A stretch of DNA of 64,000 nucleotides from Burkholderia sp. Bp8992 (GTDB taxonomy: Bacteria; Pseudomonadota; Gammaproteobacteria; Burkholderiales; Burkholderiaceae), in assembly GCF_003853705.1 (NCBI RefSeq), contig NZ_QTQI01000011.1, forward strand, positions 160,338 to 224,337. Reading direction: 5' to 3'. Below the pieces are notes generated by a model. It saw only the letters and a list, made by a program, of their open reading frames with translations, was not told where the DNA came from and searched no databases. Positions 1 through 64,000 of this stretch are shown one piece after another. Numbering within the stretch: position 1 is the first letter of the stretch; every line of letters starts with the position of its first letter. A program made the translations under genes and the position numbers.

Positions 1-300
1 GCTCGTCGGCATGCCGTTCGGACGTGCAATCAACGTTGTGACGCGCTGCGTCCGTCATTCGAACGGCGTGCTGGAGGGCGGCGGCGGATCCGCGCTCGAA
101 TCGCGCTGAACGAGGCCGCGTCGCCGGCGAGGGCGGACGTCTGGGTCCGCCGCGATCCCGGCGACCCGGGCGGTTGCGCCGCCCGCTCCCGCGGGTTCGC
201 GGTCCGTGCGCCGCTACGCCGCCTTCCGCGCCCAACGCATCGCGTCGGGCGCGTCTTGCATGATGCGCGTCGGCGGCCGCGCTTTCCCCTGTTTCCGCGC
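1..300. other. left-edge stretch without a supported gene
   Basis: Nothing convincing is coded here on either strand. Open frames are present, but they are the low-complexity Arg/Ala/Pro-rich kind expected by chance in very GC-rich DNA. The stretch is the region downstream of the minus-strand barrel gene that ends at 301. Confidence 0.4.
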
Positions 301-1563
301 TCAAAAGAAGAACGTCGCGATCGCCTGCACGATCTCGCCCTGCGCCTGCGCGCCATAGACGCTGCGCGCCGAGCCGTGGTTGCTCTGCCATTGCACGGCG
401 CAGTCGGTGCGTGGCCAGTGATAGCGCGCTTCGAGCCATGTGAAGTAGCTGTGGTCGTCGAGGTTGTAGCGCGCCATCGCGGTCAACCCCAGGTGCTGGA
501 CGAAGACGTCGGGCATCGATGCGTAGACGAACAGCGAGCGCCGTGTCATCAGTTCCTGCGCGGTGCCGGCCATGTCGCGATAGCGCCAGTATCGCGACGG
601 GTCGCCTTGCAGTGCCCGCCATGCGGCGCCGCTCGCGCTGGCGCCGTCGTAGTCGTACTCGAGCGTCAGCGACAGCTTGTTTGCGAAGGTATGGGTGACG
701 CCCGTCGCGAGCTTCGAGACCCAGGACGATGCGGTCTGCGCGAAATCGCCGACCGCGCTGCCGCGGCCGATCGCGTATTCGACGAACCCGACCGTCGCAT
801 CGTCGATCAGCGTGGTGGCGTTCACGCCCAACTGCGGTGCGATACCTTCGCCGCCGTACAGCAGCCACTGAGGCGAGAAATTGCCGAACAGGCGCTGCGA
901 CCCGCTCAGCATGTAGCGGGTGCGTGCATTCGTCGCACCGAGATCGGGATTGAAGGTCGCCTCGTTCGGATGCGTGTCGAGCCGCGGCGACACCAGCGCG
1001 GTCATCGAGCCGCCGCTCCAGAGCAGTTGCCCGCGCATCATCACGCTGCCGAGCCGGTTTTCGCGCAGGCTCTCGGGGTCGATCGAGACGACGGAGCGCA
1101 GTGCGCCGACCTTGAAGAAGTCCGTGGGATTGAAGCCCGACGCGACGCCTTCGCGCAGGTTCACGCGGCCGAGGTCGACGAGCGCGTTCGGGCTCGCCTG
1201 CCAGCTCACATACGCCTGTTTCAGCGTGTCGACCGCGTTGTACCGCGACGTGCCCGCACGCCATCCCGCATCGAAGCGATTCGAAACGATCGCCCGCCAG
1301 TTGCCGGACGTGCCGTCGTACGACAGCGTGTTCGATACGCGCGCGTTGTCGTTGAGCGTCACGGACGCGGCCTGGTTCGCCGCCGTGTAGTTCGCGACGG
1401 CCGCCTCGAAGGTGCCGCGCCAGTTGCTCGGCGTCACGGGAGCCGCTGCCGCCGTATCGGCGAGCCGCAGCGCGTCGCCGTCCGCGTCGTCGGCAGCGAG
1501 GGCCGGCTGCGCGGTCGCGACGCCCGCCGCACAGATCAGTATCGCGACCCGGGATCGCGCCAT
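301..1563 (-). CDS. outer-membrane beta-barrel protein (porin/alginate-export-like)
   Basis: The protein is 420 aa. It begins with a clear Sec signal peptide (residues 1 to about 23, ending in QPALA) and continues with alternating polar/aromatic segments typical of a beta barrel, ending in Phe-Phe-Phe (IATFFF), as expected of an outer-membrane barrel C-terminus. It follows the LolA-like gene with a 3-nt gap and is the last gene of a four-gene operon with an ABC transporter. That context suggests it is the outer-membrane component of an envelope-spanning export route. The substrate is not visible from sequence. A specific porin family cannot be assigned by eye. Confidence 0.75.
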   Translation of the reverse strand: MARSRVAILICAAGVATAQPALAADDADGDALRLADTAAAAPVTPSNWRGTFEAAVANYTAANQAASVTLNDNARVSNTLSYDGTSGNWRAIVSNRFDAGWRAGTSRYNAVDTLKQAYVSWQASPNALVDLGRVNLREGVASGFNPTDFFKVGALRSVVSIDPESLRENRLGSVMMRGQLLWSGGSMTALVSPRLDTHPNEATFNPDLGATNARTRYMLSGSQRLFGNFSPQWLLYGGEGIAPQLGVNATTLIDDATVGFVEYAIGRGSAVGDFAQTASSWVSKLATGVTHTFANKLSLTLEYDYDGASASGAAWRALQGDPSRYWRYRDMAGTAQELMTRRSLFVYASMPDVFVQHLGLTAMARYNLDDHSYFTWLEARYHWPRTDCAVQWQSNHGSARSVYGAQAQGEIVQAIATFFF

Positions 1564-1566
1564 CGT

Positions 1567-2352
1567 CTAGTCGGCCTTGAAGCGGGCCAGGTACGCGCGC
1601 TGCAGCCACGCGTCCGGAATGTCGCGCCACGCGTAGTCGGAGTAGCGCATCACCGTGACCCAGCCGGGATCCAGCCCGTCGATGATGACGGTTTCCGTCG
1701 GCCGCGCCGCGCCCAACCGGTCCTGGTAGTGCCGGTAGTACGCAATCTTCAGCACGCTGCCGCTCGCCGCGAAGAAGCGCGCCTTGACCGGCCGCTTCGT
1801 ATCGTTCGCGATCCACAGGTCGATCGCGTGGTACGTGACGTCCGCCGCGCGCGCCGTCAGGTGCAGCCGGTAGCAGTGCCGGGTCTGGTGCTCGCCGTCC
1901 GCCACGTTCTCCTCGCCCGCCAGCGACGCGTCGTAGTCGTTCGCCCAGTTGACGGTCACGACGTCGCCGTTCGCGGCCTGGCCGAGCAGGCGCTGCTGTG
2001 GCGAGATTCGCACGCTGGCCTGGCTCGACGGATCGTAGAACCACAGATCGTTGCCGTTCTTCAGCATCAGCTTGTTCGCGTCGCGGGCCGGGGCGACGAA
2101 CTGCACCAGCGTGCGGAACTGGCTGGTTGCCGGGTCTGCCTTCGAGTAGATCTTCAGCACCTCGCTGTCCGTCTGCTGTCCATTGCGAAATTCGAGCAGG
2201 GTCGTCGTCAGGCCGAACGGTTTGTCGGGATTGCGCACCGCGTCGCTTTGCGCGAGCAGCTGTTGCGCCGACGGCTCCGCCGCCGCGGCCGCGATGGCGG
2301 CGAACGCGAGCAGCATCGCGGCGGCGCGCAGGATCCGGATGGAAACGATCAT
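1567..2352 (-). CDS. LolA-like outer-membrane lipoprotein-sorting protein
   Basis: The protein is 261 aa with an N-terminal signal peptide (about 24 residues, Ala-rich). The mature part resembles the LolA/RseB-like half-barrel proteins annotated as outer membrane lipoprotein-sorting proteins, with motifs such as NGNDLWFYDPSSQ and the later YHAIDLWI strand. Members carry a lipid or lipoprotein across the periplasm. The start at 2352 is backed by AGGAG eight bases upstream. It lies between the permease gene (15-nt gap) and the barrel gene (3-nt gap). The inferred role is the periplasmic shuttle of the same export system. Confidence 0.75.
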   Translation of the reverse strand: MIVSIRILRAAAMLLAFAAIAAAAAEPSAQQLLAQSDAVRNPDKPFGLTTTLLEFRNGQQTDSEVLKIYSKADPATSQFRTLVQFVAPARDANKLMLKNGNDLWFYDPSSQASVRISPQQRLLGQAANGDVVTVNWANDYDASLAGEENVADGEHQTRHCYRLHLTARAADVTYHAIDLWIANDTKRPVKARFFAASGSVLKIAYYRHYQDRLGAARPTETVIIDGLDPGWVTVMRYSDYAWRDIPDAWLQRAYLARFKAD

Positions 2353-2367
2353 GGTAGCGGCTCCTGA

Positions 2368-3768
2368 TCAGGCGAAACGCAGCGCATCGACGATCGGCAG
2401 GCGGGCAGCGCGGTGCGCGGGCAGCCAGGCCGAGAACGTCGCGACCACCGTCACGCCGAGCGCGTAGCGCGCGATCATCCCGAACTCGCCCCACACGCGT
2501 ACCGACAGCGCGACCGGATCGGTCTGTCCGGGCGGCGTCCAGTGCAGGCCGGCGCGGTTGATCGCGACACCCGCCGCGAGCGCGAGGACGGTGCCTGAAA
2601 TCGCGCCACACATACCGAGCAGGCAGCCTTCGCAGACGAACAGGCGGCGAATGCCCGCGCCACGCAGGCCGAGCGCGCGCAGCGTGCCGATCTCGTGCGT
2701 GCGCTCCATCACGGCCATGTTCATGGTGTTGCCGACCGTGAACAGCACGATTGTGGCGATCAGCGCCGCGATGAAGCCGAAGATCGCGCCGAACATGCCG
2801 GTGACCTGGCCGTACTGCGGATTCAGCGTCGCGAAGCCGAGCACCTCGATCGGCTCGCCCGCGAGCCGGGTGCGCAGCAGCGTCTGGATGCGGGCGCGCG
2901 CGGCCGGCAGAGCGGCCGTGTGTTTCAGCTGCACGGCGATGGAGGTCACCTTCGCATTCGGGCCGGTCCCGTAGACGAGCTGCTGCGCCTGCGGCAGATG
3001 CACCTGCACGAACATGTCGTCGATCTGCTTGACGCCTTGCTTCTGAGCCGAGATCACCGACAGTTCGGCGACGTTCGGTGCGCCGTACGCATTCGACGTC
3101 AGCAGTTCGAGACGAGCGAGCCCGCCGTGCCGCACCGGCTTCGCCGCGGCCTCGGCCCGCGTGAGCGACGCAATGTCGTCGGGCAGGTCCGACGCGCCAG
3201 CCGGGGCCGCCGCCGTCACCGGATCGCGGCAATCGGGTACGCGCAGTGCATCGCAGAGGCGCAGCACGCGCGCGACGCCCGTGCCTATCACGGCGGCATT
3301 CGCGGCGCTGCCGGTCAGCGCGACGGGCGTCGCCCGGTCGGCGAAGCCGTAGTCGTTCCACTGTCGCATCCGGTTCTGGTCGGCCACGACGATCCCGCTG
3401 CCCGAGACGGTGCGCGATACGCCCGCCGCGAAGTTGCCGGCGATGCCGTTGATCGTCAGCACCGGCGTCACGACCGTCACCTCGCGAGCCAGCTCGGGAT
3501 CACCGAGCAAGGTGTCGATGATCTTCCGGTAGTCGGCGATCCCGTACGAGACGGGGTCGCCGCTGCCATACAGGAAATAGTCGCGGTGCTGGATCTGCAG
3601 ATGGCCGCCCTGACGCACGTAGCTGGTCTGGAGTCCGTAATTGATGTCGCGTGCATAGCCGCCGAACAGCAGGATGGCGGACAGGCCGACCACCATCGCG
3701 AGCAGCGTGGTGGACGAGCGGCGGCGGTTGCGCAGCAGATTGCGGAAGGCGAGAACCCAGGTGCTCAT
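2368..3768 (-). CDS. FtsX/MacB-like ABC transporter permease
   Basis: The protein is 466 aa. It has one N-terminal membrane segment (residues about 17-40) after the typical RNLLRNRRRS motif, then a large periplasmic domain, then three C-terminal membrane segments (starting near GAIFGFIAALIATIVLF) that include the FtsX-family stretch ERTHEIGTLRALGLRG. This is the LolC/E and MacB topology used to extract molecules from the inner membrane rather than pump them through it. The start MSTWVL at 3768 is chosen because it overlaps the ATPase stop by 4 nt (ATGA). The open frame continues upstream to 4710, but that part only shadows the ATPase. Confidence 0.85.
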   Translation of the reverse strand: MSTWVLAFRNLLRNRRRSSTTLLAMVVGLSAILLFGGYARDINYGLQTSYVRQGGHLQIQHRDYFLYGSGDPVSYGIADYRKIIDTLLGDPELAREVTVVTPVLTINGIAGNFAAGVSRTVSGSGIVVADQNRMRQWNDYGFADRATPVALTGSAANAAVIGTGVARVLRLCDALRVPDCRDPVTAAAPAGASDLPDDIASLTRAEAAAKPVRHGGLARLELLTSNAYGAPNVAELSVISAQKQGVKQIDDMFVQVHLPQAQQLVYGTGPNAKVTSIAVQLKHTAALPAARARIQTLLRTRLAGEPIEVLGFATLNPQYGQVTGMFGAIFGFIAALIATIVLFTVGNTMNMAVMERTHEIGTLRALGLRGAGIRRLFVCEGCLLGMCGAISGTVLALAAGVAINRAGLHWTPPGQTDPVALSVRVWGEFGMIARYALGVTVVATFSAWLPAHRAARLPIVDALRFA

Positions 3769-4478
3769 TGGCAGGCCTCCTCGTGCACGGCGGCGGAGCG
3801 GGTTTCGACGACGCATCCGTCGCGAATCATCGCGACGTCGTCCGCGGCGGCGATCACCTGCGGGTCGTGCGACGAAAACACGAACGACGTCGCTCGCTCG
3901 CGCTGCATCGTGCGCATCAGCGCGATGATGGTCGCGCCCGTCGCGCTGTCCAGGTTGGCGGTGGGCTCGTCGGCCAGCACGAGTGCCGGCTCGGTGACGA
4001 GTGCGCGCGCGATCGCGACGCGCTGCTGCTGGCCGCCCGACAACTGGCCGGGCCGGCGATTCGCCTTGTCGCCCATGCCGACGGCGTCGAGCAGCGCGAG
4101 CACCCGTTCGCGTCGCCGCGCGCGGGCGACGCCCAGCAGGGTCAGCGGATATTCGACGTTCTCGAACGCGCTGAATACCGGCAGCAGGTTGAACGACTGG
4201 AACACGAACCCGACGTGACGCGCGCGGAAATCGGCCAGCGCATTCTCGCGCATCGCGTCGATTCGCTGGCCCGCGACCGTGATGGCGCCGCGCGTCGGGC
4301 GATCGATGCCGCCGAGCAGGTTGAGCAACGTCGTCTTGCCGCTGCCGGACGGGCCCGACAGCACCGTGAAGCGGTTCGCGAGAATATCGAGCGACGCATC
4401 GTCGGCCGCCGCGACCGCGAGCGGGCCGGTTCCATAGGTTTTCGTGACATGACTCAAGCTGGCCGCCAACACGGGCAC
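3765..4478 (-). CDS. MacB/LolD-type ABC transporter ATP-binding protein
   Basis: The protein is 237 aa, the usual length for the family. Visible motifs are Walker A GPSGSGKTT, signature LSGGQQQRVAIARAL, Walker B ALVLADEPTANLD and an H-loop in FVFSSHD. It powers the permease encoded immediately downstream (4-nt overlap) and is the first gene of the four-gene minus-strand operon. The operon diverges from the fatty-acid-like cluster across a 371-bp gap, so the two may share regulation. Confidence 0.88.
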   Translation of the reverse strand: MPVLAASLSHVTKTYGTGPLAVAAADDASLDILANRFTVLSGPSGSGKTTLLNLLGGIDRPTRGAITVAGQRIDAMRENALADFRARHVGFVFQSFNLLPVFSAFENVEYPLTLLGVARARRRERVLALLDAVGMGDKANRRPGQLSGGQQQRVAIARALVTEPALVLADEPTANLDSATGATIIALMRTMQRERATSFVFSSHDPQVIAAADDVAMIRDGCVVETRSAAVHEEACQ

Positions 4479-4849
4479 CTCCCAGGGTATTCGATCGATG
4501 TCGCCACCTTAGCGGGAACCGCGGCCCCGTATTGCGCAGTGCGACGAACGGCGGAACGCGCGGACGAACGGCATTCCTTCGCGATGAATGGCGGCCGTCA
4601 GCGAGCGCTGCCGCGCAGCGGTGCGGCGAGCCGGTCGCGGCCCGTCGGCGGCCGCACGACCGCGTTGCATTCCATCGGCCCCACGCGCGGTTCGTCGCCC
4701 GTTTCTGCAATTGGTCGCATGATCGTTTCTTTCGGCGACGAATCGATACACTCGCAGCCGATCAGCACTTGATCCGCACGACATCGGCCGACGTGAGAGC
4801 GGTCACCGGGGTGCGAGAAGCCAAAACACAGACATAACAAGGCATAAAA
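4479..4849. promoter_or_regulatory. divergent intergenic region with a 10-bp direct repeat
   Basis: This 371-bp gap separates the export operon (minus) from the biosynthetic cluster (plus) and must hold both promoters. The decamer GACGAACGGC occurs at 4542-4551 and again at 4563-4572, exactly 21 bp (two helical turns) apart, the arrangement expected of a dimeric or tandem regulator site. No regulator gene lies next to it. I could not place -35/-10 boxes with confidence. Confidence 0.35.
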
Positions 4850-5299
4850 ATGAGCCATACCAGGTTTGAGAGGGGGAGCGAGACGGCGCGGCCTGGCTTT
4901 CTTGCCCTTTGTCGCGTGATCCGCGATCCGTCCGATCCCGCGCGTTTCGCGGGCGCCGCGGATCCGCGGCGGTATGACGACTGGTCGAGCGCACGGCCCG
5001 CGCTGCTCGTCATCGAGGCGCTGCATCAGTTCGCGGTCAAGGCGGCGCGCACGATGCACGGCGAGCCGGCGCTGATGGTGCCGGCACAGCTGCGCGAGCT
5101 GACGCTGCACCGCGTCGACGGCTATCCGCGGCTGGCGCTGGCCGGCACCGTCGCGAAACATGGCGACGGATACCGCGTCGAGGTGTCGGCGCGCGACGCC
5201 GATGCCGGCATGTTTCCGGCCGTCGCATCGGGTACCGTGTTCGTCGCGCTGATGCCGGCCCGCCCGCCCGCGTCGGCCGCGCCGGGAGACCGGCCATGA
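4850..5299 (+). CDS. hotdog-fold FabZ/ApeP-like protein
   Basis: The protein is 149 aa. The central helix (ARPALLVIEALHQFAV) and the following strands resemble the hotdog 3-hydroxyacyl-ACP dehydratase-like proteins that sit in aryl polyene and related type II clusters. I do not see the FabZ catalytic His/Glu pair in register, so it may be a structural or non-dehydrating partner. Its stop overlaps the next gene's ATG by 4 nt. It is the first gene of the plus-strand cluster. AAGG lies about eight bases before the start. Confidence 0.6.
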   Translation: MSHTRFERGSETARPGFLALCRVIRDPSDPARFAGAADPRRYDDWSSARPALLVIEALHQFAVKAARTMHGEPALMVPAQLRELTLHRVDGYPRLALAGTVAKHGDGYRVEVSARDADAGMFPAVASGTVFVALMPARPPASAAPGDRP

Positions 5300-5667
5300 T
5301 GCCCGCCGTCGCAACGCCCTCGGCCACGATCACCGGCGATCAGTTCGGTGTGATCGACGTGGCGAGCGCCGCACCGCTCTTCGACGAGCACTTCGAGCAG
5401 TTTCCCGTGCTGCCCGGTTCGTTCAGCCTCAGCCTGGTGATCTCGATGCTGTTCGACGCGCTCGGCCTCGCGGCGAACCGGCCGATTCCGGCGCTCACGG
5501 TTCGCAAGATCAGCTTCATCTGCCCGGTACGGCCGGGCGAGCGCCTGACCGCGCGCCTGCGACGCCTGCAGCAGGACGGGGCGCGCACCACCGCGCACGT
5601 CGAACTGCGCAATGCCAAAGGGCAGGGCGTGATGGACGGCATCCTCAGCTGGGAGCACGCGGCATGA
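5296..5667 (+). CDS. FabZ-like 3-hydroxyacyl-ACP dehydratase
   Basis: The protein is 123 aa with the FabZ-type active-site region DEHFEQFPVLPG, including the catalytic His. In FabZ a Glu follows on the central helix six residues after the conserved Pro-Gly; here the aligned residue appears to be Ser (PGSFSLSLV), so catalysis is uncertain. It probably pairs with the preceding hotdog protein. The overlaps are 4 nt on both sides, indicating translational coupling within the cluster. Confidence 0.7.
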   Translation: MMPAVATPSATITGDQFGVIDVASAAPLFDEHFEQFPVLPGSFSLSLVISMLFDALGLAANRPIPALTVRKISFICPVRPGERLTARLRRLQQDGARTTAHVELRNAKGQGVMDGILSWEHAA

Positions 5668-6392
5668 CGAAGCTCGCCATCGTCACGGGCGGCACCCGCG
5701 GGATCGGGCGCGCGATCGTCGACGCGCTGATCGCCGACGGCCACACCGTCTACTTCACCTACCGATCGAATCCGGAACTGGCCGACGCACTGGAGCGCGC
5801 GTACGACGGCGCGGCGCGCGGCTTTCGGGTCGACGGCGGCGACTGGGACGCCGTGCAGGCGTTCGCCGACCACGTGAACGCGGAGGCGGCCGTCGACGTG
5901 CTCGTGAACAACGCGGGCGTCAACGACGATGCGCTGCTGATCGGCAGCCCGTTCGCCCGCTACTGGGAAACGCTGCGGATCAACCTCGGCGCGACGATGG
6001 CGTTTTGCCATGCGTTCGGCGACGGGATGCAGTCGCGCCGGCGCGGCGCGATCGTCAACGTGTCGTCGATCGCCGCGCGCAAGCCGAAGACCGGCAACGG
6101 CGCATACGGCGCGTCGAAGGCGGCGATCGAGCGCTTCACCAAAACGCTCGCGCTCGAGATGGCGCGCTTCGGCGTGCGCGTCAACGCGGTCGCACCGGGG
6201 TTCGTGCGCTCCGACCTGTTCGAGCGTTTTCTCGCGTCGCAGGACGCCGCGGCGTTCTACCGCCAGATTCCGATGCGCAAGATCCTCGAGCCCGGCCAGG
6301 TCGCGCGCACGGTCCTGCTGCTCGCGAACGGCTCGCTCGAAACGACGGGAAGCGTCGTCGATCTCGGCAATGGCGAAAACATCAGTGGCTGA
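5664..6392 (+). CDS. FabG-like 3-oxoacyl-ACP reductase (SDR)
   Basis: The protein is 242 aa, a normal classical SDR. It has the N-terminal Rossmann motif GGTRGIG, the NNAG motif, and the catalytic Ser-Tyr-Lys set in VSSIAAR and AYGASKAA. The ending VVDLGNGENISG is the usual FabG C-terminal strand. It is expected to reduce beta-ketoacyl groups on the acyl carrier protein encoded next, with NADPH. It overlaps the dehydratase gene by 4 nt. Confidence 0.88.
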   Translation: MTKLAIVTGGTRGIGRAIVDALIADGHTVYFTYRSNPELADALERAYDGAARGFRVDGGDWDAVQAFADHVNAEAAVDVLVNNAGVNDDALLIGSPFARYWETLRINLGATMAFCHAFGDGMQSRRRGAIVNVSSIAARKPKTGNGAYGASKAAIERFTKTLALEMARFGVRVNAVAPGFVRSDLFERFLASQDAAAFYRQIPMRKILEPGQVARTVLLLANGSLETTGSVVDLGNGENISG

Positions 6393-6417
6393 CCCAGTGA
6401 ATCAAGGAGAGTGGACC

Positions 6418-6774
6418 ATGAAGGAAGACATCAAGAACATCGTCGCGCAAATCCTGTATCTGAGCGGTCCCGAACAGGTGGCCGACTCCGCGTCGCTGTT
6501 CCGCGAGCTGAACATGAGCTCGATCGACTACGTCGACCTGTGCTACGAGCTCAAGGACAAGGTGGACAACCGCATCAGCCTCGAAAACCTGTGGCCGTTC
6601 AACCGGATGCTGCTCGATCCGCAATACCACACTGGCACCGAGTGGACCGAGGCCGGCTGGCGGCAGGTGTGCGACGTGATGAGCTGGAACGGCCACGAGA
6701 AATGCAGCCTGCAGGATCTCTACGAGCACTTCTCGGTGAACTACATCGAGCGCCGTATCGCGCAGTTCAGCTGA
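6418..6774 (+). CDS. acyl carrier protein, extended
   Basis: The protein is 118 aa. The carrier motif is FRELNMSSIDYVDL, with Ser35 as the likely phosphopantetheine attachment site; the canonical Asp before it is replaced by Ser. It is longer than the usual 75-90 aa because of an aromatic C-terminal extension (about 40 residues, rich in Trp, Tyr and His). The start ATG is preceded by AAGGAGAGTGG, a strong ribosome-binding site. It should carry the growing acyl chain for the ketosynthase pair that follows. The C-terminal extension is unusual and may bind a partner. Confidence 0.82.
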   Translation: MKEDIKNIVAQILYLSGPEQVADSASLFRELNMSSIDYVDLCYELKDKVDNRISLENLWPFNRMLLDPQYHTGTEWTEAGWRQVCDVMSWNGHEKCSLQDLYEHFSVNYIERRIAQFS

Positions 6775-6869
6775 CCCGGGCGTTCCGCCCGCGTCGCAGG
6801 AACGCCGCACCGCGCGGCGCGGCATCGCGCGCCCGCCCGAATTTCGACTCATGTGAATGGGGACTTGCC

Positions 6870-7967
6870 ATGTCGTACATCACCGGCCTCGGCATCGCGA
6901 CGGCCGCTTTTCCCGACATCGCGTCGCTGCTGGACGTCGACTTCGCCGCGCGCGCGCCGCTCGCGCCGGCCGAGAAGCCCGGCGACTACGTGCGCGCCAA
7001 CCTGCCGTTTCCGCTCGTGCAGCGCATGGCGCGCGAGGATCGTTCGCTGCTGAACCCGGGTTCGCGTCTCGCGCTGCAGGTGGCCGCCGAGGCGTTCGAC
7101 GCGGCATCGGTCGGCCGGCCCTACACGGACGAAGAGCGCGAGCGGTTCGCGGTATTCACGGGGGTCGAGGGCGAGGACGCGACGATGGCCGTGCTCGCGC
7201 CGCTGCACGCGCGTCACGGCCTCGACGGCTGCGGCTACTTCGGCGAGGTCAAGGCGGACCTGAATCCGCTCGACATGCTGCGCCTGCTGACCACCAACGC
7301 GCTGTACCAGATATCGAAGCTGTTCGCGCTGCGCGGCGAAGGCTATCCGCTGCAGCGGATGTCGCTGACCAGCCTGTGCGCGCTCGAGGAAGCGCATCGG
7401 CAGATCGAGGGCGGCGCGATCGACCGGGCAGTCATCGCGGCCGTTGGCGACATGACGTCGGCCGACAACGTCGCGGCGTTCGAGAAGATGGGTCTGCTGC
7501 GCACGACGTCGCACCCGGTCGGCATCGTGCCCGCGTTCGGGGCCGTTGGCGCCGTCGTCGAACGCACGCCGCGCGACGGGTGCGCGCCTTGCGCGCAGGT
7601 GCTCGACGTGCATTCGCTGTACAAGCCCGACACGTCCGTGTCGAGCGCTGACTGGTCGAGGCTGTTCGCCCGCTTTCCCGGCGAGGCCGCGCTCGGCGTG
7701 CCGCACGTCGTGCTGTACCAGAACGGCGAGCCGTCGCTCGGTAAGGCGGAGCGCAATGCCGTGCAGCATGCGTGGCCGAATGCCGTCGTGCACGCGTACA
7801 AGCCGCATGTCGGCTATACCGGCCGGGCGAACAACCTGATCGACCTGGTCCTCGCGATCGCGGATCCGGCCATCCCGGTCGGCGCGCCCGTGCTGGTCAA
7901 CGGCATTGGCGTGTCGTCGGGCCTCGGGGCGATCCTGGTACGCAAGCTGAGCGGGGTGGGGCGATGA
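6870..7967 (+). CDS. degenerate beta-ketoacyl synthase, chain-length-factor-like
   Basis: The protein is 365 aa with thiolase-fold layout. Aligned by eye to FabF, the nucleophile Cys is kept (Cys170 in LTSLCALEEA), but both catalytic His appear replaced: Asn285 in the position of the His in AHGT (LYQNGEPS) and Tyr316 in place of the second His (KPHVGYTG). The C-terminal glycine loop VNGIGVSSGLGA is kept. It overlaps the true ketosynthase gene by 4 nt, so it is probably its heterodimer partner, analogous to chain-length factors. Unlike most of those it retains Cys. The start at 6870 has GGGGA upstream. Confidence 0.72.
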   Translation: MSYITGLGIATAAFPDIASLLDVDFAARAPLAPAEKPGDYVRANLPFPLVQRMAREDRSLLNPGSRLALQVAAEAFDAASVGRPYTDEERERFAVFTGVEGEDATMAVLAPLHARHGLDGCGYFGEVKADLNPLDMLRLLTTNALYQISKLFALRGEGYPLQRMSLTSLCALEEAHRQIEGGAIDRAVIAAVGDMTSADNVAAFEKMGLLRTTSHPVGIVPAFGAVGAVVERTPRDGCAPCAQVLDVHSLYKPDTSVSSADWSRLFARFPGEAALGVPHVVLYQNGEPSLGKAERNAVQHAWPNAVVHAYKPHVGYTGRANNLIDLVLAIADPAIPVGAPVLVNGIGVSSGLGAILVRKLSGVGR

Positions 7968-9238
7968 AATCGCGATCGGACGCCATCGTCATCAGTGCAT
8001 TCGGCGCCGTCACGCCGCTCGGCGGCAGCTACGACGAACTGCATGCCGCGCTGCGTGAAGGCCGCTCCGGCATCCGGAAGATCGAGAAATTCGATTGCTC
8101 GACCTATACGACCCAGCACGCGGGCGTTCCCGACGAAGGCAACGAGCGCGTGCGCTGGCCTTCGTCGCGACGGATCGCGACCGAACAGCTGTACGGCGAT
8201 CTCGCCGCCGCGCGGCTGCTCGCGCAGGCGCCGTTCGTCGCGCGCGACTACGCGCCGGAGCGCGTCGGCTGCCTGGTTGGCGTCGACGTGCCGGCCACCG
8301 ACGTGCAGAGCGCGCTCGAGCTCGTCGAGAAGGTCAACGGCGACAAATCGCGCGACGCGCTGATCCGCGTGCTCGTGTCGCACATGCGCATGAGCGAGTT
8401 CGTGAGCGGCGACGCAACCTCCGTGTTCGGCGCGATTCATCGCCACATTCCGTTCAGCGGCTGCGCGCTCGCGCACGTGGGCCTGTGCTCCGCGTCGCTG
8501 CAGGCGATCGGCATGGGCATGCTCGCGCTGCGCCAAGGGCGGGTGGACGCCGCCATCGTCGGCGGCGTGTCGGGCAAGGTCAATCCGCTCAATCTCGCGC
8601 GGCTCGAATCGCTCGACGTGATCTCGACCGACCTGAATCTCGATCCCCGGCACCGGTCGCGGCCGTTCGACGTGCGTCGCTCGGGCTTCGTGCTCGCGGA
8701 AGGCGCGGTGCTGTTCCTGATCGAGCGCGAATCGGCGGTGCGCGCCCGGGGCGATACGCCGCTCGCGCGCGTGGCCGGCTACGGGGCAAGCCTGGCCGCC
8801 GAGCACATCGTCATCCCGCATCTGCAGTCGCTCGAGATGCGGCTCGCGATGCAGCGTGCACTCGACGATGCGGGCTGCGTGCCGGCCGATATCGACTACG
8901 TCAACGCGCACGGGACATCGACGGTGCTCAACGACAAGCACGAATCGGAGGCGATCCGCGCGATCTTCCCGACGCGGCCCGGGATGCCCGTCACCGCCAA
9001 CAAGTCGCAGCACGGCCACCTGATCGCGACGGCGGGCGCGATGGAAGTGCTGAACACGGCGATCGGGCTGCGGGAGCGCTTCATTCCGGCGACCATCAAC
9101 CTCGACGAGCAGGCGCAGGAGTGCCCCGTCAACGTGGTGCGCGCCCCGACACCGAGCGATGCACGGCGCGTGCTCAAGAATTCGTTCGGCATGGGCGGCC
9201 TCGCGGCCTCCCTCGTGCTGGAAGGAGCGGCCGCATGA
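7964..9238 (+). CDS. FabF-type beta-ketoacyl-ACP synthase
   Basis: The protein is 424 aa, typical of KAS II. The catalytic Cys-His-His set is intact: Cys175 in GLCSAS, His316 in YVNAHGTST and His352 in NKSQHGH. It condenses malonyl-ACP with the growing chain. Its start overlaps the stop of the degenerate partner by 4 nt, and its stop overlaps the next AMP-ligase start by 4 nt. The partner, ACP, reductase and dehydratase-like genes alongside make a self-contained type II elongation system. Confidence 0.88.
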   Translation: MKSRSDAIVISAFGAVTPLGGSYDELHAALREGRSGIRKIEKFDCSTYTTQHAGVPDEGNERVRWPSSRRIATEQLYGDLAAARLLAQAPFVARDYAPERVGCLVGVDVPATDVQSALELVEKVNGDKSRDALIRVLVSHMRMSEFVSGDATSVFGAIHRHIPFSGCALAHVGLCSASLQAIGMGMLALRQGRVDAAIVGGVSGKVNPLNLARLESLDVISTDLNLDPRHRSRPFDVRRSGFVLAEGAVLFLIERESAVRARGDTPLARVAGYGASLAAEHIVIPHLQSLEMRLAMQRALDDAGCVPADIDYVNAHGTSTVLNDKHESEAIRAIFPTRPGMPVTANKSQHGHLIATAGAMEVLNTAIGLRERFIPATINLDEQAQECPVNVVRAPTPSDARRVLKNSFGMGGLAASLVLEGAAA

Positions 9239-10701
9239 AGTTCGCGTCGCTGCTTGCACGGGACGCGAACTGGCAGATCGTGCTGCACGGGGCGCGCCTG
9301 ACGGCGGAAGACCTGCGCGCGCGGCTCAGGGCTGCCCGGCGCGCGCTCGGTACGCTGGAGCCGCACCTGCGCGGGCGCGGTTGCCTGATCGCGGTCGGCT
9401 TCTCGGGGTTCGACTATTTCCTGTTCACGCTGCTCGCGTCGACGCTCGGCTGCCGGATCGTCCTGTGCGACCCGAAGATGCTGTCCGCCGCGCTGCGCCA
9501 GTACCGGCTCGATGCGCTCGCGGTCGTCGCGACGCGGTCGATCGCGTGCGACGGGCCGCCGGTCGTCGTGCTCGACCCGGCCATGGCCGATGCCGAAGCG
9601 TCCGGGCCCGATACGTTCGCGTGGGCCGACCCCGGCGCGCCGCGCGCGCAGATCGTCTTCATGACGTCGGGCACGACGAGCGCGCCGAAGCTCGTCGTCT
9701 ACGACGAAGCGCAGCTCGTCGAGAATGCGCTGGCGGTCGGCCGCTATCTGGGCGTGCAGCCCGGCGACGGCGTGCTGTGCATGTTCCCCACGCACTACAT
9801 GTACGGCTTCTCGACGATGATGAACGGCCTGCTGGCCGGCGCGACCGTCTGGCTCGAACGGGCGTCGCTGACCGCGCACGAGGTACTCGGCTACCTGGGC
9901 AGCGGCCGGATCCGCTTCGTGCCGCTGATCCGCAGCATTGCCGAGCGCGTGTGCGACCTGGCCGAGGCGACGCCGGGCATGCGGTTCGACGGAATCGTCG
10001 TGCTCAATGCATCCGACCGCATCTACGCGGCGCAGGTGCGCCGCCTGCTCGCGCTCGGCGCCTGCGTGTGGAACAACTTCGGCCAGACCGAATCGGGGCC
10101 GCGAATCTTCGCGCTGCCGCTCACGCCGGACGACCTGCCGCACGTCGATTCGTACTGCTTCGAAGGCGTCCTCGCGCCGGGCCGCCCGATCGATCCGCGC
10201 ATCGAGCTGTCGATCGTCGACGCGCAGGGCCGGCCGTGCGCGCCCGGCGAGCCCGGCCATCTGCTTTACCGCACGCCGTATGCGATGCACGGCTATCTGC
10301 TGCCCGACGGCAGCCTGCGGCGGTTCACGACGCTGGAATCCGGCGACCTGGTGTTCCGCCGCGACGACGGCGTGGTGTTCTGGGTCGGCCGCCGGGACGA
10401 GACGGTCAAGTGCAACGGCCGGCTCATCAACGTCAGCCTGCTGCACCAGCATTTCGATGCGTACGACGACATCGCGAAGAGCTATTTTCTCGCCGATCCG
10501 CAGACCGGCGCGCTGACGGTGTTCGTCGTGCCCGGCCTGACGCCGGCCGGCGCGGACGTGGATTTCAAGGCACGCATCCTGAGCCGCTACCGGGCCGCGT
10601 TCCCGCTGTATCCGCGCATCGCCGACGTGCTGTTCGTCGATGACCTTCCGATCACGAGCACCGGCAAGATCTCATTGCGGCTCCTGCGCGAAAGCGCGTG
10701 A
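9235..10701 (+). CDS. acyl-CoA/ACP synthetase, AMP-forming (ANL superfamily)
   Basis: The protein is 488 aa. The core motifs of adenylate-forming enzymes are visible: A3 MTSGTTSAPK, A5 NNFGQTESGP, the SGDLVFR strand, A8 VGRRDETVKCNGRLIN and the C-terminal catalytic Lys in STGKIS. It should activate a carboxylic acid as the adenylate and transfer it to CoA or directly to the ACP encoded upstream. That could provide the starter unit or activate the finished chain. It overlaps the ketosynthase gene by 4 nt. Confidence 0.83.
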   Translation: MKFASLLARDANWQIVLHGARLTAEDLRARLRAARRALGTLEPHLRGRGCLIAVGFSGFDYFLFTLLASTLGCRIVLCDPKMLSAALRQYRLDALAVVATRSIACDGPPVVVLDPAMADAEASGPDTFAWADPGAPRAQIVFMTSGTTSAPKLVVYDEAQLVENALAVGRYLGVQPGDGVLCMFPTHYMYGFSTMMNGLLAGATVWLERASLTAHEVLGYLGSGRIRFVPLIRSIAERVCDLAEATPGMRFDGIVVLNASDRIYAAQVRRLLALGACVWNNFGQTESGPRIFALPLTPDDLPHVDSYCFEGVLAPGRPIDPRIELSIVDAQGRPCAPGEPGHLLYRTPYAMHGYLLPDGSLRRFTTLESGDLVFRRDDGVVFWVGRRDETVKCNGRLINVSLLHQHFDAYDDIAKSYFLADPQTGALTVFVVPGLTPAGADVDFKARILSRYRAAFPLYPRIADVLFVDDLPITSTGKISLRLLRESA

Positions 10702-10726
10702 CCGCGGCCTGAACCAGGAGCCCACG

Positions 10727-11962
10727 ATGTCCGAGCGCACGACCCGCTTCGATTCCTCCGCCGTGAGCGAAGCGCTTTCGTACGATGCCCGCTATGCGCG
10801 TTTGCTGCCGGCGGGCGTGGCCAGCTACGCGGCTTTCCGCTCGCAGGTCACGATCGAGACGGCCGACGACCTGAAGCGGCGCGTGCTGGACCGCCTCGAT
10901 CACGACGGTCTCGCCGGCGCGACGTTCTACACCACGTCGGGCACGAGCGGCGAGGTCAAGCTGCTGCTCAACGCACCGGCGCGCAAGCGGCCCGACACGT
11001 CCTACGGCCGGGCGCTCGCGAACGCGCTGGCGGGCACGGCGATCGCGCCGACCGACCGGGTGGCGAACCTGTTTACCGCTGGCGGCTTTTCCACGCTGTA
11101 CGACGGCGTGAACCGGCTGCTGGAAGCGATCGGCGCGAACGTACTCCCGATCGGGCGGCTGGACGCATACGGTGCCGATTTGCCCGCGATGCTGAACCTG
11201 ATCGGCCGCGCCCGCCCCAACGTCCTGGTCGGCACGCCGACGAGCGTGCTGCAATGCCTGCGGCTGCTCGACGCGTACGGCGTCGATCTCGACGTGACGA
11301 AGATCCTCTACACCGGCGAGGCGTTCACGGAGCGCAAGCGCGCGATCGTGCAGCGGCGCTGGCGCGATGCCGCATTCTTCGGGCTGTACGGCGCGACCGA
11401 AACGGGCTTTCTCGGCTATCACACGCCGCGCTGCGCGGAAGGGCATTACCACGTGCTTGACGACTGGTTCTTTCTCGAAGAGGAGGACGGGCAACTCCTC
11501 GTGACGAGCCGCGCGAACCCGGGCCTCGCGATGCTGCGCTATCGGATCGGCGATCGCGTGCGCGTCGGGCCGTCGGTGCGCTGCACGTGCGGCGAGGGCG
11601 GCTCGGTCGTCGTGCTGCAGGGCCGGACCGATCAGCGCTTCAAGTTCGCGGGCAACCTGGTCAGCACCGAGCTGCTGGCGCAACGGCTGGCGGCGTGCGC
11701 CGGCCGTCCGCTCGATTGCCAGTTTCGCTTGGCCGTCGACACGCACGGGCGCGACTGCCTGACGGTCGCGCTGGATCTGGGCGGCGACGAGCTCGCGCCG
11801 CTCGCGTCGCGGCTCGCGGGCGCGCTGCTCGAGATCGAGGACGTGCGCGAATGCATCGACAAGGGCGAGGGCCGCCTCGACGTGCTCGGTCGCGACGCCT
11901 TGCGCTTCTCCGCGCGCCAGAAGCTGCCGCGCCTGATCGACGAGAGGCATGCCCATGTCTGA
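10727..11962 (+). CDS. PaaK-like adenylate-forming enzyme
   Basis: The protein is 411 aa. It has a P-loop-like motif FYTTSGTSGEVK and the A5-type motif LYGATETG, followed by a Cys-containing stretch RCTCGEGG like that in phenylacetate-CoA ligases. It belongs to the PaaK branch, distinct from the preceding ANL enzyme, so the cluster activates two different acids or uses one enzyme as a ligase and one for chain release. The start at 10727 follows an AGGAG site. Its stop lies within the first codons of the MATE gene. Confidence 0.75.
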   Translation: MSERTTRFDSSAVSEALSYDARYARLLPAGVASYAAFRSQVTIETADDLKRRVLDRLDHDGLAGATFYTTSGTSGEVKLLLNAPARKRPDTSYGRALANALAGTAIAPTDRVANLFTAGGFSTLYDGVNRLLEAIGANVLPIGRLDAYGADLPAMLNLIGRARPNVLVGTPTSVLQCLRLLDAYGVDLDVTKILYTGEAFTERKRAIVQRRWRDAAFFGLYGATETGFLGYHTPRCAEGHYHVLDDWFFLEEEDGQLLVTSRANPGLAMLRYRIGDRVRVGPSVRCTCGEGGSVVVLQGRTDQRFKFAGNLVSTELLAQRLAACAGRPLDCQFRLAVDTHGRDCLTVALDLGGDELAPLASRLAGALLEIEDVRECIDKGEGRLDVLGRDALRFSARQKLPRLIDERHAHV

Positions 11963-13418
11963 CGATCGCGCTACCGTCGCGTCTGCCGCGTCTGCCGCGT
12001 CTGCCGCGACCTCGACGTCCGCCGCGTTGGCTTCGACGCGCGCGTCGCGGGCCGACCGCATGCGGCAGTTCGCGGCCGAAGTGCGTGCGACCTGGCTGAT
12101 GCTCTATCCGATGGTGCTGTCGTCGATCTTCGGCTACTGCATGACGCTGTTCGACTATCGCTGGATTCGCGACCTGCCGGCGGAGGACATGGCGCTGCTC
12201 GCGCTCGTCAACGGCAGCGTGGCGACGTTCCTGTTCCTGCTCGGCAAGAGTTTCGAGGAGTCGTTCGTCGCGGTGTTCGCCAAGGCGCCGCGCGAGGACC
12301 AGGGCCGGCTGTTCGTGCAGAGCCTGGTGTTCGCGGGCGCGATCGGCGCGCTGGTCGTGCTGGCGCTGATCGGCACGCGGGTGCCGCTGATGACGTTCAT
12401 TTCCGGCGGCCATTTTCACGGCGAACGCATGTTCAGCTACTACGCGCTCGTGATCGGCAGCTTTCCGCTCACGCTGCTCAGCACCGCGCTTTCCGCGGCG
12501 ATGCGCACGTACGGCGACACCAAGTCGCCCGCCCGCATCAGCATCGCATGCGGCGTGGTCAACAACATCCTCGATCCGCTGCTCGTGTTCGGGCTGTTCG
12601 GCCAGCATCCGTCGCTGCAGCTGTTCGGCCTCGCGCTGACCTCGTGGATCACCAAGAGCCTGTATCTTGGCTGGTGTGTCCGCTGCATCCGCCCGCGGCT
12701 GCGCCGCGAGCAGGTCGTGCTGCCGCGCCCCGGCGTGGAATGGCCGACGCAGCGCCGGCTGCTGCACATCTTCCTGCCCTCGGCCGCACTCGAGGCGCTG
12801 ACCTTTCTCGCGAATACCGCCGTCTATTCGCTGATCGCCCGCTACGGCGTGCGCGCGATCGGTGGTTACGGCATCGGCTTCGAGCTGATGACGATCGGAT
12901 TCATCCTCATCAAGGGCCTGAGCATGGTGTTCATGATCCGGATCGGCCATCTCGTGCGCAGCCGCGCGCCGTCCCGTGCGGCCCTGCAGTCGGTGATGCT
13001 GCTGGGCGTGCTGTTCACCGCGGCGATCAGCATCGCGTTCTTCCTGCTGCGCTCGCTCGCGCTGCGTTTTCTCGCGTCCGACGTCGGCGTGATCGCGGTT
13101 GCGACCGCGCTGCTCGACTACGTGCCGCTGTTCATTTTCAGCTATCTGCTGACGAACCTCGTGACGGGCTGCTTCCAGATTCTCGAACGCCCGGCGCGCG
13201 CGATGGCGCTCGGGCTGTTCTTTTCATGGATCGTCACCCCGGGTGCGATCTACTTCGGCGTCACGCACCATCTCGCGCTCACCCAGCTGTTCGCGCTGCT
13301 CGCGGGTGTGAGTGTCGTGCGCCAGGCCGTGTACCTGACGATTTTCCTGCGGCTCATGCGCAGGCTCGGCGCCGCGCCGGCCGCAGCTCCGGCCGGCGCG
13401 CGCCCCGCAGCCGGATGA
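11955..13418 (+). CDS. MATE-family efflux transporter
   Basis: The protein is 487 aa with about twelve hydrophobic segments arranged as two halves. The first half begins near TWLMLYPMVLSS, and the loop RTYGDTKSPARIS is typical of MATE proteins. The family exports organic compounds by H+ or Na+ antiport across the inner membrane. ATG at 11955 is preferred over ATG at 11949 because GAGAGG then sits seven bases upstream. The position inside the cluster suggests it exports the product or a precursor. Its N-terminal tail is a low-complexity Ala/Ser/Thr stretch encoded partly by a 9-bp tandem repeat. Confidence 0.85.
   Translation: MSDDRATVASAASAASAATSTSAALASTRASRADRMRQFAAEVRATWLMLYPMVLSSIFGYCMTLFDYRWIRDLPAEDMALLALVNGSVATFLFLLGKSFEESFVAVFAKAPREDQGRLFVQSLVFAGAIGALVVLALIGTRVPLMTFISGGHFHGERMFSYYALVIGSFPLTLLSTALSAAMRTYGDTKSPARISIACGVVNNILDPLLVFGLFGQHPSLQLFGLALTSWITKSLYLGWCVRCIRPRLRREQVVLPRPGVEWPTQRRLLHIFLPSAALEALTFLANTAVYSLIARYGVRAIGGYGIGFELMTIGFILIKGLSMVFMIRIGHLVRSRAPSRAALQSVMLLGVLFTAAISIAFFLLRSLALRFLASDVGVIAVATALLDYVPLFIFSYLLTNLVTGCFQILERPARAMALGLFFSWIVTPGAIYFGVTHHLALTQLFALLAGVSVVRQAVYLTIFLRLMRRLGAAPAAAPAGARPAAG
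11979..12005. repeat. 9-bp tandem repeat, three copies
   Basis: GCGTCTGCC is repeated three times without interruption. Because the unit is a multiple of three, changes in copy number would only lengthen or shorten the Ala-Ser-Ala tail at the MATE transporter N-terminus. Confidence 0.85.
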
Positions 13419-13462
13419 TTCCACGACCGTTGTACCCCTAGACCTCACGACTGGAGACCTGC

Positions 13463-14134
13463 ATGCGTACCAACACCCCCGCCGAAGTCAACGCCGACAC
13501 CTACGATCACTATGTCGACACGTTCACGCTCGAATGGAACCGCAATCTGGTGCAGCGCGTCGAGCACGAGCTCGCGCAGCGGCGCATCGCGTCGGGCAGC
13601 TTGCTCGATGTCGGCACCGGTACCGCGCGTACGCTGATAGAGCTGGCCCGCGTCCCGTCGCTCGCGCCGCTGGGCTTCGTCGGCGTCGACTACTACGACG
13701 ACATGGTGCAGCGCGCCGAACAGAACGTGCGCGCGGAAGGGCTGGAAGGACGGATCGCGATCCGCGCCGGCGATGTCCACGCGCTGCCGTTCGACGACGG
13801 CACGTTCGTCGCGGTGATCGGTCGTTCGGTCGTGCATCACTGGGCCGACCCGGTCGGCGCGTACCGTGAGATCTTCCGCACGCTGGCGCCCGGCGGTTTC
13901 GCGCTGATTCACGAACCCTGCAGCGATCCGGCGCCGGAGGCGCTCGCGTTCTTCAACGAGCGGCGCGCGGCCGCGGGCGTTCATCCGGTTCATCTCGACG
14001 GCAAGTTCACGGTCGCGGAATCGGTCGGGCACCTGCATGAAGCCGGTATCGGCGAGCACGCCAGCGTATCGAAGGGGGCGGGGATGCTCGCGATCGGCTT
14101 CGAGGTGCTGATCGCGAAACCGGCAAAGCAGTAA
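13463..14134 (+). CDS. class I SAM-dependent methyltransferase
   Basis: The protein is 223 aa. Motif I is LLDVGTGTARTL, the acidic residue after strand 2 is in FVGVDYYDDM, and motif II/III follow in HALPFDDGTF and LAPGG. This is the UbiE/Methyltransf_11 type that methylates small molecules. GGAG lies eight bases before the ATG. It lies 44 nt after the MATE gene in the same orientation and probably decorates the cluster product. The substrate cannot be told. Confidence 0.82.
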   Translation: MRTNTPAEVNADTYDHYVDTFTLEWNRNLVQRVEHELAQRRIASGSLLDVGTGTARTLIELARVPSLAPLGFVGVDYYDDMVQRAEQNVRAEGLEGRIAIRAGDVHALPFDDGTFVAVIGRSVVHHWADPVGAYREIFRTLAPGGFALIHEPCSDPAPEALAFFNERRAAAGVHPVHLDGKFTVAESVGHLHEAGIGEHASVSKGAGMLAIGFEVLIAKPAKQ

Positions 14135-14148
14135 GCGGAGCATTGCCG

Positions 14149-15321
14149 ATGCGAACCGATCACGACCTGCCGGCGCCGGACGCCGCCCGTCCGCGCGCCG
14201 CACGCGACGAAGGCGAGATCGATGCGGTGTCGATCTCGCCCGACCGGCTGTCGGTACGCGGCGTCGATCTGCTGCAGCTGATCGAATCCGTCGATTTCAC
14301 TGCCGCGATCCTGCACGTGCTCACGGGCCGGATGCCGGACGCGGGCGACGTGCGCGCCCTCGACCGCGCACTGGCGGCGCGGCTGGCCGACGACGGGCCG
14401 ACCGACGACGGCCTGCTCGCCGCGCAATTGGCCCGCCGTCAGCGCCGGCCCGAGGTGTTCCTGGTCTCGGCGATCGCGGCCGGGCTGGCCGCCGGGCCGC
14501 AGGCGCGGCCGGTTGCGTGGCCCGACGCGTTGTCGGGCATCGGGCAGGACGACGACGTGGCGACGGGCCTGGGCATCGTCGCCGTATTGCCGCGCCTGCT
14601 GGCGGCGTGGCGCGCGGTGGACGACGAGGCGCCGGTTCGGCCTCGGCCGACGGACGCCGCGCGCGGTTTCAGCGCATCGGTGCTGGACTGCCTGTGCGGC
14701 GGAGAATCGCGCGACGCACAGGCCCGACTGTTCGACGTGCTGCTGGTGGCGCTGCATGGCGGCTTCGGTCTCGTCGCGCCGACCATCGCACTGCCGCGCT
14801 TCTCGGCGAGCACCTACGCGAGCATCGACCTGAACCTGATCGCGGGCATGACGGGCAGCGGTTCCGCGCACGTGGGCGCGTGCAGCGACGCGACGCGGTT
14901 TTTCGCGAGCCTCGTCGGCCGGCCTTCCGCGGAGATTCGCGATCGCGTCGCGCAGCGCGTGCAGGTGGGCGACCGGATTCCCGGCTTCGGTCATCCGCTG
15001 CTCGAGTGCGATCCGCGGCCGGCCGCGCTCGAGCGCCACGCGGTGCGGCTGGGAGTCGACGGCGCGGCGTTCGATGCGTACCGGGCCGTATGCGGCGCGA
15101 TGCAGGACCTGCGCGGACTGCCGCCGAACATCGACTCGGCCGCCGCGGCGATCCTGCTCGAACTGGGCGTGCCCGCCGTGCTGGCCACGCCGGTGTTCCT
15201 GTTTGCGCGGATGCCGACGATGCTCGCGCACGCGTTGCAGAAGCGGGCGCATCCGCCGTTCGGCCAGACCCGGCCGGTCGCGCGCGAACGCCTTGCCGCG
15301 CTGCCGAAGGCCTGGATCTGA
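14149..15321 (+). CDS. citrate synthase-like enzyme
   Basis: The protein is 390 aa. Three segments match the catalytic regions of citrate/2-methylcitrate synthases: SGSAHVGACSDA (first His), PGFGHPLLECDPRP (second His) and PPNIDSAAAAIL (catalytic Asp). The Arg that follows the second His in the usual GHRVY motif is Pro here, so the oxoacid substrate may differ. Its place in an acyl-chain cluster suggests condensation of an acyl-CoA or acyl-ACP with an oxoacid to an alkylcitrate-like product. ATG at 14149 is chosen because GGAG is eight bases away. Confidence 0.75.
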   Translation: MRTDHDLPAPDAARPRAARDEGEIDAVSISPDRLSVRGVDLLQLIESVDFTAAILHVLTGRMPDAGDVRALDRALAARLADDGPTDDGLLAAQLARRQRRPEVFLVSAIAAGLAAGPQARPVAWPDALSGIGQDDDVATGLGIVAVLPRLLAAWRAVDDEAPVRPRPTDAARGFSASVLDCLCGGESRDAQARLFDVLLVALHGGFGLVAPTIALPRFSASTYASIDLNLIAGMTGSGSAHVGACSDATRFFASLVGRPSAEIRDRVAQRVQVGDRIPGFGHPLLECDPRPAALERHAVRLGVDGAAFDAYRAVCGAMQDLRGLPPNIDSAAAAILLELGVPAVLATPVFLFARMPTMLAHALQKRAHPPFGQTRPVARERLAALPKAWI

Positions 15322-15368
15322 CGCCGGCTCGCCGGCGCCCCTCAACCCGAGATTGGATCGACACCGAC

Positions 15369-16238
15369 ATGCTGACCAACCTGCCGCTTGCACCGCATTG
15401 CGCGGCCAACGATACCCAGCACCGCATCGACTTCGTGAAGACGCAGATCCATCGCTGGATCGACGAGATGTTCGTCTCGCCCGACCGGCACGATCTGCGC
15501 GCGTGTTTCGCGAAGACGCTGCTGATCCGCAACTACCTGCTGTCTCCGGTGCTCGACGCGAACGAGACCGAGCGCTTCCTGCGCGACGCGACGGTGCGCG
15601 AGTACATGAAGCGCTTTCAGGCGCTGTCGCTCGACAACGAGGTCCGCTTCGAGCGGCAGATGAGCGACGTGCTGCGCGCCGGGCCGTCGAGCGAAGGGTT
15701 GCTGCTGATCATCAAGGAATACTACGCGGAGATCTACCGGCTGCTCGCGAGAACCGAGATCTTCCTGTCGGACATGTCTGCCGGCTCGACGGTGGCGATG
15801 GTCGGCTCCGGCGGGATGCCGCTGTCGCTCCTGTTCATGCAGTCGTTCAGCGGCGCCCGCATCGTTGGGCTGGATATCAGCGAGGAATCGCTCAGAACCG
15901 GCGAGCGGTTCGTCGATCACCTGTGCGCATCGCACCCGGCGCGTTATCGCCGAGCGGCGATTGAGATGGTTCACGCGGATGGCGCGGTGTACGACTACGG
16001 CGCATGCGACATTGTTATCCTGTCGATTCACATCGAGAACAAGGTGGAGATCGTCGAACGGATTATTGAGACGGCGCCGCGCGATCGCCGCGTGATCGTG
16101 ATCGAGCGGCAGGTGCAGGGGCTCGGACAGTATTTCTATCCGAACTACGGGTTCGATTCGGCCGGACTGCCGCTCGTGAAGCTGGCCACGCTGTGCTCGT
16201 CGCTGCTGGTGAGCACGGCCTATCAGCTCGACTGGTAG
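15369..16238 (+). CDS. Rossmann-fold SAM methyltransferase, possibly nicotianamine-synthase-like
   Basis: The protein is 289 aa. An all-helical N-terminal part of about 120 residues precedes a SAM-binding fold whose glycine loop is MVGSGGMPLSLLFM, with the acidic residue in IVGLDISEES. The GSG-x-P/M-LP-like loop and helical N-domain recall nicotianamine synthases (aminobutyrate transferases using SAM), but I cannot exclude an ordinary methyltransferase. It lies between the citrate-synthase-like and acetyltransferase genes, all in one direction. Confidence 0.6.
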   Translation: MLTNLPLAPHCAANDTQHRIDFVKTQIHRWIDEMFVSPDRHDLRACFAKTLLIRNYLLSPVLDANETERFLRDATVREYMKRFQALSLDNEVRFERQMSDVLRAGPSSEGLLLIIKEYYAEIYRLLARTEIFLSDMSAGSTVAMVGSGGMPLSLLFMQSFSGARIVGLDISEESLRTGERFVDHLCASHPARYRRAAIEMVHADGAVYDYGACDIVILSIHIENKVEIVERIIETAPRDRRVIVIERQVQGLGQYFYPNYGFDSAGLPLVKLATLCSSLLVSTAYQLDW

Positions 16239-16247
16239 GAGGGCGGG

Positions 16248-16823
16248 ATGACGACGAGCGAGATTCGTTCCGGCGGAATCGGCCTGTTCCATGCGTGGGA
16301 GCGGCAGGTGCTCGCGCTGTACATGGACGCGTTTACGACGGGGCCATATGCCGGGCACTACCTGGACGAGGCGGCGGAGCGCGGCTGGATCTACGGACTG
16401 TTCACCAAGCATGCCGCGCGTTGCCATCTGTGGGCGGCCGGCGACACGCTGGCCGGTTTCCTGCTGTCCGCCGATGCGGGCTACGACCGCAAATTGCCGG
16501 TGTCGCTGCGCGCGACGCTCGGCGACGGGCCCGTAATGTCGATCGCCGAGCTGGCGGTTGCCCCGGACTGGCGTTCGCGCGGGCTCGGCGAGGCGCTGGT
16601 GCGGCACTGCGTCGGCGAGGCGGCGCCCGGCTATCGCGACATCATCGTGCGCAGCAACGGCAATGCGCTTGCGGCGCACCGACTCTACCGGCGGCTCGGG
16701 TTCGAGCCTTTCGGCTCGGTGCGGGTGCCGAACGAGATGAGCGAGATGCTCGGCGACGGGCGACGCGGCGTCGAGTGGGTCGACAAGCAGTATTTCCGCT
16801 ATAAAGTGACTGGCGATGGCTGA
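16248..16823 (+). CDS. GNAT-family N-acetyltransferase
   Basis: The protein is 191 aa. The GNAT core is recognisable: the motif D/A strand MSIAELAVAPDWRSRGLGEALV with the acetyl-CoA pyrophosphate loop RSRGLG, then the motif B region LYRRLGFEPFG. It transfers an acyl group from CoA to an amine. It starts nine bases after the preceding stop and closes the plus-strand biosynthetic cluster. The substrate is unknown. Confidence 0.78.
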   Translation: MTTSEIRSGGIGLFHAWERQVLALYMDAFTTGPYAGHYLDEAAERGWIYGLFTKHAARCHLWAAGDTLAGFLLSADAGYDRKLPVSLRATLGDGPVMSIAELAVAPDWRSRGLGEALVRHCVGEAAPGYRDIIVRSNGNALAAHRLYRRLGFEPFGSVRVPNEMSEMLGDGRRGVEWVDKQYFRYKVTGDG

Positions 16824-17140
16824 CCGCTAGGACCGGAGCAAAAAGAAGGACACGCAGCGATCTCTATCTGTCCACACACAAGGTTGTGGCAACTTGTCCG
16901 CATCCGAGCGGATACGGAAAAAGAGACAGGGGGCGACTTTGCTTGCGGTTCCGACCGGCACGCCGGCAAGGACGCCCAGTGGACGTCGGCGCCGGTTGGA
17001 CGATTCGGCCCCCAATCGCTGCCGTATGCGCAAGCAGCGATCTTTATCACCGCAGCAGATAAACGTATCCGAATCGCTTCGTTGACGCGCGCCGGCACGC
17101 CCTCGTAGATTCGCGTTTTGACCGAATCAGGGGCCGTGCC
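16824..17140. other. 317-bp gap with an imperfect palindrome
   Basis: No gene was found. An inverted repeat, ATCCG-AG-CGGAT with further flanking symmetry, covers 16898-16917. There is no T-run after it on the plus strand, so it is more likely an operator than a terminator. The gap separates the biosynthetic cluster from the organosulfur island and should contain the promoter of the dioxygenase gene at 17141. Confidence 0.35.
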
Positions 17141-18067
17141 GTGACGACTACCGCCATCCGCGACGCCGCAACGCTTTCCGCCGGGCATCCCGCCTTGCGG
17201 CCGGACGGCGCGGCGCAGCATTTCGACATCGTGCCGTTCGACGCGCCGCTCGGCGCCGAGGTAATCGGCCTCGACCTGTCGCAACCGGTCGGCGCCGACG
17301 ATTTCGCGCGGATCCATCGCGCGCATCTCGATCACCATGTGCTGGTGTTTCGCGACCAGCGCATCACGCCGGACGAGCACATCGCGTTCAGCCGCCGCTT
17401 CGGCCCGCTGCAGATCCACGTGCTGCACCAGTTCGCGCTGGCCGACCACCCGGAAGTGCTGATCGTGTCGAACATCGTCGAGAACGGCAAACCGGTCGGG
17501 CTCGGCGACGCCGGCCATTTCTGGCATTCCGACCTGTCTTACAAGGAAAAGCCGAGCCTCGGCTCGCTGCTGCACGCGCAGGAATTGCCGGCGGAAGGCG
17601 GCGATACGCTGTTCGCGAACATGCATCTCGCGTGGGACACACTGCCGGCCCACCTGCGCCGCGCGGTGGAAGGGCTGCGCGCCGAGCATACGTATCTCGC
17701 GCGCTACGAGGAGCTGCGGGCGCGCAGCCCATGGCGGCCGAAGCTGTCGCACGAGCAGGTCGCGCAGGTTGCGGCGGTAGTCCACCCGGTCGTGCGCACG
17801 CATCCGGAAACCGGCCGCAAGGCGCTGTTCGTCAGCGAGCATTTCACGACGCGCATCGTCGGCTTGCCGGACGATGAAAGCCGCGCGCTGCTCGACGAAC
17901 TGTTCGCGCACAGCGTCCGCGCCGAGCATCAATACCGGCACCGGTGGCGCGAGCACGACCTCGTGTTCTGGGACAACCGTTCGCTGATGCATCTCGCCGC
18001 CGGCACGCCGGACCACCTGCGCCGCAAGCTGTACCGCACGACGATCGAAGGCGACGCGCCTTTCTGA
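17141..18067 (+). CDS. TauD/TfdA-family 2-oxoglutarate dioxygenase
   Basis: The protein is 308 aa from a GTG start. The Fe(II) facial triad is visible as His and Asp in HFWHSDLSY and the distal His in WDNRSLMHLA, with a 2-oxoglutarate-binding Arg near LRRKLYRT. The family cleaves taurine, alkylsulfates or aryloxyalkanoates oxidatively. Next to a sulfonate-type ABC importer and SfnB/SfnG-like enzymes, an organosulfur substrate that releases sulfite or sulfate is likely. First gene of the sulfur island. Confidence 0.85.
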   Translation: MTTTAIRDAATLSAGHPALRPDGAAQHFDIVPFDAPLGAEVIGLDLSQPVGADDFARIHRAHLDHHVLVFRDQRITPDEHIAFSRRFGPLQIHVLHQFALADHPEVLIVSNIVENGKPVGLGDAGHFWHSDLSYKEKPSLGSLLHAQELPAEGGDTLFANMHLAWDTLPAHLRRAVEGLRAEHTYLARYEELRARSPWRPKLSHEQVAQVAAVVHPVVRTHPETGRKALFVSEHFTTRIVGLPDDESRALLDELFAHSVRAEHQYRHRWREHDLVFWDNRSLMHLAAGTPDHLRRKLYRTTIEGDAPF

Positions 18068-18115
18068 GCCGCGCGCCGCGTCATTCATTCCCGCCCCATC
18101 CCGACCGGAGTCCCG

Positions 18116-19147
18116 ATGTCGTTTTCGTTTTTGCCGGCGCGCCGCGCGCTGGCGGCCACGCTCACCGCCGCGCTCGCATTCGCGGGCACTGCCTTCCCGC
18201 AAGCCACGCATGCGGAGGGCCGCATCCGCATCGCCGAGCAGTTCGGCGTCGTCTACCTGATGCTGAACGTCGCGCGCGACCAGCGACTGATCGAAAAGGA
18301 AGGGCGCAAGGCCGGCCTCGACATCAAGGTCGACTGGGTGCGCCTGTCGGGCGGCGCGGCCGTGAACGACGCGCTGCTGTCGGGCGCGGTCGACGTCGCC
18401 GGTGCGGGCGTCGGGCCGTTGCTCACCGTGTGGGACCGCACGCGCGGCCGGCAGAACGTGAAGGGCGTCGCGTCGCTCGGCAATTTCCCGTACTACCTCG
18501 TCAGCAGCAACCCGAGCGTGAAGACGATCGCCGACCTGAGCGCGAAGGACCGCATCGCGGTGCCGGCAGTCGGCGTGTCGGTGCAGTCGCGCGTGCTGCA
18601 GTATGCGGCCGCGAAGCAGTGGGGCGACAAGCAGTTCGACAAGCTCGACGCGCTCACGCAGGCGATTCCGCACCCCGACGCGACCGCCGCGATTCTCGCG
18701 AACAGCAACGTGATCACCGGGCACTTCGGCAATCCGCCGTTCCAGGAGCAGGAACTCGCCGGCAACCCGAACGCGCACATCGTGTTGAATTCGTATGACG
18801 TGCTCGGCGGCCCGAGCTCCGCGACGGTGCTGTACGCGACGGAAAAATTCCGCGACGACAACCCGAAGACCTACCACGCGTTCGTCGCCGCGCTGGCCGA
18901 CGCCGCGCGGCAGATCGCGGCCGATCCCGAGCGCGCGGCCGATACGTATATTCGCGTGAACGGGTCGAAGATCGATCGCGCATTGCTGCTGAAGATCCTG
19001 CGCAATCCGCAGGTGCAGTTCAAGACCGCGCCGCAGAACACGCTGCCGCTCGCGCAGTTCATGCATCGCACCGGCGCGATCCGCAACGAACCGAAATCGT
19101 GGCGCGACTACTTCTTCGACGATCCGGCGACTGCCGGCGGCAGTTGA
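18116..19147 (+). CDS. sulfonate/taurine-type ABC substrate-binding protein
   Basis: The protein is 343 aa with a signal peptide of about 33 residues ending at HAEG. The mature part is the SsuA/TauA-like type II periplasmic binding fold, with the internal motif SGAVDVAGAGVGPLL. It delivers an organosulfur compound to the permease encoded at 20201. It sits 48 nt after the dioxygenase gene, with GGAG before the ATG. Confidence 0.82.
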   Translation: MSFSFLPARRALAATLTAALAFAGTAFPQATHAEGRIRIAEQFGVVYLMLNVARDQRLIEKEGRKAGLDIKVDWVRLSGGAAVNDALLSGAVDVAGAGVGPLLTVWDRTRGRQNVKGVASLGNFPYYLVSSNPSVKTIADLSAKDRIAVPAVGVSVQSRVLQYAAAKQWGDKQFDKLDALTQAIPHPDATAAILANSNVITGHFGNPPFQEQELAGNPNAHIVLNSYDVLGGPSSATVLYATEKFRDDNPKTYHAFVAALADAARQIAADPERAADTYIRVNGSKIDRALLLKILRNPQVQFKTAPQNTLPLAQFMHRTGAIRNEPKSWRDYFFDDPATAGGS

Positions 19148-19274
19148 ACCGCACCGGCGCTTCGACGCCGCGATCGACGCTTATGCGTCGGCGCGGTTTC
19201 GATATGCGCAATCGATGGTTGGTCCGCGCCACGCGCGGCCGTATGTTGATGCTTTCCCCGCAAGAGTCCCGATC

Positions 19275-20204
19275 GTGAACGCCAATTCACTCCGAACCTG
19301 GCTGCCGCCGTATGCGTCGCGTCGCGGTGCGTCGTCCGCCGCTCAGGCCGCGCCCGCCACGCCTGTTGCCGGGCAGTCCGGTGTGGACGCCGCGCCGGCT
19401 GGTTCGCACAGCGAGCGCCTGCTGGCCATCGACCGCGTCAGCCTCGAATACCGGAGCGGCGCGCGGATCGTCCGCGCAACGCACCAGGTGAGCTTCGACG
19501 TGTACGGCAGCGATCGCTTCGTGCTGCTCGGCCCGTCGGGGTGCGGGAAGTCGACGCTGCTGAAGGCGATTGCCGGTTTCATCGAGCCCGTATCCGGTTC
19601 GATCGCACTCGACGGCAAACCCGTGCGCGGGCCGGGACCCGATCGCGTCGTGGTGTTCCAGGAGTTCGACCAGTTGCCGCCGTGGAAGACGGTCGTCGAG
19701 AACGTCGCGTTTCCGTTGCGCGTCGCCGCGAAATTGTCGCGTGCCGAGGCACGCGAACGTGCGCTGCACTATCTCGACAAGGTCGGACTGAGTGCATTCG
19801 CCGACGCCTATCCGCACACGCTGTCGGGCGGCATGAAGCAGCGTGTCGCGATCGCGCGTGCACTCGCCATGCAGCCGCGCGTGCTGTTGATGGACGAACC
19901 GTTCGCCGCCCTCGATGCGCTCACGCGCCGCAAGATGCAGGAGGAACTGCTGCGGTTGTGGGACGAGTTCCGCTTCACGCTGCTGTTCGTCACGCATTCG
20001 ATCGAGGAGGCGCTCGTCGTCGGCAACCGGATCCTGCTGCTGTCGCCGCATCCGGGCCGCGTACGCGCGGAACTCAACAGTCACGAACATTCGCTCGACA
20101 ACGTCGATACCGGCGACTTCCGCGACAACGTCGCACGGATTCATCGCCTGCTGTTCGATACCGATGCGACGGGCGCGCCGGCGACGGAGGCAGCCTCATC
20201 ATGA
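19275..20204 (+). CDS. SsuB-like ABC transporter ATP-binding protein
   Basis: The protein is 309 aa from GTG at 19275. It has Walker A GPSGCGKST, Q-loop FQEFDQLPPWKTV, signature LSGGMKQRVAIARAL, Walker B VLLMDEPFAALDA and H-loop FVTHSIEEAL, all of the nitrate/sulfonate/taurine branch. An N-terminal tail of about 45 residues precedes the domain, longer than usual, so a later start is possible. The overlap with the permease gene is 4 nt. Confidence 0.85.
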   Translation: MNANSLRTWLPPYASRRGASSAAQAAPATPVAGQSGVDAAPAGSHSERLLAIDRVSLEYRSGARIVRATHQVSFDVYGSDRFVLLGPSGCGKSTLLKAIAGFIEPVSGSIALDGKPVRGPGPDRVVVFQEFDQLPPWKTVVENVAFPLRVAAKLSRAEARERALHYLDKVGLSAFADAYPHTLSGGMKQRVAIARALAMQPRVLLMDEPFAALDALTRRKMQEELLRLWDEFRFTLLFVTHSIEEALVVGNRILLLSPHPGRVRAELNSHEHSLDNVDTGDFRDNVARIHRLLFDTDATGAPATEAASS

Positions 20205-21088
20205 GCACGATCGATCCGTCCCTGACACCGCTGCCGCCCGTTCGCGCCGAGTACGAGCGCACGCTCGACACGCTGCCCGATGCCGAACGCGCGGCCCCGG
20301 CCCCGCTGGCGCGTCGCATCGTCGACGCCGGGTGGTTTCGTCGCAGCGTCATTGCGCTCGTCCTGGTCGCCGCATGGGAAATCGTCGCGCGCATCGTCGC
20401 GAACGACCTGCTCGTGCCGACCTTCGGCGCGACGCTGGCTGCATTCGTGCAGGGCATCGAGTCCGGCGAACTGCTCGTCAAGACCGGCATCTCGATGTCG
20501 GTACTGCTGCGCGGATATGCGCTCGGCGTGTTTTTCGCGTTCGTGCTGACGTCGCTCGCGGTGTCGACGCGCATCGGTCGCGACCTGTTGACGATGCTCA
20601 CGTCGATGTTCAATCCGCTGCCGTCGATCGCGTTGCTGCCGATCGCGCTGTTGTGGTTCGGGCTCGGCACCGGCAGCCTGCTGTTCGTGCTCGTGCATGC
20701 AGTGCTGTGGCCGCTCGCGCTCAGCATGTACACGGGCTTCGCCGGCGTGCCGGCCACGCTGAAGATGGCCGGGCGCAACTACGGCCTCACGGGCCTGCGC
20801 CAGATCGCGCTGATCCTCGTGCCGGCCGCGCTGCCGTCGATCCTGTCGGGCCTGCGCGTCGGCTGGGCATTCGCGTGGCGCACGCTGATCGCGGCCGAGC
20901 TCGTGTTCGGCGCGAGCGCCGGGCAGGGCGGGCTCGGCTGGTACATCTTCCAGAACCGCAACGAGCTGTACACCGACCGCGTGTTCGCGGGTCTCGCGGC
21001 CGTCATCGTGATCGGCCTGCTCGTCGAGAACCTCGTGTTCGACACGCTCGAGCGCGTGACCGTGCGCCGCTGGGGCATCCAGCACTGA
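20201..21088 (+). CDS. SsuC/TauC-like ABC transporter permease
   Basis: The protein is 295 aa with about six membrane segments. The EAA-loop region (YGLTGLRQIALILVPAALP) is the site where the ATPase docks. It overlaps the ATPase gene by 4 nt, starting at ATG 20201. With the binding protein and ATPase it forms an importer for a sulfonate or similar sulfur compound. Confidence 0.85.
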   Translation: MSTIDPSLTPLPPVRAEYERTLDTLPDAERAAPAPLARRIVDAGWFRRSVIALVLVAAWEIVARIVANDLLVPTFGATLAAFVQGIESGELLVKTGISMSVLLRGYALGVFFAFVLTSLAVSTRIGRDLLTMLTSMFNPLPSIALLPIALLWFGLGTGSLLFVLVHAVLWPLALSMYTGFAGVPATLKMAGRNYGLTGLRQIALILVPAALPSILSGLRVGWAFAWRTLIAAELVFGASAGQGGLGWYIFQNRNELYTDRVFAGLAAVIVIGLLVENLVFDTLERVTVRRWGIQH

Positions 21089-21238
21089 CGCGGCGGCGAT
21101 GCACGACCAATCCCGGCGCACGCATAACAAAAGCTGAAATCGGTTTTTCGCGCGCGCTGCATGCGTCCCTATACTTTGCGGTGCCGCGATCGCGCCACGT
21201 CGCGACGCTTCCGATCTTCTCGCACAAGGATTTGCCCG

Positions 21239-22456
21239 ATGACTGCCCGTGATGCCGTCGATCCGCGCGATGCGTTACGCGACGCGCTCGCCACGCTGCC
21301 CGACGTCGCGAATGCGATCGGCCAGGATGCCGCGCAACGTGAAGCGCGCCGCGAACTGCCGTTCGAGGGCTTCGCGATCTTCCGGCGCTCGGCGCTGGGC
21401 GCGTTGCGGATTCCGGTGGAACGCGGCGGCCTCGGCGGCACGCTGGTCGATCTGTTCGACACGATCGCGACGCTGGCCGCCGCCGATTCGAATCTCGCGC
21501 ACGCGCTGCGCATTCACTACGACCAGACCGAGACGCTGCGGCTCTCGCCGCGCACGCCGTTCAACGACGTGCAACTCGAACGCGTGCTGGCCGGCGCGAT
21601 CTTCGGCGGCGCGTCGACGGAACTCGGCACGTCGCGGCCGGGCGAGAACACGACCGTGCTGCGCCGCAACGGCGAGCACCATCGTGTGACGGGCCGCAAA
21701 TACTATTCGACGGGCACCGCGTTTGCCGATTTCGCCCGCATCAACGTGGAAGACGAGCAGGGCGACGCGCTGGCCGTGATCATTCCCGTCGCGCGCGACG
21801 GCCTGCAGGTGCTCGACGACTGGGACGGGATGGGGCAGCGCATGACGGCGAGCGGCAGCCTGGTGCTGAACGACGTGCAGGTGTTCGCGGACGAAGTGGC
21901 GCCGCGCGACGGCTCGACGCTCGTCGGCCGTCATTGCGGCGCGCTGCGGCAGCTGCATCTCGTCGCGACGGGGGCGGGCATCGTGCGCAACGTGGTGGCC
22001 GATGCACGTCGCTACGTGCTCGAGCACGGACGCCCGGCACTGCACAGCCCGGCGCCGACTGCGCGTGACGATCATTTCGTCCAGCAGGTTGTCGGCGATC
22101 TGTCCGCGCACAGTCACGCGATCGACGCGCTCGTGCGCGAAAACGCGCGGGCGCTCGATCGCTCCGCCGATGCGATCGAAGCAGGCGCTGCCGACGCGGA
22201 TGCGCTCGTGCTCGACAGCGCGCTCGCGACCGCGCGCACGCAGCTGATCGTCAGCAAGCTCGCGCTGCATGCGGCCGAGCGGCTGTTCGAAGTCGGCGGC
22301 GCGTCGGCGACGGCGCGCTCACACAACTTCGACCGGCACTGGCGCAACCTGCGCACGATCTTCAGTCACAACCCGCTGCTGCACAAGGCGCGCGTGATCG
22401 GTGACTACACGCTGAACGGCGTGACGACGCACCTGACCGAAGGGCGCGTGTTCTGA
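21239..22456 (+). CDS. SfnB-like acyl-CoA-dehydrogenase-fold oxidoreductase
   Basis: The protein is 405 aa with the acyl-CoA dehydrogenase/DszC fold: an N-terminal helical domain, a middle beta domain around TGRKYYSTGTAFADF, and a C-terminal four-helix domain ending HNPLLHKARVIGDYTLNG. This ending is typical of the flavin-dependent sulfur-acquisition oxidoreductases (SfnB, DszC), which use FMNH2 and act on sulfoxides or sulfones under sulfur limitation. It follows the importer genes in the same direction after 150 nt. Confidence 0.8.
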   Translation: MTARDAVDPRDALRDALATLPDVANAIGQDAAQREARRELPFEGFAIFRRSALGALRIPVERGGLGGTLVDLFDTIATLAAADSNLAHALRIHYDQTETLRLSPRTPFNDVQLERVLAGAIFGGASTELGTSRPGENTTVLRRNGEHHRVTGRKYYSTGTAFADFARINVEDEQGDALAVIIPVARDGLQVLDDWDGMGQRMTASGSLVLNDVQVFADEVAPRDGSTLVGRHCGALRQLHLVATGAGIVRNVVADARRYVLEHGRPALHSPAPTARDDHFVQQVVGDLSAHSHAIDALVRENARALDRSADAIEAGAADADALVLDSALATARTQLIVSKLALHAAERLFEVGGASATARSHNFDRHWRNLRTIFSHNPLLHKARVIGDYTLNGVTTHLTEGRVF

Positions 22457-22487
22457 GCGTGCCGCGGCAGGCATTCGCGGCGGGACG

Positions 22488-23675
22488 TCAGCGCCGCAAG
22501 CCGGCTTCGCGCAGCAGCGGCAGCACGCGCTCGCCGAAGAAGTCGAGATCGGGCCTGAAGTCGTAGAAGCTCAGCTGGATGCCGTCGATGCCGGCGCGGT
22601 GCAGCCGCACGATGGTGTCGGCGACTTCGTCGGGCGAGCCCGTGATCGAGATGTTGCCGCCGATCGCGCGCGCCGCGGCCTGCGAACGCTGGTCGAAGCC
22701 GCCGCGCCACGCATGCGCATCGCTGTCGAAGCGGTGGAAGCTGCCTTCGTCCGCATGCGCGACGATCGCGTCGCGGTACGCGCGCGCCTCCGCCGCCGTC
22801 TCGCGGCAGATCACGAGCGGATTGAGCAGCGTGCGGATCGTCCGGCCGTGTGCGGCGGCGGCCGCCTTCACGCGAGCGGTATGCGCGGGCAGCACGTCGA
22901 TCGCGCGTTCGGCGTCGGGGCCGGCCGGGCTCGTGACGAACACGATGTCCGAATAGCGCGCCGCGAACTCGATGCCGGCGTCGGAGCCCGTGGCGTTGAT
23001 CAGCAACGGGCGGCCGTAGCGCGGCTTCGGCGTCACGAATGCGCCGCCCAGGCGCCAGCTCGACAGCGCCGGCGTATAGCTGAAGTTGTCCGGTTGCGCC
23101 CACAACTGCTGGACCGCGTCGAGGAATTCGGCAGCCAGCTCGTAGCGGCGGTCGTGCTCGATCCGGTTCCAGCCGAACATCTCGTGTTCGATCGCGCGGT
23201 GGCCCGTCACGACGTTGACGCCCCAGCGCCCGCGCGAGATGTGATCGAGCGTTGCGGTGAATTTCGCGAAATGCAGCGGGTGCCACGGCCCGTAGAGCAC
23301 GTGGCTCGTCGCGACGAGGATGATCCGCTCGGTGCGTGCGGTCAGCGCGGCCAGCGTCATGAACGAGTCGAGCGCCTGGCCATCGAACACGCCGCCGTAG
23401 CCGCCTTTCGGCAGCCATTGCGACAGCGCGAACACGAGATCGAAGCCGAGCGCCTCGGCACGTGCGACCAGGTCGGCGTTGTAGTCGAACGTCCAGTCGG
23501 TCGTGCGCGGCAACGTCGACGCACTCCATCCGCCGGCCTGGATCGGCAGGAACAGCCCGAGCATCAGCGGCTGCGCGAGCGCACGCGACACGGGGCTGTC
23601 GGGGAAATCCGCCGGCGAACGGACGTCGACGAACGGCGACGGCGCGAGCGGGGCGGCGAGGGATGGATCACTCAT
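22488..23675 (-). CDS. SfnG-like LLM-class flavin-dependent monooxygenase
   Basis: The protein is 395 aa with the luciferase-like TIM-barrel fold. The N-terminal region TTDWTFDYN is close to that of dimethylsulfone monooxygenases (SfnG), and ATSHVLYGPWHPLHFAK plus GRWGVNVVTG are typical LLM motifs. It uses reduced flavin from a partner reductase, which is not encoded nearby. It faces the SfnB-like gene tail to tail. The start at 23675 has AAGGAA upstream. Confidence 0.8.
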   Translation of the reverse strand: MSDPSLAAPLAPSPFVDVRSPADFPDSPVSRALAQPLMLGLFLPIQAGGWSASTLPRTTDWTFDYNADLVARAEALGFDLVFALSQWLPKGGYGGVFDGQALDSFMTLAALTARTERIILVATSHVLYGPWHPLHFAKFTATLDHISRGRWGVNVVTGHRAIEHEMFGWNRIEHDRRYELAAEFLDAVQQLWAQPDNFSYTPALSSWRLGGAFVTPKPRYGRPLLINATGSDAGIEFAARYSDIVFVTSPAGPDAERAIDVLPAHTARVKAAAAAHGRTIRTLLNPLVICRETAAEARAYRDAIVAHADEGSFHRFDSDAHAWRGGFDQRSQAAARAIGGNISITGSPDEVADTIVRLHRAGIDGIQLSFYDFRPDLDFFGERVLPLLREAGLRR

Positions 23676-23754
23676 TACGGGTTCCTTGCTGAAAGGTGCG
23701 GCACGATTCATGCGACTGCGGTGCCCGATACGGTGGCAAGCGGAGCGGCGCGCG

Positions 23755-24279
23755 TCATAGCTTGCCCGGCCTCGGGTCGGGCACGAAGCCGTCGCGGTTC
23801 GGCATCTGCACATGCGGCAGCGTACGTGCGTCGAGCCGGGCGTCGCCGGGCACGATGCCGTTCAGGTGGAGAACATACGCGGTGACCGCATAGACGTCGT
23901 CCGCGCTCAGCGATTGCGGTGCGTTGTACGGCATCGCACGGCGAATGTAGTCGAACAGCGTCGTCGCGTAGGGCCAGTAGCTGCCGACCGTCTTTTTCGG
24001 CTTGACGTTCGCGAGCGAGCCGATGCCGCCGACGAGCGGATCGCCGACGCCGCCTTCTCCGCCGGCGCCGTGACACATCGCGCATTTGTCGGCGAACACG
24101 CGGCCGCCGCGCGCGACCGTGCCCGCGCCTGACGGCAAGCCGCTGCCGTCCGGCGCGACGTCGATGTCCCACGCGGCGAGCGCCGCGCGGTCGACTGGCT
24201 GCCCGAGGCCGAAGCCGGCGCCGAACGCGCTCGACGTCATCGCGCAGGCCGCCAGCAGGCAAGCGAGCGGCTTACGCAT
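23755..24279 (-). CDS. mono-haem c-type cytochrome, partner of the sulfite-oxidising dehydrogenase
   Basis: The protein is 174 aa with a cleavable signal peptide (ends near SSAFGAG) and one haem-binding site, CAMCH. The axial Met is likely the one in RRAMPYN. It overlaps the upstream molybdoenzyme gene by 8 nt, the arrangement seen for SorB/SoxD-like electron acceptors. It should carry electrons from sulfite (or sulfane sulfur) oxidation to the periplasmic cytochrome pool. Confidence 0.82.
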   Translation of the reverse strand: MRKPLACLLAACAMTSSAFGAGFGLGQPVDRAALAAWDIDVAPDGSGLPSGAGTVARGGRVFADKCAMCHGAGGEGGVGDPLVGGIGSLANVKPKKTVGSYWPYATTLFDYIRRAMPYNAPQSLSADDVYAVTAYVLHLNGIVPGDARLDARTLPHVQMPNRDGFVPDPRPGKL

Positions 24280-25528
24280 TGCGCACCTCGCCGTCCGCGC
24301 CGACGCGCCAGTTCTGGATGCCGTTGTAGTGGTACTGCGAGTTCAGGCCGCGCGCGGCGACGAGCGCGTCGCGGGTCGGCTGCACGTAGCCCGTCTCGTC
24401 GGTCGCGCGGCTTTGCAGGTCGGCCGGCTCGCCGCGCCACACCCAGTCGGCCTCGAAGCGCGTCAACGCACGGTCGCGTACGTCGCCGGCGAGCCGTGCG
24501 GGCCGCCACGTGCGACCACCGTCGGTCGATACGTCGACCGCGCGAATCCGGCCGCGGCCCGACCACGCGTAGCCGCTGATCGGGTAATAGCCATGCGCGG
24601 CGAGCCGATGGCCGGCCGACGGCCGCGTGATGACCGACTTCGCGTCCATCTCGAACACGAACTGGCGCGCGCAGCCGTCGGGCAGCAGATTCGTGTATTT
24701 CGACGTTTCCTCGCGTGTCATCTCCGGCGCACGCACCAGCTTCAGCCGCCGCAGCCACTTGATGTTCGTGTTGCCTTCGAAACCCGGCACGATCAGCCGC
24801 ACCGGGTAGCCGTTCTCCGGCCGCAGTCGTTCGCCGTTCTGCGCATAGACGACCAGCGCGCGCTCGAGGATCCGGTCGAGCGGCAGGCTGCGCGTCATCG
24901 CCGCGCCGTCCGCGCCTTCGGCGAGCAGCCAGCGTGCGTCGGCATCGACGCCCGTTTCATCGAGCAGCGTCGACAGCCGGACGCCGGTCCATTCGCAGCA
25001 CGACAGCAGCCCGTGCGTGAACTGAACCGGCAGCCCGCTCGGGCCGTTCCATTCGCTGCCGGTATTGCCCGAGCATTCGAGGAAGTGGATCCGCGATTCG
25101 GACGGAAAACGCAGCAGGTCGTCCAACGTGAAGACGCGCGGCTCGCGCACGAGGCCGTGCACGACGATGCGATGACGCTGCGCATCGATGTCCGGTACGC
25201 CCGCGTGATGACGTTCGTAGACGAGCCCGTTCGGCGTGATGTCGCCGAACAGGTCGGCGAGCGGCGTCATCGACGAGCCGGAACCGGGTAGCACGGGCGA
25301 GCGCGCGCTGCGGCGGATCACGTCGCGCTCGTGCTGCCCCGGCATGCCGTACGGTGGCGACAGCAACGGCGCACCGGGCGCGCGCGTCCACGGCGGCACA
25401 TCGAGCGGCTGGCTCGCGAGCGCACCGCCGGCAGGCAGCATCGCCGCCGCCCAGCCGCCGGCCAACTGGCGCAGTGCGGCGCGCCGGCCGCTTCGCGGTG
25501 CACGGGGAGGAAAGCGGGAATCGGTCAT
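24272..25528 (-). CDS. SoxC/SorA-type molybdenum sulfite-oxidising dehydrogenase
   Basis: The protein is 418 aa with a twin-arginine-like leader (RSGRRAALRQLAGG). The molybdenum ligand Cys lies in HFLECSGNTGSEWNG, and residues such as LIVPGFEGNTNIKWL are typical of the sulfite oxidase fold, followed by the Ig-like dimer domain with the DVSTDGGRTW motif. It oxidises sulfite, a product of desulfonation, in the periplasm and passes electrons to the cytochrome encoded next. I chose ATG 25528 because it starts just before the leader; the frame is open to 25603. Confidence 0.83.
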   Translation of the reverse strand: MTDSRFPPRAPRSGRRAALRQLAGGWAAAMLPAGGALASQPLDVPPWTRAPGAPLLSPPYGMPGQHERDVIRRSARSPVLPGSGSSMTPLADLFGDITPNGLVYERHHAGVPDIDAQRHRIVVHGLVREPRVFTLDDLLRFPSESRIHFLECSGNTGSEWNGPSGLPVQFTHGLLSCCEWTGVRLSTLLDETGVDADARWLLAEGADGAAMTRSLPLDRILERALVVYAQNGERLRPENGYPVRLIVPGFEGNTNIKWLRRLKLVRAPEMTREETSKYTNLLPDGCARQFVFEMDAKSVITRPSAGHRLAAHGYYPISGYAWSGRGRIRAVDVSTDGGRTWRPARLAGDVRDRALTRFEADWVWRGEPADLQSRATDETGYVQPTRDALVAARGLNSQYHYNGIQNWRVGADGEVRNA

Positions 25529-25660
25529 GGTCGAACGCAGGTTGCGCGCGGGAGCCGCGCGCAGGGAAACGAACATTCTCGGCAACCGGGCGCGGCGCGG
25601 CAAACAACGATTCCCGCTTTGCTTATCGTGCCTATTGCGCTGCGCCCGCTGCGCGTGCCG

Positions 25661-26845
25661 TCAGAACTTCACGCGCAGCCCGCTGACGAACGCGAGCTGG
25701 CGGTTCGTCGACGACGCACTGCCGATGTTCGAGATCGCCGCGATCTTGCGGTAGCCGCCCGACGTGGCCGTGCTCGCATCGCCGGCCGCGAGCTGGTAAA
25801 TGCCCGATACGTAGATATCGGTGCGCTTCGACAGCGCGTAGTCGAACCCGAGCGTGAACTGGTGCCAGCGCGGCTTCAGCGTCTGGCCGCCGGTGCCCGG
25901 CAGGCCGCTCGCGCGCCCGTCGGTGAACGTATAGACGCCGATCAGCGTGGCGGCCGGCGTGATCTGGTAGCGCGCGTTCACGTCGTAGTTGTTGAACTTG
26001 CGCGACGAGCCGTCGACATAGTTGAGCTGCGTGTGGCTCCAGGCGAAGCCGAGCGTCGCGCGGCCGAGCGCGTAGTTCGCGCCGAGTGCACCGATCTGCT
26101 GCTTGAGCACGCCGCCGTTCAGCCCGTAGAAGAATGCGCCGCTGTAGTCGTTGCCGGTGGTCGAGGTCGCGCCGCCCACCGCGCCGCTCGTGTTCGACGT
26201 CGCGTTCGGGTGGTTGAATCGCACGTAGCCGCCGCCGACCGACAGCGGGCCGTTCACATAGTTCGCCGACGCGCCCCACGCGTTGTTGTTCGAGAAGCCG
26301 GTACCCGCGCCGCCGTTTGCCTGATTGCTGAATGCATAAAGCAGGTCGGCCGTGAAGCCGGCGATCGTGTCGCTGCGGAATTTCACCGCGTTGTTCAGCC
26401 GGAAGCTCTGGTTCAGGTTGTCGTTGTCGCCCACGTGCGTGGCCGGCGACCAGAAGCCGGCGCCCGAGTACTGCGCGACGAGGTCGGTGATCGGCTCGTA
26501 CTGGCGGCCGAACGTCAGCGTGCCGAGACCCTTCTTGCCGAGGCCCACGTATGCGGAGCGGCCGAACAGGCGGCCGCCCTGGCCGAGCCCGCCGTCGCTC
26601 GGGCGGAACCCGCCTTCGAGCGTGAAGACCGCCTGCAGGTCGCCGCCGAGGTCTTCCGCACCTTTCAGGCCCCAGCGGCTGCCGCTCAGCTTGCCGCTCG
26701 TCTGCTGGATGTTGCTTGCGCCGCCCTGGTTGTTCGTATACGCGATGCCGGCGTCGACGACACCGTACAACGTGACCGAACTCTGCGCGTACGCACTGAC
26801 CGAACCGATCGAAACCAAACCCAGGACTACCGATTTTTTGATCAT
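25661..26845 (-). CDS. general trimeric porin (OmpC-like, Gram-negative porin)
   Basis: The protein is 394 aa, with a signal peptide (residues 1-20, ending AYAQS) and the burkholderial porin opening SSVTLYGVVDAGIAY. It has sixteen-strand-like alternation and ends in LAFVSGLRVKF with C-terminal Phe, required for barrel assembly. It allows passive entry of small solutes across the outer membrane. Its placement within the sulfur island suggests a role in uptake of organosulfur substrates, but the family is non-specific. AGAGGA precedes the ATG. Confidence 0.9.
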   Translation of the reverse strand: MIKKSVVLGLVSIGSVSAYAQSSVTLYGVVDAGIAYTNNQGGASNIQQTSGKLSGSRWGLKGAEDLGGDLQAVFTLEGGFRPSDGGLGQGGRLFGRSAYVGLGKKGLGTLTFGRQYEPITDLVAQYSGAGFWSPATHVGDNDNLNQSFRLNNAVKFRSDTIAGFTADLLYAFSNQANGGAGTGFSNNNAWGASANYVNGPLSVGGGYVRFNHPNATSNTSGAVGGATSTTGNDYSGAFFYGLNGGVLKQQIGALGANYALGRATLGFAWSHTQLNYVDGSSRKFNNYDVNARYQITPAATLIGVYTFTDGRASGLPGTGGQTLKPRWHQFTLGFDYALSKRTDIYVSGIYQLAAGDASTATSGGYRKIAAISNIGSASSTNRQLAFVSGLRVKF

Positions 26846-27338
26846 GACTATCCTCTGTTTTTTATGGGTACATCTGCGAGGATCACGATGCTATTGACGA
26901 CAGGCGCGCCGACGAACGGTCGATCCGTGGTTTGCAAATCGCTGCGCGTCCGATTTGTAATGTGCGTTGCCGCCGCCCCGGCATGTCCGTTGCAATCGCG
27001 TCCGGCGCGCACGCTGCGGCGAATGCATCGATCGGACGGCGTACGCCGGGCGCCTCGAACTCGTGCACGCCGTCATATCGATCGATGAAATCGTTCGATG
27101 TCCGCATCACATGCGGCCGCGCTCGCGATGTTTTTACGCAACGCCGCACTGTGCGGCGGACCACCGATGCGCTACGCGTGCCCGCATATCGATTCCGCAA
27201 AACGTTGGTAGGGCCGTCCGGCGCGTAACGGTAGAGTCTGGCATCCGGTCGCGGGCCGGCATGCGCCGGGAACCGCAGCGCACGCGTGTGCGCGTTCATC
27301 CCGGTTGGATGGATCAACGAATACAGGAGCCGTTTGAC
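26846..27338. other. 493-bp divergent intergenic region
   Basis: No gene was seen. It lies between the minus-strand porin and the plus-strand DUF3088 gene and should hold promoters for both. Base composition is slightly lower in GC around 27060-27200. No recognisable operator or small RNA could be named. Confidence 0.4.
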
Positions 27339-27683
27339 ATGAGTCGCGATGTGCTGTTTCTGCTGGAACCGGGTTTTGCCGATCCGAAGCATCCGGGCCA
27401 ACGCTTCGTCTGTCCGCACGGACTGTCGATCGAAGGGCTGCTGGCGAGTGCGCCCGATCGTGCCGGCCGCATCGATGTGAAACGCGTCGGCTTCGAGCGG
27501 CCGCGGCCCGCGGTAATCGCCGCGCTCGACGAGGCGCACCAGGGCCTGCCGGTCCTCGTACTCGGTCGCGACCAGCCGGCGCCGGACGATGCGCAGACGC
27601 TCGGCGACGTGCGCTTCGTCACCGACGCGCGCCGCATTCTCGAGCTGCTGGCCGAACGCCACGGATTTCCGGCGCTGCACTGA
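27339..27683 (+). CDS. DUF3088-like small protein
   Basis: The protein is 114 aa and soluble. It begins VLFLLEPGFADPKHPGQRFVCPHG and looks like the DUF3088 family, thioredoxin-like proteins of unknown function often found near sulfur-acquisition genes. The single Cys in RFVCPHG is conserved as far as I recall. AGGAG lies ten bases before the ATG. It is 42 nt upstream of a sulfonate-type binding protein, so it probably belongs to the same unit. Confidence 0.68.
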   Translation: MSRDVLFLLEPGFADPKHPGQRFVCPHGLSIEGLLASAPDRAGRIDVKRVGFERPRPAVIAALDEAHQGLPVLVLGRDQPAPDDAQTLGDVRFVTDARRILELLAERHGFPALH

Positions 27684-27725
27684 CGCGACGATTCCAACGA
27701 CTCATTCGATCGACAGGAGCATTCG

Positions 27726-28724
27726 ATGTCGTCAATCTCGGTGGCACGCCGCCGCCTGCTGCTTGCCGGCGCTGCGGCCGTGGCGGCGCCCCTGGCCGGG
27801 AGGTCCGCATTCGCGGCACCGGCCGTCAACACCGATCTCGCCGGCACGACGTTGCGCGTCGCGACCTACAAAGGTGGCTGGCGTGCGCTGCTGCAGGCGG
27901 CCGGGCTCGGCGATACGCCGTACCGGATCGACTGGCGCGAACTGAACAATGGCGTGCTGCATATCGAGGCGCTGAATGCAGACGCGCTCGATATCGGTTC
28001 GGGTAGCGAAATACCCGCGGTATTCGCCGCGCGCCAGAAAGCCAATGTGCGGTTCATTTCGCGAGTGCGCGAAGACCTGAACAACCAGGTCACGCTCGCG
28101 CGCAAGGACACGCCGATCCGCACCATCGCGGACCTGAAGGGCAAGCGCGTCGGTTACGTGCGCGCGACGACGTCGCACTATTTCCTGTATCGCCAGCTGA
28201 CGGAGGCCGGCCTCGGTTTCGACGACATCCAGCCGATCAATCTGTCGCCGACCGATGGGCTGTCCGCATACGATCGCGGCGACATCGACGCGTGGGCGAT
28301 CTACGGCTACAACGGCCAGCTCGCGCGCAATCGCTACGGCGCGCGCGTGCTGAAGACAGGGAAGGGCTATCTGTCGGGCAATTTCCCCGTGTACGCGAAT
28401 CCCCGCACGCTCGACGACGCGCGCCGCCGGGCGGCCACCGCCGATCTGCTGCTGCGGTTCCGGCACGCGTATGCATGGGCAAACGGGCATTTCCGCGACT
28501 ACGCGCTCGCGCAGAACCGCGAGACGCGCGTGCCGGTGGCCGATCTCGTCACGATGTTCGACCAGCGCAGCGAGGACTTTGCGCTACTGCCGGTGACACC
28601 CGACGTGGTCGCGCAGCATCAACAGGTCGCAGATGTGTTCACCCGGATCGGCGTGCTTGACGGGCCGGCCAACGTCGCGCCGTTGTGGGATACGTCGTTC
28701 AATTCGGTGGTTGCGGCAGGGTAA
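27726..28724 (+). CDS. ABC transporter substrate-binding protein (aliphatic sulfonate type)
   Basis: The protein is 332 aa with a twin-arginine-type leader (VARRRLLLAGAAAVAAPLAG) ending near AFAAP. The mature protein is an SsuA-like type II binding protein, with the internal motif VGYVRATTSHYFLYR. No permease or ATPase follows, so it may feed the importer encoded at 19275-21088. AGGAG precedes the ATG. Confidence 0.8.
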   Translation: MSSISVARRRLLLAGAAAVAAPLAGRSAFAAPAVNTDLAGTTLRVATYKGGWRALLQAAGLGDTPYRIDWRELNNGVLHIEALNADALDIGSGSEIPAVFAARQKANVRFISRVREDLNNQVTLARKDTPIRTIADLKGKRVGYVRATTSHYFLYRQLTEAGLGFDDIQPINLSPTDGLSAYDRGDIDAWAIYGYNGQLARNRYGARVLKTGKGYLSGNFPVYANPRTLDDARRRAATADLLLRFRHAYAWANGHFRDYALAQNRETRVPVADLVTMFDQRSEDFALLPVTPDVVAQHQQVADVFTRIGVLDGPANVAPLWDTSFNSVVAAG

Positions 28725-28810
28725 GTCGGTGCCGCAGGACGATGCCCCCGTGAACGGGGCGATGCTTCAGGCTCGACGCGGACAGTGCCGAGCGATCCGG
28801 TTTGGCGGGA

Positions 28811-29131
28811 TCAGGAGAACGTCGTCGCGACCATGATGCCGAATACCAGCCCGAGCGCGATTCCGCTGAGCCGGCCGTAAATCGATGCACGAACATTGTC
28901 GTCGAGCACGAAAGGCGAGCGCTTGTGCTTCCAGATCGTGCTGAATGCCACCGGGCGAGTGAGCAGCGCGATGCATGCGATCAGCACGGGCGTGGCGACG
29001 AGCATCGCGATGCGTTGCCCGTTCCAGTCGACACCGTGCATCGCCAGCGAAACCAGCGCGGCGAGCGGCACCTCGACGCACAGGCCGAGCAACGAGCCGC
29101 TGACGAATGAATCTCCCGGGGACTGGAACAT
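28811..29131 (-). CDS. small inner-membrane protein of unknown function
   Basis: The protein is 106 aa. It has three or four hydrophobic segments (around residues 10-30, 40-62 and 85-105) separated by a basic loop (WKHKRSPF). I cannot assign a family. It is monocistronic, between the sulfonate-binding protein gene and the glycosyltransferase genes, on the opposite strand to both. Confidence 0.55.
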   Translation of the reverse strand: MFQSPGDSFVSGSLLGLCVEVPLAALVSLAMHGVDWNGQRIAMLVATPVLIACIALLTRPVAFSTIWKHKRSPFVLDDNVRASIYGRLSGIALGLVFGIMVATTFS

Positions 29132-29397
29132 GATCGGTCCTGGCGTGCGAATGAAATCGGCGCCCGGCTCGGGCGCCCGAAAGAAAATACCGTGGCCGTT
29201 GCCTGCGGCCGGTCGACCGTGCTCGGCATCAGCGAGGATGACGGCCGGATGTTAAGGCAAATTGCCGGCCGGTTGTCGGTCATTCAAGCTATTTAACAAA
29301 TGTTCGGCCGAGTGGCGTGCTTTTATGCCACATCGGGACCCCGCGCCGTGGTAATAATCGAACATCGCGGGCAAACAGAAAATCACGCGGGGATAAA

Positions 29398-30660
29398 TTG
29401 ATCGGCGACCAAATCGGGCTCGACAGTGCATACAACGCCTACCTCCGGGAAAAATCCGCAAGCGCCGGACTCGCGCTGAGCCGCGCGCTCAGACTCTCGG
29501 GTCACGCGGAGGAAGCAATCCGCGTGGTGAAAGAGCTCGCGGAACGAGTCGAAGAACCATTCTTGCGCGCGCAGATCGGCATCGACATGAACTATCTCGG
29601 CCTCTTTGCGCAAGCCGAAACGCTGCTGACTCGGGCACTCACCGAGCTTCACCACGAACCGGACCTCAGGGTCCTGAGGGTTGAGCTTGCGATCTCGCAA
29701 TACGCTCAAGGTCGCTTTCGTGAAGCCCATGCCCTGAGTCGACGGCTACGCGATGCATGGGGGCGGGCCGCGATCGTTTCGAATATCTATCCAGGCAATA
29801 CCATCGAGTACGAGAAGGTCGTCGGCAAGTTGCTGCGATTCGACGAATCGGTCGCGGGCAAGCGTGTCCTCATCATTCAGGAAGGGGGGCTGGGTGACGT
29901 GATCATGTTTTCCCGGTACTTGCACCTCTTGCGGGATGAAGGCGCGCTGGCTGTCGTCTTGCAGGCACCGGACACGCTGGCGCCGGTTTTTTCCGCCGTG
30001 GACTGGATCACGATCGTTGCGGACGCCCGCAGTGCCATTGACCAGAGTGATTGCATCATCTGTACCTTCGACCTCTTTGCCCGATATCAGACGACGCCAT
30101 ACTTCCCGGGCTACAGCGGTTCGTACGTGCAGGCGCCGGCCGGACGAGCATTGCCGCCCCGTATTGCCGACACTTTCAGGAATCGACGCCAGGGGGTTCG
30201 CGAGATCGGCCTGATCTGGCGCAGCAACACCGCGGTGCGTCACGAACCGTACCGGTCCATTTCGCTGGAGCAACTTTCGCCATTGTTCAGCGCGCCGGGG
30301 AGCCGCTTTCACGCGCTGCAGTTCGGCCAGCTTACCGACAATGAACATGCAGTGCTCAATAAGCACGGCATTAGCGTCATTAGTGACGAGTTGAGCGATC
30401 TCGGCGACACCGCCGTCGTCTTCAATGCGCTGGATCTATTGATTACGGTGGATACCGGACCGGCCCACCTCGCTGGCGCACTCGGCCGGCCGGTATGGGT
30501 GTTGCTGTCGGCTGCCTGCGATGAGCGCTGGTACAACAGCCATCGTGATACGCCGTGGTACAGGTCCATGCAGTTGTATCGACAAGCCACATTGGGCGAT
30601 TGGAGCAAACCGATATCGGAGATGGCAGATGCGTTGTCTGGCAACGATGCGATCTGGTAG
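29398..30660 (+). CDS. TPR-containing GT9-like glycosyltransferase
   Basis: The protein is 420 aa from TTG at 29398, chosen because GGGGA lies six bases upstream; a GTG at 29317 gives a longer, less plausible N-terminus. The first 130 residues are TPR-like helical repeats. The second half has the GT9/heptosyltransferase pattern with IIQEGGLGDVIMFSRYL and the donor-side motif LLITVDTGPAHLAGALGRPVW. It probably transfers a sugar onto a surface glycan or protein. It is paired with a second gene of the same design 136 nt downstream. Confidence 0.72.
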   Translation: MIGDQIGLDSAYNAYLREKSASAGLALSRALRLSGHAEEAIRVVKELAERVEEPFLRAQIGIDMNYLGLFAQAETLLTRALTELHHEPDLRVLRVELAISQYAQGRFREAHALSRRLRDAWGRAAIVSNIYPGNTIEYEKVVGKLLRFDESVAGKRVLIIQEGGLGDVIMFSRYLHLLRDEGALAVVLQAPDTLAPVFSAVDWITIVADARSAIDQSDCIICTFDLFARYQTTPYFPGYSGSYVQAPAGRALPPRIADTFRNRRQGVREIGLIWRSNTAVRHEPYRSISLEQLSPLFSAPGSRFHALQFGQLTDNEHAVLNKHGISVISDELSDLGDTAVVFNALDLLITVDTGPAHLAGALGRPVWVLLSAACDERWYNSHRDTPWYRSMQLYRQATLGDWSKPISEMADALSGNDAIW

Positions 30661-30796
30661 GCGCGGTCGCTTTCGGCCGTATCGAGCGTGTAGACGCCAT
30701 GCGCCGGTTCGTCGACATTGCCAACCATTCGTAGTCCAGGACAAATCATCGACATGTCGGGACTGCCTGGTTACGTGATTTTCGATCGGAGCACGA

Positions 30797-32386
30797 ATGT
30801 CGTTTGAAGAGGAATTCAATAGCATTGCCGCACAGGCGCGCGAAGCAGAGGATGTCGGGCAGTTCGACCGGTCGGCGGATCTGTTCCGGGCCCTGTTTGA
30901 AAAGTATCCGAATAGCGATACGGTATTTCGCCCCTACGTGGATGCACTGCTGCGCTCGGGTCGCACCGGAGCGGCACTCGAAGCCTGCGATCGCGCCATC
31001 GCTGCGACGCCTGTATCGACCATTCCATGGCGGGAAAAGGCGCTGATCTGTTTCAATCACCTGCACGATCGCGCCGCTGCCATCGCCAGTTTGAAGGCGG
31101 GCGTGGACGCGTTTCCATCGAATGCCGAGTTGCATCTGATGCTGGCCGACGCGAGTTTTCAGGTGCTCGACTTCGATGCCGCACGCCGGCATGGCGCGAA
31201 GGCCGCCGAATCCGGCGATCCGGGGATCGTATTGAGGGCGCGCCATCGATTCCTCGACGATCATGACGGGGCCGTCCAGATCGCCCGCGCCATCCTGGAA
31301 CAGTATCCGGCGGATCTCGGCACGCTGGTGCAGTGCGGAATCTCGCTCTACCTGCTGGGCCGCCTGGAGGAAAGCCTGGGCTATCTGTATCGGGCCGCCG
31401 AACAGGATCCGTATCGAGGCGATGTCCTTTTTCCGTTGGCGAATCTGCTCCTGTTGCTGGGCGACACGAGAGCAGGCTGGCGTCGCTACGAAATGCTCGC
31501 GGATCTCGCGCCGCTCGGCAGTGGCCCCGGTGTATTGACTGCTCATCACGATCGTTTGTGGCGCGGGCAGCCTCTCGAGGGCAAGCGCCTGCTGGTGATC
31601 AGCCATCTCGGCCTCGGCGATTGCCTGATGTACGCACGCTACGCTCGAACCCTGAAGGCAGCGGGCGCCCATGTCACGCTCTGCGTCAAACCGGAACTGA
31701 TGCAGCTTCTGCACGGCCTCGACGGTGTCGACGAGCTGTTGAGCGCGTGGCCCGTCGAGACCTGGGGCACCTACGACTACTGGATATTCGAGAACTTGCT
31801 GCCTGCGCGGCTGGGCGCAATCGAAGGCGAGGTGCCGACCTATCGGGACGGCTATATCAAACTGAGGGACCCGGATGTCGCCAAGGCAAGGGCCGACCGT
31901 CGAAGCGCATCCGACCGGCTGCGGATCGGCTTGTGCTGGGACACGTCGCCGAATTACTTTGCGGGGCGTGCTCGCAGTCTTGCGCCGGAAGATCTCCAGC
32001 CGTTGGCCGAGATCGAGAACGTCGACTGGTTCGTGCTCCAGAAGCATCCGCTCGAGCCGGACTTCGCGGCTCGCAGCCGACTGTCGATCCTGAATCGATC
32101 TGATGAATGGAACGATCTTTACGATACGGCTGTATTTGCGGCATCGCTAGACCTGACCATCTCGATCTGCTCGGCGCCCGTGCATTTGGCCGGCGCGCTC
32201 GGGCTGCCGGCGTGGGTCATGCTCGGCGCGCCGGAGTGGCGCTGGGGCGCGCGCGGCGACGCGGGGCCCTGGTACCCGGACATTCGTGTCTTTCGTCAGG
32301 CGACACCCGGCAACTGGCGAAGCGTCACCGAAGCCGTGCGCGACGCGCTGGAATCGCAGCGCGGTGCCTTGCGTGGAGCCGATTGA
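30797..32386 (+). CDS. TPR-containing GT9-like glycosyltransferase
   Basis: The protein is 529 aa. It has an N-terminal TPR superhelix (about 230 residues, several 34-residue repeats), then a GT9-like domain with LLVISHLGLGDCLMYARY and the C-terminal motif LTISICSAPVHLAGALGLPAW. In the other copy the equivalent motif reads TVDTGPAHLAG, so the donor-side residues differ here (Ser-Ala instead of Thr-Gly). It follows a paralogue in the same direction. The target glycan or protein is unknown. Confidence 0.72.
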   Translation: MSFEEEFNSIAAQAREAEDVGQFDRSADLFRALFEKYPNSDTVFRPYVDALLRSGRTGAALEACDRAIAATPVSTIPWREKALICFNHLHDRAAAIASLKAGVDAFPSNAELHLMLADASFQVLDFDAARRHGAKAAESGDPGIVLRARHRFLDDHDGAVQIARAILEQYPADLGTLVQCGISLYLLGRLEESLGYLYRAAEQDPYRGDVLFPLANLLLLLGDTRAGWRRYEMLADLAPLGSGPGVLTAHHDRLWRGQPLEGKRLLVISHLGLGDCLMYARYARTLKAAGAHVTLCVKPELMQLLHGLDGVDELLSAWPVETWGTYDYWIFENLLPARLGAIEGEVPTYRDGYIKLRDPDVAKARADRRSASDRLRIGLCWDTSPNYFAGRARSLAPEDLQPLAEIENVDWFVLQKHPLEPDFAARSRLSILNRSDEWNDLYDTAVFAASLDLTISICSAPVHLAGALGLPAWVMLGAPEWRWGARGDAGPWYPDIRVFRQATPGNWRSVTEAVRDALESQRGALRGAD

Positions 32387-32634
32387 CGGGCAATGCATTC
32401 AATTGCGTTCGAGCGTCGCATTCGTCACGAGCGAATGCGTGCCAAGGCCGAAAATTTGATTCGCCGCGCTATCGCATGGCGACGAATCGGGCTCGATTGC
32501 TTCCCGATAATTGATTGCGCGCGCAAATGATGTAGCCGGACTGATGGAAAAACCGGGCTACCTGTTATCGCAGCGCGCGACGGACTCGTCGCGTTCGCCC
32601 GATGCGCCGCGCCGATCCGCGCTACGCGCGTTCG

Positions 32635-33477
32635 TCAGGCCGCAAAGATCCGGCGTTGGTAGTCGAGGATCAGCCGATCGATGTCCTGGTCGGCGCGCCG
32701 CGGCTGGCTTTTCGGCTCGAGCCAGAGCCACCGCATCATCCGGTAACGCGCCTCGACGCACATCAGCCAGGCATCCCAGTCCGACCAGTGGCGCAGCAAC
32801 GGGATATTGCGAATGTCCCGCAACCCGTCGCGGATCTCGTACACGTGGAAGTGCCGGCTCGCGCGCTGGCTCAGTTCGTCGAATGCGCGTGCGGCTTGCT
32901 CCGGGTCGGACAGCAGAAAGTCGTGAATTTCGATGATCACGTGGCTGCCGGAGAGCTGTTCCAGCAGCGTATCGTCGAACAGGTCGAACTCCGCGCCCTC
33001 GATATCGCACAGGATGACCCGGTCAGCCGGGGCGCCACCGTGCTCCGAGAGTATCGCCGGCAGGTTGCGATCGGCCTTGCCGTAGACGGCGACGCGATCC
33101 GCCAGCCCCATCTCTGCGGCACGGTGCTGGATGGCCTGGCGGCGCTGGTCGTCCATCTCGAAGCACAGGCTGCGGGCAAAGACGTTGTTCCTCACCAGGC
33201 CGATGCCGAAGATCCCGTCGGCAGCCCCGAGGTCGACCAGCACCTTTTCGCGCGAGCCGAGCGCTTCCAGAATCGCGCACACCGCGATTTCATAGGTGCC
33301 GAGCAGGTAGCCGCCGACCGCGACCTCCGCCCACTGACTGAAGCCGATGGGATAGCCGCGAAGGATGCCGTACTGGACGATCGAACCCGTTTGTTCACGT
33401 AGCAACTGCGACAGATAGTGCAGACGAAGATTCGCGGCCTGGATCGAGCTCTGGTTGAAGTATTGCGCGTGGTCCAT
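32635..33477 (-). CDS. FkbM-like SAM-dependent methyltransferase
   Basis: The protein is 280 aa. The SAM loop is VLVDLGAADGIFGIGLVRN and the later motif VILCDIEGAEFDLFD is diagnostic of FkbM-type enzymes (DIEGAE). These O-methylate sugars or polyketides. It converges on the glycosyltransferase pair, so methylation of the same glycan is possible. No ribosome-binding site is obvious before ATG 33477. Confidence 0.75.
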   Translation of the reverse strand: MDHAQYFNQSSIQAANLRLHYLSQLLREQTGSIVQYGILRGYPIGFSQWAEVAVGGYLLGTYEIAVCAILEALGSREKVLVDLGAADGIFGIGLVRNNVFARSLCFEMDDQRRQAIQHRAAEMGLADRVAVYGKADRNLPAILSEHGGAPADRVILCDIEGAEFDLFDDTLLEQLSGSHVIIEIHDFLLSDPEQAARAFDELSQRASRHFHVYEIRDGLRDIRNIPLLRHWSDWDAWLMCVEARYRMMRWLWLEPKSQPRRADQDIDRLILDYQRRIFAA

Positions 33478-33642
33478 CTATTTGTTCTCGCTGGGTGAGC
33501 AAACGCGTCGGAGAATGCGGCGACGGCGGGACGCCTTCCGCGGATGCGAGCGCGCGTCCTGCCTCGGACGAGAATATAACGCGTTGTCGGTACGCTGCCA
33601 GCACGGCGTGAACCCGAAGATGCCGGGATGCGGGCCGACGGG

Positions 33643-33858
33643 TCAGCGCAATGCCTTGATCACCTCATCGGCCGCCCTGATCCCGGACTCCAGCGCATCC
33701 TCGAAGTAGCCGATGCATTCGGTCGTGCTGGACGGAGGTGACGCCTCGGCGGCCCAGTTGACGCCGGACGCGTTACGCACGAGGCTGGCCCGCGCGGTGA
33801 TGTTGCGCAACGTGTCGTGACCTTGGCGATAGCGGCCGGCGATTTCGAAGGCGGCGAC
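33643..33858 (-). pseudogene. C-terminal remnant of a flavin amine oxidase
   Basis: The last about 71 codons of this frame read like the C-terminus of a FAD-dependent amine oxidase: GVNWAAEASPP, then GYFEDALESGIRAADEVI, which is the FAD-binding end (GE-A...GY-E-A-SG-AA). Upstream of it the frame loses all similarity, and no N-terminal FAD motif was found. This is therefore a decayed fragment, not a working gene. Confidence 0.55.
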
Positions 33859-34104
33859 GCGGTGAGGCATGGCAGCAAATGAGGGAAGGGCGGCATTGCA
33901 GCCAGCGACCGAGCGCGACCTTGTGGGTGTCAATCCACCCAAGGAGCAATGTCTGCCGATCAACCGCCTGAAAATCGCAGACGGTTGATCGACACCGGCC
34001 CGTCGTTCGCCCGAGCGTCGCGTGACCTCGTTCGGATTACCGCCCTCCGGAGCGAAGTACTGCTTCGCGATCACCAGGCGTTCGACGGGCTCACACACGC
34101 GCCG

Positions 34105-35802
34105 TCAGTTCACCCCGACCGCACTCCAGGCGCGTGCGACCGTTGCGCTTTCCGCCGAGTTCGCGCCATACAGGTCGTTCGCCGCCTGGATCGACGCACG
34201 TCGCGCGTTCGGGTAGCTCGAGTTGGCGTTCAGGTACACGGTCAGCGTCCGGTACCAGATCTTGCCGGCCTTTTCGCGACCCAGGCCGCTGAAGGTCGTG
34301 TCGCCGTTGCAGACCAGTTGCGTCCGCGACAGGCCGGTGTCGGTCGACGGTACCGCCGGGCCTTCCGACAACAGGTAGAAGAAGCGGTTGCCGACGCCCG
34401 ACGTGAAGTGCGGATCGTGGCGCGGATTCGACCATGAGAAGCCGCCCGACGGATAACAACTGAACGACCGGCCGTCGAGATCCTGCTTGTACATCTTGCG
34501 CAGGCCGCCGCTCACCACACGTGCGCCGATCACGTAGTTGCCGGGATCGTTCGGGTTGTTCGCGTAGTACTTCACGAGCGTGCCGAAAATGTCGGACGTC
34601 GATTCGTTCAGGCCGCCCGCGTCACCCGAATAGTTCAGGTTGGCGGTGGCCTCGGTCACGCCGTGGCTCATCTCATGCCCGGCGACATCGACCGAAACGA
34701 CCGGTTTCGGCAGGCGGGTGCCCGGATCGCCGTCGCCATACACCATCACGTGCGACGACAGCCATGCCGCATTGGCGCCGGTCGTGCCGCTGCCGGTGTT
34801 GAATACCACGTGAGCGTAGCTCTTCACGCCGCGGCCGTCGTTGAAGATGCCGTTGCGGTTGTGCGTGGTCTTGTAGTAGTCCCAAGTCAATGCGAGGCCA
34901 TAGTCGATGTCTGCCGCGACGGTCTGCCGGTCGGTCGTCGTATTGTTGCCCCACACGTTCGTGCTGCTCGTGAAGATCGGCAGGTCGGTCGCTTGCTCGA
35001 CATCGTCCGAGCTCAAGCCGCGACCATCATAGACCGAGCCGCTGCCGCGGCTCGGATCGAGCATGCGGTACGCGTTCGTGCCGGTCTGGTCCGTGGTGAG
35101 CGTCAGGTTGCCGTAGTACAGCGAGCGGCCGGTACCGGTCGCGGCGGCGGTCTTGATCAGGTCTTGCGCGTCGAGCACGGTGCCCGTGCGCGCGTCGACG
35201 TAATACAGCACCGCATCGCCGTGCGCATCGGTCGCCTTGCCATATACGCGCACCGCGTAGGCCAGGACCGGTGCGGCATCGCGCGCGAATACGACGAGCC
35301 CCGCGTCATCGACGCGACGGACGTCCGAGTCGAAACGCGTGGCCGCGATGCGTCTGGCCTTGACCGCGCCGACGTCGGGTGCGTTGCGTACCACCGAGCG
35401 GTTCCCGACCTTGCCGATCGTGGCGGCGAGATTGATCGGTGCGAGCTGGGTCAGGCTGGCTTGCTTCAACTGCCCCTTGCTCGAATGGACGACAACGTCG
35501 CCGCCGATTACGGGCAGGCCCGCGTAGAAGCGATCGAAGCGCACGTGCTCGGTGCCGTCGGGATCGACGATCACGTCGCGTACCTGGAACTGATCGCCAT
35601 CCGTCGGTGCGTTCGCTTGCGGCCCCGCGAACTTCAACGTACGTGCAGTGCCGCCGATGGCGAGGCTGAAGGCGGACGGGTTCTGCTGGATCAGTTGCAG
35701 CGCTTTGTCGACCGCGGCCGACTGGTCGCCGGCCTGGGCAAAAGCACTGAGACTCGCGACGGTAATCGCGGTGATGGGCAGCAGTCGAGACAGTTTCTTC
35801 AT
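34105..35802 (-). CDS. zmpA: extracellular zinc metalloprotease ZmpA (M4 family)
   Basis: The protein is 565 aa: signal peptide (to about residue 25), FTP/PepSY propeptide (to about 220), then a thermolysin-like catalytic domain. The zinc site is HEMSH (His376, Glu377, His380) with the third ligand Glu400 in GGLNESTSDIFG. Length and site match ZmpA of B. cenocepacia, a secreted protease that degrades host proteins and is controlled by quorum sensing. The start MKKLSR at 35802 is chosen over 35847 because GGGGA sits six bases upstream and the signal peptide follows directly. I did not find a convincing lux-type box upstream. Confidence 0.9.
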   Translation of the reverse strand: MKKLSRLLPITAITVASLSAFAQAGDQSAAVDKALQLIQQNPSAFSLAIGGTARTLKFAGPQANAPTDGDQFQVRDVIVDPDGTEHVRFDRFYAGLPVIGGDVVVHSSKGQLKQASLTQLAPINLAATIGKVGNRSVVRNAPDVGAVKARRIAATRFDSDVRRVDDAGLVVFARDAAPVLAYAVRVYGKATDAHGDAVLYYVDARTGTVLDAQDLIKTAAATGTGRSLYYGNLTLTTDQTGTNAYRMLDPSRGSGSVYDGRGLSSDDVEQATDLPIFTSSTNVWGNNTTTDRQTVAADIDYGLALTWDYYKTTHNRNGIFNDGRGVKSYAHVVFNTGSGTTGANAAWLSSHVMVYGDGDPGTRLPKPVVSVDVAGHEMSHGVTEATANLNYSGDAGGLNESTSDIFGTLVKYYANNPNDPGNYVIGARVVSGGLRKMYKQDLDGRSFSCYPSGGFSWSNPRHDPHFTSGVGNRFFYLLSEGPAVPSTDTGLSRTQLVCNGDTTFSGLGREKAGKIWYRTLTVYLNANSSYPNARRASIQAANDLYGANSAESATVARAWSAVGVN

Positions 35803-36733
35803 GTAATTCCCCAGATTATGAGTGGGTTTGTTCGAGGAATGAATCAAGTGAAGACTTCGATGTAAGACATGTCGCGAACAGCAGAGGCATGCTAGAGGGT
35901 GGCTTTTATAATTACAAGATGTTTCTATTGATATTAAATTTTCATATCGGCCTCGTTAATCGAGTCGTGATTTGGTGAGAAATTTGAAATGATTCTGTCG
36001 GCCGCCTTGGAGGTAGGGGGGCATTGCGTCGAAAGCACGGGGGTGAGCGTTGCGCCGCTCCGGGCAAGGCAGGGTGTGATGCAGGGCGGGTGGGCCGATG
36101 GATGAGTGGAAGCAGAATCGAGGAGATGGATGAAGCTTTTTTATTAAATATTTGTGGTGATGGTTGCTATTTTTGGCACTCTCGAGCGGCATTGATAATG
36201 CCGTCGATATTTTCTCTTTTTGATGTCAATGCCAACAGATCCGCAGTGAATGCCTGACGGAAGACAGTTGTGTTGCGTGTTACGAAATTTAGAATGTGAA
36301 TCGATGCAATATCTTCCGGTCGCGCGGATCATCGCCTGACGGTCGGTAGTACCAGTCATGCGATCCACTGTCGACTCGATTCGCTCAGTGGCGCGCTACG
36401 GCATCAGATGCTGCTGGATCCCGGCTTCCATGAACTTGCGTCTAGTATCATATTTGACATAATGCTGATGATCACTTTTTTGACTTGTAGTGGCTAGATT
36501 GAAATGTCCGCTTTTGGCTACATAGAAATGCCCGCTTTTCGACCCAACGTAAGCTGATCGGCCGCTGGCAATCCAGCTCCGGAGGCTTCAATGGCTGCAA
36601 CGGAACGGATTCGGGCCGACGCTGGCCTGCGAGAAGCCCTGGGAGTGCCACGGGATTCGGCTAGCCAAAGAGACGGCCATGTCGGGTCACCCATACGGGC
36701 GACCCGGCGGATCGACGAATTCCGCGCTCCCGG
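35803..36733. other. 931-bp AT-richer gap carrying insertion-sequence debris
   Basis: No intact gene is present. The first 200 bases (upstream of zmpA) are markedly AT-rich compared with the surroundings and should hold the zmpA promoter. A second AT-rich patch covers 36130-36480. A pair of near-identical 15-mers at 36501-36539 looks like the end of an insertion sequence. The stretch marks the downstream border of the minus-strand peptide-modification operon. Confidence 0.5.
36501..36539. repeat. tandem 15-mers resembling an insertion-sequence end
   Basis: GAAATGTCCGCTTTT (36501-36515) and GAAATGCCCGCTTTT (36525-36539) differ by one base and start 24 bp apart. Repeated GAAATGTCC-type motifs of this kind occur at the ends of some IS21-like elements, where they bind the transposase. 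No transposase gene remains beside them. Confidence 0.45.
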
Positions 36734-38401
36734 TCACTCGGGAACGACACCATCCTCGAACGGCTCCTCGTCGCCGGAACCTGCCTCGTCGGCGTTATCG
36801 CTCGTCTCTTCGGCGACGTCGGACGCCTCTTGCTGCACCTCGACGGCTTCCTCGACCTGGTCCTTCAATTGCTGGCTCACCTGGTCGCCCAGATTCTCGA
36901 CGATGTCGGGAAGCGATTGCGTGACCTCGCCCAGGCTTTGGTTCGCTTCGCTCAGTTGACCGGCTTCGAGCTTCGAGCTCGCGTCGACCAGGTTGCCCTC
37001 GGCCTCCTCGATCTGCTCGTTGACCTCGATCTGCGCGAGATCCTTGAGCTGTGTGCTCGCGCTGTCAATCCCGCCGCCGATGTTGTCCCCGGCCACCTCG
37101 CTGTATGCTTCGGAGCCCGACGCACGCGCCGCACTCACGTCGTTCGCGAATGCGGCATCGTCCGCCGGCACCTGCACGTTGCCTTCGCCTGCGGCCCGGT
37201 CGGCTAGTTGCTGGTCCTGCTGCCGCGCGTCGTTGCCGATCGCGTCGCCGGCATCCTGCGCATCCTGCTGCTGTTGCTGGTTGGGCGCATCGCCGCGATT
37301 CTCGTTGGCCTGGTCGTCCTGGAGCTTGTTGTCCTTGCCGGTCAGCTTTTGCTTCAGGAAATCGAGCGCCATCCACACGCCCATCGCCTGCAGGAAGTAG
37401 CCGAGCACCTTCTCGAACGTGAGGTTCGACCAGAACTTGTGCCAGCCCGACTCCGGCGCGAGCGGGATCGCGATTACCTTCTTGTTGAGCAGCGTGCCGG
37501 TCAGGATCGGCCACGCGGTGGTGTCGCTCTCCTTGCCCGTGAAGGTCCCCTTGAAGCCGAATGCCGCATTGAGCGCAACCGCACCGGCGGTATCGACGAT
37601 CTGCCCATTGTCGAACGACAGCGTGCTCGTCGAGCTACTTGACCCGGTGAGCGTGATCGTCATGCCGCTCAGGCGGTCGGCCGGATCAGCCGGCGACGGT
37701 GCCCCCGACTTCCTGGCGAACACGATCGTGCCTTCGGACGTCGCGCCGGTCTTGCCGTCTCCCGGCGCCGAATAGACATAGTAGGTCCGGCCCGGCTGGC
37801 CCTTGTCGTCCATGCCCCATAGATACGCATAGCCGCGCATCCAGGTGCTGACCGCGACGTAGCTCGGGAAGTCGAGCCCCTTGAACAGGTCGTACTGGTT
37901 GAAGAAGGCGGCAATTGCCTTCTCGCTGTCGGACACGGACGGCAGCTTGAATGCGTCGGTCATCGCGCTCTGGAAGCCGGTCGCCATTTTCGACGTCGGC
38001 GACGTCATGATGTTCTTGCAGAAGCTGAGCGCCTTGGCCATGTTCGCGGCGGCAGCTTCGGTCACGGAGATCGGCGGGTAGCCCTGCGTGCTGAAATCGA
38101 GTGCTTCGCCGACCGACATGACCGGGAACAGTGAATCCGGCTGCGAAATCAGCAATTGGTAAATGAAGCATGGCTTGGTCTGCCCCTTCGAATCGGTGTA
38201 GGTGCCGTCGAGCGTGACCGTGCCGGCCGCGCCGTTGGCCAGCACCTTGCCGCCCGACGATAGCGCCAGCAACGTCAGCTCCTGCAGATAGCCCTGCTTC
38301 GACGAGTTCTGCGCGACGTTGGTCGACGAGTTGAACGCGTTGAGCACGACGACGCTCTTGCCCGACTTGTTGGTGATCGAGCAGTTCTTGTTGATAGCCA
38401 T
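36734..38401 (-). CDS. large protein of unknown function with acidic Gln/Asp/Glu-rich C-terminal half
   Basis: The protein is 555 aa. It has no signal peptide. The N-terminal part (about 1-330) is a beta-rich globular region starting MAINKNCSITNKSGKS. It is followed by one amphipathic/hydrophobic segment (VLGYFLQAMGVWMALDFL), then about 180 residues of low-complexity, strongly acidic and Gln-rich sequence with helical spacing. This layout (globular, hydrophobic segment, acidic low-complexity) resembles the Val-Asp repeat protein at 42883-44682, and the two may be distant paralogues. It is the last gene of the sigma-54 operon, 80 nt after the 391-aa gene. No function can be assigned. Confidence 0.65.
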   Translation of the reverse strand: MAINKNCSITNKSGKSVVVLNAFNSSTNVAQNSSKQGYLQELTLLALSSGGKVLANGAAGTVTLDGTYTDSKGQTKPCFIYQLLISQPDSLFPVMSVGEALDFSTQGYPPISVTEAAAANMAKALSFCKNIMTSPTSKMATGFQSAMTDAFKLPSVSDSEKAIAAFFNQYDLFKGLDFPSYVAVSTWMRGYAYLWGMDDKGQPGRTYYVYSAPGDGKTGATSEGTIVFARKSGAPSPADPADRLSGMTITLTGSSSSTSTLSFDNGQIVDTAGAVALNAAFGFKGTFTGKESDTTAWPILTGTLLNKKVIAIPLAPESGWHKFWSNLTFEKVLGYFLQAMGVWMALDFLKQKLTGKDNKLQDDQANENRGDAPNQQQQQDAQDAGDAIGNDARQQDQQLADRAAGEGNVQVPADDAAFANDVSAARASGSEAYSEVAGDNIGGGIDSASTQLKDLAQIEVNEQIEEAEGNLVDASSKLEAGQLSEANQSLGEVTQSLPDIVENLGDQVSQQLKDQVEEAVEVQQEASDVAEETSDNADEAGSGDEEPFEDGVVPE

Positions 38402-38481
38402 CGTTTTTCTCCGTAGGTGAGTAGGAACAACACAGGTTGACGGTGATGACGTCGCTCGCGGCATGCACGCCGCGTCTGCAT

Positions 38482-39657
38482 CTAGTACTCGACGCGGGTC
38501 GTGCTCGACCGAACGCCGCCTTCGAACCGGGTGGAGATGATCGTGCCGCCGATCGGTTGCCCGTCGGTCGCGAACTGCGCCGCGCGATAGTCGACGTCGG
38601 TCACGCGCACGACGGTCCGGCCGTCGGTAGCGAAACCCGTGACGAGCGAGCGCCATGGCGCCGCGCCCCCACTCGATAACCATTCGTCGCGCACCTGCGC
38701 GAGGCTGCCATCGGCGCGGAATGCCCGCCGCGTCCGATCCGGCGCACGCGTGGGCTGCCAGGGCTCCGGCACAGGTTTCGCCGGCGCGGCTTCGCGCGGC
38801 GGCGGCACGGGGTCCCCCGGTTTCAGCACGCGTGTCGAGGTCAGCTTGCCGTTCGTGAAGCGAAACAGCGTCAGCACCTGCGTGTTGCTGCCCCCCGGCT
38901 GCAGCGTGACGAGCAGATGCCCGTCGAGAATCTTGCCGCGCGCATCGAACGCGACCCCGCTGTAGTTGGATTCGACACGTTGGCGCACCGTTGAGCCGTC
39001 TTCCGCGTAGTTGGTGGCGAGCAGACGGCCTGGCGTTCCGTGTGCGGTCAGGATCGAGCGCGCGGTGCTCGCGAGCGTCAGCGCAGGGCCGGCATGGCGG
39101 AAAATCGCCAGTTCGCCGCCCCTGAGCCGCGTGCCGACCAGCACGGCGTTCGCGAAATCGATCTCGAGGCGGCTCGCGATCGCGCCCTTCCCGTCGGATG
39201 CATCGTTGACGAGCGAGTAACGCGCAGGCCGTTCGTTCGCGTAGGTCATCTCGGCGACATGGCTTGGCGACCCGTCGGGCCCGGCGAGCGAGAATTGCGC
39301 GACGCCTTCGGTCGGCCAGCCGGCGGGGTCGAGCGCCAGCGCGCGATAGATGCCTTGCACCGTGCGCCGCAGCGTACCGTCGGCGGTGAGCAGTCGCGTC
39401 GCCGACGACACCGCTCGGCCTTGCGCATCGACGACGATGTCGGACGTCGAATGGGGCGCGCCGCCCGCGAGCGATGCCGCATAGCGGATCGTGCCGCCCG
39501 CATCCGACACGTCGGCGTAGCTGGCGTGGCCCATGGTCGCGACGCTCGCGCCGTCGGGCCCGTAATGCACCGCGCCGACCGATCGCGGCCGGTTGCGCGC
39601 CAGGCCTGTCACGTCCACCGCGACGGCCAGCGCCTGCTGCCCGAGTTCCTGAATCAT
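38482..39657 (-). CDS. hypothetical beta-rich protein
   Basis: The protein is 391 aa with no signal peptide or membrane segment. It has repeated short strand-turn units such as AVHYGPDGASVATM, YAEDGSTVRQRV and FRADGSLAQV, reminiscent of YD/RHS-type repeats but too irregular to assign. It overlaps the 2-oxoglutarate oxygenase gene by 4 nt, so it is translationally coupled to it and very likely part of the modification operon. A proline-rich linker lies around residue 285. Confidence 0.6.
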   Translation of the reverse strand: MIQELGQQALAVAVDVTGLARNRPRSVGAVHYGPDGASVATMGHASYADVSDAGGTIRYAASLAGGAPHSTSDIVVDAQGRAVSSATRLLTADGTLRRTVQGIYRALALDPAGWPTEGVAQFSLAGPDGSPSHVAEMTYANERPARYSLVNDASDGKGAIASRLEIDFANAVLVGTRLRGGELAIFRHAGPALTLASTARSILTAHGTPGRLLATNYAEDGSTVRQRVESNYSGVAFDARGKILDGHLLVTLQPGGSNTQVLTLFRFTNGKLTSTRVLKPGDPVPPPREAAPAKPVPEPWQPTRAPDRTRRAFRADGSLAQVRDEWLSSGGAAPWRSLVTGFATDGRTVVRVTDVDYRAAQFATDGQPIGGTIISTRFEGGVRSSTTRVEY

Positions 39658-40439
39658 GGTGCCTCCTGCGTGATCAGGGATTGCCCGACGGGCCCGGCGT
39701 TGCCGCCGCTGCCGCACGGCCGCTCGAGCACGTTGACGATCCGGTCCATCAGCGCGACGCCTTCGGCGCGCGTCGTCGCCCGCTTGTAGGAAAACCGCAT
39801 GTCCAGGCTCACACGCGTCACGCCGGAATGATTGGCGACCGTGCCGTGGCCCAGATACCCGCCGTCGAAGATCAGCACTTGCCCGTATCGCACCGGGACC
39901 GATTCAAACTCGCCGCTGCCGTAGTCGCGCTCGAGCCACAACGTCGCGCCGTCGAACACGTCGGTGAACGGCATCCAGAAGTTGATCTGGTCGATCCGGC
40001 GCGTCACGCAGATGTCGTGATGAAACGAGCTGATGCTGGCTGTGCCGGACAGGTGGATGCGCAGCTTCGGATGGCTCGTGTACGAGATCCCGCGCCCTAC
40101 CAGGGGCGCGAGCTTCGCGAGCATGAAGCCGTGGTAGAGCTTCCAGAAATCGGCATCGGCTGACTGACGCTCCATCATCGCGCTCACCATCAAATTGTCG
40201 CGCGGGCCGATCCGAGCACTGCGCCCGTTACGCCGCCGATGGTCGAGCAGGTACTCATGCAGCCGGTCGAGGCGCTGCACCTTGTACACGTCGCGGCTCA
40301 GCACGGCCGCGAATGGAAAGCGCGCCGTGTCGTAGTCGAACAGCACCCATGTGCGCCGCGGGCGCTGTCCGGCTTCGCGTACGAGTTCCGCGCGATCGAC
40401 GTCGGCAATCGACGCATCCGTGCCCATGACGGTGCTCAT
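39654..40439 (-). CDS. 2-oxoglutarate/Fe(II)-dependent oxygenase
   Basis: The protein is 261 aa. The facial triad is visible as His140-x-Asp142 in SSFHHDICV and the distal His198 in GGYLGHGTV, with Arg209 or Arg215 likely to bind 2-oxoglutarate. The middle segment INFWMPFTDVFDGATLW resembles StrG/phytanoyl-CoA-type oxygenases. It probably hydroxylates or otherwise oxidises the operon's substrate. It overlaps genes on both sides by 4 nt: the borosin-like methyltransferase upstream and the 391-aa gene downstream. Confidence 0.77.
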   Translation of the reverse strand: MSTVMGTDASIADVDRAELVREAGQRPRRTWVLFDYDTARFPFAAVLSRDVYKVQRLDRLHEYLLDHRRRNGRSARIGPRDNLMVSAMMERQSADADFWKLYHGFMLAKLAPLVGRGISYTSHPKLRIHLSGTASISSFHHDICVTRRIDQINFWMPFTDVFDGATLWLERDYGSGEFESVPVRYGQVLIFDGGYLGHGTVANHSGVTRVSLDMRFSYKRATTRAEGVALMDRIVNVLERPCGSGGNAGPVGQSLITQEAP

Positions 40440-42856
40440 GGGTGGTCCGCTCCATCCCGGTGCAGTCGCGCAAGCAGCTGGCGGACACGCGCGAGATTGG
40501 TCGATGCGCGCTCATAGCCGTGCCACAGGAACAGCCCGCCCTTGCGGCTCGCTGCGGCCATGATCGCGACAAGATGCGCCCACGCCCAGTCGGGCAGCCC
40601 GAGCCGCGGTGTCGCAGCGAGCACGGCGGCGTCGGCGTCGCTCATGACCGTCATCCCGCGCAGCGCGCTGCTCGCGCCGCTAGCGCCTTGCGCGGTGCCG
40701 TGCACGAGCGGACGCAATGTGACCGGGTCGAGCGTGAATGTCAGCGATCCGCTCGCCATCGCGGACGGCCCGTCACGCCATTGCATCGCTTCGCCGTCGA
40801 ACGTCGCGGCCACGCGCCGCCCGCCGATCGAGAAGCCGCCGGCATCGACGCATGCAGAGGTCACTTCAGCCAGCGCCCCGTGCCGTAGCAGCAGTCGGTA
40901 TTCGCCATGCAGGTACGCGGCGGGCAGGTCGTCGCAGATGCGGGCCGCGAACGGCACGCGGCGCACGCCGAGCGTGAAATGGTCGCGGCCGATCGACAGC
41001 GGTTCGTCGACAGGCGTGCCGTTGAGCGTCACGCTCATCCCGGCGGCCGTCGGCAGGATCGCGATCAGGTGCTCGCCGGCGTCGGGCGCGAGCCATCGAT
41101 AGACTCCGGCGATCGCGCTGGCCGGGAGCCGCGGGCGCGCCAGGCACTCGTCCACGACGAGCTTGTGCGATGTATCGGGGTGGGCACCCGCCGGCCAGAT
41201 CAGTCCGACCCAGCGCCGCTGGCCGCCGGGGCGCAGATCGGGCTGCAAGTAGCCGGAGCAAGGATTTCCGGCATCGGCGGACCACGTGAGCACGCCCTTG
41301 TCGAAACGCGCGGCCTGCACACGCACCCCATTCAGGTCGACGCGCGTGACACCGCCGTCCGGCCGGCCGAACACCGACAGCGACAATGCGTGCCCAGCGG
41401 CCAGATAGAAACCGCTCCATACCGCCAAGTCGCGACGCAGCAGTTGCTGGAAATCGGCGGTGAGCGCAGGCCAGTCGGCCGCGATGCCCCGTGCGTCGCT
41501 CCACGAGGCGGCCGCCGCCTGGACGTGGCCGGCCGGCGCGCGCTTGACCGCCGCGAGCAGCGTCGCGCTCGCCGACTTGCGGTCGAGCAGCAGGCTCAGC
41601 AGCCGGCGGTTTTCGGGCTCGCCGCCGGCACGCAGTCCCTTTGCGGCGAGCTGGATCGCTCCGGCATCGCGCCGGCTCAGCAGCTCGCGCTCGCGTGGCG
41701 ACAGGCCCGGCCAGCCGGCGACGGCCGTGGCGGCATCGTCGCGATAGCGCTCGCGCAGGTGCGGATCGTCGCACAGCGCGAGCACGAACCGCGCGGCCGC
41801 GCTGTCGGGCTGCCACTGATAGCTCTGCGGCACATCGAAGGTCGCGAAATCGGTGAACGCCCGGCGTTCGCGCGGACCATAGCGATCGATCACGCGCAAC
41901 GCTTCGGCGCTCGTGCGCAGCGGCTGGCCCGGGTGCAGCAGCCCGAGTCGGTCGAGCATCGCCGCATCCGCGAGGGCCGCGTCCTTGGGCGGCAGGTAGA
42001 AGGTCGAGATGCCGGTCACCCAGTTCTGTACCGACGGATCCCTCAGCGAGGCGATCGTCTGACGGTCGATCAGCGGCTCGACGCCGGGATAGCGCGAGCC
42101 GACATAGTTCACGACCGGATGGTCGGCGCCGTACATCGCCTCGAGATAGTCGAGCAACACCGAGAAGTTGCTGTTCAGATACCCTTGACGGCGATAGCCG
42201 AGCTCGCCGATCAGCCCGACCTGCCACAGCACGAGGTGCAATCCCGTATCCGGCCGGCGGCTGCGGATCAGCATGTCCGTCGCCTCATACATCTGCATGC
42301 CGGGCTGGCTGGGATCGACGCCGAGATCCGCGCAAAGCGTGTCGAGCGCGCTGACCGCCGCACGCATCTCCGCGCGATGCCCTTCACGCCTTGCAATTCG
42401 GACGGCACGGTGCGTCGCCAGCACGAAGATGCCCGGATGACCGTAAAAGATCGCGACGACCCGCTGCCCCTGTCGCACCGGATGCAGCATCGCCTCGGCC
42501 ATCTGCATGTACGTGACGTAGCGTCGCTTGCTGTCGTCGTACAGCGTGTAGAGGTCATAGGCGTCGGGCCGCTCGCGCAGCAGCCAGACCTTCGTCGCCG
42601 GGTCCGCGACGCAGAAGAACACATGATCTGCCGCACGAATGCGCGCCTCGTCTGCACGCGTGAAACCGCTCGCCTCGATCCCGGAGCCGAGGATCTCGAG
42701 CGAACCGGGCCGGTCCGGCGGCGCAATCGCAGCCGGATCGTCGGTAATGGACGCCGCACGCGCCGCAATCTCGCGCGCGAGATGCCGCCAGCGGCGGCGA
42801 TGCGTTTCCGCATCGGGATAGCGCTCGGGGTCCGGCTGCGGCCAGGCAGTGCTCAT
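40436..42856 (-). CDS. borosin-type alpha-N-methyltransferase with fused C-terminal domains
   Basis: The protein is 806 aa. Residues about 50-310 are a tetrapyrrole-methylase fold closely matching the peptide backbone N-methyltransferases of borosins (OphMA, SonM): LEILGSGIEASG, FYGHPGIFVLATHRA, ADLGVDPSQPG and HLVLWQVGLIGELG. Tyr103, Tyr106, Arg112 and Tyr116 have exactly the spacing of OphMA Tyr63, Tyr66, Arg72 and Tyr76, the catalytic set as I recall it. Residues about 350-407 (FVLALCDDPHLRERYRDD then PGLSPRERELLS) resemble the borosin-binding/LigA-like domain. The remaining about 400 residues are beta-rich and unassigned; no Val/Ile-rich core lies at the C-terminus. It overlaps the oxygenase gene by 4 nt. 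Confidence 0.82.
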   Translation of the reverse strand: MSTAWPQPDPERYPDAETHRRRWRHLAREIAARAASITDDPAAIAPPDRPGSLEILGSGIEASGFTRADEARIRAADHVFFCVADPATKVWLLRERPDAYDLYTLYDDSKRRYVTYMQMAEAMLHPVRQGQRVVAIFYGHPGIFVLATHRAVRIARREGHRAEMRAAVSALDTLCADLGVDPSQPGMQMYEATDMLIRSRRPDTGLHLVLWQVGLIGELGYRRQGYLNSNFSVLLDYLEAMYGADHPVVNYVGSRYPGVEPLIDRQTIASLRDPSVQNWVTGISTFYLPPKDAALADAAMLDRLGLLHPGQPLRTSAEALRVIDRYGPRERRAFTDFATFDVPQSYQWQPDSAAARFVLALCDDPHLRERYRDDAATAVAGWPGLSPRERELLSRRDAGAIQLAAKGLRAGGEPENRRLLSLLLDRKSASATLLAAVKRAPAGHVQAAAASWSDARGIAADWPALTADFQQLLRRDLAVWSGFYLAAGHALSLSVFGRPDGGVTRVDLNGVRVQAARFDKGVLTWSADAGNPCSGYLQPDLRPGGQRRWVGLIWPAGAHPDTSHKLVVDECLARPRLPASAIAGVYRWLAPDAGEHLIAILPTAAGMSVTLNGTPVDEPLSIGRDHFTLGVRRVPFAARICDDLPAAYLHGEYRLLLRHGALAEVTSACVDAGGFSIGGRRVAATFDGEAMQWRDGPSAMASGSLTFTLDPVTLRPLVHGTAQGASGASSALRGMTVMSDADAAVLAATPRLGLPDWAWAHLVAIMAAASRKGGLFLWHGYERASTNLARVRQLLARLHRDGADHP

Positions 42857-42882
42857 GATCGATCCTCGTAACGGACGGGCAA

Positions 42883-44682
42883 TTAGCCCTTCAGGTAGAC
42901 CATCGCAACAGACGCCCCCGTCTTCACGGGCAGCGGCCGGTTCTGGTACGTCGCTTTCGCGAGCGTCTGGAACGCCAGGTACGCGTTGGTGCCGGTGTTC
43001 TGCTTCATCTGTGCCACCAGTGCGTTCTGGGCGTCCTGCGGCCATCGCCAGTTCTGCGCTTCGGTATCCGCCAGGCTGTTCTTCGTCTGCAGGATGGTCG
43101 ACAGCGTCACCTGTAGCGTGGTTGAATCGCCCTGCACTTCCTGCACGTATTGGCTGAAGGTGGTCCAGCGTGTGTCGACCGGGATCGGATCGTTCAGCAT
43201 GTAGTTGACGAGCAGGCCCAGCCCGGACGTCTGGCGCGGCTGGAGATTCTGCATGTCGCGCTCGTCTGCCTGCCGCCATGCGTCGAGCAGCTTGCCGGCT
43301 GTCTGGAACGCGACGTAGATCGCGACGCCCTCGACGAGCGTCGGCAGCGCCTTGGTCATGATCCAGTTGCCGACCGCGCCGAGCACGCGCGATAGCGTCC
43401 CTGGCTGCACATCGACGTCGGTGTCGATATCCACGTCCACGTCCACGTCGATGTCGCTGTCGGTCACAACATCGATGTCGACGTCGATATCGACATCGAC
43501 ATCCACGTCGACCACGGCAATGAAATCGACGTCCACGTCGATGTCGACATCCACGTCCACATCCACGTCGATATCGATGTCCACATCCACGTCGATATCG
43601 ACATCGATGTCGATGTCGACGTCCACGTTGATGGGATCGGCATCGTCCCCCACTGCGCTGTCCGGGGCCGCGCTGTCGCCGTTCGCGTTGAGCGCGCCGC
43701 GAATCTTGCCGGCGATCTCGCCGACGTTGGTCGCGAGCCATTGCAGCCCGCCGGGAATCGCGCCCAGCAGGTTGATCGCCGCATCCACGGCCATCGCGAG
43801 CTGGACGGTGAAGAACGCACCGTAGACGAGATCGTAGAGCACCGCGTACCAGGGCAGCGTCGGGTCCTGGTACGACTGCGCGATGAACTGCTGGCCGTTG
43901 TACGTGCCGACGAAAGCCCACGTGATCGTGTCCGGGTGCCCTTCCCACGCGAGGTCGCGTATGACAGCCGTGAGCAGCATGCCGTTTTTAGCGGTTGCCC
44001 CTGCACTGGATAGCCGTGAGGTCGCGAAATCGAGTGGAATCGGCGTGCCTCCGGTCGGCGTGTACACCGCCTTGCCGTCAGTGATCGTCAGTGTGCCGAC
44101 GCAGGTTGTTGGCACGATGAAGCCCATCGAACTCGCTGCCGGCGGTTCGTAGCAATAGTAGGTGCCGGGAAATGCATAGAGCTGATTCGTCGCCCAGTAG
44201 CCCAGCGCGGAATAGAGGCCAAACGTAAGCCCCGCTGCGCCGTTCTGCGAGAAATAGGTCGCCGCCGCATCCGGCAGGCTGGTCACCGGCGTGTTCTCAA
44301 CCAGCGCGTTGAAGTTCAGTGCCGTCGGCGTGAACGGCTGGCTCACGATATTCCGGTAGAAGTTCCAGCCCGCCGTTGCGACATCCGCGTCGGACTGCGC
44401 GAGCGGAATCGTCTGCGACCCGGGCGTGAGTGCTTCCACGACGGCCACCTTGAGCGGAAATTCGTCCGTCTGACGCGTAATCACGACGCGCGCGATCGGC
44501 TCGTCGGTCGTGAAATGACCGGTGCCGTCCGCCGGGACGCTGCCGAGCAGCGTATAGGTCGGCACGTAGGCCGAGGGATCGGTCGACGGCGGATTGGTCG
44601 GGGTCGGCGACATCGTCGTGTAAACATTCACCGCCGCACCGTAAGTGCTGGTGACGTTGATCGGGTAAGTGGCCATGTTCAT
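42883..44682 (-). CDS. protein with long alternating Val/Ile-Asp repeat
   Basis: The protein is 599 aa from ATG 44682 (MNMATYPINV); ATG 44676 and GTG 44739 are alternatives. Residues about 1-310 are beta-rich. A hydrophobic stretch (YGAFFTVQLAMAVDAA, then a Gly/Leu-rich segment) comes next, followed by about 75 residues (350-425) in which Asp alternates with Val or Ile almost perfectly. A second hydrophobic stretch (around LPTLVEGVAIYVAF) and a 130-residue C-terminus end the protein. The borosin-like methyltransferase gene follows after 26 nt. A beta-branched repeat next to a backbone N-methyltransferase could be its substrate, or a metal-binding or secreted structural segment. ATGA coupling to a 22-codon leader supports start 44682. 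Confidence 0.72.
   Translation of the reverse strand: MNMATYPINVTSTYGAAVNVYTTMSPTPTNPPSTDPSAYVPTYTLLGSVPADGTGHFTTDEPIARVVITRQTDEFPLKVAVVEALTPGSQTIPLAQSDADVATAGWNFYRNIVSQPFTPTALNFNALVENTPVTSLPDAAATYFSQNGAAGLTFGLYSALGYWATNQLYAFPGTYYCYEPPAASSMGFIVPTTCVGTLTITDGKAVYTPTGGTPIPLDFATSRLSSAGATAKNGMLLTAVIRDLAWEGHPDTITWAFVGTYNGQQFIAQSYQDPTLPWYAVLYDLVYGAFFTVQLAMAVDAAINLLGAIPGGLQWLATNVGEIAGKIRGALNANGDSAAPDSAVGDDADPINVDVDIDIDVDIDVDVDIDIDVDVDVDVDIDVDVDFIAVVDVDVDVDIDVDIDVVTDSDIDVDVDVDIDTDVDVQPGTLSRVLGAVGNWIMTKALPTLVEGVAIYVAFQTAGKLLDAWRQADERDMQNLQPRQTSGLGLLVNYMLNDPIPVDTRWTTFSQYVQEVQGDSTTLQVTLSTILQTKNSLADTEAQNWRWPQDAQNALVAQMKQNTGTNAYLAFQTLAKATYQNRPLPVKTGASVAMVYLKG
43407..43632 (-). repeat. hexanucleotide-like repeat coding (Val/Ile-Asp)n
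   Basis: About 225 bp reading as alternating GTN/ATC and GAY codons. Synonymous codons are mixed (GTC with GTG, GAC with GAT), and the run is broken by short insertions (FIAV, VVTDS). The repeat is therefore old and kept at the protein level, not a recent microsatellite expansion. Confidence 0.9.
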
Positions 44683-44747
44683 TGCACCCATGCGCAACAG
44701 GGCGAATACGGCGATAGATCGGATGGCTGACAAATGCACGTATCCAT
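44679..44747 (-). CDS. 22-residue leader ORF coupled to the Val-Asp repeat protein
   Basis: ATG at 44747 is preceded by AGGAG with seven-base spacing, the best ribosome-binding site in this gap. It encodes a 22-residue peptide with four Cys (MDTCICQ... ending PCCAWVQ). Its TGA overlaps the ATG at 44682 (ATGA), and that ATG has no ribosome-binding site of its own. The simplest reading is a translationally coupled leader. A frameshifted true start or a small functional Cys peptide are alternatives. Confidence 0.45.
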   Translation of the reverse strand: MDTCICQPSDLSPYSPCCAWVQ

Positions 44748-44773
44748 GGCTTATCTCCTGTGGAAATTGATTC

Positions 44774-44790
44774 GCGTCCTGTCAGGACGC
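44774..44790. promoter_or_regulatory. perfect 17-bp inverted repeat upstream of the leader ORF
   Basis: GCGTCCTG-T-CAGGACGC is a perfect inverted repeat 27 bases before the leader ATG on the minus strand. In RNA it would fold as a 6-bp stem with a 5-nt loop. It could be an operator for an internal promoter or a processing/translation-control hairpin between the rSAM gene and the repeat-protein gene. Confidence 0.4.
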
Positions 44791-44912
44791 CCGCATCCTG
44801 CAGATTCCGCTTCGTCGGCAGCACCCCGATGCACGACATCGCCGGGCGAACAGGCGCGGCATCGCGGCCCGCATGGTCGTTGTCCCGAGCAAGGACGTGT
44901 GGCCGGTACCGA

Positions 44913-46361
44913 TCAACTCAACAGCCGCTCGACTTCCTCGATGAGCGCATGACGACGCTGCGCGTCCTGTTCATAAGCCCGCTCGGCCGCCGCAATGTCC
45001 GCGCCGCAGTGCGGGCATCGGGCGTCGTGCTGATGCACGTAGCTGTTGCACGCACGGCACACGGCCAGCCTCGGCGGGATTCTTCCGACCGCCGGCGCAC
45101 GCTTGCCCTTGTGTTTCCACGCCAGCTCGACGGTCTGCCCCGAACGGGAAATGCTCGACACCGGCGTGCCGTCCGCAATGCGTTCGGTAACCAGGTCGAA
45201 GCGGCCAACCGCGAAGGACGCAGGCGCCGCCTCCTCGATCTTCTCGATGCGTTCGCGGAGCCCCTGCTTCTTCAGTTCGAGCACCCGGTAATGGCAATAC
45301 GGGTTATTGCCCGGCTTGCCGAGCAGCGAATGCGAGGTCCATGTACAGCCGCCGCGACACACGTCGGCGTAGTAGCACGTGCGGCAAAATCCCCACAGGT
45401 CGTCCACCGAGCGGAGCCGGCCGAAATGGATCGCGTCGCTCGTGCGCCAGATCTCTTCCAGCGACAGGTCACGAACGTTGCCGCCCGCGAACCCGACCGT
45501 CGCAAGCGACGGACAGCCCTTGACGGTGCCGTCCGCTTCCAGCGCAAGAACGGTCTGCCCAGCCGCGCATCCGGTCCAGTGCACCCGCTCGTCGCCAAAA
45601 CCGCGCCACAGATACTCGTACGGCCCGAAGTAGCCGATGTTGTTGCCGACATTCATGAGTAATCCGCGATCGAGCCCGCGCTTGTAGAGGTCCGCCAGCA
45701 ACGGCATCAATTCCTCGAGCTGGTACGGCTGCAGCAGCAGTTCGTCGTGATCGACCGCGTTGCCCATCGCGACCGTCAGCTGAATCTGCCAGTGCGTGGC
45801 CCCGAGCTCGATGATCGTATCCATCAGCGCGGGGAGGTCGCGCATCGTTTCCGAACCGATCTGCGTGTTCACGCTGACGGCAAGACCGTGCGCGCGGGCG
45901 CGCTTCAGCGTATCCACGGCCCGCTCGAACGAGCCCGGCACGTTGCGCACCTTGTCGTGCAGCGGCGCCAGGCCGTCCAGCGACACGCCCAGCCCGTTCA
46001 GGCCCGCGTCGACGGCCTGCGCGAGCCGGGCGGGCGTCAGGTTGCGGCCGCCCGTCTGCACCGCGCAGTACATCCCGTGTGAGCGGATGGCCTTGATGAG
46101 TTGCGCCCAGTCCTTGCGCAGGTAAGCCTCGCCTCCGATCATCGACACTTCGCGCGTGCCGAGCCTGGCCAGCGCGTCGATCACTTCGAGGCACTCGTCG
46201 GTCGACAGCTCGCTGGTGCGCCGGTGGCCCGCGCGCGATCCGCAGTGCAGGCACTTCAGGTCGCAGGCCAGCGTGATTTCCCACACGACGTGAACCGGGA
46301 TGGATCGTTCGTAGTCCTCTTCGCTGAGGAAGCGAACCGGGCGCAATTGATTGTCTTCCAT
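44913..46361 (-). CDS. radical SAM/SPASM peptide-modifying enzyme (Y-X10-GDL-associated)
   Basis: The protein is 482 aa. The [4Fe-4S] motif is Cys33-x3-Cys37-x2-Cys40 in LACDLKCLHC, and GGEAYLR follows as the usual GGE motif. The C-terminal region has SPASM-type cysteines (GCAAGQTV, CRTCYYADVCRGGC, PYCHY) for auxiliary clusters. It ends with a zinc-ribbon-like CRACNSYVHQHDARCPHCG that is rare in such enzymes. From memory, TIGR03913 describes a radical SAM protein always found beside three DUF1843 proteins, exactly the neighbours here. It probably modifies the conserved Tyr or nearby residues of those proteins; the chemistry is unknown. Confidence 0.88.
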   Translation of the reverse strand: MEDNQLRPVRFLSEEDYERSIPVHVVWEITLACDLKCLHCGSRAGHRRTSELSTDECLEVIDALARLGTREVSMIGGEAYLRKDWAQLIKAIRSHGMYCAVQTGGRNLTPARLAQAVDAGLNGLGVSLDGLAPLHDKVRNVPGSFERAVDTLKRARAHGLAVSVNTQIGSETMRDLPALMDTIIELGATHWQIQLTVAMGNAVDHDELLLQPYQLEELMPLLADLYKRGLDRGLLMNVGNNIGYFGPYEYLWRGFGDERVHWTGCAAGQTVLALEADGTVKGCPSLATVGFAGGNVRDLSLEEIWRTSDAIHFGRLRSVDDLWGFCRTCYYADVCRGGCTWTSHSLLGKPGNNPYCHYRVLELKKQGLRERIEKIEEAAPASFAVGRFDLVTERIADGTPVSSISRSGQTVELAWKHKGKRAPAVGRIPPRLAVCRACNSYVHQHDARCPHCGADIAAAERAYEQDAQRRHALIEEVERLLS

Positions 46362-46464
46362 ATCGATGTCCCTCGAGTATCGCCTGCCCCGCCACGGAAA
46401 TTCGCTGGCCGCCGGGAAGGTGCCCGCCCGCGCACCGCGGCGGACACCTCCACTTTGCAAACGC

Positions 46465-47049
46465 TCAGCGTACGCCTTCCAACCGGGCAATCTCGGCGTT
46501 CAGGCCGGCGAGGGCTTCCTCGATGCGGCCCGCATCGGCGAGCTGCTGCTCGGCCTGGCGGGCCAGCGCCTTCATCCGGCCGAGATCGCCCGATTGCCGC
46601 GCCTGCTGCAGCCCGACGCCGTACAACGGCGTAACCGGATGCCGGGGCTCGAACGGTTGCAGCGCGCCGGTCACAGTCATGAGCGCGTGGTCCACTTCAT
46701 GCCAGCGCGCGCCGTCGAAGAACCGGTAGCTGGCGACGCCCGACTGCCAGTCCGCCTCGACGATGCCCTGCAGCCGGAACGTTTCGGCCAGGCCGCTGGT
46801 CGGCCCGGATGGATTGCCCTCCACGCTGAGGGCGAGTTGCGTCTTGCCACCGGGGGTCAGCACGAGCGGGCTGAATTGTCCCCATACTTGCGCACGGAAT
46901 TCGAGCGGCGGCCAGGTCGTCTGGGTGACGCGCGCCACGCCGCTGACCTTCTTGGCGGCCGAGTTGATCAATAGCGCGAGCGTGAGGACTGGTGCGCCTA
47001 TCGCCGGCGTTGCGACACGGAAAGTCACGGGAAAAAGAGCGGCGGACAT
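46465..47049 (-). CDS. DUF1842-DUF1843 protein, putative rSAM substrate
   Basis: The protein is 194 aa. Residues 1 to about 135 form a beta-rich DUF1842-like domain (with VEADWQSGVASYRFF). The C-terminal about 58 residues are DUF1843, with the motif Y-X10-GDL (PLYGVGLQQARQSGDL) and a helical tail ending NAEIARLEGVR. AGGAG precedes the ATG. It is 103 nt upstream of the rSAM gene and is one of the trio of mutually homologous proteins expected to be modified by it. Confidence 0.83.
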   Translation of the reverse strand: MSAALFPVTFRVATPAIGAPVLTLALLINSAAKKVSGVARVTQTTWPPLEFRAQVWGQFSPLVLTPGGKTQLALSVEGNPSGPTSGLAETFRLQGIVEADWQSGVASYRFFDGARWHEVDHALMTVTGALQPFEPRHPVTPLYGVGLQQARQSGDLGRMKALARQAEQQLADAGRIEEALAGLNAEIARLEGVR

Positions 47050-47095
47050 TGAATGGCTCCTGTAGCAATTAAGGATCGGGGCAACCGGACCGGCT

Positions 47096-47713
47096 TCAGT
47101 TCCCGGCTTCCAGACGCGCGATTTCGGTCTTCAGCGCCACGAGCGCCGCCGCGATTTCGTCACGGCTTTGCAACTGGTGCTTTGCCGCTGCCGCGACCGT
47201 CTTCATGTGCGCGAGATCGCCGGAGGCCGCCGCTTGCTGAATCGGGGCGCCGTACAACGGCCGCGGGCCGCCGTGCGGTTCGACGATCACCGGCCCCGGC
47301 TCGAGCGGCACGAATTCCCGATCGATCCTGGCAGGCACGTTCTCGACTTCGCGCCAGCTGCCGTTGGCGAAGAAGCTGTACGTCGCGATGCCGCTTTGCC
47401 AGTCGCTTTCCAGCACGAGATGCAGCCGGAACGTGACGATGGAATTCGAGTTCGGGCCGCCGTCGTTGCCGTGCAGCGTCACCAGGATGCGCGTGTTGAC
47501 CGGCGGCATCAGCGCCAGATAGGTGAAGTTGCCCCAGACGTCGGCATGGAAGTCGACCGGCGGATTCGTGGCCTGTCCGATCGTTGCCGTGCCCACCACA
47601 CTGCCTTCGGGCGTATCCACGAGCAATGCGAGCCTGAGCGACGGCGCACCGGGCATGCCGGTGCCGATGAGGTAGCCCGCCGGGAACAGCCCGGTACGTG
47701 TGTTCTCTGACAT
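47096..47713 (-). CDS. DUF1842-DUF1843 protein, putative rSAM substrate
   Basis: The protein is 205 aa and paralogous to the next gene downstream. The DUF1842-like N-domain shares ESDWQSGIATYSFF with the neighbour's EADWQSGVASYRFF. The DUF1843 tail carries PLYGAPIQQAAASGDL (Y-X10-GDL) and ends LKTEIARLEAGN. GAGGAG lies seven bases before the ATG. Second gene of the sigma-54 operon. Confidence 0.83.
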   Translation of the reverse strand: MSENTRTGLFPAGYLIGTGMPGAPSLRLALLVDTPEGSVVGTATIGQATNPPVDFHADVWGNFTYLALMPPVNTRILVTLHGNDGGPNSNSIVTFRLHLVLESDWQSGIATYSFFANGSWREVENVPARIDREFVPLEPGPVIVEPHGGPRPLYGAPIQQAAASGDLAHMKTVAAAAKHQLQSRDEIAAALVALKTEIARLEAGN

Positions 47714-47761
47714 GTGGTTCTCCTCGGTGGTGAACGAAACGGCAAAGCGTGCGACGGCCGC

Positions 47762-47950
47762 TCAGGCCTGCTCGCGCCTCGCAATCTCCAGCTTGAGCTT
47801 GCCGACTGCGGCGGCAAGATCCCCCTGCTGCTTCAGAACCTCCTCGGCCTGGCTGAGCAAGGCCTTCATCTTCGCTACATCTCCGTCCGATATGGCCTGA
47901 TGGATCGCTACGCCATAAGGCGGAATGACATGCCCGGTTTCCCTGTTCAC
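47762..47950 (-). CDS. stand-alone DUF1843 small protein, putative rSAM substrate
   Basis: The protein is 62 aa and consists only of the DUF1843 domain: PPYGVAIHQAISDGDV (Y-X10-GDV, with Val replacing the Leu of the other two copies), then a coiled helical tail ending LEIARREQA. The start is GTG at 47950, chosen because AAGGAG lies six bases upstream and the sigma-54 promoter at 48011-48025 would put the RNA start near 48000. The frame is open further upstream to 48127 with many Cys, but that part overlaps the promoter. First gene of the operon. Confidence 0.8.
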   Translation of the reverse strand: MNRETGHVIPPYGVAIHQAISDGDVAKMKALLSQAEEVLKQQGDLAAAVGKLKLEIARREQA

Positions 47951-48010
47951 AACGTTCTCCTTGAAAGGATGGTCGCACCGATTCGCGAAGTCTCCGCAGG
48001 CACAATCAAA

Positions 48011-48025
48011 GCAACACGTGTGCCA
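48011..48025 (-). promoter_or_regulatory. consensus sigma-54 (-24/-12) promoter
   Basis: Read on the minus strand the sequence is TGGCAC-ACGTG-TTGC, a full match to the sigma-54 consensus TGGCAC-N5-TTGC with the invariant GG and GC correctly spaced. It lies about 60 bp upstream of the GTG start of the first DUF1843 gene and about 300 bp past the end of an enhancer-binding-protein gene on the same strand. It should drive the whole modification operon. Confidence 0.85.
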
Positions 48026-48079
48026 ATTACCGCACGTCAGGCATCCGTCCGCGAGATCCACTGCGGCTCGCCGATCGAA

Positions 48080-48093
48080 GGACGAATTCGTCC
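48080..48093. promoter_or_regulatory. enhancer-binding-protein site, proximal copy
   Basis: The perfect 14-bp palindrome GGACGAATTCGTCC has its centre about 65 bp upstream of the -24 element. Position and symmetry fit an upstream activator sequence for the enhancer-binding protein encoded at 48331-50610. Confidence 0.7.
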
Positions 48094-48111
48094 GGTAGCT
48101 TCGAGCGCGAT

Positions 48112-48125
48112 GGACGAATTCGTCC
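48112..48125. promoter_or_regulatory. enhancer-binding-protein site, distal copy
   Basis: A second copy of GGACGAATTCGTCC, extended here to an 18-bp perfect palindrome (48110-48127). The two centres are 32 bp apart, about three helical turns, so two dimers would bind the same DNA face. Confidence 0.7.
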
Positions 48126-48330
48126 ATGCGCGGCTACATGGGTCGGTTTCCGGGGATGCAACGGCACGCAAGTCCGGGGCTCGACTGGGCTCGACGGGAC
48201 TCGACGGAAGGCGGTATGGAGGGACCGCCGCGAGCGCGGCAGCTGGAGAAGGTTGATCGGCGTACGACTCCGAAGTCGGAGGAACCGAACCGCCGTGCTG
48301 GACCTTCGGGAAATCGCGTTGATGCGATCG

Positions 48331-50610
48331 CTACAGCATCCCACGCGCGTGGTTCGGGCCCGCGAGCGCAACCGCAGGCACGTGCAGCGGTCGCTCGTGC
48401 GCTTCGACGTCAGGCGTTGTCCGTGCGGGCTGTCGCAACAGTTCCGCCAGATACGTCGTCGCGGCAAGGCGCGCGGGCACCGAGCCGAGCGCCAGAGCCG
48501 TCGAGATCGCGATGCGCAGCCCCTGCTCCGCCGCGCCGGTGTCGCCGAGCATCCATTGTGCACGTGCCTTGACGATCAGCAACTCGCCGAGATAAGCACG
48601 CTCCTGCCTGCGGATCACCTCGTCAATCGCCTCTGAAACGAGCGCTTCGCATTGCCGAGCACGCCCAGTGCTCAACAGGAGCTCGCCATGCTTCCAGGCC
48701 TTGATCGAATGGAACAGCGCGCCGCCATGCTTCGCGATGTCGTTGTCGTAGCCATCCAGCAGCATCGCCTCGGCTTCGCCATCCTTGCCGACCATGCTCA
48801 GATAGCAGGCCCTGAATATTCGGGCCGCCCCGCTGCAACAAGCCGGACGGCCCGCTAACGATACGGCGTCGAGCGCGGTCGTCAGATCCCCGAGCCGATC
48901 TGTGTCGCAGAACAGCATCGCGAGCCACGCAGCACCTTGCAGATCAACCGCGCGACTCGGCGAATGCGGATGTTCTTCGTCCGATCGCGCGATCAACCCG
49001 TCCATCGCACGGCGCGCGTCGTCGACCGACCCGGTCTGGTATGCGGCGAGCCCCTCGAGCGTCAATGCCAGTCCTGCGACATCGACGCCCTGGACCCCGA
49101 GCCTGCGGTCAGCGCGGCCGATGCCGCGCAACCCGCCGCGGGACAGCGACGCGAGCGCTTCCTCGCTGTCGCCGAGCCAGAAAAGCGTATTGGCCAGCGC
49201 GACGTGGGCCTCGTCGAGCGCGGCCCGTTCCCCCATCGCGTGCGCGCGCTGAATGAGTTCCTGGGCCGTGGCGCGCGCCTTGCTGAGCTGCAATGTCACC
49301 AATTGCGTCGTCCAGACGCCGAACTGAACCGCCGCGAGTTCAAACGCATCGCATACGCCGTCGCCGATCGACAACGCGGCCTTGTAACACTCCATTGCCT
49401 CGGAACACTGCCAGCCATTGACGCCGCGCAGGCTGACGGCAAGCAGGCGATACGCGCCGAACAACAGCCGGCAGCCATCTTCGGTCTGGCTGGCCTTGTG
49501 CAGCAGATCGACGCAACGACGCAGCAGCGCAACGGCTTCGCGAAGCTGGCCTGAGCCGATCAGCGCCTCCGCACACTCCAGGCACTGCCTCGCTTCCCCA
49601 TGTTGCACTTCGCGTGCTTTGAGCCGGCGCTCGATGACCTTGCGGCTTACACCGAGCATCGCGGCCGCGGCGCTCTTGTTGTTCGACGTCCTCTCCAGCG
49701 CGCGATCGATCAGCAACTGTTCGGCCGCGGCCAGCTTGTCGTCGCCGCCGAGCTCCAGCAGGCGATCCGCGAGATGGGCGCGCGCGTCGTCGTCGTGCGC
49801 GTCCGTCGCGAGAAACGGCGCCAAGGTCTCGGCATCGATCCGGGGATGCTGCGCAAACACGCTGAGCTGACTCACGAGGTTGCGCAACTGGCGAACATTG
49901 CCTGGCCATGGTTGTTCACACAGGCGCTTGATTGCCGCCGGCGTGAACGCGAGCGCCCGCGCTTGCCGGGCCGCAAAATGGGCTGCAAGGAGCGGGATGT
50001 CTTCGCTTCGCTGGGCGAGCCCCGGCACGTTGAGGATGAATACCGCGAGCCGATAGAAAAGGTCTTCGCGGAACCGTCCGGCGCGCGCGTCTTCCAGCAG
50101 GTTTCGATGCGTCGCCGCGACGACGCGCCCGTCAAACCGCAGGCTTGCCGATGCCCCGATCGGCCGGAATGTGCGCGTTTCGAGCACACGGAGCAGTTTG
50201 GGCTGCAGCGCAAGCGGAAGCTCGCCGATCTCGTCGAGAAAGAGCGTTCCCGAACCTACCTGCTCGAACAGGCCGCGGTGGTGTTCGACGGCGCCCGTGA
50301 AGGCGCCTCGCACGTGCCCGAAGAACTCCGCTTCGATCAGGTCGTGGGGGATGGCGCCGCAGTTTACGTCGATGAATGGCATGTCGCGACGCGGCCCGTT
50401 TGCGTGAAGACGCCGCGCGACGAGTTCCTTGCCGGAACCCGTTGGCCCGACGATGAGAAGTGTGTGCCCGGTCGGCGCGACGCGGTCGATCATGGCGACC
50501 AATTGGCGGAGCGCAGGCGATACGCCGATCAGCGCATGCGCTTCAGATGCGTCCTGGTCGCGCGCGCCCACGTCCGGGCCGGAGGCGGCCCCGTTCCGTA
50601 TCGAACTCAT
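48331..50610 (-). CDS. sigma-54-dependent enhancer-binding protein with C-terminal TPR-like region
   Basis: The protein is 759 aa from ATG 50610; the frame is open to 50685 and no strong ribosome-binding site decides between them. There is no N-terminal sensor domain: the AAA+ domain starts within 30 residues. Walker A is GPTGSGKE, the sigma-54 contact loop is GAFTGA (residues 102-107), Walker B is TLFLDEIGE, and PWPGNVRQLRNL is the usual conserved motif. A Fis-type helix-turn-helix (NNKSAAAAMLGVSRKVIERRL) follows. About 400 residues of TPR/helical-repeat sequence come after the HTH, an unusual place for the sensory part. It most likely activates the promoter at 48011-48025. Confidence 0.88.
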   Translation of the reverse strand: MSSIRNGAASGPDVGARDQDASEAHALIGVSPALRQLVAMIDRVAPTGHTLLIVGPTGSGKELVARRLHANGPRRDMPFIDVNCGAIPHDLIEAEFFGHVRGAFTGAVEHHRGLFEQVGSGTLFLDEIGELPLALQPKLLRVLETRTFRPIGASASLRFDGRVVAATHRNLLEDARAGRFREDLFYRLAVFILNVPGLAQRSEDIPLLAAHFAARQARALAFTPAAIKRLCEQPWPGNVRQLRNLVSQLSVFAQHPRIDAETLAPFLATDAHDDDARAHLADRLLELGGDDKLAAAEQLLIDRALERTSNNKSAAAAMLGVSRKVIERRLKAREVQHGEARQCLECAEALIGSGQLREAVALLRRCVDLLHKASQTEDGCRLLFGAYRLLAVSLRGVNGWQCSEAMECYKAALSIGDGVCDAFELAAVQFGVWTTQLVTLQLSKARATAQELIQRAHAMGERAALDEAHVALANTLFWLGDSEEALASLSRGGLRGIGRADRRLGVQGVDVAGLALTLEGLAAYQTGSVDDARRAMDGLIARSDEEHPHSPSRAVDLQGAAWLAMLFCDTDRLGDLTTALDAVSLAGRPACCSGAARIFRACYLSMVGKDGEAEAMLLDGYDNDIAKHGGALFHSIKAWKHGELLLSTGRARQCEALVSEAIDEVIRRQERAYLGELLIVKARAQWMLGDTGAAEQGLRIAISTALALGSVPARLAATTYLAELLRQPARTTPDVEAHERPLHVPAVALAGPNHARGML

Positions 50611-51366
50611 CGCGCGATACGCGGAAATCGCCAGGCACGCAGGTGATTGACGACGCCGGTCTGGCGGGCCCTGGTGCCCGGGCACGCCGTCGCGTCAAAA
50701 GCGGGCAATCTGCCCGCGCTGCGGATTTCTGTCCCCGGTTCTGACATGCTCTTTCCTATTCGGTCGAATTCGAGAGCGATTTTTTCGATATTTTATCGAC
50801 AAAGCCCAACCGAAGCGTTTTTTGAATCAATCAGCGGCGGTTTTTCGTTCCCGATCGCTGATGCATGAATCGTCACGGCTGGAATGTCGACTTAGGTTTA
50901 AACCAGTGTAGCGTGAGTTCGTAAAACAAGAATTAAAAAATAAATGGGGAGCGAATGTCTTTTCAGGAGCACACCGGTTACGGGTTTATTGTGCTTTTTT
51001 GCGAGGTGCCGCAGGTTGCCCGGCGTAGTCGCCAGGGACGCGACTGGCGCCGGTAAATGGCAGGCGCCGGGTGTGTCGTCCGTGTCAGCGGTTTGATATA
51101 ACGAATCTCTGTTACGAACACGTGGCTCCGACGCGGATTTTCTTTTACGATGCAGTTTCAGCATCCTTGCAATTAAACCGCGCTAGTACTATAGGGAGGC
51201 GCGGCCTCATTCTGCGCTGCAGTAACACCGGCGGGCTCCGCCCGCCAGTATACCGATCGGTCAATCTGTCCCGCCCCGAAGACCCGGAATTTTCGAACCA
51301 AGACCGGGACGAAAATTTGGCTAGCCTCAATTCAGGCAATCCGAAGCAGCGCAACGCTGGCATGGC
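50611..51366. other. 756-bp gap, AT-richer, with a palindrome and a short tandem repeat
   Basis: No gene is supported. GC drops around 50750-51180. A hairpin GGCGGG-CTCCG-CCCGCC lies at 51230-51246, without a T-run. The pentamer TGGCA is repeated four times from 51358. The gap should hold the promoter of the enhancer-binding-protein gene and runs into a transposase fragment. Confidence 0.45.
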
Positions 51367-51378
51367 ATGGCATGGCAT
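51358..51378. repeat. TGGCA pentamer repeat, four copies
   Basis: Four perfect direct copies of TGGCA plus one extra base. It sits immediately upstream of the transposase fragment, in non-coding sequence. Confidence 0.8.
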
Positions 51379-51429
51379 CGCGTCGGGCATTCTGATCGCG
51401 GGCAGGCATGCGCCGAAGCGCATCGTGGG

Positions 51430-51620
51430 CCAACCTCAGCTGAGCTTGATCGACTCGAGGTGATCCAGGCTGTGGTGGACACGGGCTTGAAGCCTCGGCG
51501 TGCAGCCGAACGGCTGGGCCTGACGGTCCGGCAGATCGAACGGCTAGTGATTCGATACCGGGAATCTGGTGCGGCTGGACAGACGCCGCGCAAACGTAGT
51601 CGTCCGGGGAACCAGCGATT
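51430..51620 (+). pseudogene. ISNCY-type transposase, N-terminal fragment
   Basis: About 60 codons read as the helix-turn-helix opening of ISNCY-family transposases: LDRLEVIQAVVDTGLK, AAERLGLTVRQIERLV, then RYRESGAAG and RKRSRPGNQRLAV. The start codon appears lost, and similarity stops after about 190 bp, well before the DDE catalytic domain. It is a dead remnant at the upstream border of the sigma-54 operon. Confidence 0.75.
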
Positions 51621-51764
51621 GGCAGTGCGAATCGATTTGACCGGTGGATTGTACTGAAATCAAGGTCACCCCTACCCGACGCGGTCCCAACATCCGTCTT
51701 CTCACCCGTACCTGATGCTCGACAGATCAATCGCGCGCCCTCAACGTCTTCCTTCCTGGATTCT

Positions 51765-52820
51765 TCAAGCAGCTAATGCCGGAGATGACTCATCCGCGAC
51801 ATCCGGGTTGAAACGGGTCATGCAGTTCAGGTCAAGTGCGCGTATCTGCTCGGTCATGAAGTCGACGAAGATACGAATGCGTGTCGGCAGATGTTGCCGG
51901 CTGAGATAGCAGATATAGTGGCCGCGATCTTCCGGCAAATACTTCGCCAGCGCGACTACGAGCTCGTTCGATGCAAGGTGGTCGCGAATCTGATAGCCCG
52001 CCATCTGCGCGATACCCGCTCCGCGTAGAACCGCCTGCAACACCAGATCCGCGTCATTGAACGTGAGGCGGGACGTCGGCAAATACTTTTGTACTCGGCC
52101 GTCGACGTTGAATTCCCATTCGAAGATGCGGCCGCTCGCAAATCGGAAGTTGATGCACTCGTGCCGGTCGAGATCCGCCAGACTCTTCGGGAGCCCGTGC
52201 GTCGCCACGTACGATGGTGCTGCGCAAAGCGCCATCTGCATCGGAATCAGTTGCCGCGCGATGATGCTGGAGTCCTCGATGCGGCCATTGCGAAACGCCA
52301 CGTCGATCCGTTCCGACACCAGGTCGATCGGCCGGTCGTCGAGCAGCAGGTCGAAGACGATGTCGGGGTACGCCCGCGCAAACGTTTCCAGCAACGGCGC
52401 AACGATTTTCCGGCCAAATCCCACCGCCGAGCTGATACGGATCAGGCCGCGCGGCGGCCCCTGCCGCAGTTCCAGCATGTCGTTCATGGCCTCGACGATC
52501 TGCGCGACGCCCTGGTGGCAATTCTCGAAGAATCGCTGGCCTTCGCTCGTCAGCTCGGTCATGCGCGTGGTCCGCTGGAACAGCCGCGTATTCAACTGCG
52601 CTTCGAGCTTCTGGACATTCCGGCTCACGGCTGGCCGTCCGACGCCGAGCCGTTCGGCGGCCTTGGTAAAGCTTCCCTCGCTCGCCACTGCAACGAAGGC
52701 AAGGATGCCTGCATAGCTCGCACCGAAGCTCGCGGACAGCGCATCGGCGCGACCGGTCAGGTCGCGACAAACGCCGTGCTCCGAAGGTTCCGAATGATTC
52801 ATTTCCGCTTCCTCAGACAT
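51765..52820 (-). CDS. LysR-family transcriptional regulator
   Basis: The protein is 351 aa. The N-terminal winged HTH is FVAVASEGSFTKAAERLGVGRPAVSRNVQKLE, preceded by an unusually long tail of about 35 residues. The C-terminal part is the substrate-binding fold of the CrgA/PecT-like LysR subgroup (RGLIRISSAVGFGRKIVAP). ATG 52802 is an alternative start with AGGAAG five bases upstream. It lies upstream of, and in the same direction as, no other gene; the NmrA-type reductase gene ends 64 bp beyond its start on the same strand and may be its target. Confidence 0.85.
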   Translation of the reverse strand: MSEEAEMNHSEPSEHGVCRDLTGRADALSASFGASYAGILAFVAVASEGSFTKAAERLGVGRPAVSRNVQKLEAQLNTRLFQRTTRMTELTSEGQRFFENCHQGVAQIVEAMNDMLELRQGPPRGLIRISSAVGFGRKIVAPLLETFARAYPDIVFDLLLDDRPIDLVSERIDVAFRNGRIEDSSIIARQLIPMQMALCAAPSYVATHGLPKSLADLDRHECINFRFASGRIFEWEFNVDGRVQKYLPTSRLTFNDADLVLQAVLRGAGIAQMAGYQIRDHLASNELVVALAKYLPEDRGHYICYLSRQHLPTRIRIFVDFMTEQIRALDLNCMTRFNPDVADESSPALAA

Positions 52821-52884
52821 GTCGCTCACTCCGATTGCCCGTTGCCGGCGTGCGCCGGCGAACCGCTGCACAGGCGAACGCGAA

Positions 52885-53628
52885 TCAGCTTCTTGCGAGC
52901 CACTGGTCGAGACCGATGCGGCCGAGTCGCACACCCCCGAGCGGCACCAACGATTTCTCCTCGACGCGTCCGCCGTAGTAACGAGCATCGCGATCGGTCA
53001 CCACCGTACGCGTATCGCCGACCGATTTCAGGTACCGCGCGACGATCTCCGCGAACGGCGCGCGATCCGGGCCCGCGATCTCGACCGTGCCGTTCCGCGG
53101 CGCGGCGAGCGCGGTCTGCGCGACGAGCGCCGACACGTCTTCCGCAGCGATCGGCTGAAACAGGCCGTCGCCAATGCGGACCGTGCCGTCTACCGTGCCG
53201 GCATCCGCGATGCCGCCGATGAATTCCATGAATTGCGTCGCGCGAACGATGGTGTACGGAACGCCAGCCGCTTCGATCGCCTGTTCCTGCGCGACCTTCG
53301 CCGCGAAATAGCCGTTCGCCGGCATGCGGTCGCAGCCGACGATCGACAACGCGACATGGTGGCGCACGCCGGCGGCCACTTCCGCCTTGCCGAGATTGCG
53401 TGCCGACGTGCGGAAGAAGTCCAGCACCGCCTGCGGCTCCCATGACGGCGCATTCGCCACGTCCACGACGATGTCCGCGCCCGTCAATGCGTCAGCCAGG
53501 CCTTCGCCCGTGAAGATATTGACGCCGGTGCTCGGCGAGGCAGCCAGCGCATGATGGCCGGCTTCGCCGAGCAGCGCGACGACACGCGAGCCGATCAGGC
53601 CCGAACCACCGATGACAACGATCTTCAT
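52885..53628 (-). CDS. NmrA/atypical-SDR NAD(P)-binding protein
   Basis: The protein is 247 aa. It opens with the nucleotide-binding loop VVIGGSGLIGSRV, and the later YFAAKVAQEQAIEAAG followed by YTIVRATQFMEF is typical of NmrA-like/atypical SDR proteins. These act as redox sensors or reductases. ATG 53628 is preferred; GTG 53631 is adjacent. It is encoded just upstream of the LysR gene on the same strand and divergently from the MocR regulator. Confidence 0.8.
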   Translation of the reverse strand: MKIVVIGGSGLIGSRVVALLGEAGHHALAASPSTGVNIFTGEGLADALTGADIVVDVANAPSWEPQAVLDFFRTSARNLGKAEVAAGVRHHVALSIVGCDRMPANGYFAAKVAQEQAIEAAGVPYTIVRATQFMEFIGGIADAGTVDGTVRIGDGLFQPIAAEDVSALVAQTALAAPRNGTVEIAGPDRAPFAEIVARYLKSVGDTRTVVTDRDARYYGGRVEEKSLVPLGGVRLGRIGLDQWLARS

Positions 53629-53833
53629 CACACAATCTCCCGACGAATGGATTGCATTGGACTGCGAGGGGTACGCGACGGCGTCGGATCCGCTGAAAGG
53701 CGGTCATGACCGTCGCATGGCGTGCCGCAATTGTGGAAGAATCATGTCCTATCCATAAGTGCCAAGAATCGTCGATCGGACTGGTCCATACCGCATCTGT
53801 CCCTGTCCTGTTCGCGCCACCCGAGAGACCGTG

Positions 53834-55333
53834 ATGTCTGCGCAGACGCCCCCGCTGTCCATCGAAATCGACCGGCAACACCAATTGCCCGTCTATCTGC
53901 AGATTTGCGAGCGGTTCAAGGCCGCGATCGCCGCCGGTCATCTGCGCCCCGGCGATCGCGTGCCCGCGCTGCGCGGCCTGGCGACGCAACTGAATACGGC
54001 GCGCGGCACGGTTGAGCAGGCCTACACGGTCCTGGTCGACGAGGGCTATCTGCAAATGCGCGGCGCGGCAGGCACGTTCGTCTCGCCGTCCCTGCCGCTC
54101 TCGCTGAGGCAGCCGCCGCCCGCCCCCGCCGAACACGCTGACCCGCAACGTGTGTCAGTCGGATCGAACGACACTCCGGCGCCACGCCGGGTGCAGCCGA
54201 TCGCCGTCGCGCTGAGCGGCGAGCCGCGCCCGCTGCAACCGGGGCTCCCGGCGCTCGACGCATTTCCGCGCAAGGTCTGGCACCGGCTCGTGTCGCAGCG
54301 CGCGCGCAGCAGCGAACGTGCCCTGCTCGGCTACCCGAATCCGGCCGGTTACCGGCCGCTGCGCGAACACATCGCCACCTATCTGACGCTGTCGCGCGGC
54401 GTCACCTGCGTGCCGGAGCAGGTGTTCGTCACCGGCGGCTACCGCGCCACGCTGGAACTCATACTGCGCAGCCTCGCACGGGCGGACGAGCGCGTGTGGT
54501 TCGAGGATCCCGGCTATCTGCTCGCACGCGGGTTCCTGTCCGAGACCGGCGTACAACTCGTCCCCGTGCCGGTGGACGCCGACGGAATCGACGTCGAACG
54601 CGGCATGCAGTTGGACGCGCAGGCACGCTTCGCGGTCGTGACGCCGTCGCATCAGAGCCCGCTCGGGCATACGCTGTCGCTGTCCCGCCGCATCGCGCTG
54701 CTCGACTGGGCCGAAAAAATGTCGGGGTGGATCGTCGAGGACGACTACGACAGCGAGTTTCGCTATCTCGGCCGCCCGCTGCCCGCGTTGAAGAGTCTCG
54801 ACCGGCGCGATCGCGTGATCTATTGCAGTACCTTCAGCAAGGCGATGTACCCCGGTTTGCGGCTCGCCTACGCGGTCGTGCCGGAGCGTGCCGTGGAACG
54901 CGTCGAACGCGTGGCGTGCAGCATGAATGCCGGATCGCCGCCGCTCCTGCAGGCGGCGCTGGCCGATTTCATCGAACAGGGGCACTTTGCCCGCCATCTG
55001 AAACGCATGCGCGCGCTGTACGGCGAGCGCCGCATGCTGATCGTGCATGCGTTGCGTCAGGCGTTCCGCGAGCGGCTGATCGTCGAATTGCCGGTGGGCG
55101 GCATCCAGTTCGCGGTGCGATTCACCGACGGGCCCGATGGGCCGATCGACGACGTCGCCGTCGCCGCACGTGCGCGCGACGCCGGGCTCGCGGTCGTGCC
55201 GCTGTCGATCTGGTATGCGAACAGCCACACGCAGCTCACGCCGCGCGGCCTCGTCATCGGGTTCGCGAACATCGTCGACGCGGACGAAGCGCAGCGTCAC
55301 GCGACGACGCTGCGCGCCTGCGTCGGCCGCTGA
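53834..55333 (+). CDS. MocR/PdxR-type regulator (GntR HTH fused to aminotransferase domain)
   Basis: The protein is 499 aa. A GntR winged helix (residues about 15-80; GDRVPALRGLATQLNTARGTVEQAY) is followed by a class I aminotransferase fold with the PLP-binding Lys in YCSTFSKAMYPGLRLAY and the Asp in IVEDDYDSEFRY. Such proteins use PLP or an amino-acid adduct as effector. The intergenic region to the divergent reductase gene (205 bp) is the likely site of action. Confidence 0.87.
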   Translation: MSAQTPPLSIEIDRQHQLPVYLQICERFKAAIAAGHLRPGDRVPALRGLATQLNTARGTVEQAYTVLVDEGYLQMRGAAGTFVSPSLPLSLRQPPPAPAEHADPQRVSVGSNDTPAPRRVQPIAVALSGEPRPLQPGLPALDAFPRKVWHRLVSQRARSSERALLGYPNPAGYRPLREHIATYLTLSRGVTCVPEQVFVTGGYRATLELILRSLARADERVWFEDPGYLLARGFLSETGVQLVPVPVDADGIDVERGMQLDAQARFAVVTPSHQSPLGHTLSLSRRIALLDWAEKMSGWIVEDDYDSEFRYLGRPLPALKSLDRRDRVIYCSTFSKAMYPGLRLAYAVVPERAVERVERVACSMNAGSPPLLQAALADFIEQGHFARHLKRMRALYGERRMLIVHALRQAFRERLIVELPVGGIQFAVRFTDGPDGPIDDVAVAARARDAGLAVVPLSIWYANSHTQLTPRGLVIGFANIVDADEAQRHATTLRACVGR

Positions 55334-55645
55334 CGCGCGGGCCGCAGCCCGGTGGGGTGTCACAGACCTGCGTCACGGCCCCGATTGGTGTCCGACGGGA
55401 AACATTGAATCACCCGCGACGGCCATACCGTCGCACGGTGCGCTCCGCTAGCATTGGGGGCGCCCTTCTCCATGGACGAACCTGGATTCGGGCTGCACCC
55501 GAAGATCGCCGCGCTCCGCATACGATCGTTCGCTCCACTTGTTCGTGAAGACGCCATCTGCCCGGGCCGTGCAGCCCCCCTTTGCAACACGCTTCGACAA
55601 ATGAACGACCGGGAATCGAAGCGTCGCCGAACACGAGCACGCATC
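55334..55645. other. 312-bp gap, nothing recognised
   Basis: No gene, repeat or terminator was identified between the MocR gene and the first OsmC/Ohr gene. It should contain the promoter of the latter. Confidence 0.4.
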
Positions 55646-56146
55646 ATGAATGACAACAAGCTGCAGGCCCCTCCGCTCTCCCTCCTCGACAGGTATCGAG
55701 GTCGGGATTTCCAGCCACTCTATACGACGAGCGTCACCGTGTCCGGTGGCGAGACGGGACACGGCCGCGCATCCGGCGTCGTGCGCTCGGACGACGGAAA
55801 CCTCGCCGTCGATCTGCGCCTGCCCACCGAGTTGGGCGGACCCGGCAACGGGACCAACCCCGAGCAATTATTCGCGGCAGGCTTCGCCGCGTGCTTTCAC
55901 GGTGCGCTGAATCTGCTCGAGCAACGCGCCGGCATGAAACCCGCCAATGCGGTCGTGGAGGTGCGGGTTTCGTTTTGCCGCGATCCGATGGACGGCGGCC
56001 ATGCATTGCTCGTCGACGTCCGCGTCCGGATGCCCAGCGTCGATCAAGACATCGCGGAAGAACTGGTTCGAGCCGCGGAGCGCCTGTGCCCGTACGCAAA
56101 GATGGCCAGACAAGCCACCGTCAATATCGTGACTGTCGTCGATTGA
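55646..56146 (+). CDS. OsmC/Ohr-family peroxide-resistance protein, copy 1
   Basis: The protein is 166 aa. The two redox Cys of Ohr proteins are present in GFAACFHGAL and RLCPYAKMAR, and the loop LGGPGNGTNPEQL is typical. It reduces organic hydroperoxides with lipoyl-type thiols. It is about 25 residues longer at the N-terminus than standard Ohr. A closely similar gene of identical length lies at 57742-58242, so the two are paralogues separated by a bestrophin gene. Confidence 0.85.
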   Translation: MNDNKLQAPPLSLLDRYRGRDFQPLYTTSVTVSGGETGHGRASGVVRSDDGNLAVDLRLPTELGGPGNGTNPEQLFAAGFAACFHGALNLLEQRAGMKPANAVVEVRVSFCRDPMDGGHALLVDVRVRMPSVDQDIAEELVRAAERLCPYAKMARQATVNIVTVVD

Positions 56147-56267
56147 CGCGACGCCCGTCGGGCGGTAGCGGCACCTGTGCGCTGAAGACCTTCGTTGCTG
56201 CTCTGTCGCACGTGGCCGCTGCGCCATGCATGCGGGGCCGCGCCGAGTCCTCGATGAGGCAAATGAA

Positions 56268-57269
56268 ATGCATCTCGGAAAATCGTACAAGTTGTCGGAG
56301 TTCCTGATTTGGACACGCTGGAACATCTATGCGCTTTTCGTCTTCGAGACCGTGCCGGTCATTCTGTACAAGTTCCTGTGCGTCACATGGTTGTCGATCC
56401 CGCTGACGATCGTGGTTCTCCTCGGAACCGCGACGTCGTTCATCGTCGGCTTCAAGAATGTCCAGACGTACAACCGCGCAACGGACGCGCTGGAAATCTG
56501 GACCGAAATCGTGGGCAAGAGTCGTCGCTGGGGCCAGCTCGCGCGCGATTTTTCCGGCGACGAAGCGATTTCCCGCACGTTGATCGATCGACACCTTGGA
56601 TGGCTGACCGCGCTGCGCTACGAACTGCGTCGCCCTCGGGTCTGGGAAAGCACGAGCAAGCGCTACAACGCGGAGTACCGCCGGTTCTATCGCGTTCCGG
56701 AGTGGGAACAGGACATCAGGGAAGTGTTGCTGAAATACCTGTCGCCGTCCGAGACGGAACAGGCGCTCTCTTCCACGTCCATTGCGACATTCGTGCTGAA
56801 CCTCCAATGCAGTGCGCTCAGGACGCTTCACGCGGCCGGTCGGCTGAATACGAGCTTCTATATGGAGCTTCACAAGACGATCGGGGATTTCATCGCGCTC
56901 CAGTCGAGATCGGAACGTTTCAAGAACTTCCCGTATCCGCGACAGTACGCGACCGTCAGCTCGCTGTTCGTCCGGTTCTTCTGCCTTTCCCTTCCGTTCG
57001 GTCTTCTGAGCGAATTCAACCGGCTGAACGACGGCGTGAGCGGCTTCATGCACGGCAACATGATATGGCTGGTCGTGCCATGCAGCGTCGCGGTGTCGTG
57101 GATGTATACGTCGCTCGACCAGGTCGGCGAAAGCACCGAGAATCCGTTCGAAGGCGGTGCGAACGACGTTCCCATTTCGACGCTGTGCGCCACGATCGAG
57201 CGCGATCTGAAAACGATGCGCGGAGATCCTGCCGACCATCCGTGCGACCACACGATCATCGCGCTATAG
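56268..57269 (+). CDS. bestrophin-family (UPF0187) membrane protein
   Basis: The protein is 333 aa from ATG 56268 with GAGG nine bases upstream. Bestrophin hallmarks are the opening helices (WNIYALFVFETVPVILYKF), the GFKNVQTYNRATDALEIW region, and the pore-side ENPFEGGANDVPISTLC motif. These form pentameric anion channels in the inner membrane. It lies between the two OsmC/Ohr paralogues. Confidence 0.87.
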   Translation: MHLGKSYKLSEFLIWTRWNIYALFVFETVPVILYKFLCVTWLSIPLTIVVLLGTATSFIVGFKNVQTYNRATDALEIWTEIVGKSRRWGQLARDFSGDEAISRTLIDRHLGWLTALRYELRRPRVWESTSKRYNAEYRRFYRVPEWEQDIREVLLKYLSPSETEQALSSTSIATFVLNLQCSALRTLHAAGRLNTSFYMELHKTIGDFIALQSRSERFKNFPYPRQYATVSSLFVRFFCLSLPFGLLSEFNRLNDGVSGFMHGNMIWLVVPCSVAVSWMYTSLDQVGESTENPFEGGANDVPISTLCATIERDLKTMRGDPADHPCDHTIIAL

Positions 57270-57350
57270 GGTCCCGGGCAGTTTCTCGCTGGCATCGGGC
57301 CGGAGGTGGCGCACGTCCGTTCACCTGCGTACGATTCCCGGCAGCCTCGT

Positions 57351-57482
57351 TCAGTGCGCGCCTCCCGCCATGCCGCCACCGCCCCTGGCGGGCTCGGTGA
57401 GCCAGGCCAGCGGCACGATCACGATGAAGATGATCGACGACAACCAGCGCCCATCGGTCGCGCCACCACAGTCGTGGAAAAA
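57351..57482 (-). pseudogene. C-terminal remnant of a DHA2/EmrB-type efflux pump
   Basis: A 43-codon frame ends with a hydrophobic helix and basic tail (SSIIFIVIVPLAWLTEPARG, then GGGGMAGGAH and stop) that looks like the last membrane segment of EmrB-type MFS pumps in this genus. Nothing recognisable precedes it, so it is a leftover fragment within the 472-bp gap upstream of the second OsmC gene. Confidence 0.4.
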
Positions 57483-57741
57483 TCCATGCGCCCCGGCACC
57501 CGTCGCTCTCGCCGCATTGGTACGGAGCGGGCAACATCATGCATCCCGAGCCGATCTGGTCCGGCGGCGCATCTTTGACTAGCATGCGAGAGCGCGTCGG
57601 CCTCGTTCGAACGATGGGTGACGGAATCAACTTGCCGGCAAGGCCAGCCCCCTTGCGCCGATGTGCTTCGACGCACCATGCACCGTCCGGATACGCAAGA
57701 TTCGGAACGTTCGCGTTCGCCGATTACAGACCGGGAGACGT

Positions 57742-58242
57742 ATGGAGAACGAGAGGTTGCAACCTCCGCCGCTGACGCTGCTCGACAAATACCGGGGGCG
57801 GGAATTCGCCCCGCTCTACACGACGACGGTCACCGTCTCCGGGGGAAAATCCGGGCACGGCCGTGCTTCGGGCGTTGCGCGCTCCGACGACGGCTGTCTC
57901 GCCCTCGATCTGCGGCTGCCGACCGAGCTCGGTGGTCCGGGCGGCGGGACCAATCCCGAACAGCTTCTTGCCGCCGGCTACGCCGCGTGCTTTCACGGCG
58001 CGCTGAGCCTGCTCGCGCAACGCGAGCGGATCAATATTCGCGATGCCACCGTGGCCGTCGAAGTCACGTTCGGTCGTGATCCGATGGATGGCGGATATGC
58101 GCTGATCGCCAATATCACCGTCCGCATGCCGGGTATCGACCGACAGTTCGCGGAACGTCTTGTCCGCGACACAGAACGCCTGTGCCCCTACACGAAGATG
58201 GCACGGCAGGGAATCTGCAGTGTCCTCGCCGTGTCGGCGTAA
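57742..58242 (+). CDS. OsmC/Ohr-family peroxide-resistance protein, copy 2
   Basis: The protein is 166 aa, the same length as copy 1 and highly similar throughout (SLLDRYRGRDF there, TLLDKYRGREF here). The redox Cys are in GYAACFHGAL and RLCPYTKMAR. GGAG lies just before the ATG. An AhpD-like gene follows after 179 nt, so this copy may be expressed with the downstream redox genes. Confidence 0.86.
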   Translation: MENERLQPPPLTLLDKYRGREFAPLYTTTVTVSGGKSGHGRASGVARSDDGCLALDLRLPTELGGPGGGTNPEQLLAAGYAACFHGALSLLAQRERINIRDATVAVEVTFGRDPMDGGYALIANITVRMPGIDRQFAERLVRDTERLCPYTKMARQGICSVLAVSA

Positions 58243-58421
58243 CGGAATCTCGCCGGGATACGTGGCGAACGATTGGTGCCGAAGCGACAACAGAGTGCAC
58301 ACGCGCCCAGTACTACTGGCCTGCGAGACCCACGATTACGATGGCTGCCAAGCGGGTCGTGCAATCAGTCGCGATACGCAGGGCCGACATTACCCACTTC
58401 CACAAATCAGGAGAACGGATC

Positions 58422-58901
58422 ATGGCGCAACGTATCAATTACTTTCAGCAATCGCCGGAATTCACCAAGAAACTCGTCGAGCTCGACGGGTTGTTTCAAA
58501 AGACGACGATCGAGGCGCCGGTCCGCGAGCTCGTCGAGATTCGCGCATCACAACTGAACGGCTGCGCGTTCTGCGTCGACATGCACGTCAAGATGGCCCG
58601 GATCCACGGCGAGCGCGAACTGCGCATGCATCACGTCGCGATCTGGCGCGAGTCGACGCTCTTTTCGCCGCGCGAACGCGCCGCGCTCGCATGGACCGAA
58701 GCCCTGACGCGTCTTCCGTCGGATGGCTTGCCGGATGATCTCTACGAACGCGTGCGTACCCACTATTCCGAAAAGGAGCTGTCGGATCTGACCTTCCTCG
58801 TCGGTGCGATCAACTGCTGGAACCGGCTGAATGTCGCGTTCCGCATCGTACCCGGATCGTTCGACAAGTCGTTCGGGCTCGACAAGGCCAACCTGGAGTA
58901 A
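58422..58901 (+). CDS. AhpD/carboxymuconolactone decarboxylase-like protein
   Basis: The protein is 159 aa. It has the AhpD-type redox motif in SQLNGCAFCVDMHVKMA (CxxC plus His), so an alkylhydroperoxidase activity is more likely than a decarboxylase. AGGAG precedes the ATG. A cupin gene follows after 4 nt, so the two form one transcription unit. Confidence 0.85.
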   Translation: MAQRINYFQQSPEFTKKLVELDGLFQKTTIEAPVRELVEIRASQLNGCAFCVDMHVKMARIHGERELRMHHVAIWRESTLFSPRERAALAWTEALTRLPSDGLPDDLYERVRTHYSEKELSDLTFLVGAINCWNRLNVAFRIVPGSFDKSFGLDKANLE

Positions 58902-58905
58902 CGAC

Positions 58906-59310
58906 ATGAAACGCATCATGCTCGCACTTGCACCGCTCGCGCTGTCGCTGCTGATGCCCGTTCAGCTGGCCGCCGCCGCGCCGCAAGCGACGGTCACAAC
59001 GCTGACCACGGAGCCGTTGCCCGAGTATCCGGGCAAGGAGGTCGAGATGATCGTCGTGGATTATCCGCCCGGCAGCGTAGATCCCGTTCATCGTCACGAC
59101 GCGCACGCATTCGTCTACGTGCTGGACGGCAGCATCGTGATGGGCCTGAATGGCGGGAACGAAGTCACGCTCCATGCCGGTGACACGTTCCACGAAGGCC
59201 CGAAAGACCTGCACACGGTCGGCCGAAATGCCAGCACCACGAAACCGGCAAGATTCGTCGTGTTCCTGATCAAGAGCAAGGGGGCGCCGGTCCTCACGCC
59301 CGTGAATTAG
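58906..59310 (+). CDS. secreted cupin-domain protein
   Basis: The protein is 134 aa with a signal peptide (ends QLAAAAPQ). The single cupin has the metal-binding motif PVHRHDAHAFVYVLDGS and the second motif HAGDTFHEGPKDLHTVG. The small-molecule substrate or binding role is unknown. It starts 4 nt after the AhpD-like gene and is followed by a perfect hairpin. Confidence 0.8.
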   Translation: MKRIMLALAPLALSLLMPVQLAAAAPQATVTTLTTEPLPEYPGKEVEMIVVDYPPGSVDPVHRHDAHAFVYVLDGSIVMGLNGGNEVTLHAGDTFHEGPKDLHTVGRNASTTKPARFVVFLIKSKGAPVLTPVN

Positions 59311-59325
59311 CGAAATCGTTGTCGA

Positions 59326-59344
59326 GGCCCGGCAATGCCGGGCC
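59326..59344 (+). terminator. hairpin terminator-like structure after the cupin gene
   Basis: GGCCCGGC-AAT-GCCGGGCC is a perfect 8-bp stem with a 3-nt loop, 15 bases after the stop. The downstream T-run is weak (TTTT after about 10 bases), so termination may be partial. Confidence 0.6.
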
Positions 59345-59458
59345 GTCTCCCCGGTTTTGGTCGAGCCGATGCGTCGCGATCGCGCGCTACCCAGGTCGTA
59401 CTTTTTGACCATGCCGTGCCGTTCGGCTTACCCCACTTAATCAATAGGACTATTTAAG

Positions 59459-60391
59459 ATGAGCGAAACAATCCGCAATGTGCAGCCGGTCACCGCCAAC
59501 CTTGGAAAAGACGGAGCAGGCGAACTCGTGCCTTCCCGCTATGCCGTGCGCGTGGGTGACGTCGACGTCGCGTTGATCAGCGATGGCGTTTTGCCGCTGC
59601 CGACGTCCACCATGTCAACCAACGTGAGCGAAGCTGACCGCAACGAATGGTTCGACGGTCGTTTCCTCCAGCGCGACATGTTCGACTGGGCGCTGAATAT
59701 CGCGCTCGTGCGTAGCGGCGAACGCCTGATCTTGATCGATTCGGGCGTGGGTGATGGATTCGAATACTTCTCGCGCGCCGGTCGGTCGGTGATGCGCCTG
59801 GAAGCGGCCGGCATCGACCTGGCGGCGATCACCGATATCGTGATTACACATATGCACATGGATCATGTCGGCGGACTGAACGTCAATGGCGTCAAGGCCA
59901 AGCTGCGCCGCGACGTGCGCATTCACGTGTCGGCCACGGAAGTTGAATTCTGGAAAAAACCCGACTTCAGCAAGACGGTAATGCCGGAAACGGTACCTCC
60001 CGCGCTGCGCAAGGCTGCTGCAAAGTTCGTGGAACTTTACCGCGAAAACATCGTGCAGTTCGATCAGACCGTGGAAGTCGCCGCGGGCGTGTCGGCCCGC
60101 GTGACGGGTGGTCACACGCCGGGACACTGCGTCGTGGACATCGCGTCCAACGGCGAGAAACTGACGTTCGTGGGCGACGCGATTTTCGAAGTCAACTTCG
60201 ACAATCCCGATTGGCAAAATGGCTTCGAGCATGATCCTGAAGGCGCTATCGACGTGCGTATGGCGCTGCTCAACGAAGCGGCTGAAACCGGCTCACTGCT
60301 GGCCGCCGCGCATGTCGCGTTCCCCTCCATCGGTCACATTGCAAAGAGCGGTGAAGGTTTCCGCTTCGTGCCGGTGCAGTGGGACTACTGA
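59459..60391 (+). CDS. MBL-fold metallo-hydrolase
   Basis: The protein is 310 aa. The metal site HMHMDHVGG (HxHxDH), the later His in GGHTPGHCVVD and Asp in FVGDAIFEV are intact. It resembles lactonase/glyoxalase-II-like hydrolases such as quorum-quenching lactonases, but the substrate is not determinable. GC is slightly lower than in neighbours. It is monocistronic, with a strong terminator downstream. Confidence 0.83.
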   Translation: MSETIRNVQPVTANLGKDGAGELVPSRYAVRVGDVDVALISDGVLPLPTSTMSTNVSEADRNEWFDGRFLQRDMFDWALNIALVRSGERLILIDSGVGDGFEYFSRAGRSVMRLEAAGIDLAAITDIVITHMHMDHVGGLNVNGVKAKLRRDVRIHVSATEVEFWKKPDFSKTVMPETVPPALRKAAAKFVELYRENIVQFDQTVEVAAGVSARVTGGHTPGHCVVDIASNGEKLTFVGDAIFEVNFDNPDWQNGFEHDPEGAIDVRMALLNEAAETGSLLAAAHVAFPSIGHIAKSGEGFRFVPVQWDY

Positions 60392-60440
60392 TCGACGCTC
60401 GACCATAGTCGTATAGGTTGCCTTGACGATTGCCGGAGAA

Positions 60441-60475
60441 CCGCCGCGATTTCACATGACGCGCGGCGGCTTTTT
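60441..60475 (+). terminator. rho-independent terminator of the MBL-hydrolase gene
   Basis: The stem CCGCCGCG (60441-60448) pairs with CGCGGCGG (60462-60469) and is followed by CTTTTTC. It lies 50 bases after the stop codon. Confidence 0.85.
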
Positions 60476-60655
60476 CGTAAGTAATCGCTAATCCGCACGG
60501 TGGCCACCCGTTCAAATGCCCTTGCACGCTCATCCTGCCAACGACGTTGCAGCAAAGGCAACACCGTGGTTCGCGAATCTGCCTTCCGGGGCAAATTGCT
60601 ACACGATACGGTCGATACCGTTGTACTGAACTCTTACCCTTCAACGGAGCACATC

Positions 60656-61234
60656 ATGCAATCGAGGATTTTATTTCCCGCGATTCTATGCACCTCAGCG
60701 GCTCTGGCAGTGATCCCGGCGACAGCCATCGCGGCGCCGTTCGCCATCAGGGTCGATGACCTCAGTCACGGACACTTTACGAACGAACACGTGTACGGAG
60801 GCTTTGGCTGTCACGGTCAGAACGTTTCGCCGCGCATTTCGTGGACTCACGTTCCGCGCGGCACGAAGAGCATCGTCGTGACAATTTTCGACCCCGATGC
60901 GCCGACCGGCGGGCTCGGCTGGACCCACTGGGAGATCGTCAATATTCCACCTTCGGAGTCGACAATCGAAAAAGGCGCTTCCGGCGATCCGAAGTTCTTG
61001 CCGGCGGGCGCTGTCGAGACGTTGACGGACTTTGGCGAATCCAGATACGGTGGGCCCTGCCCGCCTCAGGGGGCGTCGCATCGATATGTCGTGACGGCGT
61101 CAGCCCTGGACGTGGCAAAAATTGACGTGGCACCGGCGGCAAGTCCTGCACTCGTCGCCTATCAGATGCACGGGAAAGTCATCGCTCAGGCGAAGTACGT
61201 CGCCAGATATCATCGCGCCTTGACTAACGATTGA
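60656..61234 (+). CDS. YbhB/YbcL-family Raf-kinase-inhibitor-like protein, secreted
   Basis: The protein is 192 aa with a signal peptide (ends near ATAIAAPF). PEBP-fold motifs are visible: QNVSPRISWTHVP, TIFDPDAPTGGLGWTHWEIVNIP and YGGPCPPQGASHRY. Bacterial members bind small ligands or act as protease inhibitors in the periplasm; the role here is unknown. CGGAG lies just before the ATG. Confidence 0.85.
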   Translation: MQSRILFPAILCTSAALAVIPATAIAAPFAIRVDDLSHGHFTNEHVYGGFGCHGQNVSPRISWTHVPRGTKSIVVTIFDPDAPTGGLGWTHWEIVNIPPSESTIEKGASGDPKFLPAGAVETLTDFGESRYGGPCPPQGASHRYVVTASALDVAKIDVAPAASPALVAYQMHGKVIAQAKYVARYHRALTND

Positions 61235-61240
61235 TGGTTG

Positions 61241-61492
61241 CAATTGCGCCAATGACATTCCACCATCGACGTTCAGGTTGATGCCGGTAACGAAGCTGCT
61301 TTCATCGCTGACAAGAAACAGTGCGGCACGAGCCAGGTCTTCTGCGTGGCCCGGCCGGCCAAGCGGAATCTTTCCCGCAACAGCGGTCTCGAATGCGGGG
61401 AGATCGGTTGCGTCGATACCCAATTTGGAAAGAATGGGCGTGTCGACGAGGCCTGGACTCATCACATTGCCCTTGATGCCTCGCTCTTTGAC
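61241..61492 (-). pseudogene. C-terminal remnant of a short-chain dehydrogenase
   Basis: About 84 codons match the end of classical SDRs: GNVMSPGLVDTPILSKLG, then IPLGRPGHAEDLARAALFL and SSFVTGINLNVDGG. The N-terminal Rossmann motif and catalytic Tyr/Lys are missing. The frame runs on past the normal stop into sequence antisense to the YbhB-like gene. Decayed gene. Confidence 0.7.
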
Positions 61493-61588
61493 GCTTGCTT
61501 CAGTGCAACTCGATCCGATCTTCCGCAAGCCTGCCCGTCTTCACCGAACGGCCTTCGTGTCCGCCCAGACACGACATGCCGATTTTCC

Positions 61589-63046
61589 CTACTTCTGAAC
61601 CGGACAATTTCTCGGATCAGTGTTACTCACCGCCGCCACCGCGTTCTCTGCACCCTCGTCGCTTGGGCCGGTGATCTCGTCCAGCGCCCGATTGTTGGTA
61701 TACGGCCCGAACACACCGATCGACACCATCACGATCAGCATGCTGCCGCCGATCAGCACGAACACCGCGGACACCCCGGCGCGATCGAGCAGCAGCGCGA
61801 CGATGAAACTGCTCGCGATGCCCGTCAGTCGGCCGATCGAATGCACGAAGCCGAGCGCGCGCCCGCGGATCTCGGTCGGAAACACTTCCGACTGGTACGC
61901 CGTGCCGTTGCTCGCGAGCACCGTGTTGGACAGCGTGACGAGCAGGCCGAACGCGATCACGAACGGAGCCTGCGCCGACATCGCGAACGCAGTGCCGAAC
62001 AGCGCGACGCCGAACGCCGACGCGACGATCAGCCACTTGCGCTCGATCCGGTCGGCGAGCAGGCCGGCGACGAACGGCGACACCGGATACGCAAACGCGA
62101 TCACGAACGCATACCAGAGGCTCTTCGTGACGGTCGCACCCTGTGCGGCGAGCAGCGTCGGCAGCCACTGGCTGAAGCCAAAGAAGCCGATGCTCAGGAA
62201 TGCATTGAACACGATCAGCATCGCCGTGCGGCCGCGATGCCGCGCATCCCACATCGACGGCGCGCGCCGCGCGGCCGGCATGGCGACGGCCGGCATCCGG
62301 ACCGCGGGCAGCGGTCGGCCGGATTCCCGCTCGACCGCCTGCTCGAGCCGCCGCAACACGGCTTCGGCATCGGCCTCGCGGCCCATGCCGGCAAGCCAGC
62401 GCGGCGACTCCGGCAGCCGCGACTGCAGCCACCAGACGACGACTGCGCCGCTGCCGCCGAGCAGCACGACCCAGCGCCACCCGGACATCCCGAGCGGATC
62501 GCGCGGCACCCATAGCCACGACACCAGCGCGAGCACCGGCATCGCGAGATAGCCGATCGCGAAGCACAGCGCGAACGCACGGCCGCGCACCGCTTTCGGC
62601 ACCAGCTCGGTCAGGAACGCGCCGATCGTGATCAGTTCCGCGCCGATGCCGCAGCCCGCGATGAAGCGACACACGAGAATCCCGAGCGCATGGGTCTGCA
62701 CGCACATCGCAAGGCTCGCCGCCGTGTAGAGCAGCAGCGCGCCGGTGAACAGTGCGCGCCGTCCGAAGCGATCGGCGAGGCGCGACACGAACATCTCGCC
62801 GACAAACAGCCCGGCGAACGTCGCCGCGCCGAGCGCGCCCTGGTCGGACATGCCGAGCACGCCGTGCGAGCCAGCGTGAAAGATGCCGTCGCGGATCAGC
62901 CCCGGCGGCAGGTAGGTCATCTGGAACAGGTCGTAGACCTCGAAAAAACCGCCGACGCTCAGGAACAGCACGAGCGTCCAGATGCTGGCCGTCGCGGGCA
63001 GGCGGTCGATGCGCGCGGCGATCGACGCCGCATGGGAATGGGACAT
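61589..63046 (-). CDS. MFS transporter, metabolite:H+ symporter type
   Basis: The protein is 485 aa with about twelve membrane segments. The MFS loop motif RLADRFGRRALF follows helix 2, and PESPRWLAGMGR in the central loop is typical of the sugar/aromatic-acid-carrier branch. EVFPTEIRGRALG marks the second-half signature. It lies 81 nt downstream of the cyclase-family gene on the same strand, so it probably imports or exports that enzyme's substrate. Confidence 0.85.
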   Translation of the reverse strand: MSHSHAASIAARIDRLPATASIWTLVLFLSVGGFFEVYDLFQMTYLPPGLIRDGIFHAGSHGVLGMSDQGALGAATFAGLFVGEMFVSRLADRFGRRALFTGALLLYTAASLAMCVQTHALGILVCRFIAGCGIGAELITIGAFLTELVPKAVRGRAFALCFAIGYLAMPVLALVSWLWVPRDPLGMSGWRWVVLLGGSGAVVVWWLQSRLPESPRWLAGMGREADAEAVLRRLEQAVERESGRPLPAVRMPAVAMPAARRAPSMWDARHRGRTAMLIVFNAFLSIGFFGFSQWLPTLLAAQGATVTKSLWYAFVIAFAYPVSPFVAGLLADRIERKWLIVASAFGVALFGTAFAMSAQAPFVIAFGLLVTLSNTVLASNGTAYQSEVFPTEIRGRALGFVHSIGRLTGIASSFIVALLLDRAGVSAVFVLIGGSMLIVMVSIGVFGPYTNNRALDEITGPSDEGAENAVAAVSNTDPRNCPVQK

Positions 63047-63127
63047 GGCGATTCCTCGATGATCCGCCCGCGCGGTCTGCGCGAAGCGGCGGACAGGCGC
63101 CGGCGCGGGAGCGCGCGGCGCCGGCGT

Positions 63128-64000
63128 TCAAACGGTGGCGACCGGATTGACGGGCGATCCGACGAGCCCGCGCAGATGCAGCGGCGGCGCGGTCAGCAGA
63201 AAGCGGTTGCGCCGGTGCGCGCGCAGCCAGTCGGCGAGCGGCGTCAGGTGCCACAACTCGCCGAGATGAATGCCGAGCTTGAACAGGCACAGCTCGTGCA
63301 GCGGCATCAGCGCGCCGAGCCGCTCGCGCGCCGGCGCATGGCGCGGGCGCTCCTCGATCGCGTGGTTGTCCGCCGCGAGCGCGGCGAGGCCCGACGCGTC
63401 GATCCATTCGAGCAGGCGCTGATCGTTGCCGTCGAGCATGCAGCACACGTCCGGTGCGCCGGGCTCGCCGCGCGCGTCGGCGTCGAGCAGGCGATCGGCG
63501 AAGCCGGTATGCACGCATACGATGTCGCCGCGCTCGACGACCACATCGTCCTCGCGCAGTACCGCCATCCATTCCGCGTAGCCGATCTTGCGCCGCTCGT
63601 CGCCGAAGTGGCGGCGCAGGTCGACCAGCACGCCGCGCCCCTGCACGCCGGTTTGCGCCATCACCTCGATGCCGAGCGCGCGTGCACCGCCGCGCGGCGC
63701 CCCCGCTTCGGGCACCTGGATGTGCTCGTCCATCCGGTAGCCGTTGTAGAACACGCGGGCGCGCTCGCCGTCGCCCGCCGGATCGAACAGCGAGCCGACG
63801 TGCGACAGCGCATCCCATTGCGTCGAGAACTGCGAGTGCATGCAGAACGAATCGTCGCAAACCACGTCGGTTGCGTTTGCAACCTGTTCGTCCGCGCGAT
63901 AACCGAAATACGGTTTGTCGCCAAGCAGCGCCGGCATGATCGCCGGCGGCCGGCGCCGCGCGTTCAGCCCGCCGCCGCGCGGCACGTCGAGCGGCAGGCT
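63128..64000 (-). CDS. cyclase-family protein (partial at the right edge)
   Basis: At least 290 aa are visible; the frame stays open to the last base, so the start lies outside. The metal-binding pattern of the KynB-like cyclase family is present around QFSTQWDALSHVGSLF and the later DIVCVHTGF and ADNHAIEERP. Members hydrolyse cyclic or amide substrates such as formylkynurenine. It is probably co-transcribed with the MFS transporter gene downstream. Confidence 0.8.
   Translation of the reverse strand, partial: SLPLDVPRGGGLNARRRPPAIMPALLGDKPYFGYRADEQVANATDVVCDDSFCMHSQFSTQWDALSHVGSLFDPAGDGERARVFYNGYRMDEHIQVPEAGAPRGGARALGIEVMAQTGVQGRGVLVDLRRHFGDERRKIGYAEWMAVLREDDVVVERGDIVCVHTGFADRLLDADARGEPGAPDVCCMLDGNDQRLLEWIDASGLAALAADNHAIEERPRHAPARERLGALMPLHELCLFKLGIHLGELWHLTPLADWLRAHRRNRFLLTAPPLHLRGLVGSPVNPVATV

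Follow-up and report, generated by a model that had tools for sequence, protein, structure and literature searches.

Borosin methyltransferases (MTs), which act on backbone nitrogens, have been described in several arrangements. In the fused type III proteins AboMA and KchMA the core is carried by the enzyme itself, and PMC11395268 describes type III cores in which acidic residues alternate with others, a KchMA preference for Ala/Val/Leu and some Asp, and a set of residues (Y70/Y73/R79/Y83/Y105) named as pivotal in KchMA. The type IV MT SonM acts in trans on SonA, which carries the BBD and a short core receiving two methylations, and PMC8429565 states that SonM methylates residues i and i-2. 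Split borosins of "class 2" fuse MT and BBD and keep the core on a separate protein. In the pythonamide (proteusin) pair EreM/EreI, where EreM is an FkbM-like MT, valine backbone N-methylation depends mostly on the oxygenase partner, according to PMC11285071. A further system is that of the GDL/DUF1843 TIGR03913 radical SAM (rSAM) loci, exemplified by C. subtsugae U6115_13245-13260, and a DUF1842 structure is available in BPSS0212.

Genes related to both kinds of system adjoin in a 64,000-nucleotide stretch of DNA from Burkholderia sp. Bp8992 (the window), where they look like two separate protein-modification modules placed end to end, with an activator and modification genes in module A and a Val-Asp repeat protein and its neighbours in module B:

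48331..50610, minus strand: sigma-54 activator with AAA+ sigma-54 interaction domain, Fis-type HTH and TPR-like C-terminus; predicted ATG at 50610
48010..48025, minus strand: sigma-54-like -24/-12 element, TGGCAC-N5-TTGCT
36734..48025, minus strand: operon-like run of nine genes downstream of this one site, adjoined by the activator gene
47762..47950, minus strand: DUF1843 ("GDL motif") protein, 62 aa, GTG start; PF08898 78.8 bits
47096..47713, minus strand: DUF1842+DUF1843 protein, 205 aa; PF08896 125 bits, PF08898 78 bits
46465..47049, minus strand: DUF1842+DUF1843 protein, 194 aa; PF08896 106 bits, PF08898 70 bits
44913..46361, minus strand: TIGR03913 radical SAM/SPASM maturase, 986 bits; predicted ATG at 46361
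44680..44912, minus strand: junction of modules A and B, with no promoter- or terminator-like match inside
42883..44676, minus strand: Val-Asp repeat protein and putative borosin precursor, whose uncertain start may lie as far upstream as 44739
43408..43629, minus strand: poly(X-Asp) core, 74 residues, with a hydrophobic break (FIAVV) in its centre
40436..42856, minus strand: borosin-type alpha-N-methyltransferase, 806 aa, with fused clasp/BBD and a C-terminal part of ~390 residues without known family
39654..40439, minus strand: Fe(II)/2-oxoglutarate-type oxygenase, some relatives of which are annotated "StrG"
38482..39657, minus strand: P2, unknown protein, an optional member
36734..38401, minus strand: P1, paralogue of the N-terminal domain of the Val-Asp protein, without Val-Asp repeats

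A preliminary description had placed nine minus-strand genes, several with 4-nt overlaps, behind a sigma-54 promoter. All nine genes were found, together with the exact site and the neighbouring regulator gene, and "several" proved generous, since by their coordinates only two junctions overlap by 4 nt (methyltransferase/oxygenase, 40436-40439; oxygenase/P2, 39654-39657). The -24/-12 sigma-54 consensus is TGGCAC-N5-TTGC[AT], and the only exact match to this pattern in the 64 kb lies at 48025 on the minus strand. The widest intergenic gap (~230 bp) separates the rSAM gene from the Val-Asp gene, and a simple consensus scan detected neither a terminator-like nor a sigma-70-like site in it. Transcription may be common to both modules.

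Judged by its profile matches, module A belongs as a plain member to the known GDL/DUF1843 radical-SAM system and, in the window, is placed under a sigma-54 activator. The rSAM score exceeds the curated TIGR03913 cut-off of 591.75 bits and the PF08896/PF08898 neighbours are in place, which bears out the family assignment made earlier. The activator matches Sigma54_activat (208 bits) and HTH_8 (33.8 bits). Among ten TIGR03913 loci collected from two Burkholderiales samples (299 and 399 genomes), five contain an activator gene, and those same five have a sigma-54-like site, exact in L077, L078, L080 and L081 and in variant form in L079.

The preliminary description had further read the locus as what looked like a single multi-step modification pathway, and had named as evidence against it the absence of the genes downstream of rSAM from most such loci. 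These genes are absent at nine of the ten TIGR03913 loci, including L078, whose sequence ends 0.9 kb past rSAM and whose genome has no methyltransferase-profile match; module B stands beside one of the ten, and among all the TIGR03913 loci examined it lies downstream only in the window and in one other genome, G251. In the converse survey, which yielded 34 methyltransferase loci from 31 genomes, neither rSAM nor DUF1842/DUF1843 genes were found near the methyltransferase within the stretches available, many of which are short contigs (0/34), and no TIGR03913 match above the cut-off was obtained in any of the 31 genomes, several of them metagenome-assembled and possibly incomplete. Module A thus usually stands alone, and module B, comprising the Val-Asp protein, the 806-aa methyltransferase, the Fe/2OG oxygenase and often the non-repeat paralogue, is independent of it and spread across six phyla. 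Both modules do occur in A. lipoferum 4B, on different plasmids, and the rSAM relatives found in Nannocystis and Enhygromyxa reach at most 428 bits, which falls short of the TIGR03913 cut-off; a looser link between module B and radical SAM enzymes may therefore exist.

In G251 the whole run and the regulator are conserved at 84-92% DNA identity, and the match stops at about window position 36678. The assembly of Paraburkholderia mimosarum (L009) lacks the trio and almost the entire rSAM gene (the missing stretch corresponds to window 44970-47965), while module B is kept together with a variant form of the sigma-54-like site. This contig also ends at about position 36678, so that it says little about where the block ends.

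The Val-Asp repeat protein, the backbone N-methyltransferase relative and the 2-oxoglutarate-type oxygenase named in the preliminary description were all recovered in module B. By homology, the 806-aa methyltransferase is a true borosin relative. Its Pfam match to TP_methylase is 36.5 bits, profile A5 matches OphMA with 374 bits across the methyltransferase and clasp and SonM with 186 bits in the methyltransferase part, and the clasp/BBD match, made from sequence alone, runs on to OphMA residue 377. Y103, Y106, R112, Y116 and Y138 are invariant in all 31 methyltransferases, and their spacing in the window (3, 6, 4, 22) equals that of the KchMA set; the same-offset counterparts of KchMA S136 and F188 are not invariant. 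In L040 the methyltransferase is split across two ORFs.

The Val-Asp protein is the likely substrate of this enzyme, as its core is strikingly regular in sequence. The core (74 residues by its anchors, 78 by the survey rule) has 33 Asp, every one of them on the same parity, and the longest (non-D)-D run of the protein is 17 units; the maximum was 5 when the whole protein was shuffled and 10 when shuffling was confined to the core (5000 shuffles each). Across 34 proteins, some of them near-identical and with identical cores in L002/L007/L029, L015/L039 and L022/L025, Val, Thr or Ile make up 967 of the 1010 residues that separate consecutive Asp of the core (V 453, T 269, I 245), and many cores are interrupted. 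A simple DNA repeat is disfavoured as the origin of the core: codons are mixed, and synonymous differences outnumber amino-acid differences (7 vs 2 against L009, 10 vs 5 against G251, of 74 codons). Slower change of the core than of its flanks is not seen consistently in the two close comparisons, with 2/74 core and 21/524 flanking residues differing from L009 and 5/74 and 23/523 from G251. A Val-Asp homologue is present at 29 of the 34 loci, at L018 some 8 kb from the methyltransferase, and is missing from the sequenced stretch at L011, L020, L023, L040 and L041. At L020 and L023 the methyltransferase match is preceded by 239 and 528 bp of sequence, at L011 and L040 by ~2.9 and 5.5 kb that contain no homologue, and in Enhygromyxa L041 a Val-Asp-like core is carried by a different protein, in which profiles made from the usual N- and C-terminal parts find nothing at E<=10. 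No relative of solved structure was found by sequence for the Val-Asp protein or P1.

The oxygenase has weak family matches (PhyH sub-threshold in Pfam, TIGR04324 below its cut-off), and its HxD...H...R residues are conserved: across 22 sequences (alignment A8), H140 and D142 are invariant and H198 and R209 almost invariant. Homologues occur at 29 of the 34 loci, the sequenced stretches of L012, L016, L017, L018 and L032 being those that lack one. P2, present at 8/34 loci and spread over two frames in L009, had no match in Pfam and NCBIfam searches, and profile comparison gave no sign (0.2% probability) that it is a duplicated C-terminal part of the methyltransferase. P1 aligns with the Val-Asp protein at 99.3% probability across 279 columns, and its tail has weak coiled-coil-like matches (best E 0.0004). 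In a clustering of ORFs of at least 150 aa, with clusters from at least three loci inspected by eye, no transporter, peptidase or further gene emerged as a conserved companion of module B. A thermolysin-like M4 protease gene (34105-35847) was rejected as source of a maturation protease, since relatives are absent from the ORFs of 42 loci; in G251 the conserved block stops before this gene, and the DNA match to the M4 region is on another contig. In A. lipoferum, two ABC-transporter ATP-binding genes lie upstream.

Taken together, we consider it quite likely that in this Paraburkholderia lineage the locus consists of two modules in one transcript-like layout, with module B as a split borosin system that methylates the Val-Asp core. 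Its type is probably the published split borosin type VII/VIII, in agreement with the second-hand description in PMC11395268. It shares with class 2 split borosins the OphMA-like MT with clasp and the adjoining precursor gene; the ~160 residues after the core described there for type VIII-like proteins compare with 175 in the protein of the window. Of the 34 Val-Asp proteins, 24 have 175-212 residues in this place and nine have 321-695, and that of L018 is incomplete. The literature searched, in the parts available, offered no description of a conserved Fe/2OG partner or P1 paralogue of split borosins. AboMA and KchMA have similarly alternating acidic cores, and KchMA the same main catalytic residues and spacing, but their core sits on the enzyme; SonM is likewise trans-acting, but module B has its BBD on the enzyme; and the pythonamide system resembles module B in its methylated valines and oxygenase partner, but its MT is not of the borosin kind.

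We suggest that the 806-aa enzyme, with its methyltransferase and BBD/clasp, would methylate backbone nitrogens along a (Val/Ile/Thr-Asp)n core situated within the separate ~600-aa protein, most simply on alternate residues, in view of the i and i-2 pattern of SonM and the two-residue period of the repeat. The oxygenase may hydroxylate core residues (Val/Ile/Thr or Asp) after or before methylation. Substrate pairing, methylation pattern and oxygenase role are all inferred. The product is perhaps an alternately N-methylated, possibly hydroxylated poly(X-Asp) strand, which would be long, polyanionic, protease-resistant and unable to pair into ordinary sheets, and, as the surroundings of module B showed neither a protease nor a transporter that is conserved, it may remain within the large protein. 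A more far-reaching version, which we regard as doubtful, is a permanent protein-borne fibre in six phyla, a strand of ~57-98 residues made of (beta-branched-Asp) repeats that would be alternately N-methylated and 2OG-hydroxylated (perhaps to beta-hydroxy-Asp), serving as a metal-binding or surface polymer and not as an antibiotic.

Whether the modules share only their regulation, responding to the same sigma-54 signal in one physiological state and making different products, appears to us evenly balanced, and such co-regulation is compatible with the split borosin reading. It agrees with the sigma-54-like site still standing ahead of module B in L009 and with two papers, in which DUF1842/1843 genes of B. 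thailandensis appear among those listed as up in an exponential-to-stationary study (PMC12322963) and the C. subtsugae cluster is listed with quorum sensing (PMC12114271); however, the arrangement is seen in this lineage alone (window, G251 and the L009 remnant), and in P. mimosarum no close activator copy was found, the best match being 61%. It is unlikely that the Val-Asp protein stays unmodified, as a structural or metal-binding protein, with P1, the methyltransferase itself or some other target being methylated instead: P1 homologues at 22 of the 34 loci, and the large size of the Val-Asp protein with no conserved protease or exporter seen beside it, would suit this, but P1 in the window lacks such repeats, L041 retains the core and not its usual carrier, and the type III cores described alternate acidic with other residues. 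One pathway in which rSAM, trio, methyltransferase and oxygenase act on one product is highly improbable and was rejected on co-occurrence and the P. mimosarum deletion, despite the common strand, the junction without a terminator-like match and the block preserved in G251.

For a borosin enzyme, the core found here is unusually regular, and the module that contains it is compact (precursor, methyltransferase, oxygenase) and scattered over six phyla. This combination makes two questions testable, namely how far iterative backbone methylation can reach and whether the oxygenase sets its register. Besides, the survey, together with the deletion in P. mimosarum, shows how the genes are grouped, and the nine genes need not be treated as one pathway.

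Nine genes run along the minus strand from 47950 to 36734, downstream of a sigma-54-like site at 48025, as the preliminary description had it, and a sigma-54 activator gene adjoins this run, which encodes:

Minus-strand run, DUF1843-only protein (family match)
Minus-strand run, two DUF1842+DUF1843 proteins (family match)
Minus-strand run, radical SAM (rSAM) maturase (TIGR03913, 986 bits against a cut-off of 591.75)
Minus-strand run, Val-Asp repeat protein, ~600 aa
Minus-strand run, methyltransferase of TP_methylase type, 806 aa
Minus-strand run, Fe/2OG-type oxygenase
Minus-strand run, P2 (without Pfam/NCBIfam match) and P1 (paralogous to the Val-Asp protein's N-terminal domain)

The pattern TGGCAC-N5-TTGC[AT] occurs once within the 64-kb window. 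The 4-nt overlaps described as several do exist, at two gene junctions only. About 230 bp separate the rSAM and Val-Asp genes, and a simple scan of this gap returned neither promoter-like nor terminator-like matches.

The run had been proposed to form one combined rSAM and methyltransferase system, a reading that the distribution of its two halves does not support. TIGR03913 scored over cut-off in 8/299 Burkholderiaceae and 2/399 Burkholderiales genomes, and the genes downstream of the rSAM gene are missing at nine of these ten loci; module B (Val-Asp protein, methyltransferase, oxygenase, often P1) was found solely in G251, the other carrier of the whole block. At one negative locus the contig stops about 0.9 kb past the rSAM gene, and its genome lay outside the 10/299 matching the methyltransferase profile at E<=1e-30. 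The activator is present at five of the ten loci and the sigma-54-like site at the same five (four exact, one variant); thus module A consists of activator, site, DUF1843/DUF1842 trio and rSAM in that half, and of the trio, or part of it (L082, L086), with the rSAM in the remainder. On an Aureibacter tunicatorum plasmid (L006, 4640-8968), three DUF1843 genes and an rSAM relative, preceded by a gene annotated rimK, are followed by a class I methyltransferase.

The converse holds for module B. A first plasmid search found the Val-Asp protein, methyltransferase and oxygenase together with P1-like proteins in Azospirillum lipoferum and Mycetohabitans, with neither rSAM nor DUF1843 beside them; 2/3 records annotate the oxygenase as 'StrG'. 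DUF1843 plus rSAM occurred amid other genes in Azospirillum, and A. lipoferum 4B has both modules, each on its own plasmid. Scanning genome contigs (84,980 species) by a pattern-based method with methyltransferase alignment A1 yielded 34 loci from 31 genomes, three pairs being one assembly each as judged from contig names. The Val-Asp homologue and the oxygenase are equally frequent (29/34 each), followed by P1 (22/34) and P2 (8/34), while rSAM or DUF1842/1843 was seen at 0/34 loci, many of them short contigs. TIGR03913 was over cut-off in none of the 31 genomes, searched as 11 + 20. The cut-off matters because radical SAM families match broadly: some match appeared in 11/12 genomes or records of the first batch and in 14/14 controls. 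The batch of 20 gave no match anywhere with the same model that did match in the Burkholderiaceae and Burkholderiales surveys. Relatives that fall short of the cut-off, scoring as high as 428 bits, are present in Nannocystis and Enhygromyxa.

Two related copies were compared with the window. The P. mimosarum locus (L009) matches window 36680-44969 at 93.8% identity, with Val-Asp protein, methyltransferase, oxygenase and P1 each in one reading frame and P2 split over two (L009 7686-8889; apparent frameshift or sequencing error). Upstream, 80 bp match window 47966-48044 at 84%, including a variant sigma-54-like site. Of the rSAM gene, only 57 bp of the 3' end remain, 13 bp away from that stretch; the remainder of the gene is missing together with the trio, a deletion read from one assembled contig. 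Still further upstream are ORFs whose domains (HTH_32, DDE_3) are of transposase type. The P. mimosarum genome contains no TIGR03913 match over cut-off, and its best match to the window activator is 61%. In G251, module B (92.4% identity) is better conserved than rSAM (87.4%), trio (83.6%) and activator (87.9%), which fits a separate history. The G251 match stops at about 36678. About 0.9 kb past P1, the window encodes an M4 metallopeptidase of the thermolysin family with propeptide (34105-35847, minus strand), which is not part of the G251-conserved block; matching DNA lies on a different G251 contig.

The methyltransferase is a borosin relative: a profile of 31 module B sequences matches OphMA with 374 bits across methyltransferase and clasp, and SonM with 186 bits over the methyltransferase only. 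Y103, Y106, R112, Y116 and Y138 are invariant (31/31) and spaced like the KchMA residues given as pivotal in PMC11395268. C82 and Q212 are likewise invariant, offset as for KchMA C49 and Q179; the positions corresponding to KchMA S136 and F188 are variable. No X-Asp runs were flagged in the methyltransferases themselves. This arrangement is in line with 'class 2' split borosins and, by second-hand descriptions, with types VII/VIII and type III cores; we assert no type. The oxygenase retains its HxD...H...R set, and a published parallel is EreM/EreI, where valine backbone methylation past the first depends on an oxygenase (PMC11285071). Another MT+clasp-like family, shorter at 443-467 aa, occurs at L067, L068 and on a Burkholderia arboris plasmid (L003, 8911-11947). 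In L003 it lies near an oxygenase homologue, with no X-Asp run flagged; the family may represent a further borosin type that pairs with a 2OG enzyme. The Bradyrhizobium sp. 155 plasmid carries a compact borosin-like cluster (L004, 4763-9775), in which two borosin-like methyltransferases lie together with a TauD-like dioxygenase and a prolyl oligopeptidase.

Judged from its sequence, the Val-Asp protein is the obvious predicted substrate. The 34 cores compared include three sets of identical sequences; in 967/1010 cases the residues between neighbouring Asp are Val (453), Thr (269) or Ile (245). All 33 Asp of the window core share one parity. By one common delimiting rule, 33/34 cores span 57-98 residues; L017 reaches 195, merged with an acidic stretch. 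A hydrophobic break such as FIAVV, VFAVI or ALVVV lies mid-core, and many cores have short interruptions. Between close strains, core and flanks change similarly, somewhat more in the core in 1/2 comparisons, which counts against special conservation of the core. P1 and the Val-Asp protein have their N-terminal domain in common (profile comparison, 99.3% probability), but in the window P1 has no Val-Asp type repeats. In Enhygromyxa salina (L041, 12091-14625) the X-Asp core sits close to the N-terminus of a different protein, with no match at E<=10 to profiles of the usual flanks; to the eye, the short word LLNYM that follows the core is similar to those flanks. The remainder of the protein appears propeller-like by eye, with DUF6923 and Kelch matches sub-cut-off only.

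As far as the literature on borosins, DUF1843/TIGR03913 and the locus tags was covered, a scope outside the main split-borosin papers, the combined block is undescribed, and so, within a similarly bounded search on borosins with 2-oxoglutarate/StrG, is the oxygenase partner. The phyla represented are Pseudomonadota, Myxococcota, Actinomycetota, Acidobacteriota, Bacteroidota and Cyanobacteriota. In the methyltransferase tree, the window and P. mimosarum stand apart from other Burkholderiales, beside Nannocystis pusilla (support 100/100), with Streptomyces next (100/99). This placement suggests that the module B methyltransferase was transferred between phyla, which we hold as likely only, since letter composition is unequal among the rows of the tree.
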